This document shows positions 1 through 64,000 of a DNA stretch of 64,000 nucleotides, piece after piece. The first letter of the stretch is position 1; each line of letters begins with the position of its first letter. This DNA comes from Amycolatopsis jejuensis (GTDB lineage: Bacteria > Actinomycetota > Actinomycetes > Mycobacteriales > Pseudonocardiaceae), in NCBI RefSeq assembly GCF_000717335.1, contig NZ_JNYZ01000007.1, positions 186,001 through 250,000 of the forward strand. Direction: 5' to 3'. Position numbers and translations under genes: made by a program. The notes under the pieces were generated by a model. It did not search any database and had not been told where the DNA came from. It saw only the letters and a list, made by a program, of their open reading frames with translations.

Positions 1-1782
1 CCGGACACGCTCGCGGTGAACGCCGGTGCATACGTGTCGGTGGTCGGGGTGGCGGCGTTCGGGGTCTCGCTTCCGTTCTATGCCAACGGAGTCGTGGCCT
101 TCGTCGGCGGACTCGCCGCGGCCGGGATCGTGTTGCTGGTGGCGCGGAGCAGCTCTGGCGGTCCGGCGCGGCTGGTGCTCGCCGGGTCGGCAATCGCGCT
201 TGCGCTGAATGCCCTCACATCGGTGCTGCTGATGTTGTTCCAGGAGCGCACCGCGGGACTGTTCGGCTGGGGCAGCGGTACGACCGTCCAATCCGGACTC
301 CGCCAGGTTTCCCTTGCCGCGCCGGTGATTGCCGTCGGCATCGCGGCGACCCTGCTGCTCGCGCACCGCCTGGACGTGCTCGGTCTCGGCGACGACCATG
401 CCCGCGTGCTGGGTATCGACGTCCGCCGCACGCGGACCTTCGCGGTCATCGTGGCGGTGCTGCTCTCGGCGGTCGCGGTGACGGTCGCCGGGCCGATCGG
501 GTTCGTCGGGCTGTGCGCGCCGGTGATCGCCCGGCTGGTCGCCGCCAGGGTACCCGGGCTCGGCAAGCATCCGCTGCTGCTGCCGCTCGCCGGGTTGACC
601 GGTGCGCTCGTCGTCGTGGCCGCGGACGTCCTCTTGCGCGCCCTCGTCCCCGGTGACCTGGCGATTTCCGTTCCGACCGGCGTGGTTACCACGCTCGCCG
701 GCGCGGTCGTGCTGGTGTGGCTGGCGCGACGGCAACCGTCCGGCACGCTGTCCACGCGCGGGACCCACGGCACGGTCCGATCGCGCCGCTGGGTTGCCGT
801 GACCGGCCTCGTGCTCGCCGTTGCACTGGCCGGTGCGTTCGTCGCTGCGCTGCTGCTCGGCGACCGTGTCGTACTGCTCGGCGATGTCGTGAACTGGCTG
901 CGCGGGGTCTCCGGAACCGAGGTGACGTTCGCGCTCGACCTGCGCTGGCCGCGGGTACTGGCCGCGCTGCTCGGCGGAGCGGCGCTGGCCGTCGCCGGCT
1001 CACTGGTACAGGCGATCTGCCGCAACCCGCTGGCCGAACCGAGCCTGCTGGGGGTCACTCCGGGCGCGAGCGTCGGGGCGATCAGCGTGGTGCTTTTGCT
1101 GCCGGGGATCGGTATCTGGCCGATGATGGCGGCCGCGACCGTCGCTGCGTTCGCGACGTTCGCCCTCGTGCACCGGCTCGCCACCGGACGGGGTGCGGGT
1201 GGCCGCGGGTTGTCGTCGGACCGGCTGGTGCTCGTCGGGATCGGGGTGAGTGCGGCGGCGATGGCCATCACGACGCTGGTGGTCGTGCTCGGCTCGCCGT
1301 GGAACGCGCATCTGGCCCTGACCTGGCTCGCCGGGTCCACCTACGGCCGTGACTTCGCCCAGGTCGTACCGGTGCTGCTGGTCTTGGTCGTCGCGCTGCC
1401 GCTGGCGTTGTCCGGCGCGCGGACACTCGACCTGGTCTCGCTGGACGAGGACGTACCCCGCGTCCTCGGCGTCCCGCTGGACCGGTCGCGGCTCGCGTTC
1501 GCGTCGCTCGCCGCCCTGCTCACCGCGGCGGCCGCCTGTGCGGTGGGCGCGCTGGGTTTCGTGGGCCTGGTCGCCCCGCATGCCGCGCGGGCGCTGGTGG
1601 GTTCCCAGCACTCGCGAAGCCTGCCGGTGGCTGCCCTGCTGGGCGCGGTGCTGGTGACCGTCGCCGACACCCTGGGACGCACTGTGCTCGCCCCGACCCA
1701 GATCGCCGCGGGCCTGGTCACCGCGCTGATCGGAGCGCCGTACTTCGGCTGGCTGCTGTGGCGAAGCCGGGGTACCGCCTAG
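1..1782 (+). CDS. Fused FecCD-type ferric-siderophore ABC permease (5' end outside window)
   Basis: Integral-membrane permease that moves ferric siderophores inward with a binding protein and an ATPase. The frame is open from base 1 (reading PDTLAVNAGAY, the typical FecCD 'LGVNAGA' region), so the true start lies upstream and about 100 residues are missing. Two complete-looking FecCD repeats are present: the first runs to about nt 740, then an Arg/Thr-rich linker, and the second starts at about nt 790 with its own 'NPLAEPSLLGVTPGA' motif near nt 1024. Both halves carry the GPIGFVGL/GALGFVGL-type loop near the coupling helices. A duplicated, FhuB-like architecture is normal for actinobacteria. 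No binding-protein or ATPase gene is visible; they are probably upstream. Its stop overlaps the convergent monooxygenase stop. Confidence 0.93.
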   Translation, partial: PDTLAVNAGAYVSVVGVAAFGVSLPFYANGVVAFVGGLAAAGIVLLVARSSSGGPARLVLAGSAIALALNALTSVLLMLFQERTAGLFGWGSGTTVQSGLRQVSLAAPVIAVGIAATLLLAHRLDVLGLGDDHARVLGIDVRRTRTFAVIVAVLLSAVAVTVAGPIGFVGLCAPVIARLVAARVPGLGKHPLLLPLAGLTGALVVVAADVLLRALVPGDLAISVPTGVVTTLAGAVVLVWLARRQPSGTLSTRGTHGTVRSRRWVAVTGLVLAVALAGAFVAALLLGDRVVLLGDVVNWLRGVSGTEVTFALDLRWPRVLAALLGGAALAVAGSLVQAICRNPLAEPSLLGVTPGASVGAISVVLLLPGIGIWPMMAAATVAAFATFALVHRLATGRGAGGRGLSSDRLVLVGIGVSAAAMAITTLVVVLGSPWNAHLALTWLAGSTYGRDFAQVVPVLLVLVVALPLALSGARTLDLVSLDEDVPRVLGVPLDRSRLAFASLAALLTAAAACAVGALGFVGLVAPHAARALVGSQHSRSLPVAALLGAVLVTVADTLGRTVLAPTQIAAGLVTALIGAPYFGWLLWRSRGTA

Positions 1783-3197
1783 CCGAACCAGGTGTCCAGC
1801 GCCGTCGGCAACGTCGTCTCGTCGCCGGACGCCCAGGCGATCACGCCGTCCGGACGCAAGAGGAACGATTCGGTGTTCGTCACCGGCACCGTGTCGACGC
1901 GTTCGTCGGCGAGGTCCCGGTGGTCCCGATGGTCACAGTCGAGCACGAGCAGGCCCCGGCCGCCGCGGGTGTGGTCCGACAGCCGGGTTTCCCGTCCGGC
2001 GTCGTCCACCAGCACCCGGTCCGGGCTGTGCAGTCCGGCCGGTTCCGCCGCCGGGTAAGGGAATTCGTACCCGAGAGGCACCCCGGAGAGCAGCTCGGCG
2101 AAGTACCGGTTCCCCTCCGGGAGATCCATCAGCTCACCCACGATCTCGCGAAGCGCGTCGACCTGCGGACCGGGCGCCAGCAGGGCGGACTGCGCCCGCG
2201 TGTTGCGCAGGACGGCCGCACCGGCGGGTCCGCGTTCGCGGAAATAGCTGTCCAGCAAGGTATCCGGCATTTCGCCACGGACGACCGCCGCCAGCTTCCA
2301 GCCCAGGTTCGCGGCATCAAGCAGCCCGAGGTCGAGCCCTTGGCCACCGCTCGGCGAATGAACGTGCGCGGCGTCCCCGGCCAGGAAGACCCGGCCACGG
2401 CGGTAGTCGTCGGCCTGCCGCGCCTGGTCGCCGAACCGGCGCGGCTCGCGGACTTCCTCCACCACGACGTCCGTTCCGGTGACGCGCCGGATCGCGGCAG
2501 CCAGCTCGGCCGGAGTCACCGGACCGTCCGGCTCGCCGTCCCGCGCCGGTTCGGTGACGCCCGCCAGGCTGCCGCCGTGCAGGAACGCGCCGGTGGCGTA
2601 CCGGCCCGCGGGCGGCACCGGACCCCCGAACCGCACCTCGCCCGCGATCGTCCGCAGCAGCGGCGGGGTGCCGGGGAAGCCGAACCCGGCAAGCTCGCGG
2701 ACGGCGCTCCGGCCGCCGTCACAGCCCACCAGGTACGCCGCCCGCAGCCGGCGTTCTCCTTGTGGGGTCTCGGCAACCACCGTCACCCCGTCCGCGTCGG
2801 ACTCCACGGACACGACGCGATGCGCGCGCCGGACCGGCACCCCGAGCGCGTCCGCGTGCCCGGCGAGCAACCACTCCAGATCCGGCTGCCAGAGGTGGGT
2901 GCGGGGCCGCGTTTCGTCCGGCCGGAGCTTGTGGATCCCGGCGAAGTGCCCCAGTGCGCTGCCATGGTCGCGGGCGAAGTCGCGTACGCCTTCTTCGTGC
3001 GCCTCGGCGAGCTGCGGGCCGAGGCCGCGCCGGGTCAGCGCCTCGGTCGCGAGCGCCCCGATCCCGCGGGCTTTCCGTTCCGTCGCCGGTTCCGGGAGGC
3101 GGTCGACCACGAGCGGCCGGGCACCGCCGAGCCGGAGTTCGGCGGCGACGAACAGGCCGACCGGACCGGCGCCGGCCACGAGCACGTCTGCGTCCAT
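1779..3197 (-). CDS. FAD-dependent aromatic monooxygenase (RdmE/Rox-like)
   Basis: A 472-aa class A flavoprotein monooxygenase of the kind that hydroxylates aromatic polyketides or inactivates antibiotics. It has an N-terminal GAGPVG dinucleotide motif (residues 9-14), a CDGGRSAVR 'DG' motif in the middle, and the GDAAHVHSPSGGQG FAD-ribityl motif followed by LDLG where most relatives have LNxG. The C-terminal ~100 residues look like the thioredoxin-like tail of this family. It starts divergently 55 bp from a TetR gene, with two near-identical palindromes between them, so induction by the substrate is likely (inference). The substrate cannot be told from sequence. Rifampicin- or tetracycline-like aromatic compounds are candidates by family only. 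Confidence 0.9.
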   Translation of the reverse strand: MDADVLVAGAGPVGLFVAAELRLGGARPLVVDRLPEPATERKARGIGALATEALTRRGLGPQLAEAHEEGVRDFARDHGSALGHFAGIHKLRPDETRPRTHLWQPDLEWLLAGHADALGVPVRRAHRVVSVESDADGVTVVAETPQGERRLRAAYLVGCDGGRSAVRELAGFGFPGTPPLLRTIAGEVRFGGPVPPAGRYATGAFLHGGSLAGVTEPARDGEPDGPVTPAELAAAIRRVTGTDVVVEEVREPRRFGDQARQADDYRRGRVFLAGDAAHVHSPSGGQGLDLGLLDAANLGWKLAAVVRGEMPDTLLDSYFRERGPAGAAVLRNTRAQSALLAPGPQVDALREIVGELMDLPEGNRYFAELLSGVPLGYEFPYPAAEPAGLHSPDRVLVDDAGRETRLSDHTRGGRGLLVLDCDHRDHRDLADERVDTVPVTNTESFLLRPDGVIAWASGDETTLPTALDTWFG

Positions 3198-3206
3198 GAG
3201 CTCTCC

Positions 3207-3244
3207 TTAACTTGTTAAATGCTAGTCTGCCCTGAACTAGTTAA
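3207..3244. promoter_or_regulatory. Paired TetR operators, consensus TTAACTWGTTAA
   Basis: Two 12-bp palindromes lie in the 55-bp divergent region: TTAACTTGTTAA at 3207-3218 and TGAACTAGTTAA at 3233-3244, 26 bp apart (start to start). They match at 10 of 12 positions. The second runs into the AAGGAGG ribosome site of the TetR gene. The layout is that of a self-repressing TetR that also controls the divergent monooxygenase. Assignment to this regulator is inference from position. Confidence 0.75.
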
Positions 3245-3252
3245 GGAGGCAA

Positions 3253-3852
3253 ATGCCGATCGACGTCCCCGCCGCTGTCACGACGGCACTCGCCCTGGTC
3301 GACGCCGAGGGCCTCGACAAGCTGACCGTGCGCCGCCTCGCCGCCGAGCTCGGCGTCAAAGCACCGGCCCTGTACTGGCATTTCAGCAGCAAACGGGCCC
3401 TGCTCGACCACCTCACCGACGCCCTCACCGCCCCGGTTCTCGACAACCTCCCACCCCTCGACACTCCGTGGCTGACCTGGCTGGAAACCGCCGGAACCGC
3501 CCTGCACACTGCCCTCACCAGCCGCCGCGACGCCGCGCGGATCGCCCTCGGCGCCGACCTCCGGGTCGCCCGGTCACTGGGCGAATTCGCCGAGCGGACG
3601 GTCGACGTGCTGCACCGTGCCGGATTCCCGCTCGCCGACGCGTCCCGCTGCGCCGGGGTGCTGGTGCACTTCGTCCTCGGGCGCGCGGTCGAGGACCAGA
3701 GCTGGTCCGGCGAGATCGACATCCCGTTTCCCCTGATGGCACAGGGCCTGCGCGAACGACAGGCCGCCGGGGGCACGGTGGCGGACAGCTTCCGGTACGC
3801 GCTCGGCATCGTGCTTGCCGGACTGGAGGCCAAGCGCCCTCGCCCGACCTGA
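3253..3852 (+). CDS. TetR family repressor (tetracycline-repressor-type C-terminal domain)
   Basis: A 199-aa one-component repressor. The N-terminal helix-turn-helix includes LAAELGVKAPALYWHFSSKRALLDHL at about residues 27-52, a sequence very close to classic TetR, where the recognition helix also reads APALYWH. The rest fits the TetR_C_1 fold (HFVLGRAVEDQSW corresponds to the YTLGFVLEEQ region). ATG 3253 is preceded by AAGGAGG at 3242-3248. It is divergent from the monooxygenase and probably controls it and itself. Its 3' end touches a remnant of a second, TetX-like monooxygenase, so the regulator may once have governed a different or larger target. Confidence 0.92.
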   Translation: MPIDVPAAVTTALALVDAEGLDKLTVRRLAAELGVKAPALYWHFSSKRALLDHLTDALTAPVLDNLPPLDTPWLTWLETAGTALHTALTSRRDAARIALGADLRVARSLGEFAERTVDVLHRAGFPLADASRCAGVLVHFVLGRAVEDQSWSGEIDIPFPLMAQGLRERQAAGGTVADSFRYALGIVLAGLEAKRPRPT

Positions 3853-4016
3853 CAAAAGCCGCGATCGGCGCGGACGGCACCTGGTCGAAGGTCCGCCCCC
3901 TTCTCGCCGACGCGACGCCGGAGTACCTTGGAGCGTCCTTTTCGGACATCCGGTTCGACGACGTCGACACGCGGCATCCGAGGCACCCGATAGCCCGCAA
4001 CTCCTCAGACAAGTAG
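3849..4016 (+). pseudogene. Internal fragment of a TetX-like FAD monooxygenase
   Basis: Directly after the TetR gene, and overlapping its stop, one frame reads IGADGTWSKVRPLLADATP followed by EYLGASFSDIRFDDVDTRHP and a stop at 4014-4016. This is the DG-motif region and following segment of TetX-type flavin monooxygenases. There is no start codon or ribosome site, and both the N-terminal nucleotide-binding part and the C-terminal two thirds are absent. It is therefore a ~50-codon relic rather than a gene. Family recognition is from remembered motifs. Confidence 0.72.
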
Positions 4017-4048
4017 ACTAGCGGGAGACACCGAACAGAAAGGGCGCG

Positions 4049-4711
4049 ATGTCTCCCACGATCCAGCGGCATCCGCTTGCCGCGCAGGCCGCCGAGGTGC
4101 TGCTGGACCGCGTACGCGCGGGTGAATGGCCGCTCGGGCACAAGCTGCCCGGCGAGACGACGCTGGCCGCGCAGCTGGGGGTCGGCCGTTCGACGTTGCG
4201 CGAGGCGATCCGGGAGCTGGCGGGCAAGGGCGTGCTGGATTCCCGTCAGGGCGCCGGGGTTTTCGTCACCGCGCTGGATGTCCCCGAGGATTGGGACGCC
4301 GTGCTGCACCGCGCCACCATCGGCGCCGTCCTCGAAGCACGGATCGCCATCGAAGCCGAGGCGGCCGCGCTTGCCGCGCACCGGCGTACTCCCACGGACC
4401 TACGCGCCATCCGCCGCGCGCTCGCCGCCCGTGGCAACCCCGGTAAAACCCTCGTCGACAAAGACACCGCATTCCATCGCACCGTGCTCGTCGCCGCGCA
4501 CAACGACGTCCTGACCGAACTCTTCGACAGCTTCGTCCCCAGAATCCACCGGGCGATGACCGACATGCTGCGTGCGCGGCCGATCACCTCACCCGAAGAA
4601 GACCAGGCCGCGCACCACAACCTCGTCGAGGCGATCGCGGCCAAAGACGCGCGCGCCGCGGCGGAACACAGCCGGGCGCACCTGACCGCATTGAAGGAGG
4701 CACTTACGTGA
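4049..4711 (+). CDS. GntR family regulator, FadR subfamily
   Basis: A 220-aa regulator with an N-terminal winged helix (LAAQLGVGRSTLREAIRELA, about residues 36-55, then the GVLDSRQGAGVFV wing) and an all-helical FCD ligand domain with its Asp/His metal-site residues (D..FHRTVLVAAHND and the terminal HSRAHLTAL). It overlaps the downstream ABC ATPase gene by 4 nt (GTGA), so the two are one transcript and the regulator probably acts on its own operon. The upstream 30 bp contain a short AGTAGACTAG motif that could be its site, but this is weak. The ligand is unknown; FCD domains usually bind small carboxylates. Confidence 0.9.
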   Translation: MSPTIQRHPLAAQAAEVLLDRVRAGEWPLGHKLPGETTLAAQLGVGRSTLREAIRELAGKGVLDSRQGAGVFVTALDVPEDWDAVLHRATIGAVLEARIAIEAEAAALAAHRRTPTDLRAIRRALAARGNPGKTLVDKDTAFHRTVLVAAHNDVLTELFDSFVPRIHRAMTDMLRARPITSPEEDQAAHHNLVEAIAAKDARAAAEHSRAHLTALKEALT

Positions 4712-5514
4712 GCGAGGTCGTGCTGCAGCTGACCGACGTCGTATTCCGCAGGCAGGGCAAGGAAATCCTGCGCGGCATCAGCTTCACCGCGCGAGCCGGC
4801 GAGCACTGGGCGCTGCTCGGCCCGAACGGGGCGGGCAAGAGCACGATCCTCGGGTTCTGCGGCGCGGTCACGCATCCGACCACCGGCACCGTCGACGTCC
4901 TCGGCGGACGCCTTGGCCGGGTCGAACTGCAGGCGCTGCGGCGAAGCATCGGGCACGTCGACCCACGGCACCCGCTGAGCTCGCCGCTCACCATCCGCGA
5001 GGTCGTGCTCACCGGCATCACCGGAAGCATCGACACGCCGCCGCGCTGGCGGCCTTCGCCGGAGCAGACCGCACAGGCCGACGAGCTCATCGGGCTGCTC
5101 GGGCTCGACGGCAAGGCCGGCGAGCGGTGGCCGACCCTGTCCCAGGGCGAACGCGGGCGCGCCCTGATCGCTCGCGCGCTGATCAGCGAACCCCGCCTGC
5201 TGCTGCTCGACGAACCGTCCACCGGGCTGGACGTCGCAGCCCGCGAGCAACTTCTCGAAACCATCGACCTGCTCACCCGCACCCACCCCCGGCTCGCGTC
5301 GATCGTGGTCACCCATCATCTCGAGGAACTGCCCGAAACCACCACGCACGCCCTGCTCATCGCGGACGGTTCGGTGGTCGCGGCGGGCCCTATCGACCAG
5401 GCCGTGACCACCGCCAGCGTGAGCCGGGCGTTCGGGCACCCGATCCGCGTCACCCGCCACGACGGCCGGTGGAGCGCCCGGGCGGCCCGCAGCCGCAGCA
5501 CGGAGGTCGCCTGA
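4708..5514 (+). CDS. ABC transporter ATP-binding protein, orphan
   Basis: A 268-aa nucleotide-binding subunit. Visible motifs are Walker A GPNGAGKST (residues 38-46), the signature LSQGERGR (about 145-152), Walker B LLLLDEPSTGLD (about 164-175) and the switch histidine in VVTHHLEE. No permease or binding-protein gene is next to it: the following gene is a convergent MFS transporter whose stop lies 1 nt away. The overall look (IGHVDPRHPLSSPLTIREVVLTG) resembles ModF/YjjK-like ATPases that lack a linked permease. Start GTG 4708 overlaps the GntR stop, so expression is coupled to the regulator. The partner and substrate are unknown. Confidence 0.88.
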   Translation: MSEVVLQLTDVVFRRQGKEILRGISFTARAGEHWALLGPNGAGKSTILGFCGAVTHPTTGTVDVLGGRLGRVELQALRRSIGHVDPRHPLSSPLTIREVVLTGITGSIDTPPRWRPSPEQTAQADELIGLLGLDGKAGERWPTLSQGERGRALIARALISEPRLLLLDEPSTGLDVAAREQLLETIDLLTRTHPRLASIVVTHHLEELPETTTHALLIADGSVVAAGPIDQAVTTASVSRAFGHPIRVTRHDGRWSARAARSRSTEVA

Positions 5515-5515
5515 C

Positions 5516-6736
5516 TCAGGCGGCCAGCACGCGTCGCGCGGAGAACCACAGCAAACCCAGTTCTGCCACCGAAAAGCCGACGAGCGCGATCGGGCTGGGC
5601 AGCCACAACAGGGTCAGGCCGACGGCAAGCACCGGGACGACCAGCCCGGCGTACGCGGCGAGGAACAGCGCGGCCAGCACCTCGCCGCGGGACAGCGGGT
5701 CGGCCAGTTTGGCCACGGTGCCGACCGCAGCGCGGAAGCCGAGCCCCATCCCGGCCCCGGCGAGCACCGATCCGGCAAGGAACAACGTGAGCGACGGCAG
5801 CAGCGCCGCCACCGACAGCACGACCAGGCCGATCGGCATCAACGCGAACCCGAGCCGAAGCTGCGCCCGGGCAGACATGGCCGCAAACAGCACCTGCGCC
5901 ACCGCGGCGGCACCGAGCATCGACCCAGCAGTGATCCCGGCGAGCATCCGGCTCCGCTCGTGCAGGCCTTCGGCAAGCAGGGTCGGCGCCAATGCCATGA
6001 ACAGCCCGGTGATCGCGAAGGCGGCGAACACCCCGATCGCCGCCCCGACGAACGCGGGCCGCGCCGCGGCGGGCAGCGACACGCGCTGCGGCCGGTACGG
6101 CGGACGTTCCTCGCGCCGCTCGACCGTCTCCGGCACCAGCGACACCGCCAGCGCGGCACCGATCAACAGGATCAGGAAGACGACGAACGTGCTGGTGAGC
6201 GGACCGTCTATGTACTGCGCGAAAATCCCGCCGAGCACCGGGCCGAGCGCGAGCCCGCCCATGTTGACGACGGTCGCGATCAGCCCCGCGCGTCCGAGAT
6301 CCTCGGTGGGGTGGGTGATCGCGCGCAGTTCGGACAGGTGCGCGGTGGCGGTGGCGGTGAGCGCGCCGATCCCCACGCCGCACACGAACCGGGCGATCAG
6401 CAAGCCGGGAACGTCCGGCCAGACCAGGAACAGGGCGGCGGACAACGCTTCGGCGAGCGTCGAAACCAGGATCACGCGGCGGCGGCCGAGCCAGTCGCTC
6501 ACGTGCCCGGCGAGGTAGAGGCTGGCCATCACGCCCACCGCGTACGCGGCGAAGACGACGGTGACCATGAACGACGGAAACCCGTCCCGCTGCTGGTAAA
6601 GCGCGTACAGCGGGGTGGGCACCGTGGAGAACGCCAGCGACGTGGCGAACGCGATGGCGATCACGCGGAAACCCCAGCCATGGCTGATGCGCCAAGCGAC
6701 CGGGCCGGACCAGACGGGCGTAGCTGTGCTGACCAT
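5516..6736 (-). CDS. MFS transporter
   Basis: A 406-aa major facilitator with about 12 predicted helices, probably a drug or metabolite exporter. The loop 2-3 motif reads GHVSDWLGRRRVIL, the canonical DxxGRR signature, and helix 4 contains RFVCGVGIGALTATATAHLSEL. I chose ATG 6736 (MVSTATPVW) over the longer frame from 6790 because GGAAGG lies 5 nt upstream of it. It is divergent from a LysR gene, with a perfect 7-bp inverted repeat between them, which suggests LysR-controlled export. The substrate cannot be inferred. Confidence 0.9.
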   Translation of the reverse strand: MVSTATPVWSGPVAWRISHGWGFRVIAIAFATSLAFSTVPTPLYALYQQRDGFPSFMVTVVFAAYAVGVMASLYLAGHVSDWLGRRRVILVSTLAEALSAALFLVWPDVPGLLIARFVCGVGIGALTATATAHLSELRAITHPTEDLGRAGLIATVVNMGGLALGPVLGGIFAQYIDGPLTSTFVVFLILLIGAALAVSLVPETVERREERPPYRPQRVSLPAAARPAFVGAAIGVFAAFAITGLFMALAPTLLAEGLHERSRMLAGITAGSMLGAAAVAQVLFAAMSARAQLRLGFALMPIGLVVLSVAALLPSLTLFLAGSVLAGAGMGLGFRAAVGTVAKLADPLSRGEVLAALFLAAYAGLVVPVLAVGLTLLWLPSPIALVGFSVAELGLLWFSARRVLAA

Positions 6737-6823
6737 GACGACCTTCCGGGAAACGGGGGAACCTGCCCTTCCGACGATCCCGTTTCCCACTCATCAAGTC
6801 CAACGAAAAATCCTGGTCAGAGC

Positions 6824-6840
6824 TATCGCTGCGAGCGATA
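6824..6840. promoter_or_regulatory. LysR-type operator, TATCGCT-N3-AGCGATA
   Basis: A perfect inverted repeat with 7-bp arms and a 3-bp centre ends 9 bp before the LysR start at 6850, in the divergent MFS/LysR region. The size and symmetry fit a LysR recognition site (T-N11-A type), used for autoregulation and control of the divergent exporter. Assignment is by position. Confidence 0.65.
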
Positions 6841-6849
6841 ATTGACGGC

Positions 6850-7755
6850 ATGGAGACCCGTCAGCTCGAGTACTTCGTGAGAGTCGCCGAGGAGCTGAGC
6901 TTCACGCGCGCGGCCCAGCGGTTGTTCGCGACCCAGTCCACGGTGTCCGCGACGATCCGCACGCTGGAGACGGAGCTGGGCGTCACGTTGTTCGACCGCT
7001 CCACCCGCCGGGTCGCGCTGTCCCCGGCCGGAGCGGAGTTCCTGCCCGAAGCGAAGGCGGCGCTGGAGGCTGTCGAGCGGGCGCGCGCGGTGGTGCAGGA
7101 AGCCTCCGCCGGACTGCGCGGCAGCCTGCGCATCGGCACGCTGACCAGCATCGAAGCGTTCGACATCCCCCAGTTGCTCGGTGCCTTCCACCAGCGGCAC
7201 CCGCTGGTCGACCTGCACCTCACCGTCTCGCTCACCGGGTCGACCGGCCTCGCCGACGACGTCCGACAGGGCAGGCTCGACGTCGCGCTGCTCGGTCTCC
7301 CTCCGTCGGAACTGGCCGGGCTCGAGGCGACGCCGCTGGCGAGCGCGCCGTACTACGCCGTGCTCCCGTCCGCGCATCCGCTCGCCGGGCGCGCCTCGAT
7401 CCGGCTGCCGGACCTCGACGGCGAACGGTTCGTCGACTGCCCGCGCGGCTTCGGCAACCGGCTGGCGGTGGACCGCGCCTTCGCCGAGCTCGGCATCTCG
7501 CGGCGGGTGACCATCGAACTGGCCGACGTGCGCACGATTCCGGACTACGTCGCAGCCGGGCTCGGCGTGGCGATCGCCCCCGGGACGGTGCCGCTGGCCA
7601 TTCCGGGCACGGTGGCCCTTCCACTGGCGAAAACGACGTTGACTTGGCCGTTCTCGGTCGTAGTGTCGGCAGGGCGGCCGCCGTCGCGAGCATTGCGCAC
7701 CCTGCTGGACCTGTTCACTTCTGCGGCAACCGAACGAGACATCACGGACGTCTGA
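6850..7755 (+). CDS. LysR family transcriptional regulator
   Basis: A 301-aa regulator with the standard N-terminal winged helix (LSFTRAAQRLFATQSTVSATIRTLETELG, about residues 15-43) and a periplasmic-binding-like effector domain from about residue 90 (LRIGTLTSIEAFDIPQLLGAF). It is divergent from the MFS transporter gene and probably activates it in response to an effector that the transporter exports (inference). ATG 6850 begins METRQLEYFVRVAEE, the usual family start. The DUF427 gene follows 19 nt downstream and may be co-transcribed. Confidence 0.93.
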   Translation: METRQLEYFVRVAEELSFTRAAQRLFATQSTVSATIRTLETELGVTLFDRSTRRVALSPAGAEFLPEAKAALEAVERARAVVQEASAGLRGSLRIGTLTSIEAFDIPQLLGAFHQRHPLVDLHLTVSLTGSTGLADDVRQGRLDVALLGLPPSELAGLEATPLASAPYYAVLPSAHPLAGRASIRLPDLDGERFVDCPRGFGNRLAVDRAFAELGISRRVTIELADVRTIPDYVAAGLGVAIAPGTVPLAIPGTVALPLAKTTLTWPFSVVVSAGRPPSRALRTLLDLFTSAATERDITDV

Positions 7756-7774
7756 CCCCCCGGAAGGATGCGAG

Positions 7775-8524
7775 ATGGCCGATTATCCGGCAGCACCGGT
7801 CGAGGCCGGACACGTGGAACCGGTGCCACGGCGGGTGCGTGCGACGCTCGCCGGAGTGACCATTGTGGACAGTTCACGGGCGAAATATGTGTGGGAATGG
7901 CCGTATTATCCCCAGTTTTACCTGCCACTCGACGACATTGCGCCCGGCGTTCTCGTGGACGAGGATCACGCCGAAGGTCCGGCGCGGCGGCACGCATTGC
8001 GGGTCGGCGAGGTCGAAAAGCCTGCTGCCGCTTGGGTTCAGGGCGACGATGCGGCGTTACCCGGACACGTCCGGTTCGAATGGAACGCGCTCGATGCCTG
8101 GTTCGAAGAGGACGAGCAGATTTACGTGCACCCGCGCAATCCGTACAGCCGTGTGGACGCACTGCGCTCGACCCGGCACGTCCGCGTGCAGCTCGACGGC
8201 GTGCCGCTGGCCGAATCGTCGTCGCCGGTGCTGCTTTTCGAAACCGGCCTGCCCACGCGGTACTACTTCAACCGGACGGAAGTCGACTTCACCCACCTGG
8301 TGCCCTCCGAGACGGTGACCGCCTGCCCGTACAAGGGCCGGACGTCCGGCTACTGGTCGGCCCGCATCGGCGACGTCCTGCACCGCGATCTGGCGTGGAG
8401 CTACGACTATCCGGCCCCGGCAGTTCTGCCGATCACCGGACTGGTGGCGTTCTACAACGAATTCGTGGACATCGAACGGGATGGAGAAGAACTTCCCCGC
8501 CCGCGGACGCACTTTTCGCGGTGA
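7775..8524 (+). CDS. DUF427 protein, two tandem domains
   Basis: A 249-aa cytosolic protein with two DUF427 beta-tent domains: one at about residues 25-110 (VRATLAGVTIVDSSRAKYVWEWPYYPQFYLP) and one at about 130-225 (VRVQLDGVPLAESSSPVLLFETGLPTRYYF, then TACPYKGRTSGYWS). The YYF-N-R and CPYKG motifs are hallmarks of the family, whose biochemical role is not established. A GGAAGG ribosome site precedes ATG 7775. It follows the LysR gene on the same strand. Its stop lies 1 nt from the stop of the convergent glycosyltransferase fusion. Confidence 0.9.
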   Translation: MADYPAAPVEAGHVEPVPRRVRATLAGVTIVDSSRAKYVWEWPYYPQFYLPLDDIAPGVLVDEDHAEGPARRHALRVGEVEKPAAAWVQGDDAALPGHVRFEWNALDAWFEEDEQIYVHPRNPYSRVDALRSTRHVRVQLDGVPLAESSSPVLLFETGLPTRYYFNRTEVDFTHLVPSETVTACPYKGRTSGYWSARIGDVLHRDLAWSYDYPAPAVLPITGLVAFYNEFVDIERDGEELPRPRTHFSR

Positions 8525-8525
8525 A

Positions 8526-10910
8526 TCACAGCCCCTCGAACGCCCCCGTGACCGCCTTCGCAAGCCGGTCCCCCCGAGCGGACTGCCCGGACGGCACCGT
8601 GATGCACACCGTGAACCGATCCGCCCACATCATGATCCCGACCGCAACCGGCACCCCGGGCGCGAGCGACAACACCGGATAAACCGTCCGCACCAGCGCA
8701 CCATTCAGAATCACCGGCGAACGCGCACCCGGCAGCACCGAAGCAATCGCGCTGAACCAAGTCCCCCGGTACACCAGCCGCGCGAGCCGGTGGTGCAGCC
8801 ACGGCGGCAGCACCCCCAGCACCCGCACCACAGCATTCCCCGCGCGCGGCGCGCCACGGCCGACCTGGTCGGTCAGCATGCGGTCGGTCGCCTGCACCCG
8901 CGCGGCCAGCGGCATCGACCCGGTGGGCAGGTCGACCGACGCGGCCCCGGTGTGGTTGCCGAGCTGCCGGAACGTACCCGTGTCCCGCACGGACATCGGG
9001 ATGAGCACGCGCAGCCGGTCCGGCGCGTGTTCGCCGAGTTCCTGGTGCAACGCCTCGGCGACGAGTGCGAGGACGAGATTCGTGGTGGGTACCCCGGCCG
9101 CCCGCGCCGCCGCCCGGACGTCGGCGGCGGCGAGGTGCGCGCGCGAGAAATGCCGCTGCGGACCGTCGATCCGCGTCTCCCACTGCACCCGCGGCGCTAC
9201 CCCGGCCTTGGCCAGCGCCCAGACCCCACGCGCCAGCTCGGTGGCCTGGCCGCGGGCCCCCGCAGCATCCGACGACCGGGCCCGCAACCGCTCCACCACC
9301 CCACGGCGGCGCGGAACCGGCGGCGGGATCAGCGCTTCCTTCCCCCGAGCCTGTCCCACCAACGCACTGATCACCGCGATCCCGTCACTCGCCGCATGGT
9401 GCAACGCGATCAGCAGCGCGCCCTGCCCACCCGCGATGCCGGTGACCAGCCGGGCCCGCACCGGATGTTCCGGCGACACCGGGACCGAGAAGAACTCGTC
9501 CATCTCGCGGGTCAGCGCGGTGTCGAGATCGGCGTCCGGACCGGCGTCGACGTCCGTCAGCATCTCCGTCACCGTGCGCGCCGGGTCTTCCTGCCACCGC
9601 GCGCGCCACAGGCCGCTGCCCGGGAGCAGGCGGGTGCGCAGGCCGGGCGTTGCCGACAGCAGATGCTCCGCGTCGAAGCGGGTGACGGCAGAGCCGTCTG
9701 CCTTGGGGCTGAACAACAACACCGCACCGACCTGCTGCGGCACCTCCGGGGTGGCCACGTGCACGAACAGCGCGTCCTCCGGCCGGAGCCGCCGGGTCGG
9801 CGGGTTACGCGGACCGTAGACGAGCGATTCCAGCGCCGTCACGATCGGCGTTGCGGTGTCGCCGTGCCGGGCCGCGGCTTCCGACATCTCCTTCAGCCGG
9901 TCCGGTTCGGACAGCAGACCCCTTACCGCAGCGGCCAGCTCACCGTCCTTCTCGGTCATGATGGTGAGACCGGCCGCCTCCATCACCTCGGCACTGGCCC
10001 GGCCGTGCGCCGCGATCGCGCGATGGATCAAGACCGGACGTCCGCAAGCCAGCGACTCCATCGCGGTGATGCCGCCGTTGTTGGTGACCACCACGTCGGC
10101 GGCGAGCGTGTACTGCTCCGGCTCGTCGGTCCAGCCGACCACGCGCACGCGCGGTTCGTGCAGCGCCTGCAACCGGTCGGCGAGCCCCTTGTTCCGCCCG
10201 CAGATCGCGACCGGCACCACCGACGGGTCCGCGCCAAGCAGCTCCTTCACCGCCTGCTCGACCGCGCCGAACCCGAAGGAGCCACACGAAACGAGCACGA
10301 CGAACGCGTCCAGCGGAAGGTCGAGATGGTGCCGGGCGGCTGCCTGGTCCCCCGGCCGGAACTCGGCCCGCACCGGCGGCGCGGACACCCCGACGTGCGC
10401 GGCCGGGGCGGGACCCAGCGCCTGGTCGACCGCGATCTCGTGCATCACCATCGTGAGGTCGGCCGAGCCGTACACCCAGAACGGGTGCGGCGCGAAGTCC
10501 GGGACCCAGGCCCCGATCGGCGCGGCGAGCTTGCCGTGGCGGCGCAGCCAGGCCAGCCCGGCGGTGGCCATCGGGTACGTCGACAGCACGAGGTCGGGCG
10601 CGAACGCCGCGACCGGGCGGGCCAGCCGCCGCCCGCACCACGTCCCCACCACCCAGCGCGACGCCGCGGTGAACCACGCGATCCGCCACAGCGCGGCGTA
10701 GAAGAACTCGTACAGCCACGGCGTGGTCTCGATGTTCGCCACGTAGATCCGCCGGAACAACGGCGCGATCCCGGGCCCGAGCCGGTCGAGGACGTCGATC
10801 CACTCGACGGCCGCATCCGGCCATCGCTCGCGCACCGCCGCCTCGAGTGCCCGGCCCGCCGCATGGTGCCCCTGCCCCATGTTCGCCGAGACGATCAGCA
10901 CGCGCTCCAC
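8526..10910 (-). CDS. Glycosyltransferase (MGDG-synthase-like) fused to WS/DGAT acyltransferase
   Basis: A 794-aa two-domain enzyme. Residues 1 to about 365 are a GT28-type glycosyltransferase: the N-terminal SANMGQGHHAAGRAL (8-22) matches the MGDG synthase motif, and NNGGITAMESLACGRPVL (277-294) is the UDP-sugar-binding C-terminal lobe. From about residue 375 to the end is a wax ester synthase/diacylglycerol acyltransferase domain, beginning with the PEDALFVHVATPEVPQQVG substrate-entry region and carrying the catalytic HHAASDG (504-510, HHxxxDG). Both active sites look intact. The enzyme would be suited to glycosylating a lipid alcohol and acylating it, or to making and esterifying a glycolipid (inference). 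It ends 1 nt from the DUF427 stop; a DMT-type membrane protein gene precedes it by 15 nt and is probably in the same operon. Confidence 0.88.
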   Translation of the reverse strand: MERVLIVSANMGQGHHAAGRALEAAVRERWPDAAVEWIDVLDRLGPGIAPLFRRIYVANIETTPWLYEFFYAALWRIAWFTAASRWVVGTWCGRRLARPVAAFAPDLVLSTYPMATAGLAWLRRHGKLAAPIGAWVPDFAPHPFWVYGSADLTMVMHEIAVDQALGPAPAAHVGVSAPPVRAEFRPGDQAAARHHLDLPLDAFVVLVSCGSFGFGAVEQAVKELLGADPSVVPVAICGRNKGLADRLQALHEPRVRVVGWTDEPEQYTLAADVVVTNNGGITAMESLACGRPVLIHRAIAAHGRASAEVMEAAGLTIMTEKDGELAAAVRGLLSEPDRLKEMSEAAARHGDTATPIVTALESLVYGPRNPPTRRLRPEDALFVHVATPEVPQQVGAVLLFSPKADGSAVTRFDAEHLLSATPGLRTRLLPGSGLWRARWQEDPARTVTEMLTDVDAGPDADLDTALTREMDEFFSVPVSPEHPVRARLVTGIAGGQGALLIALHHAASDGIAVISALVGQARGKEALIPPPVPRRRGVVERLRARSSDAAGARGQATELARGVWALAKAGVAPRVQWETRIDGPQRHFSRAHLAAADVRAAARAAGVPTTNLVLALVAEALHQELGEHAPDRLRVLIPMSVRDTGTFRQLGNHTGAASVDLPTGSMPLAARVQATDRMLTDQVGRGAPRAGNAVVRVLGVLPPWLHHRLARLVYRGTWFSAIASVLPGARSPVILNGALVRTVYPVLSLAPGVPVAVGIMMWADRFTVCITVPSGQSARGDRLAKAVTGAFEGL

Positions 10911-10925
10911 CCGCGCCCCCTCCGT

Positions 10926-11897
10926 CTAGTACGTGGATCCGGCCAGGCCGTAGCCGTCGTCCGGATCCGAGCCCCGCCGTTTTTCCCCAGTTTGCCCGGT
11001 TTCCGGCTTTTCTTCCGTTTCTGCCGACAAATGCGACGCCCGCGTGGACATCATCGCGATGCCCACCACGATCACCAGCCCGGCCAGCGCCTCACCGAAG
11101 AGCGCGAGCGGGCGCCCGTCGGCCGACTCCCCCATCCACGACAGCCCGATTGCGACCCCGACCAGCGGGTCGAGCGCGGTGATGACGGCGAGCGCGGGCG
11201 TGAGGAACCGGCCCTGCTGGAACGTGTTCTGGCTCAGCAGGAAACCGAGCGGCCCGATCACGCACACGAGGTACAGCGTCCAGTGCCGGAACGGTTCGTC
11301 GATCCCGGTCCGGAACTGGCTCGCGACCACCTTCATCAGGCCCGCGGTGAGGCCGTACAGGACACCGGTGGCGACCGCCAGCCCGAGCACCCGCAGCGAC
11401 CCGGAGCTGGTGAACGCGGCGAGCCCGAGCGCGAGCGCGGTGAGCACCGCCAGCGCGATCCCCAGCGGCAGCAGTGAAGCGCCGCTCACCAGCGTGTCGC
11501 TGTTGCCGCTCGGCCGGGCGATGACCAGGAACGCCGCGAGCCCGGCCATGCACAGCAGGCCGCCCGCGCTCATCACGCGGTCCGGACGGCGCCGCTCGAG
11601 CCGCGCGGACACGAACCCGGCGAACATCAGCGAGGTCACCAGCAGGGGCTGGACCAGCAGCAACGGCCCGTACGCGAGCGCGACGAGCTGCAGGACGAGA
11701 CCCAGCACCGTCGCCGCGACGCCGATGAGCCACAATGGGCGTCCGACAAGCCGCTTGAAAAGCGTGAGGTCGAGAGGCTTGCCGGTTTCGACCTCTTTGG
11801 TCGCCCTTGCCTGCGCAGCGCTCGCAATGCCCATGCACGCCGCGCCGGCGACGGCGGCGGGAACGGCCACGAACAGCGACACCCCCGTGACTGTCAT
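10926..11897 (-). CDS. DMT-superfamily (EamA/NIPA-like) membrane protein
   Basis: A 323-aa protein with nine to ten hydrophobic segments. An N-terminal helix (GVSLFVAVPAAVAGAACMGIASAAQ) is followed by the inverted-repeat helices of drug/metabolite transporters, including LLLVQPLLVTSLMFAGFVSARL, the NIPA-like 'QPLLV' region. The last ~45 residues are a charged, Glu/Gly/Asp-rich cytosolic tail (EEKPETGQTGEKRRGSDPD). It sits 15 nt upstream of the glycosyltransferase-WS/DGAT gene on the same strand, so the two are probably co-expressed. A role in moving a lipid precursor or product is only a guess from that context. Confidence 0.85.
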   Translation of the reverse strand: MTVTGVSLFVAVPAAVAGAACMGIASAAQARATKEVETGKPLDLTLFKRLVGRPLWLIGVAATVLGLVLQLVALAYGPLLLVQPLLVTSLMFAGFVSARLERRRPDRVMSAGGLLCMAGLAAFLVIARPSGNSDTLVSGASLLPLGIALAVLTALALGLAAFTSSGSLRVLGLAVATGVLYGLTAGLMKVVASQFRTGIDEPFRHWTLYLVCVIGPLGFLLSQNTFQQGRFLTPALAVITALDPLVGVAIGLSWMGESADGRPLALFGEALAGLVIVVGIAMMSTRASHLSAETEEKPETGQTGEKRRGSDPDDGYGLAGSTY

Positions 11898-12001
11898 GGA
11901 ATCTTCACCTCACACCATTCCCATCCGCCGTGCTTATGCTGTGAACTTGCCGAGAAGAGCCGTGGGGGCGGTCGAGAAGTCCCGGAGGTAGCTGAACCCG
12001 C

Positions 12002-12667
12002 ATGCGACACCACCTCACGATCGACCTCCCCTCGTTCCGCAATCTCGTGGTCGGCGGAGGCCGGCACCTGCTGGAGTCGACACTGGTCCCGGCCGGCCTC
12101 TTCTATCTCCTCCTGACCCTGGTGAGCTTCGACAGCGGGGTCATCGCCGCGCTCTGCTGGTCGGTGACCGTGCTCGTGACACGGCTGGTGCTGCGCAAGC
12201 CGATCCCCGCGGTGCTGCTGCTGACCACCGTGCTGCTGGTCGCGCGCACCGCACTGGGACTGGCCACCGGCAGCGCTTTTCTGTACTTTCTCCAGCCGAC
12301 CTTACAGAATTTCGTGGTCGCGAGCCTGTTTCTCGTGTCCGCGCCGTTCAACAAACCGCTGCTCGCGCGCCTGGCGGGCGATTTCTGCTCGTTTCCGGAC
12401 AGTCTGTCCGGCCATCCCGGCATGCGGCGGTTCTTCCAGCGCGTGTCGCTGCTGTGGGCGCTCGTGTTCGCGGTGAACGGCTCGGTGACGCTGCTGATGC
12501 TCGCGAAAGCCACCGTCGGCAACTTCCTCATGGTGAGCACCGCCGGTTCGTACACCGTGATCGCGCTCGCCATCGGCGGCTCGCTGTGGTGGTTCCGCCG
12601 TTCGCTGCGCTCGGCAGGCATCACGCTGCGCATGGGCCACCGCCCGGCCGCGCTGCCCGTCGCCTGA
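12002..12667 (+). CDS. VC0807-like integral membrane protein
   Basis: A 221-aa protein with about six membrane segments (for example LLESTLVPAGLFYLLLTLVSFDSGVIAALCWSVTVLVTRLVL and SLLWALVFAVNGSVTLLMLA). It is typical of the intracellular septation/VC0807 group of small membrane proteins, whose function is unknown. The conserved-looking soluble loop is FCSFPDSLSGHPGMRRFFQR. Its stop overlaps the ATG of the next SDR gene (TGATG), so the two are translationally coupled. ATG 12002 is about 12 nt after a GGAGGT site. It is divergent from the DMT-type gene. Confidence 0.8.
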   Translation: MRHHLTIDLPSFRNLVVGGGRHLLESTLVPAGLFYLLLTLVSFDSGVIAALCWSVTVLVTRLVLRKPIPAVLLLTTVLLVARTALGLATGSAFLYFLQPTLQNFVVASLFLVSAPFNKPLLARLAGDFCSFPDSLSGHPGMRRFFQRVSLLWALVFAVNGSVTLLMLAKATVGNFLMVSTAGSYTVIALAIGGSLWWFRRSLRSAGITLRMGHRPAALPVA

Positions 12668-13416
12668 TGCCCCGCACCGCGCTCGTCACCGGCGCCTCGT
12701 CCGGGATCGGCGCCGCCACCGCGCGCCTGCTCGCCCGCTCCGGCATCCACGTGCTGCTGCACGGCCGCGACAAGGACCGGCTCACCGCGCTCGCCGCGGA
12801 AACCGGCGGCACCGTGGTTCCCGCCGACCTCGCCGAGCCGGGCGCCGCCGCCGAGCTCGCCACTCGCGCGCTCGAAATCACCGGATCGGTGGACCTGCTC
12901 GTGAACAACGCCGGTGTCGGCTGGGCCGGTCCCCTGCCGGAGCTGTCCGGGGAACGGCTGCGGCACCTGGTCGCGGTGAACCTCACCGCGCCGCTCGAAC
13001 TGACCCGCGCCCTGCTGCCCTCGATGCTTTCCCAGCACAGCGGCCAAATCGTGTTCGTGTCTTCGATTGCCGGACGCACTGGCGTTGCGGGAGAAGCGGT
13101 GTACGCCGCCACCAAGTCCGGTGTGGACGCTTTCGCCGACAGTCTCCGGTTCGAACTGCACGGCACCGGCGTGACAGTCGGCGTGGTCGTACCCGGTGTG
13201 GTGCGCACGGAATTCTTCGAACGCCGCGGCCGCGCGTACACCCGCAGCACGCCCCGGCCGGTGAGCGCCGAGCGCGTGGCAGCCGCGGTGGTGCGCGCCG
13301 CCGGGCATCCGGGTGACTACTACGTGCCGCGCTGGCTGCGGATTCCCGTTGCCCTGCGCGGTGCGGTGCCCGGCGCGTACCGCGCGCTCGCGACGCGCTT
13401 CGGCGCCGAAAGCTGA
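12667..13416 (+). CDS. Short-chain dehydrogenase/reductase
   Basis: A 249-aa classical SDR: TGASSGIG cofactor motif at residues 8-15, NNAG in the middle, and the catalytic Tyr146/Lys150 of YAATK preceded by VSSIAG with its Ser. The C-terminal segment (YYVPRWLRIPVALRGAVPGAYRALATRF) is hydrophobic and may associate with membrane lipid. It is an NAD(P)-dependent oxidoreductase of unknown substrate. ATG 12667 overlaps the VC0807-like stop by 1 nt. With the lipid-acyltransferase fusion nearby, a lipid alcohol or ketone is a reasonable but unproven substrate. Confidence 0.9.
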   Translation: MPRTALVTGASSGIGAATARLLARSGIHVLLHGRDKDRLTALAAETGGTVVPADLAEPGAAAELATRALEITGSVDLLVNNAGVGWAGPLPELSGERLRHLVAVNLTAPLELTRALLPSMLSQHSGQIVFVSSIAGRTGVAGEAVYAATKSGVDAFADSLRFELHGTGVTVGVVVPGVVRTEFFERRGRAYTRSTPRPVSAERVAAAVVRAAGHPGDYYVPRWLRIPVALRGAVPGAYRALATRFGAES

Positions 13417-13507
13417 TCGGTCCACACCGCTTTCTCCCCCTTCGTCCATCTTTGCCGCCCCCAACCTAGAACTCCCAACCACCTGCCGCATCAGGGATAT
13501 TCCCCGA

Positions 13508-14704
13508 TCAGCCGGAAGCGCCGTGTTCCCCGGGCGGTCCCCAGGCCAGCGCGAGCAGCAACGTGGCGCGGGCGGACGGGTCGTCGAGCGAAGGTCCGAA
13601 GAGCTCGTGCAGGCGGCCGAGCCGGTACGACACCGTCTGCGGATGGATGTGCAGATCCTCGGCCACCGCCTTGCGGTCGCCCAGGTGCAGCAGCCAGGAC
13701 CGCAGCGTGGTGGAGAGCCGTTCCCGCGCCGACTCGTTCAGCTCGTCGAGCGGGGCCAGCGCCTGTCTTCGCAGCACGTCCAGCAGCCGGTCGTCGCGGT
13801 GCACGATGATCGCGTCGAGGTGCTCGTCGGCGAACACCGGATCGTCGCTCAGCAGGTGGTCCCGCCGCAGCCGCGCGGTGACCTCGGCGATCCGGAGGCT
13901 GGCCGGCAGCCGGTCGACCGGCACCGACGCGCCGACCACCGCACCGCCGCCGCGCAGCGCGCGGGCCAGCCACGCACGCCGTCCGGGACCACCCGGATCG
14001 GGCACGATCGCCACCACCACGCCGGGACGGCGCAGCCGCAGGCAGTTGTCGTCGAGCCGGAAAACCAGTTCCCGGCCCAGCTCGTTGTCCTCCTCCACCA
14101 GCACCACGGCGGCCTGCCGCGGCAATCGCCACTCCGCCCGCAGCGCGGCCGCGTTCACCGCCGCCATGTCGGCGCGATCGGACAGCAGCAGCGCGGTGAG
14201 CTCGTCGCGCAACCGGTCTCGCGCGCGGGTCGCGTCGGACTGCTCCTGCAGGTACCCGCGCAGCGACGATTCCGAAAGCTGGTCCACGAGAGCGAACACC
14301 GTGGTGGCCAGCGAAGCGAACAGCTCGGCAGGGACGTCGAGGTCGAGTGCGGCTTCCGAAACGTGCCGCCACGCCACGCGGGCCCCCACCCGATAAGCGG
14401 ACAGCAGGCTCGTGACCCGCCGCCCCTGCCGGTACTGGGTACGCCCGATTTCCTCGAACACCACCTGCTCGACGCCGGAACCGAACTCCGGCAGCCGCTC
14501 GTCCGGTTCCGCAGCGACGTCGATGAGCCGGCGCACGAACCCCGCGCTGGCCGTGACGATGTCGGCGAGCTCCTCGGTCAGGAACTCCGCGTAGTCGGGA
14601 TGGTCTTCCACCAGCTGGTCGCGGACCTCGTTGAGAATGGCGGGCAGCCGCCGGGTCACGACGGTCTCCAGTTCGTCCAGCCGGGTCACCTGATCGGGTT
14701 TCAT
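13508..14704 (-). CDS. PucR/CdaR-type transcriptional regulator
   Basis: A 398-aa regulator. The C-terminus carries the PucR helix-turn-helix: LGDRKAVAEDLHIHPQTVSYRLGRLHELFG, about residues 340-370. Upstream is a degenerate GGDEF-like region, and the N-terminal half is helical (VVFEEIGRTQYRQGRRVTSLLSAYRVGARVAW), which is common in actinobacterial regulators of this group. I chose ATG 14704 (MKPDQVTRLDELE) because the longer frame from 14869 would overlap the hpnC start and begins with low-quality sequence. Its divergent position directly before hpnC makes it the obvious candidate regulator of the hopanoid operon, though nothing in the sequence proves this. Confidence 0.87.
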   Translation of the reverse strand: MKPDQVTRLDELETVVTRRLPAILNEVRDQLVEDHPDYAEFLTEELADIVTASAGFVRRLIDVAAEPDERLPEFGSGVEQVVFEEIGRTQYRQGRRVTSLLSAYRVGARVAWRHVSEAALDLDVPAELFASLATTVFALVDQLSESSLRGYLQEQSDATRARDRLRDELTALLLSDRADMAAVNAAALRAEWRLPRQAAVVLVEEDNELGRELVFRLDDNCLRLRRPGVVVAIVPDPGGPGRRAWLARALRGGGAVVGASVPVDRLPASLRIAEVTARLRRDHLLSDDPVFADEHLDAIIVHRDDRLLDVLRRQALAPLDELNESARERLSTTLRSWLLHLGDRKAVAEDLHIHPQTVSYRLGRLHELFGPSLDDPSARATLLLALAWGPPGEHGASG

Positions 14705-14856
14705 CGGTCCGGGAGTCCTTCCTTCGCAGGCAGCAGTGCGCGGGTCCGCCTCGGAACATCCTGACCCCACTTTGTCGTCTCGTGCCAAGTCGAAGCCAGC
14801 GAAATTCATCTTCCGGCGGCAGAAGACGCCCGACCGGGGGCGCGACACTGGTTTCG

Positions 14857-15723
14857 ATGAGATCCACATCGGCTGTCCGTCACGCTCCGGATACGGGCGG
14901 TCTGCGGGAGAAGCGGCACGCGGAGAACTTCCCGGTGGCCCTGCGGGTGCTGCCGGGGAGGCTGCGGGCCGACCTCGTCGCGGTCTACGCCGTCGCGCGG
15001 ACCGTCGACGACCTCGGCGACGAAGCCGAGGGCGACCGGGTCGCGCAGCTGGAAAAATTCTCCGCCGAGCTGTCCGCTGCTTTCGGCGGTGGCACCCCGG
15101 AAGACGCTGCAGTACGTGGGCTGCTGCCCGCCATCCGCGGCGGGCGGGTCACCGAGGAACCGTTCCAGCGGCTCGTGCAGGCGAACCTCCAGGACCAGCG
15201 GGTGCACCGCTACGCGACGTTCGCCGACCTGCACGCGTACTGCCGGCTTTCCGCGGATCCGGTGGGCCGCATCGTGCTCGGTCTGCTCGACGTCCACGAC
15301 CCGGCCGCCGGGGAGCTGTCCGACCGGATCTGCACCGGGCTCCAGCTGGTGGAGCACTGGCAGGACGTCGGCGAGGACTACCGCGCGGGGCGGGTGTACC
15401 TGCCGCAGGAGGATCTCGCGGAATTCGGGGTGCCCGAGGAGGAACTGGGGGCGGCGCACGCGGCACCCCGGGTGAGAGAGCTGATGCGGTGGGAAACCGG
15501 CCGCGCCGCCGCCCTCCTGGGCAGCGGCGCGGACTTGGTCGGCCTCCTGTCCGGATGGGGACGGCTCGCGGTGAGCGGGTTCCTCGCCGGCGGGCTCGCG
15601 GCGGTCGACGCGCTGCGGGCGAGCGGGGGCGACGTGCTGTCCGAACCGGTCCGGCCGAGCCGGGCCGGAATGCTGGGTTGGTTGTGCTGGCTGCAGGTGG
15701 GCACTGGGAGGCGGTCCGGATGA
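14857..15723 (+). CDS. hpnC: Hydroxysqualene synthase HpnC
   Basis: A 288-aa member of the squalene/phytoene synthase family. It starts LREKRHAENFPVALRVLPGRL and contains both aspartate-rich motifs: VDDLGDE near residue 50 and DVGEDY in QLVEHWQDVGEDYRAGRVYLPQEDL. In the HpnCDE route HpnC hydrates presqualene diphosphate to hydroxysqualene. It is the first gene of the operon and overlaps hpnD (ATG inside the HpnC stop). ATG 14857 (MRSTSAVRH) is preferred over the frame from 14782, whose extra 25 residues are Arg/Ser/Gly-rich and unlike the family. Confidence 0.93.
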   Translation: MRSTSAVRHAPDTGGLREKRHAENFPVALRVLPGRLRADLVAVYAVARTVDDLGDEAEGDRVAQLEKFSAELSAAFGGGTPEDAAVRGLLPAIRGGRVTEEPFQRLVQANLQDQRVHRYATFADLHAYCRLSADPVGRIVLGLLDVHDPAAGELSDRICTGLQLVEHWQDVGEDYRAGRVYLPQEDLAEFGVPEEELGAAHAAPRVRELMRWETGRAAALLGSGADLVGLLSGWGRLAVSGFLAGGLAAVDALRASGGDVLSEPVRPSRAGMLGWLCWLQVGTGRRSG

Positions 15724-16580
15724 CGACGGTCGATGAGGCGTACGCGCACACCGCGGAGGTCACGAAAACGCAGGCGCGCAACTTCTATTACGGGATCCGG
15801 TTGCTGCCCCCGGACAAGCGCTCGGCGCTGTGTGCGGTGTACGCGCTGGCCCGGATCATCGACGACATCGGCGACGACACCGAGGCGTCCGCCGAGACGA
15901 AGCTGCACGGCCTCGCCGGAGTGCGCAAATCGCTCGGTGACCTGTCGGCGAGCACCGACCCGGTGTACGTCGCGGTGGCCGACGCGGCTCGCCGGTACCC
16001 GATTCCGCTGGGCGCGTTCGAGGAACTGCTCGACGGCGTCGAGATGGACGTGACCGGGCGCGAGTACGTGCGGTTCGAGGATCTGGTCGAGTACTGCCGT
16101 TGTGTCGCGGGTTCGGTCGGGCGGCTGTGTCTCGGGGTGTTCGGCAGCAAACCCGAGCCGCACGCCCCGGTGTACGCCGACGAGCTCGGGATCGCCTTGC
16201 AGCAGACCAACATCCTCCGCGACATCCGCGAGGACCTGCTCAACGGGCGGGTGTATCTGCCCAAGGAGGATCTCGACCGGTTCGGCGTGGAGCTGTCTGT
16301 GGGCGAGGACGGGAAACTGGCCGACCCCGAGGGCGGGCTCACCGCGCTGATCCACGACAGCGCTGCGCGAGCCCGTGACTGGTACTCGCGCGGGTTGCGG
16401 CTGGTGCCCTCTTTGGACGGTCGCAGTGCGGCGTGCTGCACAGCGATGTCGGGGATCTACCGCACTTTGCTGGACCGGATCGACGAGCAGCCCTCGCTCG
16501 TGTTCGACCGCCGGCTTTCCTTGTCCGGCCGGGAAAAGGCGGTGGTGGCGTTTCGGGCGCTGACCGGGATCGGGCGATGA
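15720..16580 (+). CDS. hpnD: Presqualene diphosphate synthase HpnD
   Basis: A 286-aa trans-isoprenyl synthase that condenses two farnesyl diphosphates to presqualene diphosphate. It has the first Asp motif in ARIIDDIGDD and the second in NILRDIREDLLNGRVYLPKEDL, plus YCRCVAGSVGRLCLGVFG, all typical of HpnD. The ATG lies inside the hpnC stop (ATGA) and its own stop overlaps the hpnE ATG (GATGACT), so the synthases are translated in a coupled row. It is cytosolic or peripheral to the membrane. Confidence 0.94.
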   Translation: MTTVDEAYAHTAEVTKTQARNFYYGIRLLPPDKRSALCAVYALARIIDDIGDDTEASAETKLHGLAGVRKSLGDLSASTDPVYVAVADAARRYPIPLGAFEELLDGVEMDVTGREYVRFEDLVEYCRCVAGSVGRLCLGVFGSKPEPHAPVYADELGIALQQTNILRDIREDLLNGRVYLPKEDLDRFGVELSVGEDGKLADPEGGLTALIHDSAARARDWYSRGLRLVPSLDGRSAACCTAMSGIYRTLLDRIDEQPSLVFDRRLSLSGREKAVVAFRALTGIGR

Positions 16581-17941
16581 CTGTGTCAGCTGGATCGGCC
16601 GGGCCCGTTGCGGTGGTCGGGGGCGGGCTCGCGGGGATCGCCACCGCACTTGCCTGCGCCGACGCCGGTCGCGAGGTCACGCTGTTCGAGGCACGGCCGC
16701 ATCTGGGCGGGCTCACGCATTCGTTCACCCGCGGCGAGCTGCATGTCGACAATGGACAGCACGTGTTCCTCCGCTGCTGCACGGCATATCGCGCACTGCT
16801 CGAGCGGCTGGGCGTGGCCGATCGGGTACTTCTGCAGCCCCGCTTGGAAATCCCGATCCGCACCCCGGGCGCAGCCGAGTCGACCTGGTTGCGCCGCGGC
16901 GATCTGCCCGCCCCGCTGCACCTGGCCGGTTCGCTGCTGCGGTACGAGCCGCTGCGTCCGCTTGACCGGGCGCGGTTCGCGCTCGCCGCGCTGGCGCTGC
17001 GCCGGGTCGACCCGGCCGCGGACCACACTGACCGGCAGTCGTTCGGGGAATGGCTGCGCAGGCACGGGCAGAGTGCGGCGGCGATCGAAGCGCTGTGGGA
17101 CCTGGTCGGGGTGGCCACGCTCAATGCGACGGCCGACGACGCGTCGCTGAGCCTTGCCGCCACGGTGTTCCAGGAGGGCCTGCTCACCGATCCGGCCGCG
17201 GCCGACATCGGCTGGTCGCTGGTCCCGTTGCGGGAGCTGCACGGCGAACCGGCGCGGGAACGGCTGGCCGAGGCCGGCGCCGAGGTCCGCACCGGCACCA
17301 AGGTGCGAGCGGTCAGCGAGGGCTGGAAGGTGAGCACCGACGACGGCGAGGAAAGGTTCGGGCAGGTCGTGCTCGCCACGCCGCCGCCGGTCACGGAGCA
17401 GCTCGCGCCCGCGGGGGCGATCCGGCTCACGCCGGGCTGGTCCGGCGGGCTGGGCAGCTCGCCGATCGTCAACGTGCACGTGGTGCTCGACCGGCACGTG
17501 CTCGACGAACCGTTCGTCGCCGGGGTCCGCACGCCGGTGCAGTGGGTGTTCGACCGGACGCGGCAGTCCGGTCTGGACTCCGGGCAGTACCTGGCGATGT
17601 CGTTGTCGGCGGCGGACGCGGAGATCGACCTGCCCACCGCGAAACTGCGCGAACGGCTGCTGCCCGAGCTGACGTCGCTGCTGCCCGAGGCGCGCGGTGC
17701 ACAGGTAAGGGATTTCTTCGTCACCCGCGAGCGGCATGCGACGTTCCGGCCTGGTCCGGGGACTGCGTCGCTGCGCCCGTCCGCGATCACCGCCGCGCCC
17801 GGGCTGTACCTGGCCGGTGCGTGGACCGCCACCGGCTGGCCCGCGACGATGGAGGGCGCCGCGCGCAGTGGTGCTGCCGCCGCGGCTGCCCTCCTGCAGC
17901 AGAACGTGCCCGGGAAGAAAGAGGAGGGAGTGGGAGCATGA
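16577..17941 (+). CDS. hpnE: Hydroxysqualene dehydroxylase HpnE
   Basis: A 454-aa FAD-dependent amine-oxidase/phytoene-desaturase family protein. The N-terminal Rossmann motif is VVGGGLAGIATALACADAGREVTLFEA, followed by GGLTHSF and DNGQHVFLRCC, the HpnE-type substrate region. The C-terminal FAD contact is PGLYLAGAWTATGWPATMEGAARSG. HpnE reduces hydroxysqualene to squalene, completing the three-step HpnCDE alternative to classical squalene synthase. Start and stop both overlap their neighbours by 4 nt. Confidence 0.94.
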   Translation: MTVSAGSAGPVAVVGGGLAGIATALACADAGREVTLFEARPHLGGLTHSFTRGELHVDNGQHVFLRCCTAYRALLERLGVADRVLLQPRLEIPIRTPGAAESTWLRRGDLPAPLHLAGSLLRYEPLRPLDRARFALAALALRRVDPAADHTDRQSFGEWLRRHGQSAAAIEALWDLVGVATLNATADDASLSLAATVFQEGLLTDPAAADIGWSLVPLRELHGEPARERLAEAGAEVRTGTKVRAVSEGWKVSTDDGEERFGQVVLATPPPVTEQLAPAGAIRLTPGWSGGLGSSPIVNVHVVLDRHVLDEPFVAGVRTPVQWVFDRTRQSGLDSGQYLAMSLSAADAEIDLPTAKLRERLLPELTSLLPEARGAQVRDFFVTRERHATFRPGPGTASLRPSAITAAPGLYLAGAWTATGWPATMEGAARSGAAAAAALLQQNVPGKKEEGVGA

Positions 17942-19002
17942 CCGCCGACGTATTTTCTACCGCGGAGGTGGCATCGGATACCGCGACAGTGCGTGCGGCG
18001 GCGGTACCGGAAATTCTCGGCCGGACCCGCGATCTGGTGCAGCCTGCGTTGCGGGCGGCCGTCGACCGGCTGGACGAGGGCAGCCGCGCGATCAGCGCGT
18101 ACCACCTGGGGTGGACCGACGCGAATGGCGTTCCCACCGACGGAAACGGCGGCAAGGCCGTACGGTCGGCGCTGGCCGTGGTGTCCGCGCAGGCTGCCGG
18201 GGCGTCCGCGGAAATGGGCGTACCCGGCGCGGTCGCCGTGGAGCTGGTACACAATTTCTCGCTCGTCCACGACGATTTGATGGACGGTGACACCGAACGC
18301 CGCCACCGCCCGACGGTGTGGACGCTCTGGGGTGCCGCGAACGCGATCCTCACCGGCGACGCGATGCTCGCGCTGGCCCAGGAAGTGGTGCTGGACAGTG
18401 GTTCCCCTCATGCGATACCCGCCGGGCGGCTGCTGGCCGAGACCACGCGACGGCTGATTCACGGCCAGGTCCTGGACGTCTCGTTCGAACAGCGCGACGA
18501 CGTCACGCTCACCGAATGCGTCACGATGGCCGGGGGCAAAACCGGCGCGTTGCTGTCCGGGAGTGCCGCGATCGGGGCCGTGCTTGCCGGAGCACCGCCC
18601 GAGGTGGTCGACGCGCTCGCGCTGTTCGGCGAGGAGATCGGGCTGGCGTTCCAGCTGGTCGACGACGTGCTCGGGATCTGGGGCGACCCGGTGGTCACCG
18701 GCAAACCGGTGTACTCCGATCTGCGGGCCCGCAAGAAGTCGCTGCCGATCACGTACGCGACCTCACGGGGTGGCACGGCGGGGCGGGAACTCGCCGCCTG
18801 GCTTGCCGGGCAGGACTCCGGGGACGACGCCGATCTCGCCCGGGTGGCCGCGCTGGTCGAGTCCGCGGGCGGCCGCGAATGGGCCGTCGCCGAAGCTGCC
18901 CGCCGGGTGGCCACCGCCGAGCAGGCGCTGTCGGCGATCCCGCCGGGTCCGCGCGCCGATCTCGTGGCCATCGCCCGATTCATCGCCGGAAGGGAAGCGT
19001 GA
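17938..19002 (+). CDS. Polyprenyl diphosphate synthase of the hopanoid operon
   Basis: A 354-aa all-helical prenyltransferase that probably makes the farnesyl diphosphate used by HpnD. The first Asp-rich motif is VHDDLMDGDTERRHRPTVW and the second QLVDDVLGIWGDP (the typical DDxxD is replaced by DDVLG, as is common in actinobacterial members). The chain-length-determining region before the first motif is FS (HNFSLVHDD). The ATG overlaps the hpnE stop and the TGA overlaps the shc ATG. The operon position, as in Streptomyces hopanoid clusters, supports the assignment; the exact product length is inferred. Confidence 0.9.
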   Translation: MTADVFSTAEVASDTATVRAAAVPEILGRTRDLVQPALRAAVDRLDEGSRAISAYHLGWTDANGVPTDGNGGKAVRSALAVVSAQAAGASAEMGVPGAVAVELVHNFSLVHDDLMDGDTERRHRPTVWTLWGAANAILTGDAMLALAQEVVLDSGSPHAIPAGRLLAETTRRLIHGQVLDVSFEQRDDVTLTECVTMAGGKTGALLSGSAAIGAVLAGAPPEVVDALALFGEEIGLAFQLVDDVLGIWGDPVVTGKPVYSDLRARKKSLPITYATSRGGTAGRELAAWLAGQDSGDDADLARVAALVESAGGREWAVAEAARRVATAEQALSAIPPGPRADLVAIARFIAGREA

Positions 19003-20897
19003 TGACCCAGACCGTGCCGCAACGGCTCACGGCCACCCCGCGCACCGCCGCCGACACCGTCGCCGCCGCGGTCGAGTTCCTGCGCCGCGAACAGGATCGC
19101 GCGGGCTGGTGGAAGGGCGAGCTGGCGACCAACGTCACGATGGACGCGGAAGACCTGCTGCTGCGCCATTTCCTCGGGATCCTCACGCCGCAGATCGCCG
19201 AGGAGTCGGCGCGCTGGATCCGTTCGCAGCAACGCGCCGACGGCACCTGGGCGAACTTCCCGGACGGCCCGGCCGACCTGTCGACCACCGTCGAGGCGTG
19301 GGTCGCGCTGCGGCTGGCCGGTGACCCGGCCGACGCGCCGTGGCTCACGCCGGCCGCGGAGTACATCCGGAGCCAGGGCGGTATCGAGGCGACGCGGGTG
19401 TTCACCCGGATCTGGCTTGCGATGGTGGGCCAGTGGTCGTGGGACGACCTGCCGAACATGCCGCCGGAAATGATCTTCCTGCCGTCGTGGTTCCCGCTCA
19501 ACGTCTACGATTTCGCGTGCTGGGCGCGGCAGACGATCGTGCCGCTCACCATCGTCGGCACGCTGCGCCCGGTACGGAAGCTGCCCTTCGACGTCGCCGA
19601 GTTGCGCACCGGCAAACGTCCGCCGAAGACGCGCACGCCGTGGACGTGGGACGGCGTCTTCGAGAACCTCGACACCGCGCTGCATGCGTACGCGAAACTG
19701 CCGTTCAACCCGGTCCGCAAGATCGCGATGAAACAGGCGGCGGAATGGATCCTGGCGCGGCAGGAGGCCGACGGGTCGTGGGGCGGGATCCAGCCGCCGT
19801 GGGTGTACTCGATTCTCGCGCTGCATCTGCTCGGCTACCCGCTCGACCATCCCGCGCTCAAGGCCGGGCTGGAAGGGCTGGAGGGCTTCACGATCCGGGA
19901 AAAGACCGAGCAGGGCTGGGTCCGGCGGCTCGAAGCGTGCCAATCTCCGGTGTGGGACACGGTATTGGCGATGACCGCACTGCTCGACGCCGGTGTCTCA
20001 CCTGGTGACGAGATGCTGGTGAAGGCCGCGGATTGGGTACTGGGCGAGGAAATCCGGGTACCCGGAGACTGGTCGGTGCGGCGGCCGTCGCTGCAGCCGG
20101 GCGGGTTCGCGTTCGAGTTCGCCAACGACGGTTACCCGGATACCGACGACACGGCCGAGGTCGTCCTTGCGTTGCGCCGCATGGGAAAGCCGGACCATCT
20201 GCGGCTGCGTGCGGCGATCGACCGTAGTGTGCAGTGGCTGGAGGGCATGCAGTCCAGCGACGGCGGGTGGGGTGCATTCGATGCGGACAACACCCAGGTA
20301 CTCGCAACGAAGCTGCCGTTCTGCGATTTCGGCGCGGTAATCGATCCGCCGTCGGCCGATGTCACCGCGCATGTCGTCGAAATGCTGGCTGCGGAAGGGA
20401 AAACCGGTACGCGGGAATGCCGTCGGGGGGTACAGTGGTTGCTGGACAATCAGGAGGAGGATGGCTCGTGGTTCGGCCGCTGGGGCGCGAACTACGTCTA
20501 CGGCACCGGGGCGGTGGTCCCGGCTCTGGTCGCGGCCGGAATTCCCGCCGGCGACAACCGGATCCGGCGAGCGGTGACGTGGCTCGCGGAACACCAGAAC
20601 ACGGACGGCGGCTGGGGCGAGGACCTGCGCTCGTACGACGATCCGGCATGGGCCGGACGCGGCGATTCGACCCCGTCGCAGACCGCGTGGGCGTTGCTGG
20701 CCCTGCTCGCCGCCGGGGAACGGGAGTCCGAGGTGGTCACCCGGGGAGTCGCGTGGCTGTGCGAACGCCAACGCCCGGACGGCGGCTGGGACGAGGAGAA
20801 GCACACGGGAACGGGCTTTCCGGGCGACTTCTATCTGTCGTACCACTTGTATCGGGTCGTGTTCCCGCTGTCGGCACTGGGGCGGTATGTGTCGTGA
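19002..20897 (+). CDS. shc: Squalene-hopene cyclase
   Basis: A 631-aa monotopic membrane cyclase that turns squalene into hopene and hopanol. The protonating acid motif DTDDTA has its Asp cluster at residues 380-383. Several QW repeats are visible (QQRADGTWANFPDG, QEADGSWGG, QSSDGGWGAFDADN, QNTDGGWGEDL, QRPDGGWDEE). The length is normal for the family. ATG 19002 overlaps the preceding stop. Its own TGA overlaps a GTG that opens the 153-codon repetitive frame (GTGA at 20894-20897), an unusual feature of this operon. Confidence 0.96.
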   Translation: MTQTVPQRLTATPRTAADTVAAAVEFLRREQDRAGWWKGELATNVTMDAEDLLLRHFLGILTPQIAEESARWIRSQQRADGTWANFPDGPADLSTTVEAWVALRLAGDPADAPWLTPAAEYIRSQGGIEATRVFTRIWLAMVGQWSWDDLPNMPPEMIFLPSWFPLNVYDFACWARQTIVPLTIVGTLRPVRKLPFDVAELRTGKRPPKTRTPWTWDGVFENLDTALHAYAKLPFNPVRKIAMKQAAEWILARQEADGSWGGIQPPWVYSILALHLLGYPLDHPALKAGLEGLEGFTIREKTEQGWVRRLEACQSPVWDTVLAMTALLDAGVSPGDEMLVKAADWVLGEEIRVPGDWSVRRPSLQPGGFAFEFANDGYPDTDDTAEVVLALRRMGKPDHLRLRAAIDRSVQWLEGMQSSDGGWGAFDADNTQVLATKLPFCDFGAVIDPPSADVTAHVVEMLAAEGKTGTRECRRGVQWLLDNQEEDGSWFGRWGANYVYGTGAVVPALVAAGIPAGDNRIRRAVTWLAEHQNTDGGWGEDLRSYDDPAWAGRGDSTPSQTAWALLALLAAGERESEVVTRGVAWLCERQRPDGGWDEEKHTGTGFPGDFYLSYHLYRVVFPLSALGRYVS

Positions 20898-21355
20898 CTG
20901 ACGTTGTGGGGTTGCCGGTGTCCGGGTCCTTGGCGGGTGATGGTGTGCGGGTGCGGGCCGGGCGCTCGTGCGCTACGACCACCGCTGCGAGGTCACTGTG
21001 GTCTGTGCCCGGGGCCGCCACCACGGTGCGGTGCGTGCTGCGCGCGCCCGGGGCCGCCGCCATCGCCGTGAGGTCACCGCTGACCGTGCTCGGGGCCGCC
21101 GCCACCACCACTTCGAAGCCTGCGCTGCCCATGCCCGGGTCCGCCACCACCGCAAGGCCACCGCTGACCGTGCCCGGGTCCACCGCCACCACCACTTCGA
21201 AGCCTGCGCTGACCGTGCCAGAATCCGCCGACACCACCACGAGGTCACCGCTAACCGCGCCCGGGGCCGCGATCACCGTGAGGTCTCCGCTGTCCGCACC
21301 CAGGGCCGCCACCACCGCGAAACCCCCATTGTCCGCACCCGGGTCCGTCTCATGA
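20894..21355 (+). CDS. Possible 153-aa repetitive protein between shc and hpnG
   Basis: A frame opens at GTG 20894 inside the shc stop (GTGA) and closes at TGA 21353-21355 inside the hpnG ATG (ATGA), repeating the coupling seen between every other pair in the operon. The product is Pro/Ala/Thr/Ser-rich and built of 13-15-residue units (for example TVPGSTATTTSKPALTV). I recognise no domain, signal or membrane segment. Alternatives are a non-coding repeat spacer, or a frame from GTG 20968 that would add an Arg/His-rich N-terminal extension to HpnG. The repeats keep several frames open, so frame length alone is poor evidence. The double overlap is the main argument. Confidence 0.4.
   Translation: MTDVVGLPVSGSLAGDGVRVRAGRSCATTTAARSLWSVPGAATTVRCVLRAPGAAAIAVRSPLTVLGAAATTTSKPALPMPGSATTARPPLTVPGSTATTTSKPALTVPESADTTTRSPLTAPGAAITVRSPLSAPRAATTAKPPLSAPGSVS
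20960..21350. repeat. Tandem repeats, ~42-nt units with an 84-nt super-unit
   Basis: Degenerate 39-45-nt units fill the shc-hpnG gap. Each carries variants of GGTCACCGCTGACCGTGCCC. A 27-nt segment beginning GCCACCACCACTTCGAAGCC recurs exactly at 21101 and 21185, 84 nt apart, showing duplication of a two-unit block. Unit lengths are multiples of three, so several reading frames stay open on both strands. Confidence 0.85.
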
Positions 21356-22818
21356 CCCCCGCCACTGTGTGCGTCCCGCTGCGGATCGAGCAAGCCGCCC
21401 TGCGTGGCCTGCGGACCGTCCACACCGGACTCGGGCCGCGCCGGGCCGCCGCCGCGGCAACCCGGCTTCCGTCCGGACCGCGGATCGTCGCGGGAATCGG
21501 CGGCGGCCTCATCCCGGACGTGCGGCCCGGTGACCTCGTGGTCGCCACCGAAGTACGCGGCCCGGACAGCGTGACTCCCGTTCCCTCGGCATCCCTCCTG
21601 GCAGGCTTCCTGCGCAGCCGGGGCCTGACTGTCCACACCGGACCGATCCACGGCAGCTCCCACGTCGTACCTGCACGGGAACGGGCTTCACTGGCCGAAA
21701 CCGGCGCGCTGGCGGTCGACATGGAGTCCCCGTGGCTGGCCGCGCCGGGGGAACCGTTCGCGGTCATCCGGGCCATTGTGGACACTGCCGGGGAACCGTT
21801 GGTCCATCCCGCGACTGTCGCGAATGGAATCGCCGGCCTGCGGAGCCTGCGACTCGCCCGGTCCGCGATCGCCGCCTGGGCGGAGGCGGTCCGGCCGCGG
21901 ACGGTGCTGCTGGCCAGCCCGCGGTCGTTCTGCGCTGGGGTCGAGCGGGCGATCGACATCGTCGAACGGGCGCTGGACAAGCACGGTCCGCCGGTGTACG
22001 TGCGACGCCAGATCGTGCACAACACCCACGTCGTACGCCGTCTCCAGGACCGCGGTGCGGTGTTCGTCGACGAGGTGACGGAAGTCCCGCAAGGCGCCAC
22101 GCTCGTGTTCGCCGCACACGGGGTCTCCCCCGCCGTCCGGCAGGACGCGGCCGGGCGCGGACTGTCCGTGATAGATGCAACGTGCCCGCTGGTCACCAAG
22201 GTGCACAACGAAGTCCGCCGCTACTCCGGCCGCGGGGACACGGTGTTCCTCATCGGACACGCCGAGCACGAGGAGGTGGAAGGCACGGTCGGGGAAGCGC
22301 CCGACGACGTCGTGGTGGTCGGCGACGTGGCAGCCGCGCGCACGGTCACCGCACGCGACGCATCGCGGGTCGCGTACACCATGCAGACCACGCTGGCGCT
22401 CGACGAAGCCGAGGAGATCGCGTCCGTGCTGCGCGAGCGGTTCCCCGGGCTTTCCGCGCCACGCAAGGACGACATCTGTTACGCCACCACCAACCGGCAG
22501 CGGGCCCTGCGTGCGATCGCGCGCGAAGTGGACCTGGTGCTGGTGGTGGGTTCGGGCAACTCGTCCAACTCGCGCCGGCTCGTGGAGGTGGCCGGGCGCG
22601 AGGGCACACCTGCCGTGCTGGTGGACGGGTGCGCCGACATCGACCTGCGCCGGCTCGCCGGGGCAGCCAGGATCGGCCTCACCGCGGGTGCGTCGGCGCC
22701 GCCGCACCTCGTGGACGAGGTGGTCGCCGCCCTGCGCGGGCTCGGACCGGTCACCGTCGCCGAAAGCCGGACGGCGGAAGAAGAAGTGACGTTCACTCTA
22801 CCTCGGGAGGTGCTCTGA
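21352..22818 (+). CDS. HpnG-IspH fusion: hopanoid phosphorylase plus HMBPP reductase
   Basis: A 488-aa two-domain protein. Residues 1 to about 180 are a nucleoside-phosphorylase-like HpnG domain (GIGGGLIPDVRPGDLVVATEVRG at 48-70 and VDMESPWLA at 122-130), which removes adenine from adenosylhopane. Residues ~184-488 are IspH, the last MEP-pathway enzyme. All three iron-sulfur cysteines are present (FCAGVERA Cys194, DATCPLVTKVH Cys278, DDICYATTNRQ Cys376), with VVHNTHV-like, AAHGVSP, GHAEHEEVEGT and SSNS active-site motifs. Both halves look active. ATG 21352 overlaps the preceding repetitive frame; hpnH follows after 3 nt. Joining supply of isoprenoid precursor with hopanoid side-chain processing is metabolically sensible, but it need not imply channelling. 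Confidence 0.92.
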   Translation: MTPATVCVPLRIEQAALRGLRTVHTGLGPRRAAAAATRLPSGPRIVAGIGGGLIPDVRPGDLVVATEVRGPDSVTPVPSASLLAGFLRSRGLTVHTGPIHGSSHVVPARERASLAETGALAVDMESPWLAAPGEPFAVIRAIVDTAGEPLVHPATVANGIAGLRSLRLARSAIAAWAEAVRPRTVLLASPRSFCAGVERAIDIVERALDKHGPPVYVRRQIVHNTHVVRRLQDRGAVFVDEVTEVPQGATLVFAAHGVSPAVRQDAAGRGLSVIDATCPLVTKVHNEVRRYSGRGDTVFLIGHAEHEEVEGTVGEAPDDVVVVGDVAAARTVTARDASRVAYTMQTTLALDEAEEIASVLRERFPGLSAPRKDDICYATTNRQRALRAIAREVDLVLVVGSGNSSNSRRLVEVAGREGTPAVLVDGCADIDLRRLAGAARIGLTAGASAPPHLVDEVVAALRGLGPVTVAESRTAEEEVTFTLPREVL

Positions 22819-22821
22819 GCC

Positions 22822-23823
22822 ATGGCCATGCCGTTGCGCCAGTCCATCCGGCTGGGCGGCTATCTGATGAAGCAGAAGCTGCGGCGTAAGGAAAAGTTCC
22901 CGCTGCTGGTCGAGCTGGAACCGCTGTTCGCCTGCAACCTCAAGTGCGGTGGCTGCGGCAAGATCGCCCAGCCGCACACGTTGCTGAAGCAGCGGATGCC
23001 GGTGGAACAGGCGGTCGGCGCGATCGAGGAAAGCGGCGCCCCGATGGTGTCGATCGCCGGCGGCGAACCCCTGATGCACCCGCAGATCGACGAGATCACC
23101 CGGCAGCTGCTCGACCGGAACAAGATCGTTTTCCTGTGCACGAATGCGTTGCTGCTGCACAAACACATCCACAAGTTCAAGCCGCACCGCAATTTCGCGT
23201 GGATGGTGCACATCGACGGCCTCGAAGAACGCCACGACGCCTCGGTCCGCAAGGAGGGCGGTTTCCAGGGCGCGGTCGACGCGATCAAGCTCGCGAAGGA
23301 AAAAGGTTTCCGGGTGATGACGAACACGACGTTCTTCACCGGGGACACCCCGCAGGACGTGATCGACGTGCTCGACTATCTCAACGACCTTGGCGTCGAC
23401 AACATGCAGATCTCGCCCGGGTACGCGTACGAGAAGGCACCGGACCAGGACCACTGGCTCGGCGTGCAGCAAACGAGGGAACTCTTCGCGAAAGCCTTCG
23501 GCGGCGGCAACCGGAAACGCTGGCGGCTCAACCATTCCCCGGTATTCCTCGATTTCCTCGAAGGAAAGCGCGACCTGGAATGCACGCCGTGGGGAATCCC
23601 GTCCTATTCACTGCTCGGCTGGCAACGCCCGTGCTACCTCCTCGACGACGGCTACACGAAAACGTACCGGGAACTCATCGAGACGACAGAATGGGAAAAC
23701 TTCGGCCGCGGCAAAGACCCGAGATGCGCCAACTGCATGGCACACTGCGGCTACGAGCCGACCGCAGTGATAGCGACGCTGGGTTCGTTGAAGGAATCAG
23801 TCCGAGCCGCAGTCGGGCACTGA
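22822..23823 (+). CDS. hpnH: Adenosylhopane-forming radical SAM enzyme HpnH
   Basis: A 333-aa radical SAM protein that joins a 5'-deoxyadenosyl radical to hopene to form adenosylhopane. The [4Fe-4S] motif is CNLKCGGC (Cys38, Cys42, Cys45), followed by the SAM-binding GGEP (VSIAGGEPLMHP). The C-terminal Cys-rich end (RCANCMAHCGYEP) and HpnH hallmarks such as RQSIRLGGYLMKQKLRRKEKFPLLVELEPLFACNL are all present. It is the last gene of the operon. No hpnO-type aminotransferase, ispG or dxs follows, unlike the Streptomyces clusters I recall. A strong terminator lies 12 nt beyond the stop. Confidence 0.96.
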   Translation: MAMPLRQSIRLGGYLMKQKLRRKEKFPLLVELEPLFACNLKCGGCGKIAQPHTLLKQRMPVEQAVGAIEESGAPMVSIAGGEPLMHPQIDEITRQLLDRNKIVFLCTNALLLHKHIHKFKPHRNFAWMVHIDGLEERHDASVRKEGGFQGAVDAIKLAKEKGFRVMTNTTFFTGDTPQDVIDVLDYLNDLGVDNMQISPGYAYEKAPDQDHWLGVQQTRELFAKAFGGGNRKRWRLNHSPVFLDFLEGKRDLECTPWGIPSYSLLGWQRPCYLLDDGYTKTYRELIETTEWENFGRGKDPRCANCMAHCGYEPTAVIATLGSLKESVRAAVGH

Positions 23824-23834
23824 TTTCCCTTTCC

Positions 23835-23877
23835 CCGCCGGGTATTGTCCGCACTGGACAACACCCGGCGGTTTTTT
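23835..23877 (+). terminator. Rho-independent terminator of the hopanoid operon
   Basis: A 16-nt arm at 23835-23850 (CCGCCGGGTATTGTCC) pairs with 23856-23871, with one A-C mismatch and a 5-nt loop, followed by six T at 23872-23877. This is the clearest intrinsic terminator in the window, and it marks hpnH as the operon end. Confidence 0.95.
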
Positions 23878-23879
23878 GC

Positions 23880-24363
23880 GCCCCGGCTGGGGAGCTCAGC
23901 ATCGCACTCAAACGAGCCGAGCAATCACCACCGACCCAAGCAAGGTCAAGTGAGCGCCACGCACTCAAACGAGCCCGGACCATCACCACCCGCCCGAATG
24001 AGCCCGAGCGACCCCCACCCTCCCGCACCATCCCCCAAGGCGGAGCAGCCCAACCGAGCAGTTCACCACTACCCGCCAACCCAGCTCAACCCGTCGAAAG
24101 TCGGGAACCTTCCTTCCCTGCGAGCACATTCCCCCACCTACCCCCCGAGCCCGCCCCAACACCCCCCACGCCCGCACCCACTCGATAGTCCACTGTAGAC
24201 ATTCGAAGCCGAAGTCACCCCACCGGTAACCACGGAGCGTGCCCACCGCCCGCACCCGGCCACCCATCCAGCGCAAGACACCCGCCAAACGGTGACCGCA
24301 CGCATCCTCCACTCCTCATTCCCGTTGCCCGGTAACCACTTCACCCTCGTTCTTTGCCAGGCG
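23880..24363. other. Intergenic stretch without a recognisable gene
   Basis: C-rich, low-complexity sequence between the hpnH terminator and the LPMO promoter. Frames here have no family resemblance or ribosome site. A 15-nt direct repeat, GCACTCAAACGAGCC, occurs at 23904 and 23961. I see no RNA gene or mobile element. Confidence 0.6.
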
Positions 24364-24401
24364 TTGACCTTCCGCCCGCGACGGGAGTATGGTCTAGACC
24401 A
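24364..24401 (+). promoter_or_regulatory. LPMO promoter with overlapping DasR-type operator (dre)
   Basis: TTGACC (24364-24369) and TATGGT (24388-24393), 18 nt apart, form a plausible -35/-10 pair. TGGTCTAGACCA at 24390-24401 is a perfect 12-bp palindrome, identical to the core of the DasR-responsive element known from Streptomyces chitin and N-acetylglucosamine genes. It covers most of the -10 box, so a bound GntR-type DasR would block RNA polymerase. The flanks (TA.../...GA) diverge from the 16-bp consensus. DasR control of a chitin-oxidising enzyme fits the known regulon. Confidence 0.8.
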
Positions 24402-24441
24402 GAAATCCACCACCCCTTCGCTCGATCACTCTTCCGCGCGG

Positions 24442-24462
24442 ACCGGCTTCGGGGAAGCCGGT
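24442..24462 (+). promoter_or_regulatory. 5'-leader stem-loop of the LPMO mRNA
   Basis: ACCGGCTTC (24442-24450) and GAAGCCGGT (24454-24462) form a perfect 9-bp stem with a GGG loop, in the ~115-nt leader between the promoter and ATG 24517. It lacks a T-run and lies 42 nt before the ribosome site, so a stability or translation-tuning role is more likely than termination. Confidence 0.5.
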
Positions 24463-24516
24463 GCGTCGTTTCGTCGTACCCGCCTGCGGAAGCGAGCACT
24501 CCCCGAAGGAGCTGCC

Positions 24517-25035
24517 ATGAAAGCGAACCGGAAACTCATCGCGGCGGCCGCCGGTGCGGCGCTCGCCCCGGTGCTCGTATTGATCAGCCCGGCGGGTATC
24601 GCCAGCGCGCACGGGTACGTCAATTCGCCGCCCAGCCGACAGGCCCAATGTGCGCAGGGTACGGTCCCTTGCGGGCAGGTCAAGTACGAGCCGCAGAGCG
24701 TCGAAGGGCCGAAAGGCCTGCACAGCTGCAACGGCGGCCTCGCCCAGTTCGCCGAGCTGAATGACGACAACAAGGGCTGGAAAGCCACCCCCACCGGCAC
24801 GAACGTCACCTTCACCTGGACTTTCACCGCCCAGCACCGCACCGCCAGCTACGAGTACTGGATCGGCAACGACAAGATCGCGACCGTCGACGGCGGCGGG
24901 CAGCAGCCGCCACCCACCATCACGCATCAGGTCGACCTTTCCGGGCACACCGGCCGCCAGACCGTGCTGGCCGTCTGGAACGTCGCCGACACCGCAAACG
25001 CTTTCTACTCCTGCATCGACCTGCAGGTGGGCTGA
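24517..25035 (+). CDS. Secreted copper lytic polysaccharide monooxygenase (AA10)
   Basis: A 172-aa chitin- or cellulose-oxidising LPMO. A signal peptide (residues 1-31, ending GIASA) is cleaved just before His32, which becomes the N-terminal copper ligand (HGYVNSPPSRQ). His107 in TFTAQHRTASYEYW is the second histidine-brace ligand, and Phe in NAFYSCIDLQV fits the axial position. Four of the cysteines (45, 52, 71 and the C-terminal one) could form two disulfides. There is no carbohydrate-binding module, so this is a minimal single-domain form. ATG 24517 has GAAGGA 6 nt upstream. The DasR-type operator points to chitin as substrate. A GH64 glucanase gene follows in the same direction. Confidence 0.94.
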   Translation: MKANRKLIAAAAGAALAPVLVLISPAGIASAHGYVNSPPSRQAQCAQGTVPCGQVKYEPQSVEGPKGLHSCNGGLAQFAELNDDNKGWKATPTGTNVTFTWTFTAQHRTASYEYWIGNDKIATVDGGGQQPPPTITHQVDLSGHTGRQTVLAVWNVADTANAFYSCIDLQVG

Positions 25036-25058
25036 CCGAGTCCACAGTGGACACGGAA

Positions 25059-25085
25059 GCGCGGGCCGGGCACCCCGGCCCGCGT
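25059..25085 (+). terminator. Stem-loop terminator after the LPMO gene
   Basis: GCGGGCCGGG (25061-25070) pairs perfectly with CCCGGCCCGC (25074-25083) over a 3-nt loop, extendable by one or two pairs at the base. It lies 24 nt after the LPMO stop. It has no long T-run, as is common for actinobacterial terminators. Confidence 0.7.
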
Positions 25086-25221
25086 CTCGTCCTGCGCGCA
25101 TTCCTTTCGGCGATTCCCTGACAAAATCAGCCAATTTCCCCGGAATGCGTTGACCCTGTCACCCACCCGTGGCTAGCGTGCCCGGCACCGGAAAAGGGCA
25201 CGATTCCAGGAGGCGGTTTTC

Positions 25222-26394
25222 TTGATTTCCCGGCGGGCATTCCTCGGCGCATCCGCGGCAGCGGCGACCATTCCTTTCTGGAATTCCGCGTTCGCCTCCG
25301 CGGCCACCCCCGACACCGCGAAAGTGGCTTTCGACGACCGGTCCGGCGCAGGTCAGACCTACGCTTACATCACCGGAACCACGCTGGACAACCGTCTGGT
25401 GGTCCTCAAATCCGACGGCACCCCGTACTATCCACCGTCACCGGGCAACGACCTCACCCCGCTCGGCGCCGACTGCGCAATTCCCCTGAAATCGCTTTCC
25501 CAGGTCACCGTCCCGAAAATGTACGCGGCCCGGATCTACGTGGTTCTCGACGACAAGCTGGACTTCTTCGTCAACCCCGGACCGGCGCTCGTCCATCCGA
25601 GTTTCGTCGCCACCAACGATCCGAATTACGGGCGCAACTGGTCGTTCTGCGAATTCACTTTCAACAACGACGTGCTGTTCGCGAACATCAGTTACGTCGA
25701 TTTCGTCGCAATCCCGCTCGGGCTGCACCTCACCACGTCCGGCTCGGGCGACCAGACCGTGCCCGGCCTCCCCGCCCGCTCACTCGACTCGATCTGCGAC
25801 GCGCTCAAAGCACAGGGCGGCAAATGGGACACCCTCATCGAAACCGGCAGCGACGGGAAACCGCTGCGCGCGTTGTCCGCGCACTACCGCGCCGACCAAT
25901 TCGCCGGATACCTCGACGGCTACATCGACCAGGCATGGCAGAAATACGCCGGGTCCACCCTCACCATCGACACCCAGCGACCCGACCTCGGCGCCTTCAC
26001 CGGCCAAGTCGGCGGCGACGGCGTACTCGCCTTCAACAACGGCGAACGGTTCGCCAAACCGTCCACCGCGGACGTCTGGAGCTGCGACAGTGGACCGTTC
26101 GCCATCCGTCAGGGCGACAGCGACGCACGCCGGGCGATCATCCCGCGTCTCGCCGCCGCGTTGAACCGCACCACTTTGCGCGACAACCCGAACCAGCCGA
26201 CCGGCGAGGACCCGGCGAAGTTCTACCAGAACGCGGAAACCAACCACTACGCCCGGATCGTCCACAGCAAACTGCCGGACAACCGTGGCTACGCCTTCCC
26301 CTACGACGACGTCACGCCAGGCCCCGACTTCAGCGGCGCGGTACAGGCAGGCAACCCGGACACCCTCACCATCACCGTCAACGCCCTGCGCTGA
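25222..26394 (+). CDS. Secreted GH64 beta-1,3-glucanase
   Basis: A 390-aa glycoside hydrolase family 64 (laminaripentaose-producing type) protein with a thaumatin-like fold. The N-terminus MISRRAFLGASAAAATIPF is a Tat-type signal (SRRAFLG), so export of a folded enzyme is expected. Family features include YAYITGTTLDNRLVVLKSDG near the mature start, and the acidic motifs NWSFCEFTFNNDVLFANISYVDFVAIPLGL and NNGERFAKPSTADVWSCDSGPF. The start is TTG 25222, with AGGAGG (25208-25213) 8 nt upstream. With the LPMO it makes a small polymer-degrading locus aimed at fungal cell walls, chitin plus beta-glucan (inference). Confidence 0.9.
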   Translation: MISRRAFLGASAAAATIPFWNSAFASAATPDTAKVAFDDRSGAGQTYAYITGTTLDNRLVVLKSDGTPYYPPSPGNDLTPLGADCAIPLKSLSQVTVPKMYAARIYVVLDDKLDFFVNPGPALVHPSFVATNDPNYGRNWSFCEFTFNNDVLFANISYVDFVAIPLGLHLTTSGSGDQTVPGLPARSLDSICDALKAQGGKWDTLIETGSDGKPLRALSAHYRADQFAGYLDGYIDQAWQKYAGSTLTIDTQRPDLGAFTGQVGGDGVLAFNNGERFAKPSTADVWSCDSGPFAIRQGDSDARRAIIPRLAAALNRTTLRDNPNQPTGEDPAKFYQNAETNHYARIVHSKLPDNRGYAFPYDDVTPGPDFSGAVQAGNPDTLTITVNALR

Positions 26395-26415
26395 ACCCGG
26401 CTGAAACGAGTCAAT

Positions 26416-26427
26416 GGCACTCAGTGC
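26416..26427. promoter_or_regulatory. Near-copy of the TetR operator at the 3' end of its gene
   Basis: GGCACTCAGTGC differs at one position from the core of the palindrome at 27924-27936 in front of the same TetR gene. It lies just outside that gene's stop (26431) and 22 nt after the GH64 stop. It might be a second binding site or chance; symmetry is imperfect at the centre. Confidence 0.4.
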
Positions 26428-26430
26428 AGT

Positions 26431-27894
26431 TCAGGACGATTCGACGTCCCGAAGGACGGCGCCGATCCGGCTGACGACCTCGTCGAGCGGCGCCGTGGTC
26501 CGCAAGACAGCGACCACGGTGCCCTCCTCGCCGGACGTCCGCGCTGAGTCACCGAACACCTGCACAGGCTCCCTGGCTGCGAGTTCACCGAATCCGGATT
26601 CACCGGCCCCGGACTCCCCGGCGACCTGCGCAGGCTCGCCGGATGCGGACTTCCCCACGCCGGAGCCCGCGGCGCCTGGTCCGCGCACGGAACGGCCACG
26701 CTCCGAGGCCGGTTCTCCCGACACCTGGCCAGGCCCGCCCGGCACCAAGCCCGGCCTGCTCGGGGCCGAGCCCGCGCCACTCGCGGATCCCGACTTGTCA
26801 ACGGCGGAGCCAGAACCATCCGCAGCCGAACCAGATCCGCTTGGCGCTGCGTCAGGCCCGCCCGCTGCCACCCCGGATGAATCCGATGCCGAGCCGGACT
26901 CACCCGACGCCGAGCTGCCCGCCGCTACACCCGACGAACCGGGCGCTGCACCGGGCCCGCCCGACGCCGAGCCACCCACCGCCACACCCGACGAACCCAG
27001 TGCCGAACCAGGCCCACCCGACGCCGAGCCACCCACCGCCACACCCGACGAACCCAGCGCCGAACCGGGCTCACCCGACGCCGAGCCACCGGCCGCCACA
27101 CCCGACGAACCCGACACCGAACCACCACCCGCCGCCCCGGGGGAACCGGGTGCCGAGCCGGGGTCGCCGGACTGTGAACCGCCCACTGTCACCGGCCCAC
27201 CACCGCGGCCGTCGGCAGGGGTCACCGGTGCAGTCCCGTCGATCGCCGCGTTGTGCCCAGCCGCCGAACCGGATTCCCCCGGTAGCCGGAAAGCGTCCGC
27301 CACCAGGGAGAATGCCTCCGTTGCCCCGGCTACGACGTCGGCGTCTCCGCCACTGCGGAGCCAGCGGCGGAGGACGTGGTTGTTGGCGGCGGCGATGGCT
27401 GCTGCCGCGACGGCGGCACGCAGAGTCGCCGCGGTGTCGCCGGTGGCGGCGAAGCGTTCCTGGAGGTAGCGGGCCAGCACGCGCTGGTACCGGTCGACCG
27501 TCGCGACTTCCTTGTCCCGCAACGAGGACACCGTGCGGGTCAGCGTGAACCGCTTGAGCGAGACGTCCAGTTCCGCGGCGTACGACTCCAGCACCAGCGA
27601 CACCGCCGCGATGGCCACCTCCATCGGATCGCGCGCCGGGTCGGCGGTCTCGAAGACGTGCTCCATTTCGGCGACGATCTCGTCGTGGTTGGCGAAAAGG
27701 ACGTCGTCCTTGCTGTCGAAATATCGGAAGAACGTGCGCCGCCCGACGCCGGCGGCGGCGGCGATGTCGTCGACGGTGGTGGCCTCGTACCCGTTGGCCG
27801 CGAAGAGGTCGACGGCCGCCGTGGCCAGCGCGCGGCGCAGCTGCCGCCGCCCGGCGGGGGTGGCCCCGACCCGGGTGCGCGGCGCCTCGCTCAT
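26431..27894 (-). CDS. TetR family regulator with a long Gly/Ser/Ala repeat insert
   Basis: 487 aa, more than twice the usual TetR length. Residues 1-205 are an ordinary TetR: HTH with VDDIAAAAGVGRRTFFRYFDSKDDVLF (41-67) and a helical ligand domain ending ATEAFSLVADAF. Residues ~206-457 are low-complexity Gly/Ser/Ala/Pro sequence, including about six 19-residue repeats (240-346). The last 28 residues (TVVAVLRTTAPLDEVVSRIGAVLRDV) are ordered again and look like the normal C-terminal helix of such regulators. The insert therefore sits between two native parts. The frame is intact through all repeats. It is divergent from gene 27980 across a perfect palindrome, its likely operator. Confidence 0.88.
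   Translation of the reverse strand: MSEAPRTRVGATPAGRRQLRRALATAAVDLFAANGYEATTVDDIAAAAGVGRRTFFRYFDSKDDVLFANHDEIVAEMEHVFETADPARDPMEVAIAAVSLVLESYAAELDVSLKRFTLTRTVSSLRDKEVATVDRYQRVLARYLQERFAATGDTAATLRAAVAAAAIAAANNHVLRRWLRSGGDADVVAGATEAFSLVADAFRLPGESGSAAGHNAAIDGTAPVTPADGRGGGPVTVGGSQSGDPGSAPGSPGAAGGGSVSGSSGVAAGGSASGEPGSALGSSGVAVGGSASGGPGSALGSSGVAVGGSASGGPGAAPGSSGVAAGSSASGESGSASDSSGVAAGGPDAAPSGSGSAADGSGSAVDKSGSASGAGSAPSRPGLVPGGPGQVSGEPASERGRSVRGPGAAGSGVGKSASGEPAQVAGESGAGESGFGELAAREPVQVFGDSARTSGEEGTVVAVLRTTAPLDEVVSRIGAVLRDVESS
26857..27177 (-). repeat. 57-nt tandem repeats inside the TetR gene
   Basis: About six copies, one of them shortened to 12 codons, of a 57-nt unit encoding variants of SASGGPGSALGSSGVAVGG (residues 240-346). 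The two central copies differ by one residue, so expansion looks recent. The unit is a multiple of three, keeping the gene open. Confidence 0.9.
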
Positions 27895-27923
27895 GCCCGA
27901 ACGGTAGCAGCCGGGTTGCTAGT

Positions 27924-27936
27924 GGCACTGAGTGCC
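27924..27936. promoter_or_regulatory. TetR operator, GGCACTGAGTGCC palindrome
   Basis: A perfect 13-bp palindrome, with matching CTA/TAG five bases farther out on each side, in the divergent region between the repeat-bearing TetR (start 27894) and the gene at 27980. Autoregulation and control of the divergent gene are the likely roles, by position. Confidence 0.7.
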
Positions 27937-27979
27937 GTTAGCATGGTCACGTACCCCCTGCGAGCGGAAGGCGTCGACG

Positions 27980-28435
27980 ATGACTCTCGACCAGCAACTG
28001 CGTCCCGACCACCGCATTGGCCCCGACCCGGCGGAGGCGTACTACGGCGGTTTGTTCGGCTGGACCGTCCGGCGGCAGGGGCCGCGGCTGTTCCTCGCGC
28101 TGGAAAACGGCCTGTGCGCGGTCACGCTGCCGAAACTCTCCGCGGGCCCGGTGCGCGCGCACCTCGACGCACTGGGGTGCGAAGGCCCGTCCCTGATCCT
28201 GCCGACCCAGCAGGGCCCCCGCCTGGCGATCCTCGCCGAAACCGACGGGCAGCTCCTCGTGCGGGGCTCCCTGCCCGCGGACGTGACCGTCCTGGACTGC
28301 GGCGCCCTCATCCCCCTGCCGACCGGCCAGCAGATTCCCGGGGTGGGCCCGGAGTGGCTGACCGCACCGGACCCGAGGCATCGCTGGCTGCCGAGCGTGA
28401 GCGCGGTGCTGGCCGGGGTCCGCCGCCGCCCCTGA
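27980..28435 (+). CDS. Hypothetical protein, 151 aa
   Basis: I do not recognise the family with certainty. The N-terminus (DPAEAYYGGLFGWTV) resembles the first strand-helix of VOC/glyoxalase-like proteins, while the C-terminal half (DCGALIPLPTG..VGPEWLTAPDPRHRWLPSVSAVLAGVR) recalls short actinobacterial proteins related to primase-polymerase N-terminal regions. No metal-binding residues of a working VOC enzyme are evident. No signal or membrane segment is seen. ATG 27980 has GGAAGG about 7 nt upstream. It is divergent from the repeat-bearing TetR, with that regulator's probable operator between them, so it is the best candidate for its target. Confidence 0.7.
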   Translation: MTLDQQLRPDHRIGPDPAEAYYGGLFGWTVRRQGPRLFLALENGLCAVTLPKLSAGPVRAHLDALGCEGPSLILPTQQGPRLAILAETDGQLLVRGSLPADVTVLDCGALIPLPTGQQIPGVGPEWLTAPDPRHRWLPSVSAVLAGVRRRP

Positions 28436-28728
28436 CCCGGGATTTGGTGTCTGCCAACGGTTCTCGCACGCTGACCACGGTGGCGGACGCCCTGCCGCGG
28501 TCGGCGGCGAGTCCGTTCCCGGCCCGGCGTGGCGGCTGTCCGGCGCCGCACCGAAGGGATCCGAGGCACCCCGGATCACCCTCAGGGCACGAGCTCCGCA
28601 CACGGTTGCCGGAGTGCTGAGGGAACTTGCTGACCGGCAGGCGCTCGCTGATGGGCGACGGGGAGAACTCGGATCCGCTGATCAGTCACCTGGCACCCGC
28701 CTACAGACACGCAGAGTCGACTCGGCCC

Positions 28729-29098
28729 GCTCGACACCTGTTCAACGACCGCCGGTCCGCTAACCGGCCGCCACGCGCCCAAGAACAGGCGGCAGAACGA
28801 ACTCCGGACCACCCTGCGCCCTCGCCGGGCAAGCAGAGCCCAACTCGGTCCGCTGACCGGGCCACTCGACACCTGTTCAATGAACGCCGGTCTCCCGACC
28901 GACCGCCACGTGCCCGTGGACGGGCGGCAGAACGAACCGGACCACCCTGCGCCCTTGTCGGGCAAGCAGAGCCAACTCCGGTCCACTCGACACCCGTTCA
29001 ACGAACGGCGGTCTCCCGACCGACCACCACGCGCCCGGGGACGGGCGGCAGAACGAACTCCGGACCACCGCGAGCAGAACCAACTCCGGTCCACTGAC
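28729..29098. repeat. Three imperfect tandem copies of a 121-135-nt unit
   Basis: Copies are anchored by TCGACACC(T/C)GTTCAA at 28731, 28866 and 28987. Each continues with CGGTCTCCCGACCGACC-like sequence, a GGCGGCAGAACGAAC block, and GGGCAAGCAGAGCC; a truncated fourth copy follows, from about 29062. The spacing (135 then 121 nt) is not a multiple of three throughout, which argues against a coding repeat. Confidence 0.85.
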
Positions 29099-29218
29099 CG
29101 GCACCTACCGACGGAGAACAGACGTCAACCCGGTTCGCTGACCGGCCGCACCCGTCGACAGACAGCGGAGCCACTCTCCGATCGCCCCGGCAAGGGGCCG
29201 AAGCCGCCACGCGGTTGA

Positions 29219-29290
29219 GCCCGTCAAACCGTCAACGCCGTCAACGCCGTCAAACCCCCCAACGGCGCCAACGCAGTCAACGCAGCCAAC
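29219..29290. repeat. Short 9-nt array (CGTCAACGC variants)
   Basis: CGTCAAACCGTCAACGCCGT, then further CGTCAAC and GCCAACGCAGTCAACGC units, in a row just downstream of the hypothetical gene on the minus strand. No coding or RNA role is apparent. Confidence 0.6.
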
Positions 29291-29308
29291 CCACCACAAC
29301 CGCCCACC

Positions 29309-29686
29309 TCACCGAGCCGGAACCCCCGGCAACCCCCCGCAAACCGGCTCCACCGCCGCCCCCGCGGCGGACGTCAGCGTGTCCAGCTCCGACACCAGCC
29401 CGTCGATTTCCCCCCACCGGCGGGCGTCCCGCGCCGGGTCCGGGATCAGCGACGTGCCTACCAGCAACAGCAGCGTGTCGATCTCATACGCCCGATCCGC
29501 CAGCCGCAGCAACGGCACCGGGTCCCCGCCGGGATGAACTGCCGCGTACCGGCACGTGGCGTGGCCCAGGCGGCGGCATACGGTCTGCAGCCGCTCCCGG
29601 ACGGCGTCTGAACGTGGGTCTGCTCGCGGACCGCCGGTGCGGATGTTCCATGCCACCGAGAGCAGGCAGCGGCCGGCGTCGTCCAT
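29309..29686 (-). CDS. Hypothetical protein, ~125 aa
   Basis: Unrecognised. The product has a helical core (LLRLADRAYEIDTLLLLVG and EIDGLVSELDTLTSAAGAAVEPV) and three scattered cysteines, no signal peptide, and one mildly hydrophobic helix that is too short to call a membrane segment. ATG 29686 (MDDAGRCLLSVAWNIR) avoids overlap with the upstream gene, but no good ribosome site is visible; GTG 29701 is an alternative. It follows the 303-aa hypothetical gene by 67 nt on the same strand, so both may form a small operon. Confidence 0.5.
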   Translation of the reverse strand: MDDAGRCLLSVAWNIRTGGPRADPRSDAVRERLQTVCRRLGHATCRYAAVHPGGDPVPLLRLADRAYEIDTLLLLVGTSLIPDPARDARRWGEIDGLVSELDTLTSAAGAAVEPVCGGLPGVPAR

Positions 29687-29753
29687 CGAGGTGTTCGTCA
29701 CCGGGCGAGTCTGGAAGGGCCTTCCCGGCAGCGAGGGACCCGACACGCACTGC

Positions 29754-30665
29754 TCACCGCATCGGGTGAAGGAGCCGCACCATTGCGTCCACGGGGAGCC
29801 GATCATCCGACGCGCGGCGCAGGAAATCCCGGATCCACTCGCCGTCCGCGGTGAGTTCGGTCACGTCGTTGACCTCCGCGCTCGCCGCCTCCAGCGTGCC
29901 CAGCCCGGCGTGGTGATGGGCGTCGCGGACGGCGTTTCGCAGCACGGCCAGCTCCGCCGCCGACGGTCCCCGCTTCTCGGCCCGCAGACGCTCCACGATC
30001 CGGCGGACGGCAGGCGAATGTGCGGCCAGCGCCTGCCGTCCGGCGAACGACGCCACCATCCGCGGGGTCGTCCCGGTCTCCACCGGCGGTGTCACCGGGG
30101 GCGGATCTCCCGTCACCCGCAGGCTTTCCAGCGCCGCCGCGCGCCGTCGTTCGCTCTCGCGTACGCGCGCGACCGGGTCCGGCCGCCTGGCCGCGGCGAT
30201 GGACCGGGCTTCGGCGCGGGCGCGCTCCCCCGCGTCGGTGAGGCGCGATCGCCGCTGGTACGCGCCCTCGTCGAGGGCCTGCCGGCGCCGGTTGGCGAAC
30301 CAAGCCTCGAACGTCTGCCCGCGCCGCGGCGGTTCGCGTACCTCCGCCATGGCCGCGTCGGGCTCGTCGCGGAACCAGCCGTTCAGCCGTGCCCGCAGGA
30401 AATCGCCGGGCCGTTCGCCGGATCGCCGCGGTCGCTGACGTGTCCCGTCCGGCAGCGCGCTCACCGCAATCAGGAGGGCGTCCGGGCAATACCCGTTGGC
30501 GTACCAGAATTCCAGCTGCCGCTCGACGTCGTCGCGTTCGTCGCGCGCGAGCCGTTCGGTGACCCAGCCCATGCGGCGGAACAGGACACCGGTCGCCTGT
30601 GCGCGTTCGCGCGCATCGCCGGGGATGACCGTCGACGGCCATTCCCGGTCCGGAATCCGCACCAC
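29754..30665 (-). CDS. Hypothetical protein, 303 aa
   Basis: No confident family. The N-terminal ~110 residues (GVLFRRMGWVTERLARDERDDVERQLEFWYANGYCPDALLIAVSALPDGT, then RSGERPGDFLRARLNGWF) look like a folded helical domain; the phrase 'LLIAVSALPDGT' and the FLRARLNGWF pattern recall proteins in actinomycete plasmid-like or integrative elements, but this is a weak memory-based hint. The rest is Arg/Ala/Glu-rich and probably helical or coiled (RVRESERRRAAALESLRV). The start is GTG 30665, with AGGAGG 6 nt upstream. The following 125-aa gene is probably in the same transcript. Confidence 0.6.
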   Translation of the reverse strand: MVRIPDREWPSTVIPGDARERAQATGVLFRRMGWVTERLARDERDDVERQLEFWYANGYCPDALLIAVSALPDGTRQRPRRSGERPGDFLRARLNGWFRDEPDAAMAEVREPPRRGQTFEAWFANRRRQALDEGAYQRRSRLTDAGERARAEARSIAAARRPDPVARVRESERRRAAALESLRVTGDPPPVTPPVETGTTPRMVASFAGRQALAAHSPAVRRIVERLRAEKRGPSAAELAVLRNAVRDAHHHAGLGTLEAASAEVNDVTELTADGEWIRDFLRRASDDRLPVDAMVRLLHPMR

Positions 30666-30712
30666 GCCGCACCTCCTCTGCGGCGACGGTACGTCTCGGA
30701 CTCGGCCGCCGA

Positions 30713-31573
30713 TCAGCCGACACGCCGGAGCACTGCCACCGCGTTCGCCACGACGATCACGCCGATCGCGACCCAGGACAGCACGTCGAGCTGCTGGCCG
30801 AGCACCACGAGCCCGACGAGCGCGGCCACCACCGGGTTGACACTCATGAACGCACCGAAAAACTGCGCCGGCACCCGCCGCAGTGCCACCAGATCGACCA
30901 GGAACGGCACCGCCGACGACAACACCCCGGCGGTCAGCGCCGCAGCCAGCGCACCGGGCGTCGGCGGGTGGTGCAGCATCACGACGAGCCCGATCGGCAG
31001 GTACAGCAGACCCGAGACCACCGCCGCCGCGGCCGAGCCCGCCACGCCGGGCACCCGCTGTCCGACCGTCCGGTTCAGCAGGATGTAGCAGGCCCAGCAC
31101 GCCGCGGCGAGGAGCGCGAGCCCGAGGCCGACGTAGTCCGCGCTCGGCCGCGGCCGCGTGAGCACCCCCACCGCGACGGCGGCCGCGATCGCGCACGCCA
31201 GGTCTGCCCGGCGCCGCGAACCGGCCAGCGCAATCGCCAGCGGGCCGAGGAATTCGAGCGTGACGGCGAGTCCGAGGCCGATCCGGTCGATCGCCGTGTA
31301 CAGCGACAGGTTCATCGTCGCGAACACCGCGGCCAGACCGAGCACCGGCCACCACTGCCGGGCGGTGAACTGCCGCAGCCGCGGTCGTCCCACGGCCAGC
31401 AGAACCACCCCGGCCACCCACTGGCGCACCGCCACCACACCCGCCGGACCGAGCACCGGGAACGCGAGCGCCGCCGTCGCCGCGCCCAGCTGGTTGGACA
31501 CCGCACTGCCGAGCAGCATTGCCGCGCCGGTCACGCGGGTGTTGTCACGCATTCGCAGTTCCGTGGTCGCCAT
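30713..31573 (-). CDS. EamA/RhtA-like DMT family exporter
   Basis: A 286-aa protein with ten predicted helices in two EamA repeats: helices 1-5 from GAAMLLGSAVSNQLGAATAAL and 6-10 from YVGLGLALLAAACWACYILLNRTVGQRV. The second repeat includes FFGAFMSVNPVVAALVGLVVLGQQL, the typical EamA end. Family members such as RhtA export amino acids; the substrate here is unknown. It is divergent from a LysR gene and probably controlled by it. Confidence 0.88.
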   Translation of the reverse strand: MATTELRMRDNTRVTGAAMLLGSAVSNQLGAATAALAFPVLGPAGVVAVRQWVAGVVLLAVGRPRLRQFTARQWWPVLGLAAVFATMNLSLYTAIDRIGLGLAVTLEFLGPLAIALAGSRRRADLACAIAAAVAVGVLTRPRPSADYVGLGLALLAAACWACYILLNRTVGQRVPGVAGSAAAAVVSGLLYLPIGLVVMLHHPPTPGALAAALTAGVLSSAVPFLVDLVALRRVPAQFFGAFMSVNPVVAALVGLVVLGQQLDVLSWVAIGVIVVANAVAVLRRVG

Positions 31574-31597
31574 CCTTCGAGCGTGCCGCCGTCCGAT

Positions 31598-31634
31598 CGA
31601 TACGCAAAATGCATTGACCGCATCAGCGATACGC
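31598..31634. promoter_or_regulatory. Candidate LysR site: CGATACGC direct repeat and AATGCATT
   Basis: In the 68-bp EamA/LysR divergent gap, CGATACGC occurs at 31598-31605 and 31627-31634, flanking the palindrome AATGCATT (31608-31615). LysR regulators commonly bind several such half-sites. Assignment is by position only. Confidence 0.5.
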
Positions 31635-31641
31635 TGGACGC

Positions 31642-32529
31642 ATGGATCTCGAACTGCGTCAGCTGCGCTGCCTCGTGACGATCGTGGAGGCAGGTACCTT
31701 CACTGACGCCGCGGTGGAACTCGGGGTCTCGCAGGCGGCGGTGTCGCGGAATCTGGCTTCGCTGGAACGGGTTCTCGGCGTACAGCTCCTGCACCGGACG
31801 AGCCGCAGCCTCACCCCGACGACCGCCGGTGTGCAGGTGCTGGCGCGGGCCCGGCATCTGCTCGCCGAGGCCGACGATCTCGTCCGCGAGGCCACCACCG
31901 GGCACACCCGGCTGCGCATCGGGCACGCGTGGTCGGCGATGGGCAAGCACACCGCCGAGTTCCAGCGGCGCTGGGCCGTGCGGCATCCGGAGGTCGAACT
32001 GCTCCTGGTCCGGACCAATACCGCCACCGCCGGGCTCGCCGAGGGGCTGGCCGATCTGGCCGTGGTACGCACGCCGGTGCCGTCCGGGCGGTTCGCGCAC
32101 GCGACCGTCGGGCACGAGGACCGCTACTGCGCCATGGCCGCGGACGACCCGCTGGCCCGCCGCCGCACCGTCACGCTCGCCGACCTCGCTTCCCGGCTGG
32201 TGGTGGTCGATTTCCGCACCGGGACGACGTCGGCGGAAATGTGGCCGCCGGACTCCCGGCCGCGCCTGGAACCGACGCGCGACATCGACGACTGGCTCGC
32301 CGCCATCACCACCGGCCGCTGCGTTGGCGTCACCCCGCATTCGACGGTGACGCAATACCGCCGGGACGGCATCGCGTACCGGCGGGTCCGCGATGCGCCG
32401 CCGGTTCCCGTGCAGCTGGCCTGGCGCGCGCACGATCCGCATCCCGCAACGCATGCCGCGGCCGCCTTGCTCGGGGAGCTCTACCGCAGCCGGGAAGCGG
32501 GTTCGCGCAAGGTTTCCCGGCGGCCGTGA
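31642..32529 (+). CDS. LysR family transcriptional regulator
   Basis: A 295-aa protein starting MDLELRQLRCLVTIVEAGTF, with HTH residues VELGVSQAAVSRNLASLERVLGV at about 24-46 and an effector domain from about residue 88 (TRLRIGHAWSAMGKH). The effector domain is slightly shorter than average, and the region DFRTGTTSAEMWP corresponds to the ligand cleft. It is divergent from the EamA exporter, an arrangement typical of LysR-controlled amino acid or toxic-metabolite export. Confidence 0.92.
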   Translation: MDLELRQLRCLVTIVEAGTFTDAAVELGVSQAAVSRNLASLERVLGVQLLHRTSRSLTPTTAGVQVLARARHLLAEADDLVREATTGHTRLRIGHAWSAMGKHTAEFQRRWAVRHPEVELLLVRTNTATAGLAEGLADLAVVRTPVPSGRFAHATVGHEDRYCAMAADDPLARRRTVTLADLASRLVVVDFRTGTTSAEMWPPDSRPRLEPTRDIDDWLAAITTGRCVGVTPHSTVTQYRRDGIAYRRVRDAPPVPVQLAWRAHDPHPATHAAAALLGELYRSREAGSRKVSRRP

Positions 32530-32568
32530 CCCTCCCCTGTCCACTGTGGATCCCCGCGCGCATTTCCG

Positions 32569-32597
32569 TTGACGGCGTGGGCCGGGGCGGCCATGAT
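32569..32597 (+). promoter_or_regulatory. Promoter upstream of the HNH endonuclease gene
   Basis: TTGACG (32569-32574) and CATGAT (32592-32597) are separated by exactly 17 nt, a good housekeeping-type spacing. It is followed by a short open frame at 32628 and then the HNH gene at 32787. Confidence 0.55.
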
Positions 32598-32627
32598 GAC
32601 GGGGTCCAGCCAACGAAGGGGTACTAC

Positions 32628-32684
32628 ATGGCCAGCCGGAGCGACTGTGCGTTCCTGCCGGAGCCTCCCGGCTCCCAGCCATGA
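32628..32684 (+). CDS. Possible 18-codon leader peptide before the HNH gene
   Basis: ATG 32628 follows GAAGGGG by 6 nt and encodes an 18-residue peptide (MASRSDCAFL..., ending GSQP) before TGA 32682. It lies 31 nt downstream of a good -10 box and 102 nt before the HNH start. A translated leader or attenuator is possible. It has no run of one amino acid, and no competing stem-loops were worked out, so the call is tentative. Confidence 0.35.
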   Translation: MASRSDCAFLPEPPGSQP

Positions 32685-32786
32685 CGTGGTCCGCCACGCC
32701 GTGAGCGAGGAGCCGTCCGCCGGGTCACCGGCAGGGCGGCTTTCTGCGTTCGCGGCCTGTTCCCGGGAAAGGAGGTGCCCGTCGCC

Positions 32787-33242
32787 ATGGGAGTCCTGGT
32801 CCTCAATGCCGGTTACGAGCCCCTGCACACCGTCTCGCTCCCCCATGCCATCCGGATGCTGGTCCGCCAGGTCGCGGTCGTCCACGAAAGCGACGGGCCG
32901 GACCTCGGCATCTTCCCGCGGCCGAAGGTGGTGCGGCTGCTGCGGTACGTCGTGATGAAGTGGCGTTACGCGGGGCCGCCGCGGTGGTCTCGGTCCGGGG
33001 TACTGCGGCGGGACCGGCACGTGTGCGCCTACTGCGGCCGCCGCGCCACCACCGTCGACCACGTCACGCCGATCTCGCGCGGCGGTCCGCGGACGAGCTG
33101 GCTCAACACGGTCGCCGCCTGCGGGGGCAGCGCGCGCAGCTGCAACGCGCGCAAGGCCGACCGTACGCCGGAGGAAGCCGGGCTGGTGCTGAGGTTCCCG
33201 CCGCGGGTGCCGCGCTGGGAGGAGCTGCACCCGCTCGCCTGA
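32787..33242 (+). CDS. HNH endonuclease
   Basis: A 151-aa protein of the widespread actinobacterial type that begins MGVLVLNAGYEPLHTVSLPHAIRMLVRQVAVVHE. The HNH core is in the C-terminal half: CAYCG zinc-knuckle cysteines, then TTVDHVTPISRGG (catalytic His in DH), WLNTVAAC, and the final CNARKADRTPEEAG with the last His/Asn-type positions. It is a DNA nuclease of unknown biological role, normally a stand-alone chromosomal gene. The AAAGGAGG site is 11 nt before ATG 32787. Confidence 0.9.
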   Translation: MGVLVLNAGYEPLHTVSLPHAIRMLVRQVAVVHESDGPDLGIFPRPKVVRLLRYVVMKWRYAGPPRWSRSGVLRRDRHVCAYCGRRATTVDHVTPISRGGPRTSWLNTVAACGGSARSCNARKADRTPEEAGLVLRFPPRVPRWEELHPLA

Positions 33243-33290
33243 CTGTCCACATGCGACACAATGCCCCCGGATCCGCGCTAGGCTGGCGGA

Positions 33291-34883
33291 ATGAAGGGGT
33301 TGCTGTTGCGGCTGTCGGCGGTCGACTCCGGCGCAGAGGCGGCGGTGCGGGTGATCGCGTACTTCGACGAGCTGGTCACCCGCCGGGCGACGCTGCCCGA
33401 CCTCGTCCGCGCGACGGCCTCGCTCGCCGAATGCGCGGCGGGGCTGCGTCATGGTGCCGGGCCCGCGCTGAGGTTCCGCCCGGACGGCACCGCGCTGCGC
33501 GACGGAAACGGTGCGGTGGAGCGCGGTCTGGGGTATGGGGGCGTGGTTTCCGCGGTCGCGGAGTCCGGGGGAAGGGTGCGCGGGTCGGGATCCGCCGACG
33601 CAGAACGCGCGGAGAGCCTGCCCGGATCGCTTTCCGTCGACGCAGAGCGCGGGGAGAGTTCGGCCGGGTCGGTTACCGCCCACACAGAGCGCCGAGAAAG
33701 CCCGGCAGGATCGGTTACCACCGACGTAGGGCGTCGAGGAAGTCCGCCCGGATCGCTTACCGCCGTCGCGGAGCACGGGGAAAGCCAGGCAGGGCCGGTT
33801 ACCGCCGACCCAGAACGCGGGAAAAGCCCGGCCGGGTCGGTTACCGCCGACGTAGGGCGTCGAGGAAGTCCGCCCGGATCGCTTACCGCTGTCGCGGAGC
33901 ACGGGGAAAGCCCGGCAGGGCCGGTTACCGCCGACCCAGAACCCCGCGAAAAGCCGCCCGGATCGCTCACCGCCGACACGAAGCCCGGGGTAAGCCCAGC
34001 CGGATCGCTCACCGTCGACTTCGGCGGGGAGGTCCCCGGGCAGGTGTGGCTCGAGCGGGACGGGCGACCCGGGCCGCTCGACGATCTCGTGCTCGAACGG
34101 TTCGCGATTGCCGCCCGGGTGCTCGGGCCGGTGGGTCCGCGACCGGCCGCGCCGCATCTCGCCGATCCGGCGCTCGTCGAGCTGGTGCTGGGCGAACAGG
34201 CCGCCGACGAGGACCGCACGCGGGCGCTCGTACTGCTCGGCCTGGACACCACGCGGCCGGTGCGGGTGGTCGCGATCGTGGCGGGAGACGGTCGCGACCC
34301 GGGTGCGGACGCGGTCGCCCTCGTGGCGCGGGGCGGGTCGCTCGGTGCGCGAGTGGCGGTGGTCGGCGGGGTGGCCGCGGTGGTCCTTCAGCCGAGGGAA
34401 GGCCCCGGCTCGGTCATCCCGACCTTGCGCGAGGCGCTGGCCGCCCGGGCCCGCGAGCGTGCGCTGCCGGAAACGGTGCGCGTCGGCGTGGGAGATGCGG
34501 TCGACGGCCTCGACGCCCGGCAGTCGTGGCTGCAGGCCCGGCTTGCGGAGCGGTTCGCGGCGCCGCCGGACCGTCTCGTGGCGCACGAGGACCTCGGTTC
34601 GCTCACCCTGCTGGCCGAGATCCCGGTGGAGCGGCTGCGGTCCCAGCCGGACGTGCTCGCCCTGGCCTCCCTTTCCGGCAACGGCGACCTGGAAACGCTG
34701 GAAGCCTTCTGCCGCACGGGTTCGCTGCGGCAGGCGGCCGTCGCGCTGCACCGGCACCACAGCTCGGTGGCGGCGAGGCTGGCCCACGTCGAGGACGCGC
34801 TGGGCTGGTCACTGGACGAACCGGCAGGCCGCTTCCGCGCCCGGCTCGCCTTGCTGGCGCGGCGGCTGGCCGACCCGGCCTGA
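33291..34883 (+). CDS. PucR-type regulator with a 42-nt repeat insert
   Basis: 530 aa, about 150 longer than expected. Residues 1-95 (MKGLLLRLSAVDSGAEAAVRVIAYFDELVTRR...) and 247-530 form a normal actinobacterial regulator with a GAF-like front (GQVWLERDGRPGPLDDLVLERFAIAARV) and a C-terminal PucR helix-turn-helix (LEAFCRTGSLRQAAVALHRHHSSVAARLAHVEDALGW). Residues ~99-244 are ten 14-residue repeats that interrupt the front domain. The frame is open throughout, so a full-length protein is likely. ATG 33291 matches the family start. The target is unknown; no divergent gene shares its promoter. Confidence 0.87.
   Translation: MKGLLLRLSAVDSGAEAAVRVIAYFDELVTRRATLPDLVRATASLAECAAGLRHGAGPALRFRPDGTALRDGNGAVERGLGYGGVVSAVAESGGRVRGSGSADAERAESLPGSLSVDAERGESSAGSVTAHTERRESPAGSVTTDVGRRGSPPGSLTAVAEHGESQAGPVTADPERGKSPAGSVTADVGRRGSPPGSLTAVAEHGESPAGPVTADPEPREKPPGSLTADTKPGVSPAGSLTVDFGGEVPGQVWLERDGRPGPLDDLVLERFAIAARVLGPVGPRPAAPHLADPALVELVLGEQAADEDRTRALVLLGLDTTRPVRVVAIVAGDGRDPGADAVALVARGGSLGARVAVVGGVAAVVLQPREGPGSVIPTLREALAARARERALPETVRVGVGDAVDGLDARQSWLQARLAERFAAPPDRLVAHEDLGSLTLLAEIPVERLRSQPDVLALASLSGNGDLETLEAFCRTGSLRQAAVALHRHHSSVAARLAHVEDALGWSLDEPAGRFRARLALLARRLADPA
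33585..34022 (+). repeat. 42-nt tandem repeats inside the PucR gene
   Basis: About ten units encoding variants of VTADPERGKSPAGS. A higher-order block of three units (126 nt) is duplicated: GACGTAGGGCGTCGAGGAAG occurs at 33723 and 33849. Units often start GGTTACCGCCGAC, resembling GGTCACCGCTGAC in the shc-hpnG repeats. Confidence 0.92.
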
Positions 34884-34940
34884 CGTCGGCCACCGGAAGC
34901 AACGGTCCTTGACGTCCGGGAAATCCGCGGCGGCTGGAAG

Positions 34941-34993
34941 TCCGTGAAGGGAACCATGAGGGAATCAGATTCCGTGATGGTTCCCTTCACGGA
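34941..34993. terminator. 53-bp inverted-repeat element, copy 1 (between convergent genes)
   Basis: TCCGTGAAGGGAACCAT (34941-34957) and ATGGTTCCCTTCACGGA (34977-34993) are perfect 17-bp arms around a 19-nt centre that itself contains GGAATCAGATTCC. It lies between the convergent PucR and esterase genes. The same arms and spacing occur at 57752-57804. It probably acts as a bidirectional terminator and belongs to a dispersed repeat family. Confidence 0.88.
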
Positions 34994-35021
34994 AGGGTGG
35001 CAATCCTCGCCGCAGCCGCCA

Positions 35022-35972
35022 TCAGGCGATTTCCACTCCCACCGCCCGAGCCAGTACCGCCCGTCCCTCGGCCATCTCCCGGCGGCTCACCGTCGCATGC
35101 CGGACGAGGCCGGAGCCGTGGAAGGTGCCCGGGAACAGGTGGAGCTCCGTCGGCACTCCGGCGGACAGAAGGGCCAGTGCGTAAGCGATTCCCTCGTCGC
35201 GGAGGGGGTCGAACTCCATCACCGAGACGTACGCGGGCGGCAGGCCGGTGAGGTCGGTCGCGCGGGCCGGGGCTGCGTGCACCGGGACGTCGTCGCCGCC
35301 CCGCTTGCCCTCGCCGAGGTAGAAGTCCCAGCTGAGTTCGGCGGCCGGGCGGTTCCACAGTGGAGTGTCGACGAACTGGCGCATGCTCGGGGTGTCAAGG
35401 CGGTCGTCCAGTTCGGGTATGGAGAGGAACTGGAAGGCGATCGCCGGGCCGCCGCGGTCGCGGGCCAGCAGAGCGAGCGCTGCGCACAGCCCGCCGCCCG
35501 CGCTCACTCCGTGGATCACCACGCGCTCCGGGTCGATCCCCAGGTCATCGGCGTGTTCGACGGCCCACACCAGTGCCGCGTAGCAGTCCTCGAGACCCGC
35601 CGGGTACGGCGCTTCCGGTGCGAGCCGGTAGTCCACCGACACGACCACGACCCCCAGCTCCCGGGCCAGCTCGACGTCCGCCGAATGCACCGCGCTCAGG
35701 TCCCCGACCACGAATCCGCCGCCGTGGATGTCGATGACCAGCGCGGACGTCGCGATCCGGTCCGGCGTGTACACCCGCACCCTGACCTTCGGCGCCCCGG
35801 CCGGGCCGGGCACGAGCTCGTCCCGCGTGGTCACGCCGGTCTCGTCGAGGTCGGCGAGCTCCGTCGCCACCATCTCGGCCATCATGCCGCGGGCCGAGTC
35901 GAGATCCGTCAGGTCGACGGCGGGCAGCATCGGGAGCGCGGCGGCGATTTCGGGATCGTACGGGTAGCTCAT
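35022..35972 (-). CDS. HSL-family alpha/beta hydrolase (esterase/lipase)
   Basis: A 316-aa hormone-sensitive-lipase-type esterase: oxyanion motif HGGGFVVGD, nucleophile elbow HGVSAGGGL (Ser in GVSAG), acid EFDPLRDEG and the catalytic His in PGTFHGSGLV. It hydrolyses short to medium acyl esters; the substrate is unknown. ATG 35972 (MSYPYDPE) has GGGAGG 5 nt upstream and is preferred to 36005. It is cytosolic, with no signal peptide. It converges on the PucR gene with the 53-bp element between. Confidence 0.92.
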   Translation of the reverse strand: MSYPYDPEIAAALPMLPAVDLTDLDSARGMMAEMVATELADLDETGVTTRDELVPGPAGAPKVRVRVYTPDRIATSALVIDIHGGGFVVGDLSAVHSADVELARELGVVVVSVDYRLAPEAPYPAGLEDCYAALVWAVEHADDLGIDPERVVIHGVSAGGGLCAALALLARDRGGPAIAFQFLSIPELDDRLDTPSMRQFVDTPLWNRPAAELSWDFYLGEGKRGGDDVPVHAAPARATDLTGLPPAYVSVMEFDPLRDEGIAYALALLSAGVPTELHLFPGTFHGSGLVRHATVSRREMAEGRAVLARAVGVEIA

Positions 35973-36081
35973 CGGGTCCTCCCGTGGTCCGGCGTGATCC
36001 TTCACATCCTGCTCGGCGCGGCCCGGACCGGGACACCGCCACGCGTCGCGGACCGGGCCGCCCGTACCCGCCGAACGGCGC

Positions 36082-36219
36082 TCAGCGGCCCACCTTCTTC
36101 CAGATCACCACCACCCCCACGATCACCACCAGCACCGCGCCCACCACGATCAACCCCTTCACCAGCAGGTCGGCCATCAGGTGGTGCAGGACCTCCGAGC
36201 CGTCCGCGAGCGCGATCAC
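36082..36219 (-). CDS. Small single-pass membrane protein, 45 aa
   Basis: GTG 36219 overlaps the upstream gene's TGA (GTGA) and reads through to TGA 36084-36082. After about 17 polar residues comes one strongly hydrophobic helix (VKGLIVVGAVLVVIVGVVVIW), then KKVGR. The positive C-terminal end predicts an outside-N or simple anchor topology. Codons are GC-rich at position three. It has no recognised family. Coupling with the next gene upstream and the shared TetR-controlled region suggest that the two act together at the membrane. Confidence 0.6.
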   Translation of the reverse strand: MIALADGSEVLHHLMADLLVKGLIVVGAVLVVIVGVVVIWKKVGR

Positions 36220-36482
36220 CGGCCGGTCCGCTTCCGCTCCGGGTCCTCGTCGAGCCAGCGCGCCGCCTGGCGCACGACCTCACCGCCGACGCGTCCCCGC
36301 AAAGTCTGCGACCCGCGCCGGTCCAGCGCGCGGACGGCGGACTTCGCCAGCGTCGCCACCTGCTCCCCCTTACCGCGCCTGCGCAGCCAGACGACCAGCG
36401 CAAACCCGGTCAGGCCGACGACCACGACGATCCCGGCGATGATGCCGAACCGGATCAGCAGGACATTCAGCACCGTCTCCAC
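36216..36482 (-). CDS. Small membrane-anchored protein, 88 aa
   Basis: A hydrophobic N-terminal helix (LIRFGIIAGIVVVVGLTGFALVVWL, about residues 9-33) is followed by a basic, helical cytosolic tail (RRRGKGEQVATLAKSAVRALDRRG...WLDEDPERKRTGR). GTG 36482 with AGGGGG about 6 nt upstream is preferred to the GTG at 36506. The family is not recognised. It is divergent from a TetR gene, with two related palindromes between, and overlaps the 45-aa gene, so the pair is probably a TetR-controlled two-gene unit. Confidence 0.65.
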   Translation of the reverse strand: METVLNVLLIRFGIIAGIVVVVGLTGFALVVWLRRRGKGEQVATLAKSAVRALDRRGSQTLRGRVGGEVVRQAARWLDEDPERKRTGR

Positions 36483-36501
36483 GGCGCACCCCCTTTTTTC
36501 T

Positions 36502-36540
36502 GTCACACCCGTGATACAAAACTTCTATCACGGCCGTGAT
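36502..36540. promoter_or_regulatory. Paired TetR operators (ATCACGGCCGTGAT and GTCACACCCGTGAT)
   Basis: ATCACGGCCGTGAT at 36527-36540 is a perfect 14-bp palindrome. GTCACACCCGTGAT at 36502-36515 matches it at 11 of 14 positions, 25 bp away. They lie between the TetR gene (36552) and the divergent small membrane-protein genes. Confidence 0.75.
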
Positions 36541-36551
36541 ATAAAAGTCCA

Positions 36552-37187
36552 GTGCCCAAGGTGGTGAACAGTGAGCAGCGGCGAGCACACATCGCCGACG
36601 CGGTGCTGCGGCTGGCCGCGCGGGACGGGCTGCACGCGGTGTCCCTGCGCGGGGTCGCCGCGGAGTCCGGCCTCAACATCGGCTCGGTGCGGCATTACTT
36701 CGACAGCCAGCACGACCTGATGCGGTTCGCCATGCGCACCACCATCGACCGCGCCACCGCCCGGCTCATCGAACGCCGCGACGCCATGCCGCCGATCGCC
36801 GGGCTGGCGCCGGACGAGGTCGTCGACCAGCTCGCCGAGTTCTTCTCCGAACTCCTGCCGCTGGACGAACGGCGGCGCACCGAAATGACCGTCCTCGTGG
36901 AGTTCCTGATAGCCGCTCGCGCCGATCCCGGGCTCGACGACCTCGCGCGGGAAGCGGTCCGAGGGACGGTCACGCTCGCCCACCGCATCCTCGAAGCCCT
37001 CGAGCGCAGCGGGCGGTTCGAACCGCTCGACGCGGAGGTCGAGGCGCCCCGGCTGGCCGCGCTGCTCGACGGGCTCGCGTTCCGCGCCGTGCTGCAGCCG
37101 GAAATCACGACACCGGAGGAATGCGTCGCGGTGCTGCGTGCGCATCTCGGGGAACTCACCCGGGTGATCGCCGCCGACCGCGGGTAA
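36552..37187 (+). CDS. TetR family regulator
   Basis: A 211-aa repressor. Its HTH is LRGVAAESGLNIGSVRHYFDSQHDLMRFAM (about residues 32-61), close to the BetI/TetR group whose recognition helix reads IGSVRHYF. The C-terminal domain is helical with PRLAALLDGLAFRAVLQPE, a common TetR_C pattern. The start is GTG 36552. The upstream inverted repeats are probably its operators, controlling itself and the two small membrane proteins. The ligand is unknown. Confidence 0.9.
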   Translation: MPKVVNSEQRRAHIADAVLRLAARDGLHAVSLRGVAAESGLNIGSVRHYFDSQHDLMRFAMRTTIDRATARLIERRDAMPPIAGLAPDEVVDQLAEFFSELLPLDERRRTEMTVLVEFLIAARADPGLDDLAREAVRGTVTLAHRILEALERSGRFEPLDAEVEAPRLAALLDGLAFRAVLQPEITTPEECVAVLRAHLGELTRVIAADRG

Positions 37188-37203
37188 CCGGGCGGTTCGG
37201 AGC

Positions 37204-37315
37204 GCGGCACGGATCAAGGCGGCGATGTTCAAGCCGGGGACGAAAACCGAGATGGCCGCGAGGTTTTCCGCCGTCGCCGGTGTTCTTCGTGAAGGACCCG
37301 TTGAAGTTCGAGCAG
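37204..37315 (+). pseudogene. Remnant of a heme catalase gene
   Basis: One frame reads AAMFKPGTKTEMAARFSAVAG (37219-37281), matching the catalase LFQPG..TEM..RFSTVAGE block. The next frame then reads VFFVKDPLKFEQ (37280-37315), matching the catalase PVFFIRDPIKFPDF block. In intact catalases about 28 residues separate these, so the fragment has an internal deletion with a frame change, and no start or remaining domains. It sits in the 209-bp gap between the TetR and ABC-F genes. Recognition rests on remembered motifs. Confidence 0.72.
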
Positions 37316-37396
37316 GGTGCGCAGGATTCTGACTCCACTGTGGACTGACGGAAAACCGTGCGGTGATTCGCGGCCGGGTCGGTAGAGTTCTCCGGC

Positions 37397-39016
37397 ATGG
37401 GTCACCTCGAAGCCGCGCATCTGCGTTACGTGCTGCCCGACGGGCGTCCGCTGCTGGGCGACGTTTCGTTCCGGGTCGGCGAGGGCGCCGTCGTCGCGCT
37501 CGTCGGGCCCAACGGCGCGGGCAAGACCACGCTGCTGCGGCTGCTGTCGGGTGAGCTGAAGCCGCACGAGGGCGCGGTCACCGCGTCCGGCGGGCTGGGC
37601 GTGATGGCGCAGTTCGTCGGGTCGGTGCGGGACGAGCGCACGGTCCGGGATCTGCTGGTTTCCGTGGCGCCGCAACGGGTCTGGAAGGCCGCGGCCGCGG
37701 TGGAGGCAGCCGAGGAACGGCTCATGGAGGTCGACGACGAGGCCGCGCAAATGCGGTACGCCGAGGCGCTCAGCGACTGGGCCGAGGCGCGCGGCTACGA
37801 GTTCGAGACGGTTTGGGACATGTGCACGACCGAAGCGCTCGGCGTGCCGTTCGACCGCGCGCGGTGGCGGCTCGTGCGCACGCTCAGCGGTGGCGAGCAG
37901 AAGCGGCTCGTGCTGGAAGCGCTGCTGCGCGGCCCGGACGAGGTGCTGCTGCTCGACGAGCCGGACAACTACCTCGACGTGCCCGGCAAACGCTGGCTCG
38001 AAGACCGGCTGCGGGAAACCCGCAAGACGGTCCTGTTCGTGTCACACGATCGGGAGTTGCTCGCGCGGGCGGCGGAGAAGATCGTGAGCGTCGAGCCCGG
38101 AGCGGACGGCGCCGACACCTGGGTACACGGTGGTGGTTTCGGCTCCTACCACGAGGCTCGGCAGGAGCGGTTCGCCCGCTACGACGAGCTGCGCCGGCGC
38201 TGGGACGAGAAGCACGCCCAGCTCAAGCGGCTCGTCCGGGACATGCAGCAGTACGCCGCCCGCAGTGACGAGATGGCGTCGCGGTACAAGGCGGCGCAAA
38301 CGCGGCTGCGGAAGTTCGAGGAGGCCGGTCCCCCGCCGGAACCCCCGCGGCGGCAGGACATCCGGATGCGGCTGCGTGGCGGGCGCACCGGGGTCCGCGC
38401 CGTGACCTGCGCGGACCTGGAGCTCACCGGGCTGATGAAGCCGTTCTCGCTGGAGATCTTCTTCGGCGAGCGGGTCGCCGTGCTCGGGTCGAACGGGTCG
38501 GGGAAATCGCACTTCCTGCGCCTGCTCGCGGGTGGCGACGTCGTGCACACCGGCGCCTGGCGCACCGGCGCGCGGGTCGTGCCCGGGCACTTCGCGCAAA
38601 CGCACGCGCGGCCGGAGCTCACCGGCCGCACGCTGGTGGACGTGCTGTGGACCGAACATGCCGTCGACCGTGGAGCGGCCATGTCCGCGCTGCGCCGGTA
38701 CGAGCTGCACCGCCAGGGTGACCAGGCCTTCGACCGGCTCTCCGGCGGGCAGCAGGCGCGGTTCCAGATCCTGCTGCTGGAACTGGCCGGTACCACCGCG
38801 CTGCTGCTCGACGAACCCACGGACAACCTCGACCTGGAATCCGCGGAAGCCTTGCAGGAAGGGCTGGAATCGTACGAGGGCACCGTGCTCGCGGTCACGC
38901 ACGACCGCTGGTTCGCGCGCTCGTTCGACCGCTACCTGGTCTTCGGCTCGGACGGCGTGGTCCGCGAAACGCCAGAGCCGGTATGGGACGAACGGCGGGT
39001 GGAACGGGCGCGTTAA
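37397..39016 (+). CDS. ABC-F family ATPase
   Basis: A 539-aa soluble protein with two ATP-binding domains and no membrane part, the ABC-F arrangement that acts on ribosomes in translation control or antibiotic resistance. Domain 1: GPNGAGKTT Walker A (about 38-46), LSGGEQKR and LLLDEPDNYLD. Domain 2: GSNGSGKSH, LSGGQQARFQ and LLLDEPTDNLD. Between them is a charged helical linker (ELRRRWDEKHAQLKRLVRDMQQYAARSDEM), the part that reaches the P-site in characterised members. Whether this one protects against a ribosome drug cannot be read from the linker. Its stop overlaps the convergent Imm5-like gene. Confidence 0.92.
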   Translation: MGHLEAAHLRYVLPDGRPLLGDVSFRVGEGAVVALVGPNGAGKTTLLRLLSGELKPHEGAVTASGGLGVMAQFVGSVRDERTVRDLLVSVAPQRVWKAAAAVEAAEERLMEVDDEAAQMRYAEALSDWAEARGYEFETVWDMCTTEALGVPFDRARWRLVRTLSGGEQKRLVLEALLRGPDEVLLLDEPDNYLDVPGKRWLEDRLRETRKTVLFVSHDRELLARAAEKIVSVEPGADGADTWVHGGGFGSYHEARQERFARYDELRRRWDEKHAQLKRLVRDMQQYAARSDEMASRYKAAQTRLRKFEEAGPPPEPPRRQDIRMRLRGGRTGVRAVTCADLELTGLMKPFSLEIFFGERVAVLGSNGSGKSHFLRLLAGGDVVHTGAWRTGARVVPGHFAQTHARPELTGRTLVDVLWTEHAVDRGAAMSALRRYELHRQGDQAFDRLSGGQQARFQILLLELAGTTALLLDEPTDNLDLESAEALQEGLESYEGTVLAVTHDRWFARSFDRYLVFGSDGVVRETPEPVWDERRVERAR

Positions 39017-39507
39017 GGCTTGTCGCGCAGCGACGCATCCAGCTCGCGCACGAGTTCGCCGAACCGGCCCCGGCCGCCTGGCGCGTTGGGGTAACGCGCG
39101 AGAACCTGTCGCACGATCGGGTCGGCCGGGGGTGGCCGGCGGGTCGCGCCGTCCAGTTCGAAGGCGTACGCCGTGTGGGCCGCCGAGCCGAGGATGTGCA
39201 GTACTTGGGTGGCCTTGGCGATCGGGTGGAGGTACGCCGCCCCGGCCGCGGCCACGGCGGCCCGCGCCGCTTCGCCTGCCGCGGTCTGCCCGGCGTCGCG
39301 AGCCTCCTGGTACGCGCGCTGCGCGGCCCACGCACTGTCCCGGATTGCCTTGCTGCGCTTGGCTCCTTCGGCAAACGCCCGCGCTGCTTCGATCGCCGCG
39401 CGCGGACGGCTGTCTCCGGGGCGGTCCCGTTCGAAGATTGCCAGCGCGGGCTCGGCGCAGGCCACGGCGTAGGCGGTGACGGCCCGCAGTTCAGCAAGGT
39501 CGATCAT
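39013..39507 (-). CDS. Putative immunity protein, Imm5-like
   Basis: A 164-aa helical, Ala-rich cytosolic protein. ALAIFERDRPGDSRPRAAIEAARAFAEGAKRSKAIRDSAWAA and the later YLHPIAKATQVLHILGSAAHTAYAFE match the Imm5 family of predicted polymorphic-toxin immunity proteins (memory-based). No toxin gene is adjacent, so it is either an orphan immunity gene or a housekeeping relative. It is convergent with the ABC-F gene, overlapping by 4 nt. ATG 39507. Confidence 0.75.
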   Translation of the reverse strand: MIDLAELRAVTAYAVACAEPALAIFERDRPGDSRPRAAIEAARAFAEGAKRSKAIRDSAWAAQRAYQEARDAGQTAAGEAARAAVAAAGAAYLHPIAKATQVLHILGSAAHTAYAFELDGATRRPPPADPIVRQVLARYPNAPGGRGRFGELVRELDASLRDKP

Positions 39508-39532
39508 ATGGCCGAACTGTATCGGTGGAGCC

Positions 39533-40588
39533 TCAGAGCGTGCCGGTCAGCGCCTGCAGCCCGAGGCTCGAAGCGGCGACCGCGATCCACAGCACCGCAC
39601 CCATCAGCAGTGGCCGATGTCCGGCGGCACGGAGGTCGGACGGCTTCAGCGCCAGCCCGATTCCGGCGAGTGCGGTGGTGATCAGGAACGTACCCAGCGT
39701 CGACAGCGGCGCATGCCACGACTCGGGAATCAGCCCGAGGCTTTCGAACGCCGCCGCGGCCAGGAAGCCGATCAGGAACGGCGGGACCAGCCGGTGCCAA
39801 GGCATGGTACGCAAGGAAACCCGGCCGCCACCGGCTTGTTTGCGCGCGACCAGCACGGCGAGGAACAACACGATCGGGATCAAAGTGAGCGTGCGGGTGA
39901 GCTTCACGACGAGGCCGTACGAACCGGCGTCACCACCGTAGGCGTAGGACGCGGCGACCACCGACGACGTGTCGTTCACCGCCGTGCCCGCCCACAATCC
40001 GAAGGCGTGCGGCGACAACCCGAGCGCGTGGCCGAGCGGCGGGAAAAGCAGTACTGCGGCGACGTTGAAGGTGAAGATCGTGCCGAGCGCGTAAGCGACG
40101 TCAGCCTCGCGAGGTTTCAGTACCGCACTGGTCGCCGCGATCGCCGACGCGCCGCAAATGCCGGTACCGACGCCGATCAACGTCTGGGTGTCGCCGCGGA
40201 CGCCGAGCAGCCGGCCGAGCACCCACGCACCGCCGAGGGCGACCGCGAGCGTGCCGAGCATCACCGGCAGCGACTGCCCGCCGACCCGAACCACTTGCTG
40301 CAGCGACAATCCCGTACCCAGCACCACGATCGACAGCTGCAACACGGGCCGCGACGCGACGGCGTACCCCGGGCTGAAGCGCCACGAACGCAGTCCGGGC
40401 ACGACCACACCCGCGAGCGCGCCGAGCAGGATCGCGAGCACCGGCCCGCCGACCACCGGCACCAGCCGGCCACCGGCCGTCGCCACCGCCGCGACCAGCA
40501 GCGCGACCGCAAGCCCGGGCACCGGACGCGCGAGCCTGGCCCGCAGCGCCGCCAGTGCCCCTGTCCCGCCGAGCGCCGCTCCGGCCAC
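39533..40588 (-). CDS. YeiH/UPF0324-family membrane protein (putative sulfate exporter)
   Basis: A 351-aa protein with about ten helices. The family signature GTGICGASAIAATSAVLKPREADVAYALGTIFTFNVAAVLLFPPLG is clear, as is LWAGTAVNDTSSVVAASY. Family members are annotated as inorganic-anion (sulfate/sulfite or taurine-derived) exporters, but direct evidence is thin. GTG 40588 with GGAAGGGG upstream is a better start than the frame from 40861, whose extra 90 residues overlap the divergent GntR gene. Probably controlled by that GntR through the palindrome at 40611. Confidence 0.87.
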   Translation of the reverse strand: MAGAALGGTGALAALRARLARPVPGLAVALLVAAVATAGGRLVPVVGGPVLAILLGALAGVVVPGLRSWRFSPGYAVASRPVLQLSIVVLGTGLSLQQVVRVGGQSLPVMLGTLAVALGGAWVLGRLLGVRGDTQTLIGVGTGICGASAIAATSAVLKPREADVAYALGTIFTFNVAAVLLFPPLGHALGLSPHAFGLWAGTAVNDTSSVVAASYAYGGDAGSYGLVVKLTRTLTLIPIVLFLAVLVARKQAGGGRVSLRTMPWHRLVPPFLIGFLAAAAFESLGLIPESWHAPLSTLGTFLITTALAGIGLALKPSDLRAAGHRPLLMGAVLWIAVAASSLGLQALTGTL

Positions 40589-40610
40589 CGGTCCACCCCT
40601 TCCGCCATTT

Positions 40611-40650
40611 AATGTACGTACATTTAATCTAGGGACTGTCCGTACATTTG
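40611..40650. promoter_or_regulatory. GntR operator AATGTACGTACATT plus a half site
   Basis: A perfect 14-bp palindrome lies at 40611-40624 between the YeiH-like and GntR genes. A second partial copy, GTCCGTACATTTGG, lies around 40637-40650. The GTAC-rich symmetry fits HutC/UTRA-type GntR sites. Confidence 0.72.
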
Positions 40651-40670
40651 GCAAGCGGTACTGTTCCGGC

Positions 40671-41441
40671 ATGGGCGACCTGGACCGCAGCGGCGGACAG
40701 CCACTGTGGCGGCAGTTGCAGGAACGGCTGCTCGTGCGCATCCGCGCCGGGGAGTTCGACAGCGCCTTCCCCGGGGAGCTCGCGCTCGCCGACGAATACG
40801 GCGTGAGCAGGCAGACCGTCCGGCAGGCGCTGCGGGAACTCCGCGCCGACGGCACCCTCATCGCGGAACGCGGACGGCAGCCGCGCGTCGCCGCAGCCGC
40901 CGAGATCGTGCAGCCACTGGGTGCGCTCTACAGCCTGTTCGCCGCGGTCGAGGCGGCCGGGCTGGACCAGCACAGCGTCGTCCGGCGGCTCGACATCCGC
41001 GCGGACGCGGTGGTCGCCGAACGGCTGTCGCTGGAGGCGTCCACTCCCCTGCTGTACCTGGAACGCTTGCGGCTGGCCGGAAACGACCCGCTGGCCGTCG
41101 ACCGGGTGTGGCTGCCCGCGGAGGTCGCGCGGCCGCTGCTCGACGCGGATTTCCAGCACACCAGCCTGTACGGCGAGCTCCACCAGCGCACCGGCATCCG
41201 GCTCGACCACGGCGAGGAGCAGATCCGCGCCGTGGTGCCCACCCGCGCCGAACGCACCCTGCTGGGCTGCGGCGAAACGGTGGGCGCGTTCTCGATCGGC
41301 CGCCTCGGCACGAGCGCGGGCACCCCGGTCGAATGGCGGCACACCCTCGTCCGCGGCGACCGGTTCGCACTCACCGCGGAGTTCTCCGGCCGCACCGGCT
41401 ACCGCCTGCTCGGCAGCAGGCACCTGGCCAAACTCGGCTGA
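40671..41441 (+). CDS. GntR family regulator, HutC/UTRA subfamily
   Basis: A 256-aa protein: N-terminal winged helix (ELALADEYGVSRQTVRQALRELRADGTLIAERGRQPRV, about residues 37-74) and a UTRA ligand domain from about residue 90 (LYSLFAAVEAAGLDQHSVVRRLDIR), ending FALTAEFSGRTGYRLL. ATG 40671 follows directly on the operator region. It probably represses itself and the divergent YeiH-like gene, and the effector may be a sulfur compound if the exporter prediction holds (inference). Confidence 0.91.
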   Translation: MGDLDRSGGQPLWRQLQERLLVRIRAGEFDSAFPGELALADEYGVSRQTVRQALRELRADGTLIAERGRQPRVAAAAEIVQPLGALYSLFAAVEAAGLDQHSVVRRLDIRADAVVAERLSLEASTPLLYLERLRLAGNDPLAVDRVWLPAEVARPLLDADFQHTSLYGELHQRTGIRLDHGEEQIRAVVPTRAERTLLGCGETVGAFSIGRLGTSAGTPVEWRHTLVRGDRFALTAEFSGRTGYRLLGSRHLAKLG

Positions 41442-41463
41442 GGCCGCTCGTTACGCTCCGTGC

Positions 41464-41838
41464 ATGTCGATCTTCGCGCGGGTCTTGCAGATCTTCTTCA
41501 TGATCGCCGGGCTGACGAGCTTCCTCGTCGGACTGATCATGATCCTGATCGCCAAGCCGCACTGGTACTGCGAACCGTCCCGCAACGGAAGCGGAACCAG
41601 CTGGTGCTACCAGAACGACCTCGAGTCGCTCCCGAGCTACCAGCTGTTCTGGTTCTTGCTCGGCCTCGCGCTGGAAGTCATGGCCGTCGCCATCGCAGCG
41701 GGTGCTCGCCGCAAGGCCGCCGCCGTCCCGGCGCCGTCCGCTCCCCCGCCGCCCGCTCCCCTGCCGCCCGGTCCAGTGCCCGGTCCAGTGCCGTCCGTGC
41801 AGTATCCGAGCTACCCGCCCTATCCGCCCGCGCAGTGA
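41464..41838 (+). CDS. Small membrane protein with a proline-rich tail, 124 aa
   Basis: Two hydrophobic helices (RVLQIFFMIAGLTSFLVGLIMILIA and LFWFLLGLALEVMAVAIAAGA) flank a polar loop with two cysteines (WYCEPSRNGSGTSWCYQND) that could form an extracytoplasmic disulfide. The last ~45 residues are Pro/Ala-rich (PAPSAPPPPAPLPPGPVPGPVP), a disordered cytosolic tail. No family recognised. ATG 41464 is 22 nt after the GntR stop, so it may belong to that transcript. Confidence 0.7.
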   Translation: MSIFARVLQIFFMIAGLTSFLVGLIMILIAKPHWYCEPSRNGSGTSWCYQNDLESLPSYQLFWFLLGLALEVMAVAIAAGARRKAAAVPAPSAPPPPAPLPPGPVPGPVPSVQYPSYPPYPPAQ

Positions 41839-41842
41839 CCGG

Positions 41843-42631
41843 TCAGCCGATCCGGATCCCGCCCAGCTGGGTGCCGTTCGCGACCAGGCGGCCGGTGCTG
41901 TCCCAGACGTGGCACGACTCGTCGACGCGCCCGTCGCCGATCAGGTGCGCACGGTGCAGCACGCGGACCGGGCCGGGGGCCGGGCGGGCGCGGACGTAGC
42001 CGGTGAGCTCGAAGGTCGGCACCCAGCCGGTCGGGACGACGTCGAGGGTCGCCGGCGGTACCGCGTCGAGGGCGAACAGCAGGCTCACCGGGTCGAACGG
42101 CTCGTCGCCGGGGAGGGCGAGCCGGGCCCGCAGCTCGCCGCGGCCGGTGGGGCCTTCGGCGAGCGGGCGGTCGAAGCGGAGGTCGATCTCGTCCTGGATC
42201 GCGATCGGGACGTCCGCCGCCAGCGCACGGGGACTCGGCTCGTCCGGGAACGGGCCGAACTCCGGCTTGGGCAAGCCGTCCTGCCAGTACGGTTCGGCGT
42301 TGCCGAGGGTGCCCAGCGTCAGCAGGGTCTCGACTTGCGGCACCCCGTCCTGGAGCAAACGACCACGCAGCTGGCTCGCGCTGCGGCCGGTGCGCAGCAG
42401 GTCGATCTCGATTTCGGCGGGTCCCGGCTCCGGCGAGCGGAGGTAATGCGCGCTCGCGGCGAGGACGTCCGGATGCTCGGCGACCACGATTGCCGCGCGC
42501 GCGATCGTCGCCAGCAGGTAACCGCCGTTCGGGCGGCCGCCGATGGTCCACGCCGCGCTGAGGTCGGCGTCGAAACCGGTCGCCGACCGCTGTTTGACCG
42601 CGGACACTGCGGCAAAGGTCGTCGTGCTCAC
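41843..42631 (-). CDS. Acyl-CoA thioesterase, double hot-dog (TesB-like)
   Basis: A 262-aa protein. The N-terminal hot-dog includes AWTIGGRPNGGYLLATIARAA, the usual 'GGYLLA' helix of actinobacterial thioesterase/acyl-CoA hydrolases, and the second domain has DSTGRLVANGTQLGGIR at its end. It probably hydrolyses a long-chain acyl-CoA. GTG 42631 with GGGAGGG 4 nt upstream is preferred to the TTG at 42661. It converges on the 124-aa membrane protein gene with a 4-nt gap. Confidence 0.84.
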   Translation of the reverse strand: MSTTTFAAVSAVKQRSATGFDADLSAAWTIGGRPNGGYLLATIARAAIVVAEHPDVLAASAHYLRSPEPGPAEIEIDLLRTGRSASQLRGRLLQDGVPQVETLLTLGTLGNAEPYWQDGLPKPEFGPFPDEPSPRALAADVPIAIQDEIDLRFDRPLAEGPTGRGELRARLALPGDEPFDPVSLLFALDAVPPATLDVVPTGWVPTFELTGYVRARPAPGPVRVLHRAHLIGDGRVDESCHVWDSTGRLVANGTQLGGIRIG

Positions 42632-42825
42632 GGGCCCTCCCAGGTAAGTCTCTTCCCGCAACTTAACCGGTAGCGGGTCCGTCCGTCGCGGGCACTGAGA
42701 GCAATGCCACCGCCGCGGAAGTTTTCCGGGCAGGATGGGCGCCGGGATGTCGAGGACGGCGCGCGGGCTCCGTTCCCTTGATGAGCCCCCGGAGAGCGGC
42801 GGGCCGGAAGCGAAGGAGACCGATC

Positions 42826-43224
42826 ATGCCGAAGTTCATGCTGCTGCAGACGTACGCCCCCGGCGAAGGCTGCGACGTGCCGCTGCCCGAGTGGGCACCC
42901 GAGGACATCCGCGCGCACATCGAGTTCCAGCGCGTCCTCAACGCCGAGCTGACCGAGGCCGGGGAGCTCGTGGAGGCGGAGGGGCTGGCCGGGCCGGAGG
43001 TGGCGAAGACCGTCGTCGCGGACGGGACCGGGGGCGCGGTCGTCACCGACGGGCCGTTCCCCGAGGGCAAGGAACTGCTGGCCGGGTACCGGGTGGTGGA
43101 CGTCGAGTCCGAGGCGCGGGCGCTGGAGATCGCGACCCGGATCTCGGCCGCACCGGGCCTCGGCGGCGTGCCGCTGCGGGTGCCGATCGAGGTGCGCCAG
43201 GTGATGAGCGCACCGTCGGTGTGA
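42826..43224 (+). CDS. DGPF/YCII-related protein of an ECF42 module
   Basis: A 132-aa alpha-beta barrel protein. The central motif VTDGPFPEGKELLAGYRVVDV corresponds to the DGPFAETKE hallmark of the family. ATG 42826 (MPKFMLLQTY) is preferred to 42778, as the extra 16 residues are Arg-rich and lack a ribosome site. Its TGA overlaps the ATG of the downstream sigma factor gene. Such pairs are the standard neighbourhood of ECF42 sigma factors, where the DGPF protein is the presumed regulator or target. Confidence 0.92.
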   Translation: MPKFMLLQTYAPGEGCDVPLPEWAPEDIRAHIEFQRVLNAELTEAGELVEAEGLAGPEVAKTVVADGTGGAVVTDGPFPEGKELLAGYRVVDVESEARALEIATRISAAPGLGGVPLRVPIEVRQVMSAPSV

Positions 43225-44465
43225 TGCCGGGCAACCGGGTCGAGGACCTGGTGCGCACGCTCGCGCCCCAGGTCCTCGCGGTGCTCGCGCGCCGGTCCGG
43301 CGATTTCGGCGCAGCCGAGGATGCGGTGCAGGAAGCGCTGATCGCCGCGGTGCAGCATTGGCCTTCCTCTGGTGTGCCGGAAAATCCGCGCGGCTGGCTC
43401 CTGCAGACGGCGAGCCGGCGGCTGATCGACCTCTTCCGCAGTGACCAGGCACGTCGCCGCCGGGAGGACACGGTCGCCGCCGAACCGCCTGCCGCCGAGG
43501 TCCCCGACCGCGACGACACCCTCACGCTGTTGTTCCTGTGCGGTCACCCGTCGCTGACCCCGGCGTCGGCGATCGCGTTGACCCTGCGGGCGGTCGGCGG
43601 GTTGACGACCGCGGAGATCGCAAGCGCGTTCCTGGTGCCGGAAACCACGATGGCGCAACGGATCAGCCGCGCGAAGGCGAAGATCAAGAAGTCCGGTGAG
43701 CCGTTCCGGATGCCCGCCGCGGAGGAACGCGCGGCGCGGCTGGGGTCCGTGCTGCACGTGCTGTACCTGGTGTTCAACGAGGGGTACACCAGCAGCGCGG
43801 GCGGCAGCCTCCACCGGACGGAGCTGTCCACCGAGGCGATCCGGCTGGCGCGGCTGCTGTACACCACGCTGCCGGACGACGGCGAGGTCGCCGGGCTGCT
43901 CGCGCTGATGCTGCTCACCGATGCCCGCCGCCCGGCCCGCACCGGCCCGGACGGTGACCTGGTACCGCTCGCCGACCAGGACCGCGCGCGATGGGACCGT
44001 TCGCTCATCCGGGAAGGCGTCGCACTGGTCACCGAGGCGCTGTCCCACGGTGGCGCCGGGGAGTACCGCCTGCAGGCCGCAATCGCCGCGACGCACGACA
44101 TCGCGCTCCGTGCTGACGACACCGACTGGCCGCGCGTGCTTGCGCTGTACGGGCGGCTCGAAGCGCTGACCGGTAACCCCATGGTCACGCTCAACCGCGC
44201 AATCGCGACCGCGATGGTGCACGGACCGTCCGCGGGGTTGGAGGTCCTGGCCCCGCTCGACGACCGCCTTCCCGGCCACCACCGCCTCGCCGCCGCGCGC
44301 GCTCACCTGCTGGAACTGTCCGGGTCGCGGGCCGAGGCCATCAGGCATTACGACACCGCCGCCGCCCGCACGGCGAACACGGCGGAACAGCGCTACCTGA
44401 CCCTGCGCGCAGCCCGCCTCCGGATGGGGGATTCCACGCTTCGCTCGCCAAACGGCACCGAGTAG
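43224..44465 (+). CDS. ECF42-type RNA polymerase sigma factor
   Basis: 413 aa. Sigma-2 region near the start (FGAAEDAVQEALIAAVQHWPSSGVPENPRGWLLQTASRRLIDLFR), sigma-4 helix-turn-helix at about 118-152 (GLTTAEIASAFLVPETTMAQRISRAKAKIK), then a long C-terminal domain with the conserved VLYLVFNEGYTSS and TPR-like helices (RLAAARAHLLELSGSRAEAIRHYDTAA). This extension distinguishes ECF42 from ordinary ECF sigmas. There is no anti-sigma gene, as usual for the group. Translationally coupled to the DGPF gene. Confidence 0.93.
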   Translation: MPGNRVEDLVRTLAPQVLAVLARRSGDFGAAEDAVQEALIAAVQHWPSSGVPENPRGWLLQTASRRLIDLFRSDQARRRREDTVAAEPPAAEVPDRDDTLTLLFLCGHPSLTPASAIALTLRAVGGLTTAEIASAFLVPETTMAQRISRAKAKIKKSGEPFRMPAAEERAARLGSVLHVLYLVFNEGYTSSAGGSLHRTELSTEAIRLARLLYTTLPDDGEVAGLLALMLLTDARRPARTGPDGDLVPLADQDRARWDRSLIREGVALVTEALSHGGAGEYRLQAAIAATHDIALRADDTDWPRVLALYGRLEALTGNPMVTLNRAIATAMVHGPSAGLEVLAPLDDRLPGHHRLAAARAHLLELSGSRAEAIRHYDTAAARTANTAEQRYLTLRAARLRMGDSTLRSPNGTE

Positions 44466-44500
44466 TATCAAGAAACTTTCACGCACGAGCGGAGCGCAGC

Positions 44501-44893
44501 ATGGCGAGCAACGAGGACGCCCGTCGCCGCACCGGGTACGACGTCACCCAGGTGCCCGCCGACGACGTGCTCGCCGCCCTCCGCGAAGCCACCCCGCTTT
44601 CGCCGGATTCGGGGCTGGTGTGGTGGCTTTACGCCGGTCTGGCCCCTGGAACGCCGTACCTGGTGGCCGGCCTGCGGGGCTCGTCCGGCACCTTGGTGTG
44701 GCACGAAAACGGCGAAACGCACCTCCCCGCCGACGGGGCAGGCGAGGGCACCGCGAGCTACTTCAGCCTGCAGGGCGCGCACTTCCCGCAACCGGCCGGG
44801 AGCGAGGTGCCGGCCGAGGTGGTGCTGCACGCGGTACGGGAACTGTGCGAATCACGGGTACGGCCTGCCGGGGTGGCGTGGAAGCTGGCCTGA
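44501..44893 (+). CDS. Imm1-like putative immunity protein
   Basis: A 130-aa cytosolic protein resembling the actinobacterial Imm1 group (PYLVAGLRGSSGTLVWHENGETHLPADG, then ASYFSLQG and VLHAVRELCESRVRPAGVAW). Such genes often pair with secreted WXG- or deaminase-type toxins, but none is nearby, so it is either an orphan or a misapplied family name. ATG 44501 (MASNEDARRRTGYDV). It follows the sigma-factor gene by 35 nt on the same strand. Confidence 0.7.
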   Translation: MASNEDARRRTGYDVTQVPADDVLAALREATPLSPDSGLVWWLYAGLAPGTPYLVAGLRGSSGTLVWHENGETHLPADGAGEGTASYFSLQGAHFPQPAGSEVPAEVVLHAVRELCESRVRPAGVAWKLA

Positions 44894-44996
44894 GGCCGGG
44901 TGTCCACATCGGACAGGTCGCTGCGATCGCCGTTTGCCTGGCGAGTCGTTCACCCGTCTCACGCGGCGATTGCCGTGGGTAACCCGGGCGGGTCAA

Positions 44997-45140
44997 GTCG
45001 CGGCGACGCCCACTGCGAACGCCTTCCGCAACCCGGCCGGGCCACCACCCGTGCTCTCACGTCGCGGCGACGCCCCACTGCGAACGCCGTCGGCTACCGG
45101 CCGGGCCATCACCCGAGCTCTCACATCGCGGCGAAGTCGT
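44997..45140. repeat. 63/64-nt direct repeats running into the NmrA-like gene end
   Basis: GTCGCGGCGACGCCC-type units start at 44997 and 45061, with a third, ATCGCGGCGAAGTCG, at 45124, spaced 64 and 63 nt. The third lies in the last codons (DDFAAM) of the minus-strand NmrA-like gene, so the array looks like tandem duplication of a coding end into the intergenic gap. Confidence 0.75.
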
Positions 45141-45957
45141 CCCGATGCGCGCGGGCCCAGGCGTGGAACGGGGTCGCCGGGCGGCCGGTGATGCGTTCCA
45201 CCGCGTTGGTCACCGGGGCGATCCGGCCGACCGCGGCTTCCTCCACGTCCATCAGATGCTCCAGCACCGCCTCCGGCATCCACTCCGGACGGTGCGCCAA
45301 CGCCTCGCCCCGCGTCTGCCGCACCAGTTCGATCGGGCGACCCAGCTCGGCCGAAAGGGTCTCCGCGACGGCACGCAGAGTGATCGACCCAGGTCCCGTC
45401 ACGGCCAGCTCCCGGCCCGGGTAGCTACGTTCCGTGAGCAGCGCCGCAGCGACGGCGGCCACGTCTTCCTCGGCGGTCGGCGTGCACTGGGACTCCGGTG
45501 AGAACACTCGCACCGGTTCGCCCGACCGGATCGCCGCACCCCAGTCCCGCCGGGTGTTTCCCGCCAGCCAGCCCGGGTACAGCACAGTGAACGGCAACCC
45601 GGACTCCCGTACCGCCGTTTCCGCAGGCAGATGCGCCCGCCGGAGCGGGTTATCTGCGGGTCCCTCGAAGACGTCCGGCGACGACAGCAGCACGACGTAG
45701 GACACCCCCGCTTTCGCCGCGGCAGCAAGGAAATCCACCGCGCCGACAGCCCGTGTCGGGTAGAGGAAGACGGCGTCCACCCCGGCCAGGGCATCGTCGA
45801 AACCGTCGGCTGCGGTCAGGTCGAGTGAGATCGCGTCCGGCAGATCCAGCGTCGCGGCATCGCGCGCCGACCCGCGGACGGGATACCCGGCCGCCTGCAC
45901 CGCACGGACGACCTCGCTCCCGATGTTCCCGCGCGCACCCGTGACGAGGATGGTCAT
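45121..45957 (-). CDS. NmrA-like NAD(P)-binding protein
   Basis: A 278-aa atypical short-chain dehydrogenase. It starts TILVTGARGNIGSEVVRAVQAAG (GxxGxxG nucleotide motif), with LLSSPDVFEG in the middle and the YPGWLAGNTRRDWG substrate-cleft region. It lacks a clear YxxxK and so may be a sensor or quinone reductase of the QOR2/NmrA type rather than a dehydrogenase. ATG 45957. A CTTTGTATACAAAG palindrome lies 29 bp upstream, so it is probably under a repressor not encoded next to it. Confidence 0.88.
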   Translation of the reverse strand: MTILVTGARGNIGSEVVRAVQAAGYPVRGSARDAATLDLPDAISLDLTAADGFDDALAGVDAVFLYPTRAVGAVDFLAAAAKAGVSYVVLLSSPDVFEGPADNPLRRAHLPAETAVRESGLPFTVLYPGWLAGNTRRDWGAAIRSGEPVRVFSPESQCTPTAEEDVAAVAAALLTERSYPGRELAVTGPGSITLRAVAETLSAELGRPIELVRQTRGEALAHRPEWMPEAVLEHLMDVEEAAVGRIAPVTNAVERITGRPATPFHAWARAHRDDFAAM

Positions 45958-45985
45958 CCCGCAGCTCCATTTGCCTGCAAATTAA

Positions 45986-45999
45986 CTTTGTATACAAAG
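45986..45999. promoter_or_regulatory. Perfect 14-bp palindrome CTTTGTATACAAAG
   Basis: Lies between the NmrA-like gene (start 45957) and the divergent secreted-protein gene (46120), in a locally AT-rich patch. It looks like a repressor operator, perhaps of a HxlR or MarR type that often controls such NmrA genes, but no such regulator gene is in the neighbourhood. Confidence 0.65.
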
Positions 46000-46119
46000 C
46001 TATATCGGGTCACTCATGGTGTCAACCGGATACACGACCGGGCGAGATCGTTGTATGGATCGTGTACCGACCCGGCCCAGACTCCGGCCGACAGTCCGAC
46101 GGGTGAAGGGAGATCGGTC

Positions 46120-47310
46120 GTGGTCGGGAATGTGACGGTCCGACGCGTCGTCGCCGCACTGCTCGCCGCGGGGGCGCTCACGGCAGGCAGCACCACGGTC
46201 GCGGCAGCGAGCACCGGCGGCTGGCAGGCTGATCTGTCCGCAGTGGACGGTGACGATGTCAACGTGATCGCGTCGGGCGGCGCAGTCACTTTGGGAGACG
46301 GCCCGCGCAGCACCGGGTACCTCATCTCCGCCGAACGGCAGCTGACCACACCGATCGACCGCGTCACCGCCCGAACGACCGCGGATCTGCCGCAGGGCAC
46401 CGGCGTCGAGGTGGACGTGCGCGGGCGGACCGGCGCCGACGACTGGTCAGAGTGGACTTCCGCAGGCACCCCCATGGCCCACGCGGTGACCGTCGTGCAA
46501 ACCAGAATCACATTGTCCGGCAACGCAATCGATGGGAAGCCGACCGTCCGCAGGGTCGAGCTGAACGGCAGCCTCACCAAGCAGCCCCGTGCACTGGCCG
46601 CGAAAACCCCGCTCACGTATCCGGTTTACGCCACCCGCGAAGGTCTCACCGGCCACGCTACCGCAAACGGCCACGTCATCACGAGCAACGACCATTTCGT
46701 CGCCCTGCCGTCCGGAAAAGCGTTGTCGCCCAAGGGAACCGGAAGCTACAGTGTGCGGGTGTGCCGGACCGACGACAGCCGCTGCGAGTACGCGCCGGTG
46801 TGGGACGTCGGCCCGTGGAACACCAAGGACGACTACTGGAACCCGCCGTCGGTGCGCGCCGAGTTCAAGGATCTGCCACAGGGGCAACCGGAAGCGTACG
46901 CGGCGTACCACAACGGGTACAACGGCGGCCGCGACGATCTCGGGTACCGGGTCGGCAACCCGGCAGGCATCGATCTCGCCGACGGCGTCTTCACTTCGGG
47001 CCTCGGTCTCAGCGACAACAGTACCGTGAAAGTGACCTTCCTGTGGACTGGATCCGCCGCGGCCACCGGCCTCGTGCGCACCGCCGGCGACCCCATGAAC
47101 GTGCGGGCGAGCGCGAGCACATCGGCCGCGGTGAAGGGGCTTGCGGCGAACTATGCGAGGGTGAACATCGAATGCTACGTCAACGGGGACAGCGTCACCG
47201 GGACGTACGGCACCAGCAGGATCTGGGACCGGATCGGCCCGGGGCACTACCTTTCCGACACCTACGTGCAGACCGGCTCCGACAGCCCGGTCGCCCCGCC
47301 TTGCGCGTGA
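46120..47310 (+). CDS. Secreted protein with a C-terminal SH3-like domain
   Basis: 396 aa. A signal peptide follows the start (VRRVVAALLAAGALTAGSTTVAAAS). The middle ([48 protein letters not shown]) is a beta-rich domain often found before cell-wall hydrolase-type modules, and the end (MNVRASASTSAAVKGLAANYARVNIECYVNGDS...YLSDTYVQTG) is an SH3b-like wall-binding fold. No catalytic motif was recognised between them; AAYHNGYNGGRDDLGYRVGNPAGIDLADGVF is conserved-looking and could bind ligand. GTG 46120 has GAAGGGAG 7 nt upstream. It acts outside the cell. The serine protease gene follows in the same direction after 83 nt. Confidence 0.75.
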   Translation: MVGNVTVRRVVAALLAAGALTAGSTTVAAASTGGWQADLSAVDGDDVNVIASGGAVTLGDGPRSTGYLISAERQLTTPIDRVTARTTADLPQGTGVEVDVRGRTGADDWSEWTSAGTPMAHAVTVVQTRITLSGNAIDGKPTVRRVELNGSLTKQPRALAAKTPLTYPVYATREGLTGHATANGHVITSNDHFVALPSGKALSPKGTGSYSVRVCRTDDSRCEYAPVWDVGPWNTKDDYWNPPSVRAEFKDLPQGQPEAYAAYHNGYNGGRDDLGYRVGNPAGIDLADGVFTSGLGLSDNSTVKVTFLWTGSAAATGLVRTAGDPMNVRASASTSAAVKGLAANYARVNIECYVNGDSVTGTYGTSRIWDRIGPGHYLSDTYVQTGSDSPVAPPCA

Positions 47311-47393
47311 TCGCCCCGGTTTCCACCCGGTTCAGTGACGCTTCCCCGGACGGCGGACAGTTAGAGTGACAGCCGTAGCAGAGGGGGTCCGCC

Positions 47394-48152
47394 ATGTCAC
47401 GCCGATTCGCACCGATTGCCGCCACCGTGCTGGCGGCCACTGTGCTGAGCATGCCCGCTGCGGAAGCCGCGCCGTCGATCGTCGGCGGGGAAAAGGGTTC
47501 GCTGGCCGACCATCCGTACGCGGTGTACTTAGTGGACAGTCACGGAACCCAGTTCTGCGGCGGCGTGATCGTGAGCCGCACCGCAGTCGCGACGGCCGCG
47601 CACTGCACGATCGACGTCCCGCCCGACGAAACCAGCGTCGTCGCCGGACGCGAGGACAAACGCAGCAACGACGGGGTGGTCCTCGCCGTGACCGACGTCT
47701 GGCGGCACCCGGATTACCGCAAGCCGCAACAAGGTTCGGACCTCGCGGTACTCACCGTCCGCGGCCAGCTCCCCTACCGCCCGGCCGCCCTCGCCCGCGA
47801 CGCGAGCCGCTACCCCGCCGGTACGAAGGCGACGGTACTGGGCTGGGGCCGCATCGCCGACGGCGGCGACCGCTCCGACTACCTCCGCCAGGCCACCGTC
47901 CCCCTCACGGACGACGCAACCTGCCGCACCGGCTACCCCGAGTACAACCCGGCAAGCATGCTGTGCGCAGGCTACCCGTCCGGCGGCACCGACGCCTGCA
48001 AGGGCGACTCGGGCGGCCCGCTGGTGACCGGCGCAACCCTGGTGGGCATCGTGTCCTACGGCGACGGCTGCGGAAGGCCGGGCAAGCCAGGCGTGTACAC
48101 GAGGGTGACGTCGTTCGCGGACGACATCGCCGCACACTCCGGTCTCGGTTAA
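47394..48152 (+). CDS. Secreted trypsin-like serine protease (S1)
   Basis: A 252-aa zymogen. A signal peptide and short pro-region precede IVGGE, with Ile29 the expected new N-terminus after activation. The triad is complete: His70 in TAAHC, Asp116 in SDLAVL, Ser206 in GDSGGP. Asp200, six residues before the Ser, is the S1-pocket acid and predicts cleavage after Arg or Lys, as in trypsin. Cysteines pair as in chymotrypsin-fold enzymes. Length is normal. Nothing suggests its target. Confidence 0.94.
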   Translation: MSRRFAPIAATVLAATVLSMPAAEAAPSIVGGEKGSLADHPYAVYLVDSHGTQFCGGVIVSRTAVATAAHCTIDVPPDETSVVAGREDKRSNDGVVLAVTDVWRHPDYRKPQQGSDLAVLTVRGQLPYRPAALARDASRYPAGTKATVLGWGRIADGGDRSDYLRQATVPLTDDATCRTGYPEYNPASMLCAGYPSGGTDACKGDSGGPLVTGATLVGIVSYGDGCGRPGKPGVYTRVTSFADDIAAHSGLG

Positions 48153-48223
48153 TCCGGGTGCGCCGGGGAGGGCGGTCCGGGTAGGGTCGCGGACGTGAAG
48201 TCCCCGGAGGCCAAGAGAAGGTA

Positions 48224-48249
48224 GCCGCCCAGCTTTCTTGCTGGGCGGC
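48224..48249 (+). terminator. Stem-loop downstream of the trypsin-like gene
   Basis: GCCGCCCAGC (48224-48233) pairs perfectly with GCTGGGCGGC (48240-48249) around a TTTCTT loop. There is no T-run afterwards, so termination would be of the actinobacterial hairpin-only kind. Confidence 0.6.
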
Positions 48250-48622
48250 GGAGTGGTGAGTGCCCGGTCTTTGCTTGCCGGTGCACGGCTTTCGGGTCGA
48301 CGGCCGCTGGGGGCTCATTTCGCTTCCGGCACGGAGCAGCTCGGGTCGACTGCGGTTCGAAGGGCTGACGCCACTTCCACTCGGAGTGACCTGGTCGGCC
48401 GCAAGCCGCTACGGCCAGCACCGTTTTGGCAGCGTGACGGCCCAGGCTGGCCGCGGTTGAAGATGGCTCAGTCCGGGCCCGGCTCGGATACGAACCAGCC
48501 GACCACCGCCGGAAGCGGCTGCCCCCTTGCCAGGTAAGGAAATGGCCCGCTCGACAGCCGTCAACGGCGGCCGGTCCCGGTGGTCCTGTCGATCCTGCTG
48601 GAACCGAGCGGGGCTGATGGCG

Positions 48623-48865
48623 TTGCGCAAGCCGGGGCCGAACGCGGCCAGTCGTCATTGCGCAAGCTGATGCCGAACGCGTCCCAGTTGGCGTTGCGCG
48701 AGCCGGGGCCGAGCGTGTCCAGTTGGCCTGGCGCGAGCCGGGACCGAGCGTGTCCAGTTGGCCTGGCGCAAGCCGGGACCGAACGCGCCCAGCCGCCATT
48801 GCGCAGGCCGGGGCCGAGCGCGGCCGGTCGGCCGTGGGCAAGCCGGGATCCAAACCCTGCCAGCC
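48623..48865. repeat. 35-nt tandem array, about seven units
   Basis: Units start at 48623, 48658, 48694, 48729, 48764 and 48799, with a degenerate seventh near 48834; the period is 35 nt, once 36. Each starts like TTGCGCAAGCCGGGGCCGA and ends near GTCCAGTTGGC. Adjacent units show few differences, suggesting recent expansion. There are no unique spacers between units. Confidence 0.9.
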
Positions 48866-49059
48866 CGTGGACAGGCCCGACCGACCGTCCACAGGCAGGC
48901 CAGGCCAACGCGTCCGAAAACTCCCGGCACGGTCACGCCCCAGAGCCAACGCGAGCCAACGTCAGCCGACGCGCGCCGGGAAGCCACGCACCCACCCCCG
49001 CCTCCGATCCCCCACCTTCACCGGCGCTCATGCGCCACTGAAATTCGGAGTGAATTCCC

Positions 49060-51883
<2,824 letters not shown>

Positions 51884-52978
51884 TCAGGCTTCCCAGTCAG
51901 CCAGCACCGCGTCGGTGTCGGCGCCGGGTGCAGGCGGCGGCGACGGCAGATCCGTGGTGCTGCGGGAAAACCTCGGTGCCGGAGCGGGCTGGGTGATCCC
52001 GTCCAGTGAGAGCAGGCCCGAGCGCGCGGCGATGTGCGGGTGCGCGGCGGCCTCGTCGGGCGCGAGCACCGGCGTGACGCACGCGTCGACGTCGGCGAAC
52101 TGCGCGGCCCATTCGTCGCGGGTGCGGGTGAGGAACACGCGGGTGAACGTCGCTCGCAAAGCAGGCCAGCCGTCGCGGTCGTGCTGGGGCGGGAGGTCGT
52201 CCGCGGACAGGCCGAGGCCCTCGATCATGGCCGCGTAGAACTGCGGTTCGAGCGCGCCGACGGCGACGTAACGGCCGTCCGCGCAGACGTACGTGTCGTA
52301 GAACGGCGCGCCGCCGTCGAGCAGGTTCGTGCCACGCTCGTCGGACCACGAACCCGTGCCGCGCAATGCCCACATCATCTGCGCCAGTACGCCCGCGCCG
52401 TCGACCATTGCCGCGTCGACGACCTGGCCGCGGCCGGTGCGTTCCCGTTCCCACAGCGCCGAAAGCACGCCGGTGAGCAGGAACATCGACCCGCCGCCGA
52501 AGTCGCCGACCAGGTTGAGCGGCGGCACCGGGCGTTCGCCCGCGCGGCCGATCGCGTGCAGCACGCCGGCGAGGCCGATGTAGTTGATGTCGTGCCCGGC
52601 GCGCTGGGCGAGCGGACCGGACTGGCCCCAGCCGGTCATCCGGCCGTAGACCAGCCGGGGGTTGCGTGCGTGACAGTCGTCCGGGCCGACGCCCAGCCGC
52701 TCGGTGACACCCGGGCGCAGGCCCTCGACCAGCACGTCCGCCTTCGCCGCCAGCCGCAGCACGAGCTCGCGGCCGTCGGGGGTCTTGAGGTCCGCCGCGA
52801 CCGACCGGCGGCCGCGCAGCATCGGGTCCGGACGCCCTCCGCTGAGGTTGAGCGAGCCGGACGGCCGTTCCACCCGGACGACGTCCGCGCCCAGGTCGGC
52901 GAGCACCAGGCAGGCGTGCGGCCCGGGGCCGATTCCCGCCAGTTCGACGACTTTCAGCCCGCTCAACGGTCCCGCCAC
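51884..52978 (-). CDS. Alpha-methylacyl-CoA racemase (CaiB/BaiF family)
   Basis: A 364-aa family III CoA-transferase fold. The AMACR catalytic pair is visible: His129 in [14 protein letters not shown] and Asp159 in [12 protein letters not shown], matching the His/Asp of characterised racemases rather than the single Asp of CoA-transferases. It inverts the 2-methyl centre of branched acyl-CoAs during degradation of methyl-branched fatty acids or sterol side chains. The start [22 protein letters not shown] is typical. Stand-alone here. Confidence 0.93.
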
Positions 52979-53179
52979 GTGCCCTCCTCCGGCTCCGGTG
53001 CCGCGCCGACATTACCTTCCGGCCCAGTCCGGACCCGGCGGTGTGGGGTAACCCACCCGTGGCCCGATCCGCGGACAATCCTCACCCGAACCGGGGATCG
53101 GTGTCTCACCGGCGCGCCTCCCGGGTACCCGGCTGGTATCCATGGCGCGAAGGTCACGAAAAGATCAAGGAGGATACCG

Positions 53180-53383
53180 ATGAGCTTTTTCGACCAGGCC
53201 AAGGACAAGATCCAGGAATTCGCGGGCAAGAACCCGGACAAGGTCGGCGAGGGCATCGACAAGGCCGCCGATTTCGCCGACGAGAAAACCGGCGGCAAGC
53301 ACAGCGACCAGATCCAGTCGGGCGCGGACAAGCTGAAGGAGCGCTTCGGCGGCGACCAGCCCGGCGAGCAGCCGCCGCAGTAA
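53180..53383 (+). CDS. CsbD/Rv0909-like small antitoxin-type protein, 67 aa
   Basis: A short, charged helical protein (SFFDQAKDKIQEFAGKNPDKVGEGIDKAADFADEKTGGKHSDQIQ). It matches the MT0933-type antitoxin family, whose members in mycobacteria pair with a toxin gene, but no toxin gene follows here. It may instead act like CsbD-type stress proteins. ATG 53180 has AAGGAGG 6 nt upstream. A large hairpin follows the stop. Confidence 0.82.
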   Translation: MSFFDQAKDKIQEFAGKNPDKVGEGIDKAADFADEKTGGKHSDQIQSGADKLKERFGGDQPGEQPPQ

Positions 53384-53397
53384 GGCTCCCCCGTCCG

Positions 53398-53460
53398 GAC
53401 GGGCGGCATTTCCGCGCATTTCCCGGCGTATTTCCCGGGACCGCGGAGGTGCCGCCCGTC
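53398..53460. terminator. Bidirectional stem-loop between convergent genes
   Basis: The 19-nt arm at 53398-53416 (GACGGGCGGCATTTCCGCG) pairs with 53442-53460, including two G-T wobble positions. The 25-nt loop has its own CCCGG...CCGGG stem. It fills the gap between the antitoxin-like and methyltransferase genes. Confidence 0.8.
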
Positions 53461-53461
53461 G

Positions 53462-54097
53462 TCATTTCCCGGGTTTACGCGCCATGATCAGCAAATGCTC
53501 CTCCGGCTGCGCGCCGGGCTGGTCCGGCGCGAACGTCTCCGCCCGCGTGTCCGTCACCTCCAGGCCGGACGCGCGCACGAGGCCGGCCAGCGCATCCGCC
53601 GGGAAACTCGTCACGCGCACCTGATGGCCGAGGAAGTCGACCGGGACATCCTCGAGGTCGGCCGGGACGGTGACCAGCGCAAATCGCCCGCCGGACACCA
53701 GCCAGCGCGCGGCCGACGCCAGCACCTGCCCGGTCTCCGCCCGCGTCATCTGCAGGAACGGGAAGAACGCGCACACCGCGTTCCACGTCGCCGGTGCCGA
53801 CTCCCATTCCCGCACGTCGGCGTGTACGAACTCGGCTCCGGGCACCTGCTCCCGCGCGATCCGCACCATTTCCGCGGACACGTCGATCCCGGTGACGCGG
53901 TGCCCGGCCGCGGCGAGATCGGCCGCGACGGGACGGCCGGTCCCGCTGCCGACGTCGAGTACCCGCGCCTGCGGCGGCAGCACCGCCAGCAGGTCCCGCA
54001 CCGCCGCCGCGACCATCGGCGGGCGGCCGAACGCCTCCTCGTACCCGGCGCCGATCGCGTCGAACAGCTCCGCCGCGGTGGTCACGTGCTCGGACAT
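53462..54097 (-). CDS. Class I SAM-dependent methyltransferase
   Basis: A 211-aa protein: motif I VLDVGSGTGRPVAADLAAAG, motif II acid in VTGIDVSAEMVRIA, then FVHADVREWE and a substrate region DFLGHQVRVTSFPADAL. The substrate is unknown. ATG 54097 (MSEHVTTAAELFDAIG) with GGGGAG 6 nt upstream is preferred to the frame from 54370, whose first 91 residues come from a shadow of the divergent peptidase leader. Convergent with the antitoxin-like gene. Confidence 0.9.
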   Translation of the reverse strand: MSEHVTTAAELFDAIGAGYEEAFGRPPMVAAAVRDLLAVLPPQARVLDVGSGTGRPVAADLAAAGHRVTGIDVSAEMVRIAREQVPGAEFVHADVREWESAPATWNAVCAFFPFLQMTRAETGQVLASAARWLVSGGRFALVTVPADLEDVPVDFLGHQVRVTSFPADALAGLVRASGLEVTDTRAETFAPDQPGAQPEEHLLIMARKPGK

Positions 54098-54370
54098 CCC
54101 GGTCTCCCCTCGCCGTCGAAGGGACCACGGTAGCCCGGCCCCGCATTCTGCGCATTCAGTCCACTTCGGACAGACAGGATTCCGGCAAAGAGGACCGAAT
54201 ACCCTCGCGTCGGACAATGCAGTCCCGTTTGCCGGGATTCTTCCCCACCATTGTCGCTTGTGGAACGCATCGCCGTTCGCCAGAGTTCTTTCGCCGGGAA
54301 AATCGGGCGCGCCCGATTTCGTCGGGGCCGGTGCCTTTCGAACCCTTCGAGCAGGAAGCAGGAGCTGCAC

Positions 54371-57300
54371 ATGCGGCGTTCCTCCAGATCCGTTCGTACC
54401 CTCGTGATGGCGGCGACCGGCGGTCTGGTGCTGGCCGGGGTCACCGCGCCCGCGCAGGCCGCCACCACCGCCGCCGACACCACCCCGCAGTCGGTGATCG
54501 TGGTCCTCGCCGACCAGTTGCCCGGCGCGCCGCCCACGAAAACGGACACCCGCCGCGCCAAAGCAACGCAGGAACAGGAATCAGTGCTGGCCAAGCTCAC
54601 CGGCGCGGCCCCGGCGAAGGTCAAGCATTTCGCGCTGGGCAACGCTTTCTCCGCCACCGTCACGTCCGCGCAAGCCGCCCAGCTCGCGCAGGATCCGGCC
54701 GTGGCGCAGGTGCTGCCGGACAGCAAGGTCACCCTGCCCGACCCGAAACCGGCCGCTCCGGCCGCCGCGCCGAAAGCGGGTGGACAAGCCCAGTCGAGCG
54801 CGCCCAACGCGACCTGCCCGGCCGACCCGGCCAAGCCGCTGCTGGAACCCGAAGCACTCACGTCGATCCACGCGTACGGCGAGAAGAGCGCGCACGACCT
54901 CGCCGACGGATCCGGCGTCAAGGTCGCCTTCCTGGCCGACAACATGGACCCGAACTACGCCGACTTCATCCGGCCCGACGGAAGCCACGTTTTCTCCGAC
55001 TACCAGGACTTTTCCGGCGACGGCCCGAACACGACGGACGCCGGGGCCGAGGCATTCGGCGACGCTTCGTCGATCGCCGCGCAGGGCGTCGTGGTCCATG
55101 ACCTGTCGAAGTTCGTGAACGAGAAACATCCGCTTCCACCCGGCTGCAACATCGTCGTGAAGGGCGTTTCGCCGGGCGCGAGCCTGGTTGGGCTGAACGT
55201 TTTCGGTTCCACCGCCACGAATTCCGCCGTACTGCAGGCCATCGACTACGCGGTGACGGTGGACCACGTCGACGTGCTCAACGAGTCGCTCGGCCTCAAC
55301 CAGTACCCGGATGCCAGCTCCCGCAACCTGTTCCAGGTCTTCAACGACCAGGCCGTGGCCGCCGGGGTCACGGTGACGACGTCCAGCGGCGACGCGGGTA
55401 CCACGTCCACCATCGGCAGCCCGGCCACCGACCCGCTGGTGATCTCCACCGGCGCGACCACGGACAACCGGCTGTATGCGCAAACCACGTACGCCGCTTT
55501 CCCGTTTTCGAACGGCAAATGGGTGAGCGACAACATTTCGGCACTGTCCTCTTCGGGCATCACGCAGAATGGCCGCACGATCGATCTCGTCGCGCCCGGA
55601 GAGGGAAACTGGGCCGATTGTTCCCCGGCTTACTCCGAATGCCGCAATTTCCGGACCGTGCCGCAACCGACGGACCTGGAATCGTTCGGCGGTACCAGTG
55701 AATCGGCTCCGCTCACCGCGGGGGTCGCCGCATTGGTGATCCAGAGCTACCGCACCACGCACCACGGCGCGTCGCCGACGCCCGCGCAGGTCAAGCAGTT
55801 CATCACCGGCACCACGCGCGACCTGGGCCTTCCGGCCGACGAGCAGGGTTCCGGCCTCCTCGACGCGCGAGCCGCGGTGGAAGCGGCGCTGACCGCACCC
55901 GGGTCCACCGGTGCTCCGTCGGGAGTGTCATCGAACATCGCGCTGTCAGCGGACCAGCTGACCCTGGAAGGCGCACCGGGCAGCACGCAGCACGCGTCGG
56001 TGAACGTGACGAACGTGGGCACGAAACCGCTCACCGTCAGCACCGGCACGCGCACGTTCACCCCGATCGGCACGCAGACGCAGACCACCCCGTTCGACTC
56101 CAAGACGCTGCCGAATTTCGTTTACTACAACGGCACGAACTGGGCGTACAAGAAGGTCACGTTCTCCGTTCCGGCCGGTGCGCAGCGGCTGCTGACGCGG
56201 ATGGCGTGGCAGGGCAGCCCGAAGACGGTCAACGGCCAATCGGTGACCCCGGTGGTCCGGCTGACTTTGCTGGCCCCGGACGGCACTTTCGTCGCCAACA
56301 GCCGCCCGCAGGGTGGACCCGCGACGGCGAATTACGCGAACGTGGACGTCACCCGCCCGGCCGCGGGGACGTGGACCGCGGTGCTGTACTCGGCGTCCGG
56401 GCCCACTGGGTACACCGGGGACATCCAGCTGGCGACCACCGCGCAGCGGGCGGTCCCGTACGGCCAGGTGTCGCCGCAGATCCTGCAGCTCAAGCCGGGT
56501 CAGACGAAACCGGTGCACCTCGCGCTGCAGACGCCGTCCGTCGGCGGAGACGCGGACTACTCGGTCACCTTCGGCAGCTCCGACGGCCACCAGACCGCCG
56601 TGTCCGCGGTGCTGCGTGCACTGATCCCGTCGAACAACGGCACTTTCGCCGGCACGATCACCGGCGGCAACGCCCGTGCGGTGTCACCGGCGCAGACGTT
56701 CGCGTACGAGTTCGACGTGCCCCGCGGCAAGCACGACCTGGACGTCGCGGTGAAACTCCAGGACCCCGGCACTCTGCTGGACGGCGTGCTGGTCGACCCG
56801 AACGGCGAGCTCGCCGACCTGAACAGCAACGCCTTCCTCACCTCGCCCACGACGCTCGGGCAGGGCACTGGACTGCAGCTCACCGACGCGAATCCGTTAC
56901 CCGGCCGCTGGCATCTCGTGCTCGTGGTGCAGAACCCGGTCACCGGCAAGCAGATCGAGCAGCCGTTCACCGGAACCGTTGGCTTTGACCAGGTTTCGGT
57001 GTCCGCACCTCCGCTGCCCGGGCAGCTTGCCGCCGGGAAGCCGGTGACGGTACCGGTGACCGTGCGCAACACGGGCGTCGAGCCCATCGCCATCGGCATC
57101 GACGCGCGGACCAACACGCAGCAAACGCTGCAGCCGCAACCGATCCAGGGGTCGACGGAGGTCGATCTGCCGGAGCTGAACGTGAACGCGCCGGTGTACT
57201 CGATCCCGCCGGACACCAGCCGGTTCACGGTCGCGACGTCGTCGACGGTGCCCGCGCAGGTGGAGATCCAGGGCTCGGCCGCGGGGATCGACGTGCTCGG

Positions 57301-57745
57301 CGACCTGAAAGCGGCGCAGGGCGGTAGCACGGTTTCGGTGGCGAGTATCGGCGAGAAATCCGGGTACGTCACGAAGGGCGTGTGGTTCGCGGACGTGCAG
57401 GAGATCGGGCCGTTCGGTCCGGCTGGCGCGCCGGCCGGACACGCGAGCTACACGGCGTCGATCCGGACCGCGGGCTTCGACGGCGCGGTGACGTCGTCGA
57501 CCGGTGACCCGTACGGCCAGTCGGTGGACCCGAACGGCACCGGCGGCACGCCGCAGCTGCTGAAACCGGGCGAGACGGCGACGATCACGGTCACGATCAC
57601 GCCGTCGGGCAAGCCCGGCGACCCGGTGAGCGGGCACCTGAACGTGGTGACCGTGCCGACGCTGCCGACCGGCGTGACCGGCCTGCCGCAGGTCGGGACC
57701 GGCGAAGTGCTGGCGGCCCTGCCGTACCACTACCGGATCGGCTGA
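54371..57745 (+). CDS. Large secreted S8-like peptidase with sedolisin-type residues
   Basis: 1124 aa. Signal peptide 1-30; inhibitor-I9-like propeptide about 40-122 (QSVIVVLADQLPG...FSATVTSAQAAQLAQDPAVAQVLPD); peptidase domain about 165-465. The nucleophile motif GGTSESAP has Ser443. The subtilase HGTH motif is absent: in its place is GAEAFGDASSIAAQG with Glu227 and Asp231, and the oxyanion segment reads SSGDAG with Asp341, the residues expected of sedolisins (S53: Glu-x3-Asp, Asp, Ser). After about residue 540 come beta-rich domains (LSADQLTLEGAPGSTQHASVNVTNVGTKPL and PPC-like RGKHDLDVAVKL). It acts outside the cell. ATG 54371 follows GGAGC. Confidence 0.85.
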   Translation: MRRSSRSVRTLVMAATGGLVLAGVTAPAQAATTAADTTPQSVIVVLADQLPGAPPTKTDTRRAKATQEQESVLAKLTGAAPAKVKHFALGNAFSATVTSAQAAQLAQDPAVAQVLPDSKVTLPDPKPAAPAAAPKAGGQAQSSAPNATCPADPAKPLLEPEALTSIHAYGEKSAHDLADGSGVKVAFLADNMDPNYADFIRPDGSHVFSDYQDFSGDGPNTTDAGAEAFGDASSIAAQGVVVHDLSKFVNEKHPLPPGCNIVVKGVSPGASLVGLNVFGSTATNSAVLQAIDYAVTVDHVDVLNESLGLNQYPDASSRNLFQVFNDQAVAAGVTVTTSSGDAGTTSTIGSPATDPLVISTGATTDNRLYAQTTYAAFPFSNGKWVSDNISALSSSGITQNGRTIDLVAPGEGNWADCSPAYSECRNFRTVPQPTDLESFGGTSESAPLTAGVAALVIQSYRTTHHGASPTPAQVKQFITGTTRDLGLPADEQGSGLLDARAAVEAALTAPGSTGAPSGVSSNIALSADQLTLEGAPGSTQHASVNVTNVGTKPLTVSTGTRTFTPIGTQTQTTPFDSKTLPNFVYYNGTNWAYKKVTFSVPAGAQRLLTRMAWQGSPKTVNGQSVTPVVRLTLLAPDGTFVANSRPQGGPATANYANVDVTRPAAGTWTAVLYSASGPTGYTGDIQLATTAQRAVPYGQVSPQILQLKPGQTKPVHLALQTPSVGGDADYSVTFGSSDGHQTAVSAVLRALIPSNNGTFAGTITGGNARAVSPAQTFAYEFDVPRGKHDLDVAVKLQDPGTLLDGVLVDPNGELADLNSNAFLTSPTTLGQGTGLQLTDANPLPGRWHLVLVVQNPVTGKQIEQPFTGTVGFDQVSVSAPPLPGQLAAGKPVTVPVTVRNTGVEPIAIGIDARTNTQQTLQPQPIQGSTEVDLPELNVNAPVYSIPPDTSRFTVATSSTVPAQVEIQGSAAGIDVLGDLKAAQGGSTVSVASIGEKSGYVTKGVWFADVQEIGPFGPAGAPAGHASYTASIRTAGFDGAVTSSTGDPYGQSVDPNGTGGTPQLLKPGETATITVTITPSGKPGDPVSGHLNVVTVPTLPTGVTGLPQVGTGEVLAALPYHYRIG

Positions 57746-57751
57746 CCCCGT

Positions 57752-57804
57752 TCCGTGAAGGGAACCATCACGGAACCAGATTCCCGGATGGTTCCCTTCA
57801 CGGA
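57752..57804. terminator. 53-bp inverted-repeat element, copy 2
   Basis: Arms TCCGTGAAGGGAACCAT (57752-57768) and its complement at 57788-57804 are identical to copy 1 (34941-34993), with a centre of the same 19-nt length but different sequence. It lies between the convergent peptidase and TetR genes and supplies the TGA stop of the TetR gene (ending MVPSP). Confidence 0.88.
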
Positions 57805-58847
57805 CTTGGCACCATCGCGGCGGCGTGGCAGGCGCCGAAGCCTTCCGCGCGGGAAACGATCCGTCCATTGTGGACCCGGACCGCGGTCTCCGTGGCATCG
57901 CTCACCGCGGAAACCCCTGCTGCGGCGGCCAGTGCGCCGGGCTCGTCCACGATCACCCGCAGCCGCGGCCAGGCCTGTTCCGGGCACGACCGCAGCAGCA
58001 ACCCCCGCAGGTCCGCGAAAACCAGATTCGTGAGCGGTACCAGCTCACCCGGCTGCCCAGTCACCACAACGAGTGTGACCTCCTCGGCCGCCCGCAGCGC
58101 TTCTTCCACCGCGGACAGGCGGTGCAAGCCGATCACCGCGACCACGCCGTCGCCGTCGATGCGCGCCGGACGCGCCCGTAACACGTCGAAAACCTCCGGC
58201 GGCGCCCACGTTTCCGCGACCGCGCGCGCCTGCGGCACGATCGGCGGCTCGGGCCAGATGTCCGCGAGCCCCAGGCCAGGCAGCGCCTCGCAGGCGCGCA
58301 CGACGTTGAACGGCTCCCCGAATCCCGGCGCCGCCGCGGCCAACTGGCTCGCGCCGTGCAGCATGGTCAGCGCCGCCTCCGCCACTCGCACCAGCCGGCC
58401 CGACGACGGCGAAAGCCGTTCCAGTACGAGGCCGAGCACAATCGCGTCGAACCGCAGCAGCTGCGCGTACGGGCGGTGGGTGAGCTCATCGGCGAGGATT
58501 TCGGGTAGGAGGTCGACGCCGAGACGCGCGTCCGGGTCGGTGGCGAGCGGCAGCCGGGCGACCCAGGCGCGGGCGAAAGCGCCGAGGACTTCGGACGGCG
58601 TGAGGCCCGGGTCGGGGTCCGGCGGCTGGGCGGCGAAGCGTTCCGCCTCGGCCGCGAGCACCGCGAAGTACAGCGCCCGCTTGCCGGGGAAGTTGGAGTA
58701 GACGGCGCCGCGGGTGAGCTCGGCCCGTTCGGCGATCACGTCGATCTTGGCCCCGCGGAACCCCCGCTCGGTGAACTCCGCGCGGGCGGCCGTGAGCACC
58801 TTCGCACGGTTGCGCTCCTGCGTTTGTGCCCTGGTCAGCCGCGCCAT
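57798..58847 (-). CDS. TetR family regulator with a large C-terminal extension
   Basis: 349 aa versus the usual ~200. HTH IAERAELTRGAVYSNFPGKRALYFAV at about residues 37-62, then a TetR ligand domain to about 210. The last ~130 residues form a separate alpha/beta-looking domain (GDGVVAVIGLHRLSAVEEALRAAEEVTLVVVTGQPGELVPLTNLVFADLRGLLLRS) that I cannot assign; strand-helix alternation suggests a small nucleotide- or ligand-binding fold. ATG 58847 has GGAGG 7 nt upstream. The stop lies in the dispersed 53-bp element. Divergent from a P450 gene, which it probably regulates. Confidence 0.85.
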   Translation of the reverse strand: MARLTRAQTQERNRAKVLTAARAEFTERGFRGAKIDVIAERAELTRGAVYSNFPGKRALYFAVLAAEAERFAAQPPDPDPGLTPSEVLGAFARAWVARLPLATDPDARLGVDLLPEILADELTHRPYAQLLRFDAIVLGLVLERLSPSSGRLVRVAEAALTMLHGASQLAAAAPGFGEPFNVVRACEALPGLGLADIWPEPPIVPQARAVAETWAPPEVFDVLRARPARIDGDGVVAVIGLHRLSAVEEALRAAEEVTLVVVTGQPGELVPLTNLVFADLRGLLLRSCPEQAWPRLRVIVDEPGALAAAAGVSAVSDATETAVRVHNGRIVSRAEGFGACHAAAMVPSP

Positions 58848-58884
58848 CGCCGTTCCTCCCGGTGTGCTCCTCGCCAAGATACCG

Positions 58885-58902
58885 TCATCATGCATATGAT
58901 GA
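58885..58902. promoter_or_regulatory. Operator TCATCAT-GCAT-ATGATGA before the P450 gene
   Basis: Perfect 7-bp inverted arms around GCAT in the 85-bp TetR/P450 divergent gap; an adjoining GATCATC may be a further half site. This is the probable target of the extended TetR regulator. Confidence 0.65.
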
Positions 58903-58932
58903 GATCATCTGAACTGAACATCTGGAGGTTTC

Positions 58933-60060
58933 GTGCCTGTTCCCGAGCTCGATCTGACCGACCCGGCCGTCACGAGCGACCCGTTCACCGCCTACGGCGC
59001 GGCCCGCGAGCAGGGTCCGCTGGCGAAGCTGGTGGGTCCCGGCTTCCCGCCGATGTGGGTGGTGACGCGGCACGCCGAGGCCCGCGCGATGCTCACCGAC
59101 CCGCGGTTCGCCCTCGGCGAGGGCACCTACCAGCGGCCGGACGTCCCCGAGCACTGCCTCCCGTACTTGCGGACCATGCAGGAGATGGAGGGTCCCGACC
59201 ACGCCCGGCTGCGCCGTCTGACCACCCCGGCCTTCGCGGCCCGGCGGGCGCTGGACTTCCGGCCGCAGATGGAGCGGATCGTCGCGCAGTACCTGGATCG
59301 GCTCGACGGTCCCTTCGACCTGCTCGCCGAGTTCGCCCAGCCGCTGCCGATGGAGGTGATCTGCGAGCTGGTAGGCGTGCCGGAGGCCGAGCGGCCACGG
59401 TGGCACGAGTTCGGCGCCGCGGTCGTCCGCGTGTCCGGCGAGGGGTTCGCGACCGCGGTCCCGGGCATCATCGACGGTGCACGATCCCTGGTGGGACAAC
59501 CGGATAGTGCGATGCTGGCGCATCTGACGAGCGCGGGGCTGAGCGAGACCGAGACCGTCGCGCTCGTGTGGCAGCTCGTGCTGGCCGGGCAGACGCCGGC
59601 GAACACCATCGCCAACGCGGTCGAGGCGCTGCTGGCGCATCCGGACCAGCTCGCGGTGCTGCGCGAGGAACCGCAGTGGTGGCCGGGGGCGGTCGAGGAA
59701 CTGATGCGGTGGTGTGGTTCGCAGCTGCTGACGATTCCGCGGCGGGCGATCGAAGACCTGGAGCTGCACGGCGTGCAGATCGGCCGAGGCGAGCCGGTGA
59801 CCGCGTCGATTGCCGCCGCGAACCGGGACCCCCGCGTGTTCGCCGATCCGGACCGGTTCGACGTCCGCCGTGCTTCCGGTGCGCACCTCGGATTCGCGCA
59901 CGGACCGCATTTCTGCCTCGGCGCGTCGTTCGCGCGGGTGCAGGTGGAGGTCGCGCTGACCGCGTTGCTGGACCGGTTCCCGGGCCTGCGGGTGGTGGAG
60001 GCGCAGCGGGTCCCGGACCCCGGCACGTGGCGGTTCGCGGCGCTCCCGGTGACGTGGTAA
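58933..60060 (+). CDS. Cytochrome P450 with a non-canonical I-helix
   Basis: A 375-aa P450. Heme-binding loop FAHGPHFCLGASFAR (Cys ligand), ExxR in VEELMRW, and the ARRDPRVF-type K'-region (NRDPRVFADPDRFDVRR). The I-helix reads LVLAGQTPANTIANAVEALL: the usual (A/G)Gx(E/D)T acid-alcohol pair is missing (AGHETT in relatives, AGQTPA here). Such P450s can still work on substrates that supply the hydroxyl, or may be peroxygenase- or reductase-like (known for the family generally). GTG 58933, TGGAGG upstream. No ferredoxin is adjacent. Divergent from the extended TetR. Confidence 0.92.
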   Translation: MPVPELDLTDPAVTSDPFTAYGAAREQGPLAKLVGPGFPPMWVVTRHAEARAMLTDPRFALGEGTYQRPDVPEHCLPYLRTMQEMEGPDHARLRRLTTPAFAARRALDFRPQMERIVAQYLDRLDGPFDLLAEFAQPLPMEVICELVGVPEAERPRWHEFGAAVVRVSGEGFATAVPGIIDGARSLVGQPDSAMLAHLTSAGLSETETVALVWQLVLAGQTPANTIANAVEALLAHPDQLAVLREEPQWWPGAVEELMRWCGSQLLTIPRRAIEDLELHGVQIGRGEPVTASIAAANRDPRVFADPDRFDVRRASGAHLGFAHGPHFCLGASFARVQVEVALTALLDRFPGLRVVEAQRVPDPGTWRFAALPVTW

Positions 60061-60145
60061 CGCCCCCGATCGGGTGAGGTCCCGGCGGGACGGCCGCGGT
60101 CCCGCTACCGTTTCCCCAGGTCAGCACCAGACTTGGGAGGCAGCC

Positions 60146-60736
60146 ATGGCCACGACCCCCACCCCGCCCGTCTTCGGCCTCGCCGTGCTCGATCCGCGGC
60201 GGGCGTGGCCGCTGGTCCTCACCCGCGGCGTGCTCGCGGTGCTCTTCGGCGTGCTGGCGCTGGTCTGGCCGGGGATCACCGTGCTGGCACTGGCTTTCCT
60301 GTTCGGGATTTACGTGCTGGTGGACGCAATCGGCGGCCTCGTGCAGGCGTTCCGGCCGGGCGATGCCACGCACCGGATCGCGTACGCGCTGCTGGGGCTG
60401 CTCGGTCTCGCCGCGGGAGTGCTGACGCTCGTGTGGCCGGCCTTGACCGTGCTGGTGCTGGCGACGTTCGTCGGGGCGTGGGCGGTGGTCACGGGGATCA
60501 TGGAAATCGTCGCCGCGATCCGGCTGCGCAAGCAAATCACCGGCGAAGGGTTCCTGATCGCGGCCGGTGCGGTGTCGGTGATCGCCGGGGTGCTGGTGCT
60601 GATCCACCCGATCGCGGGCGCGTACGGGGTCGCGCTGCTGATCGGCATCTACGCGGTGCTGTACGGCATCATGCTGGCGGTGCTGGCGTTCCGGCTTCGC
60701 AGGGTGACAATCGATCCGGCGGATGCCCCGCAGTAG
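60146..60736 (+). CDS. HdeD-family membrane protein (DUF308)
   Basis: 196 aa with six helices in three hairpins, each containing the DUF308 pattern (GVLAVLFGVLALVWPGITVLALAFLFGIYVLVDAIGGLVQAF; GLAAGVLTLVWPALTVLVLATFVGAWAVVTGIMEI). Family members are stress or acid-resistance membrane proteins of uncertain mechanism. ATG 60146 (MATTPTPPVFGLAV) follows GGGAGG by 6 nt. The next gene is 42 nt downstream in the same direction. Confidence 0.88.
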   Translation: MATTPTPPVFGLAVLDPRRAWPLVLTRGVLAVLFGVLALVWPGITVLALAFLFGIYVLVDAIGGLVQAFRPGDATHRIAYALLGLLGLAAGVLTLVWPALTVLVLATFVGAWAVVTGIMEIVAAIRLRKQITGEGFLIAAGAVSVIAGVLVLIHPIAGAYGVALLIGIYAVLYGIMLAVLAFRLRRVTIDPADAPQ

Positions 60737-60778
60737 CGGGACAATCGGGGAAGACCACCCGGCGACGGAGGGATCGTG

Positions 60779-61324
60779 ATGGCGCAGCAGTACCCCGGCG
60801 GCTACGGCGGATTCGAGGAGGACACCCGGCCCGGCATCGACGCAGCCCGGCTGTGGGCAGGCGGAGTGGCGACAGCGGTGATCGCGGCACTGGTGGCAGT
60901 GGTGGGCCTGCTGATCGCGCGCGGCATCTTCGAAGTACCGGTACTGGCCCCGAAAGGCGACGGCATCTGGGGCAAGGCGAGCACGCCGACGTATGCCATC
61001 GCAGCCGCCGTGGTCGCACTGCTGGCCACGGGGCTGATGCACCTGCTGAGCGTCGCGACCCCGGCGCCGGGCCAGTTCTTCGGCTGGATCATGGTGCTGG
61101 TGACGGCCATCGCGGTGGTCCTGCCGCTCACGCTGACGGTGGATTTGAGCGCGAAAATCGCGACGGCCGCGATCAACCTGGTGATCGGCCTGGTGATCGC
61201 GATCGTGGTCAGCAGCATGGCGGCGAACGCCCGGACGGTCCACCGGAAGAAGCGCAGCCGCCGGGAACCCCCTCCGCCGACCCGGCAGTGGCCGGAACCA
61301 CCGACCACGTATTACGACCGCTGA
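60779..61324 (+). CDS. Hypothetical four-helix membrane protein (DUF6069-like)
   Basis: 181 aa with four hydrophobic segments (AAVIAALVAVVGLLIARGIFEVPVL, TYAIAAAVVALLATGLMHLLSVATPAP, GWIMVLVTAIAVVLPLTLT, AAINLVIGLVIAIVVSSMAA) and a basic, proline-rich C-tail. This layout fits the actinobacterial DUF6069 group (memory-based, moderate). ATG 60779 with GGAGGG 6 nt upstream. No function inferred. Confidence 0.75.
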   Translation: MAQQYPGGYGGFEEDTRPGIDAARLWAGGVATAVIAALVAVVGLLIARGIFEVPVLAPKGDGIWGKASTPTYAIAAAVVALLATGLMHLLSVATPAPGQFFGWIMVLVTAIAVVLPLTLTVDLSAKIATAAINLVIGLVIAIVVSSMAANARTVHRKKRSRREPPPPTRQWPEPPTTYYDR

Positions 61325-61386
61325 ACCGGATCGGTATTCCCCCGATCGGCCCTTCCCTCCGCGCAGGAACGGATGATCATGGAGGC

Positions 61387-62622
61387 ATGGGCGGCCCCTC
61401 CGCGACACCCGACGACGAGACTGGCCGGATCCTCTCCGGCCGCACGATCCTGATCTGCACCGTGACGATGGCCGCCGTCGCGGCGGCCGCGTGCTGGTTC
61501 CTCTTCACCCGGTACGGCAACGGAACCGAAGCCGACCGGGTCCGGCTGGACGGGATCCGGACGGTGGGCACGATCGTGGTCGGCACCGGCGGGGCGCTGG
61601 CCCTCCTGCTGGCCGCCCGCCGGCAGCAAACGGCGGAACGAGATCTCGCCACGAAGCGGGCGGACCTGCGCCTGCGCGAGCAGGCGAACACCGACGCCCG
61701 CCACGACGCGACCGAACGGCGGATCAACGAGCTCTACCTGAAGGCCGTCGAGCAGCTCGGTGCGGATCCGGCCCCGGTGCGGCTGGCCGGGCTGTACGCG
61801 CTCGACCGCCTCGCCCAGGACAACTCCCGCCTGCGCCCGACGATCACCAATGTGCTCAGCGCCTACCTGCGGATGCCGTATGACCTGGCCACCTCTGGCG
61901 TCGGCCCGGAACCCCGGCAGGAACGGGAAGTCCGGCTCACCGCGCAACGCCTGCTGGTCCAGCACCTCACGCCCGGCGCGAGACCGGAACAATTCTGGGA
62001 GGACGTGGAGCTCGACCTGTCCGGCGCGGTCCTCTTCGATTTCTCGCTCAATGGCAGCACCCTCCACAACGCCAGTTTCACCGGAGCGCACTTCGTCGGT
62101 GAAGCATGGTTTCACGAAGCCACCTTCACCGGCGCAACCCGCTTCGACGAAACGACGTTCGACAGTGCCGCCTGGTTCGTCGGAGCCACTTTCACCGGCA
62201 GCACTCAGTTCGAAAACGCCGTCTTCTGCGACGACGCGCGGTTCGAAGACGCGGAATTCGTCGGAACCACGCTTTTTCGCCAAGCCAAGTTCTGTCAGAA
62301 CGCGTACTTCATCCGAACGCTCCTGCAAGGCCTCGTCCGCTTCAGCGCGGCAGAGTTCGACCGGGACGCGAGGTTCGTCGACGCAAGGCTCATGACCGAC
62401 GCAACGTCCGAGGACGAATCAGCCGCGCACCGCGATTACACCGACCGGGTTCGTTTCGACGGCGAAGCATGGTTCGACCGGGTGCACCTCTCCAGCTACA
62501 CGACCTTTGCCGGAGCCGAATTCGACAGCGCCGTCACTTTCACCGGTACCACCCTCGACGGCGCCCCTTACCGGCCGCCCCAGCTCCAGTCCGATCACCT
62601 GGGTCTTGACGACGCCTCGTGA
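61387..62622 (+). CDS. Membrane-anchored pentapeptide-repeat protein
   Basis: 411 aa. Two N-terminal helices (ILICTVTMAAVAAAACWFLF and TVGTIVVGTGGALALLLAA), a charged helical stretch (TAERDLATKRADLRLREQANTDARHDATERRINELYLKAVEQLG), then pentapeptide repeats from about residue 215 (LSGAVLFDFSLNGSTLHNASFTGAHFVGEAWFHEATFTG...) with Phe at the centre of most units, forming a right-handed beta-helix. Related proteins occur widely in actinobacteria; roles are unknown. ATG 61387 has GGAGG only 1 nt upstream, an unusually tight spacing, so translation may start differently. Confidence 0.82.
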   Translation: MGGPSATPDDETGRILSGRTILICTVTMAAVAAAACWFLFTRYGNGTEADRVRLDGIRTVGTIVVGTGGALALLLAARRQQTAERDLATKRADLRLREQANTDARHDATERRINELYLKAVEQLGADPAPVRLAGLYALDRLAQDNSRLRPTITNVLSAYLRMPYDLATSGVGPEPRQEREVRLTAQRLLVQHLTPGARPEQFWEDVELDLSGAVLFDFSLNGSTLHNASFTGAHFVGEAWFHEATFTGATRFDETTFDSAAWFVGATFTGSTQFENAVFCDDARFEDAEFVGTTLFRQAKFCQNAYFIRTLLQGLVRFSAAEFDRDARFVDARLMTDATSEDESAAHRDYTDRVRFDGEAWFDRVHLSSYTTFAGAEFDSAVTFTGTTLDGAPYRPPQLQSDHLGLDDAS

Positions 62623-62625
62623 ACC

Positions 62626-63408
62626 TCACCGTTTCCGGGGCGGCCGTAACGCTTCCACGATCGCGTCCAGCACCCGCGTCCCCACGTCCGGGTCCGACAG
62701 TTCCGGCAGCAGCCGGTCCACCGGGGTCAGGGTGGTCAGCGCGTGGGCGCACGCTCGGTGCACGTCCAGCTGGTACAGCGGGTCGTTCACCGGCCGTGCC
62801 ACCAAACCCCGGCGCAGCGCCGCGAACAAACCCGGCAGTGGGAGCAGCGGCGCATGCCGATCGGACGGCATCGTCAATGCAGCACCCTCGAAAGCGCCGA
62901 CCAGGTCGACCACCACCGTCGCGCTTTCCGCCACCGTCCCGAGCGGGTACCCGGGCGCGTCGCCGCTTCGCCAGGCCACTACGTCGCCCACGCCGGACGC
63001 CACCAGCAGCGGCACCAGGAGCGGCATCGTGTCCGAGCCGGCCACCACGATTTTCGCGTCGAACGGCGCGACCTCCAGCCGCCGCGACCGGACCAGCGCG
63101 GCGGCCGTCAGGATGATTCCGGTGGTTTCCTCCTCGGTGATCACCGGAATTCCGCCGCCCAGCGCCAGATCACGTTGTGCAGCACGGGCTTTCCCCGGTT
63201 CCGCGCCGGTCAGGTACACCGCGGCGACCTCCCCCGGCAACGACCGCAGCGCCACCGACAGCTCGCCCGCATTCCGCGACCGCACCGCGAAGGCCGACGT
63301 GGGTACCCCGGTGTGCTCGCGGAGCGCGGCAGCGTCAGCCCGCAGCTGTGTGAGCAACGACGGGTCGTCCCCGACCACGGCCAACTCCGGCCGCATCGCG
63401 GCGGTCAT
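62626..63408 (-). CDS. Malic-enzyme-like NAD-binding-fold protein of the hydrogenase-like locus
   Basis: A 260-aa protein with alternating strands and helices. GGIPVITEEETTGIILTAAALVRSRRLEVAPFDAKIVVAGSDTMPLLVPLLVASGVGDVVAW follows the order of the malic-enzyme NAD-binding domain (IPVFHDDQ.GTA...), but the catalytic acidic and lysine residues are not evident, so a binding or accessory role is more likely. Its ATG overlaps the stop of the 59-aa gene (ATGA), placing it in the operon of the hydrogenase-like large subunit. Function unknown. Confidence 0.65.
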   Translation of the reverse strand: MTAAMRPELAVVGDDPSLLTQLRADAAALREHTGVPTSAFAVRSRNAGELSVALRSLPGEVAAVYLTGAEPGKARAAQRDLALGGGIPVITEEETTGIILTAAALVRSRRLEVAPFDAKIVVAGSDTMPLLVPLLVASGVGDVVAWRSGDAPGYPLGTVAESATVVVDLVGAFEGAALTMPSDRHAPLLPLPGLFAALRRGLVARPVNDPLYQLDVHRACAHALTTLTPVDRLLPELSDPDVGTRVLDAIVEALRPPRKR

Positions 63409-63584
63409 CGGCCGGACTCGCCGGGGTCTTCCGGGCCGGTGACGTCGATTCCGTGGTGCCGGGCGATTTCCAGCAGTTCGGCGAGTCGCGCCCGGTGCCC
63501 GTCCGCCTCGTCGCCGATGGCCGACTCGATCGCCTTGCGCTCCGCCGCGATCCCCCGCGTCAGCTCCCGCACGAATTCGCTCAT
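63405..63584 (-). CDS. Small 59-aa protein in the hydrogenase-like operon
   Basis: ATG 63584, with GGAGG 4 nt upstream, starts MSEFVRELTRGIAAERKAIE and ends ...DPGESGR at TGA 63405-63407, overlapping the ATG of the malic-enzyme-like gene. The sequence is charged and helical (RELTRGIAAERKAIESAIGDEADGHRARLAELLEIARHHG), probably an amphipathic or coiled-coil subunit. It starts 16 nt after the stop of the large-subunit gene. Ribosome site, coupling and position strongly suggest a real gene. Confidence 0.8.
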   Translation of the reverse strand: MSEFVRELTRGIAAERKAIESAIGDEADGHRARLAELLEIARHHGIDVTGPEDPGESGR

Positions 63585-63600
63585 GTCGCCTCCGGTGTGA

Positions 63601-64000
63601 TCACAGGTCGTTGCCCGCGTAGGAGAGGTTGAAACTCTTGTTGGTGAGCGGGAAATCGGGGACGATCGTGTCCACGAGCGCGACCGGCAGCGCAGGCCAG
63701 TTGAAAAAGCTCGGGTCCACCACCTTCACCCGGCTCAGCACGCCGCCGGACAGCTCGACGCGATGCACGATCGTCCCGCGCCAGCCCTCCACCACGCCGA
63801 TCCCAGACCGCGGCCCCTCGGCGACCGGCGGCGGCGTCACGTCCGGCTTCGCGACCAGTTGTTCCACCAGCGCCGCCGAATGCCCGATTTCCTCCACCCG
63901 CACCACGAACCGGGACAGCACATCGCCGTCGGTCCGGCTGTGCTGCACCGGTTTGCCCAGGTCGAGGAAGGGATGGTCGTACCTGGCGTCCCGGCCGAGC
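63601..64000 (-). CDS. Group-4 hydrogenase-like large subunit, HycE/Ehr type (5' end outside window)
   Basis: The C-terminal 132 codons of a HycE/NuoD-like protein. VVEGWRGTIVHRVELSGG and RVKVVDPSFFNWPALPVALVDTIVPDFPLTNKSFNLSYAG match the end of formate-hydrogenlyase-type large subunits. In true [NiFe] hydrogenases the end contains DPCxxC; here the aligned stretch is NLSYAGN, lacking both cysteine ligands, as in the energy-converting hydrogenase-related (Ehr) complexes. The frame is open to the window edge (LGRDARYDHPFLDLGKPVQHS). The remaining complex genes should lie beyond base 64000. Confidence 0.88.
   Translation of the reverse strand, partial: LGRDARYDHPFLDLGKPVQHSRTDGDVLSRFVVRVEEIGHSAALVEQLVAKPDVTPPPVAEGPRSGIGVVEGWRGTIVHRVELSGGVLSRVKVVDPSFFNWPALPVALVDTIVPDFPLTNKSFNLSYAGNDL

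Follow-up and report, generated by a model that had tools for sequence, protein, structure and literature searches.

The window analysed here, a 64,000-nucleotide stretch of the Amycolatopsis jejuensis genome, carries on its minus strand an open frame (8526..10910) that starts with GTG and encodes a protein of 794 aa. Residues 1-369 (9804..10910, minus strand) form an MGDG-synthase-like glycosyltransferase (GT) of the GT-B type, and residues 370-794 (8529..9803, minus strand) an acyltransferase (AT) of the WS/DGAT fold with the motif HHAASDG at 504-510. A sequence-only reading of this DNA had described one frame for both enzymes with a stop-free joint, and both points were confirmed: residues 346-385, which span the joint, contain no stop, no ATG and three GTG codons. 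AlphaFold2 returned a confident two-domain model of the fusion (mean pLDDT 89.9, pTM 0.81). A frameshift or assembly artefact, which that reading had considered, is excluded because the same fusion occurs in many independent genomes, namely 18 of 80 in the genus and 52 of 160 in the family, the latter spread over 17 of 46 genera. Of 7991 candidates scored in a protein search with the fusion, 270 matched at E≤0.001, and the domain check proposed earlier found GT plus WS/DGAT (precomputed Pfam) in all of the best 120 of these 270, the window itself included. The idea of a one-off fusion was rejected for the family, whereas rarity at the class level stands: the fusion was present in only one of 197 class-sample genomes, the window's own, though 48 of them have HpnH. 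That genome was also the only source of class-sample matches from the family Pseudonocardiaceae. Among the papers listed by full-text searches of open-licence PMC articles, no description of an enzyme of this kind appeared, in line with the earlier remark that the pairing is not known as a characterised enzyme.

Hopanoids, the sterol-like lipids of bacteria, occur in membranes and serve as geological biomarkers. A hopanoid cluster on the plus strand (12667-23823) adjoins the fusion. The lipid-modification locus suggested by the sequence-only reading is supported; this cluster itself had been missing from that reading. A linked membrane protein of the DMT family, a candidate flippase, was recognised correctly; its gene (10926..11897, minus strand; NF038012, 92.6 bits, cut-off 50) lies upstream of the fusion on the same strand, with 15 bases from the gene end to the start codon of the fusion. 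The proposed 'VC0807-like/SDR pair' does not hold as a unit. It consists of a DUF3159 gene (12002-12667, plus strand) and an SDR oxidoreductase (12667..13416, plus strand, likely start 12667; TGASSGIG, NNAG, Ser and YAATK intact), and the SDR groups with hopanoid genes in relatives. All on the plus strand, the cluster continues with HpnC (14782..15723; TIGR03464, 272.4 bits, cut-off 250.45), HpnD (15720..16580, in an ORF opening at 14736; TIGR03465, 280.9 bits, cut-off 278.6), HpnE (16433..17941; TIGR03467, 418.5 bits, cut-off 283.05), a polyprenyl diphosphate synthase (17050..19002; PF00348 at residues 366-601 of an ORF longer than the gene) and squalene-hopene cyclase (SHC; 18318..20897, domain from about ORF residue 241; TIGR01507, 755.1 bits, cut-off 431.1). 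An HpnG-like protein and IspH follow in one open frame (21352..22818), and then the adenosyl-hopene transferase HpnH (22822..23823; TIGR03470, 506.4 bits, cut-off 225.05). HpnC, HpnD, HpnE, SHC and HpnH thus all exceed their cut-offs, while HpnG remains below its own (75.7 versus 187.1 bits). HpnG and IspH share one stop-free frame in all 34 loci for which the two could be placed, some of which are overlapping stretches of the same genome. Just past the cluster (24292-25035, plus strand) we noted a sub-cut-off match to the N-acetylglucosamine-binding protein GbpA (115.9 bits).

A genome scan yielded 36 loci: 29 carry the full fusion, and seven, all from Amycolatopsis, encode only the GT, as a protein of 364-384 aa. 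Beyond Amycolatopsis, the genes are usually arranged as GT-AT, DMT and SDR, facing a convergent series of HpnH, IspH, HpnG, SHC, prenyl synthase, HpnE, HpnD and HpnC, and this arrangement is present in loci of Pseudonocardiaceae, Micromonospora and genera of Propionibacteriales and Micrococcales. A hopanoid gene lies within the examined flanks of 25 of the 29 full-fusion loci; the genomes of the four exceptions (L017, L028, L036 and L038) contain SHC over cut-off. Altogether, 13 of 14 genomes queried had SHC over cut-off; only the 2.4-Mb genome of L040 gave no such match, and the flank of this locus contains HpnH. A DMT gene accompanies 34 of the 36 loci (none was detected in L019 or L020, and that of L036 is on the other strand at a distance of about 2 kb), and the SDR 26 of the 29 full-fusion loci (not found in L028, L030 and L036).

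In the GT half, both Pfam domains exceed their cut-offs (MGDG_synth, residues 15-165 of the fusion, 45 versus 25 bits; Glyco_tran_28_C, residues 204-349, 31 versus 22 bits), and the GT-B fold is like that of MGD1. Residues G12, G14, H15, N277, G279, G280 and E285 are invariant in a 40-row alignment of the window protein and 39 relatives; we take the G-x-G-H and the donor-site GG...E to be the conserved motifs of MGDG-synthase/GT28 glycosyltransferases. Fold and motifs are shared with the GT28 glycolipid synthases of the MGD1 and UgtP-YpfP type. By their names these synthases act on diacylglycerol, whereas the fusion has a hopanoid context and scores far below the equivalog cut-off for diglucosyl-diacylglycerol synthases (NF010135, 116.7 bits, cut-off 500). 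One could argue that the fusion makes an acylated glycosyl-diacylglycerol, in which diacylglycerol is glycosylated and its sugar or glycerol then acylated, and merely shares its locus with hopanoid genes. In favour of this, the solved structures most closely related to the GT half, 9wde (E 4.7e-23) and MGD1 4wyi (E 6.6e-14), both belong to diacylglycerol glycosyltransferases, and the NF010135 match, weak as it is, has the same direction. Moreover, GT paralogues with 35-39% identity are found in eight genomes of the genus without true SHC, so that GTs of such kind must also serve other lipids. Diverged GTs, 41-42% identical, are likewise present without SHC or HpnH in G134, G207 and G238 (g42), and in G134 the DMT gene adjoins the GT. 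We nevertheless regard a diacylglycerol product as unlikely, since it predicts neither that the fusion goes with HpnH more than with SHC nor that hopanoid producers retain each half separately, both described below.

The AT half has the WS/DGAT superfamily fold, and WS_DGAT_C (residues 651-793 of the fusion) reaches 36.7 bits against a cut-off of 20.7. Fold and HHxxxDG are common to the WS/DGAT acyltransferases 6chj and 7nxg; unlike these, the AT half is fused to a GT, stands beside hopanoid genes and is devoid of PLW and ND, which a published account (PMC4520822) names as motifs of WS/DGATs. In the window protein the corresponding residues are PVR and TN. These positions vary among relatives, with PLW retained in L036; the absence of the motifs from most relatives fits a different acceptor. 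The earlier description of a complete WS/DGAT domain was right about the intact HHAASDG but too strong in the word 'complete', because PLW and ND are not kept, WS_DGAT_cat (residues 375-564) lies slightly below its cut-off (22.7 versus 23.6 bits) and the NCBIfam WS/DGAT profile TIGR02946 misses its subfamily cut-off (131.5 versus 309.95 bits). The claim that active-site motifs are intact in both halves is supported: beside the GT motifs, all 40 rows of the alignment share H505, D509 and G510, and HHxxxD[G/A] occurs in 119 of 121 rows (P0002-P0122, window counted twice, the nonsense translation P0001 dropped), missing in P0093 and P0112.

Two further explanations concern this half. The AT might be catalytically dead and bind a hopanoid or the membrane on behalf of the GT, as its far greater variability compared with the GT half and the sub-cut-off WS_DGAT_cat match would allow. 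The invariant catalytic residues and the near-universal HHxxxD[G/A], together with the retention of the AT where the GT has been lost, make this very unlikely. Alternatively, the two halves could do independent jobs that the fusion only co-localises, the GT forming a hopanoid glycoside and the AT triacylglycerol or wax ester. Neutral-lipid synthesis is hard to reconcile with the loss of PLW and ND, the low TIGR02946 score, the other and stronger WS/DGAT matches elsewhere in the same genome and the position of the AT within the hopanoid cluster of AT-only genomes; independent jobs are hence quite unlikely, and a simple TAG or wax synthase is disfavoured by motifs and the missed NCBIfam cut-off. 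As a separate observation, many Amycolatopsis fusions are about 870-1000 aa long (e.g. L009:10001-12838) and contain a large extra segment within the AT half, at a position corresponding to about residues 540-575 of the window protein, where matches to that protein break.

Co-occurrence data link the fusion to hopanoid synthesis. In the genus, SHC was found at E≤2.3e-130 in exactly the 18 of 80 genomes with the fusion; 25 further genomes gave far weaker hits to the SHC Pfam domain (best 4.6e-31) and were not counted. In the family, TIGR01507 matched at E≤1e-60 in 68 of 160 genomes, in 65 of them over cut-off, and 67 were counted as having SHC after dropping G121 (238 bits) and keeping the two-piece genes of G140 and G201. 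Fusion and SHC occur together in 50 of the 52 fusion genomes; those without SHC are G177 (93% complete) and G226 (87% complete), the latter with HpnH. HpnH, which commits the pathway to C35 hopanoids, was detected at E≤1e-60 in 63 of 160 family genomes (62 over cut-off, G192 being a fragment) and in 51 of the 52 fusion genomes. G177 is the only fusion genome for which HpnH and SHC both went undetected. The association between fusion and HpnH has a Fisher p of 6e-29, ignoring kinship and linkage, both of which inflate such statistics. Conversely, SHC without HpnH and without fusion is found in G167, G184 and G189, and two fragmented genomes (G104, G210) have SHC only. Because HpnH is present in 51 of 52 fusion genomes and SHC-only genomes are fusion-free, the fusion appears from gene content to track the pathway to the C35 side chain and not the cyclase on its own. 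SHC was therefore set aside as its partner, HpnH fitting better. Of the 48 class-sample genomes with HpnH, 47 have no fusion, which makes it at best one tailoring option among several.

The same genes could also feed a different terpenoid. In staphyloxanthin-type pigments, glycosyl transfer onto a terpenoid is followed by acyl transfer, and by analogy with such acyl-glycosyl carotenoids the fusion might modify a carotenoid-like C30 isoprenoid derived from the squalene-type genes. As the fusion follows HpnH, and HpnC, HpnD and HpnE score over hopanoid-specific cut-offs, we consider this extremely unlikely.

Natural separations of the two halves are informative. Twelve family genomes with HpnH have no fusion: six (g24, Saccharomonospora by likeness to P0129-P0132) have the AT alone near SHC, and six (g26) have an AT joined to a PAP2 domain (PAP2-AT) beside HpnC. 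In g24, the GT is cut down to about 110 residues without G-x-G-H or a C-terminal GT domain, while the AT retains HHALGDG or HHALADG and lies within about 4 kb of SHC in all six genomes. In the clusters L097 and L098, it directly precedes the SDR; the GT is gone from the locus and no DMT gene was found within 20 kb. In the tree, the g24 AT branches from deep within the fusion ATs, indicating that the GT was lost secondarily. The opposite situation prevails in the GT-only Amycolatopsis, where GT and DMT stay together in all seven loci, away from the hopanoid cluster. Their GT groups with fused Amycolatopsis GTs (support 99/99), which suggests that they probably lost the AT from a fusion.

In this GT-only Amycolatopsis group, a related AT stands beside HpnC in all 11 hopanoid clusters inspected, i.e. 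L069-L073 (genomes of five of the seven GT-only loci), L122-L125 (all four GT-only g26 genomes) and L115 and L116 (two g26 genomes without a GT match). As L073, L116 and L123 are about 96% alike, the 11 clusters are not all independent. In nine of them, PAP2 and AT are encoded by a single open frame; a search of L071 and L072 revealed no PAP2. PAP2-AT also occurs in other families (L170 and L172/L177). Such PAP2_3-WS/DGAT fusions (L069:2530-4524; L177:10954-12786; P0134, P0135), several of them beside hopanoid genes, are a second type of fusion that involves a related AT. In hopanoid clusters they resemble the GT-AT fusion in AT half and gene neighbours, but carry PAP2_3 at the N-terminus where the latter has its GT. 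Unfused GT plus DMT adjoin HpnC in L074, L176 and L179 (GT identities 35, 38 and 27%, respectively); in the tree, the L074 GT groups weakly with a GT paralogue of the genus (88/61). GT plus DMT, AT, PAP2-AT and SDR thus seem to behave as modules of hopanoid clusters.

Taken together, the fusion is widespread in the family, and its most likely role is the tailoring of hopanoids through two activities, its substrates being predicted. Three observations support this role: confidently predicted domains with conserved catalytic motifs, the conserved linkage to hopanoid genes and the co-occurrence with HpnH. We consider it probable that the protein both glycosylates and acylates C35 bacteriohopanepolyols. 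The earlier proposal of an acylated glycolipid made by one polypeptide survives in its two lipid-modifying halves; the acceptor is revised, as a locus that is a hopanoid cluster leads us to expect a C35 bacteriohopanepolyol rather than diacylglycerol. HpnC, HpnD, HpnE and SHC provide hopene, to which HpnH adds adenosine before HpnG removes adenine, and the SDR would probably reduce the ribosyl group to give bacteriohopanetetrol. The GT half could then use a nucleotide-sugar donor to glycosylate the C35 polyol at a hydroxyl, and an acyl group from acyl-CoA could be esterified to a hopanoid hydroxyl by the AT half. Survival of the AT without the GT in g24 makes the polyol a likelier acyl acceptor than the sugar. 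Since DMT tends to go with the GT, the membrane protein may flip the glycosylated product. We infer the acceptor, the donors, the order of steps, the flippase role, co-transcription and the activity of either half.

Known hopanoid systems offer partial parallels. HpnI belongs to the GT2 type, and HpnK and HpnJ act after it, whereas here a GT-B enzyme of the GT28/MGDG type is fused to an acyltransferase. In a 2025 study, proteobacterial HpnI, encoded within hpn genes, is described as making a GlcNAc derivative of bacteriohopanetetrol (PMC12583986), a sugar transfer like that proposed for the GT half. N-acyl-glucosaminyl bacteriohopanetetrol of Alicyclobacillus acidocaldarius, as cited in a 2021 study (PMC8537080), is both glycosylated and acylated, like the product proposed here. 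In this Firmicutes lipid, however, the acyl group resides on an amino sugar, unlike in the product predicted for the fusion. Intact acyl-hopanoids would escape methods that hydrolyse esters. A more far-reaching scenario, which we put forward only tentatively, is that Actinobacteria use a single polypeptide for both glycosylation and O-acylation of C35 bacteriohopanepolyols, giving an acyl-glycosyl hopanoid new to this group and moved by a dedicated DMT flippase, with GT-AT, AT alone, PAP2-AT and GT plus DMT as interchangeable modules and the SDR as the missing reductase from ribosylhopane to bacteriohopanetetrol.

The enzyme for this reduction 'has not yet been established' according to the 2025 study (PMC12583986). 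In the window, the SDR adjoins HpnC at 9.4 kb from HpnH; in many relatives, it is less than 300 bases from HpnH. Among 20 fusion-free loci from 18 of the 48 class-sample HpnH genomes, an SDR lies at most 100 bases from HpnH in five (L159, L160, L162, L169 and L171) and at 1.7-2.7 kb in two (L172 and L174). No SDR was detected in the remaining 13, among them L163 and L170, in which HpnH is within about 2 kb of a contig end. In L156, one of three SDR-less loci of one genus, IspG and DXS are followed by a class III aminotransferase. Strict mutual exclusion between SDR and an HpnO-like class III aminotransferase is refuted by L171, which has both. In many actinobacterial hopanoid clusters, fusion-bearing or not, the SDR is the neighbour of HpnH; we regard it as a candidate ribosylhopane reductase and no more. 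In the same sample, G333 and G301 (L164-L167) have two HpnH genes each, one of them distant from the hopanoid cluster. A GT2-type glycosyltransferase, possibly another hopanoid GT, is located in the fusion-free cluster L165 (11179-13035, plus strand), two genes' length from HpnH.
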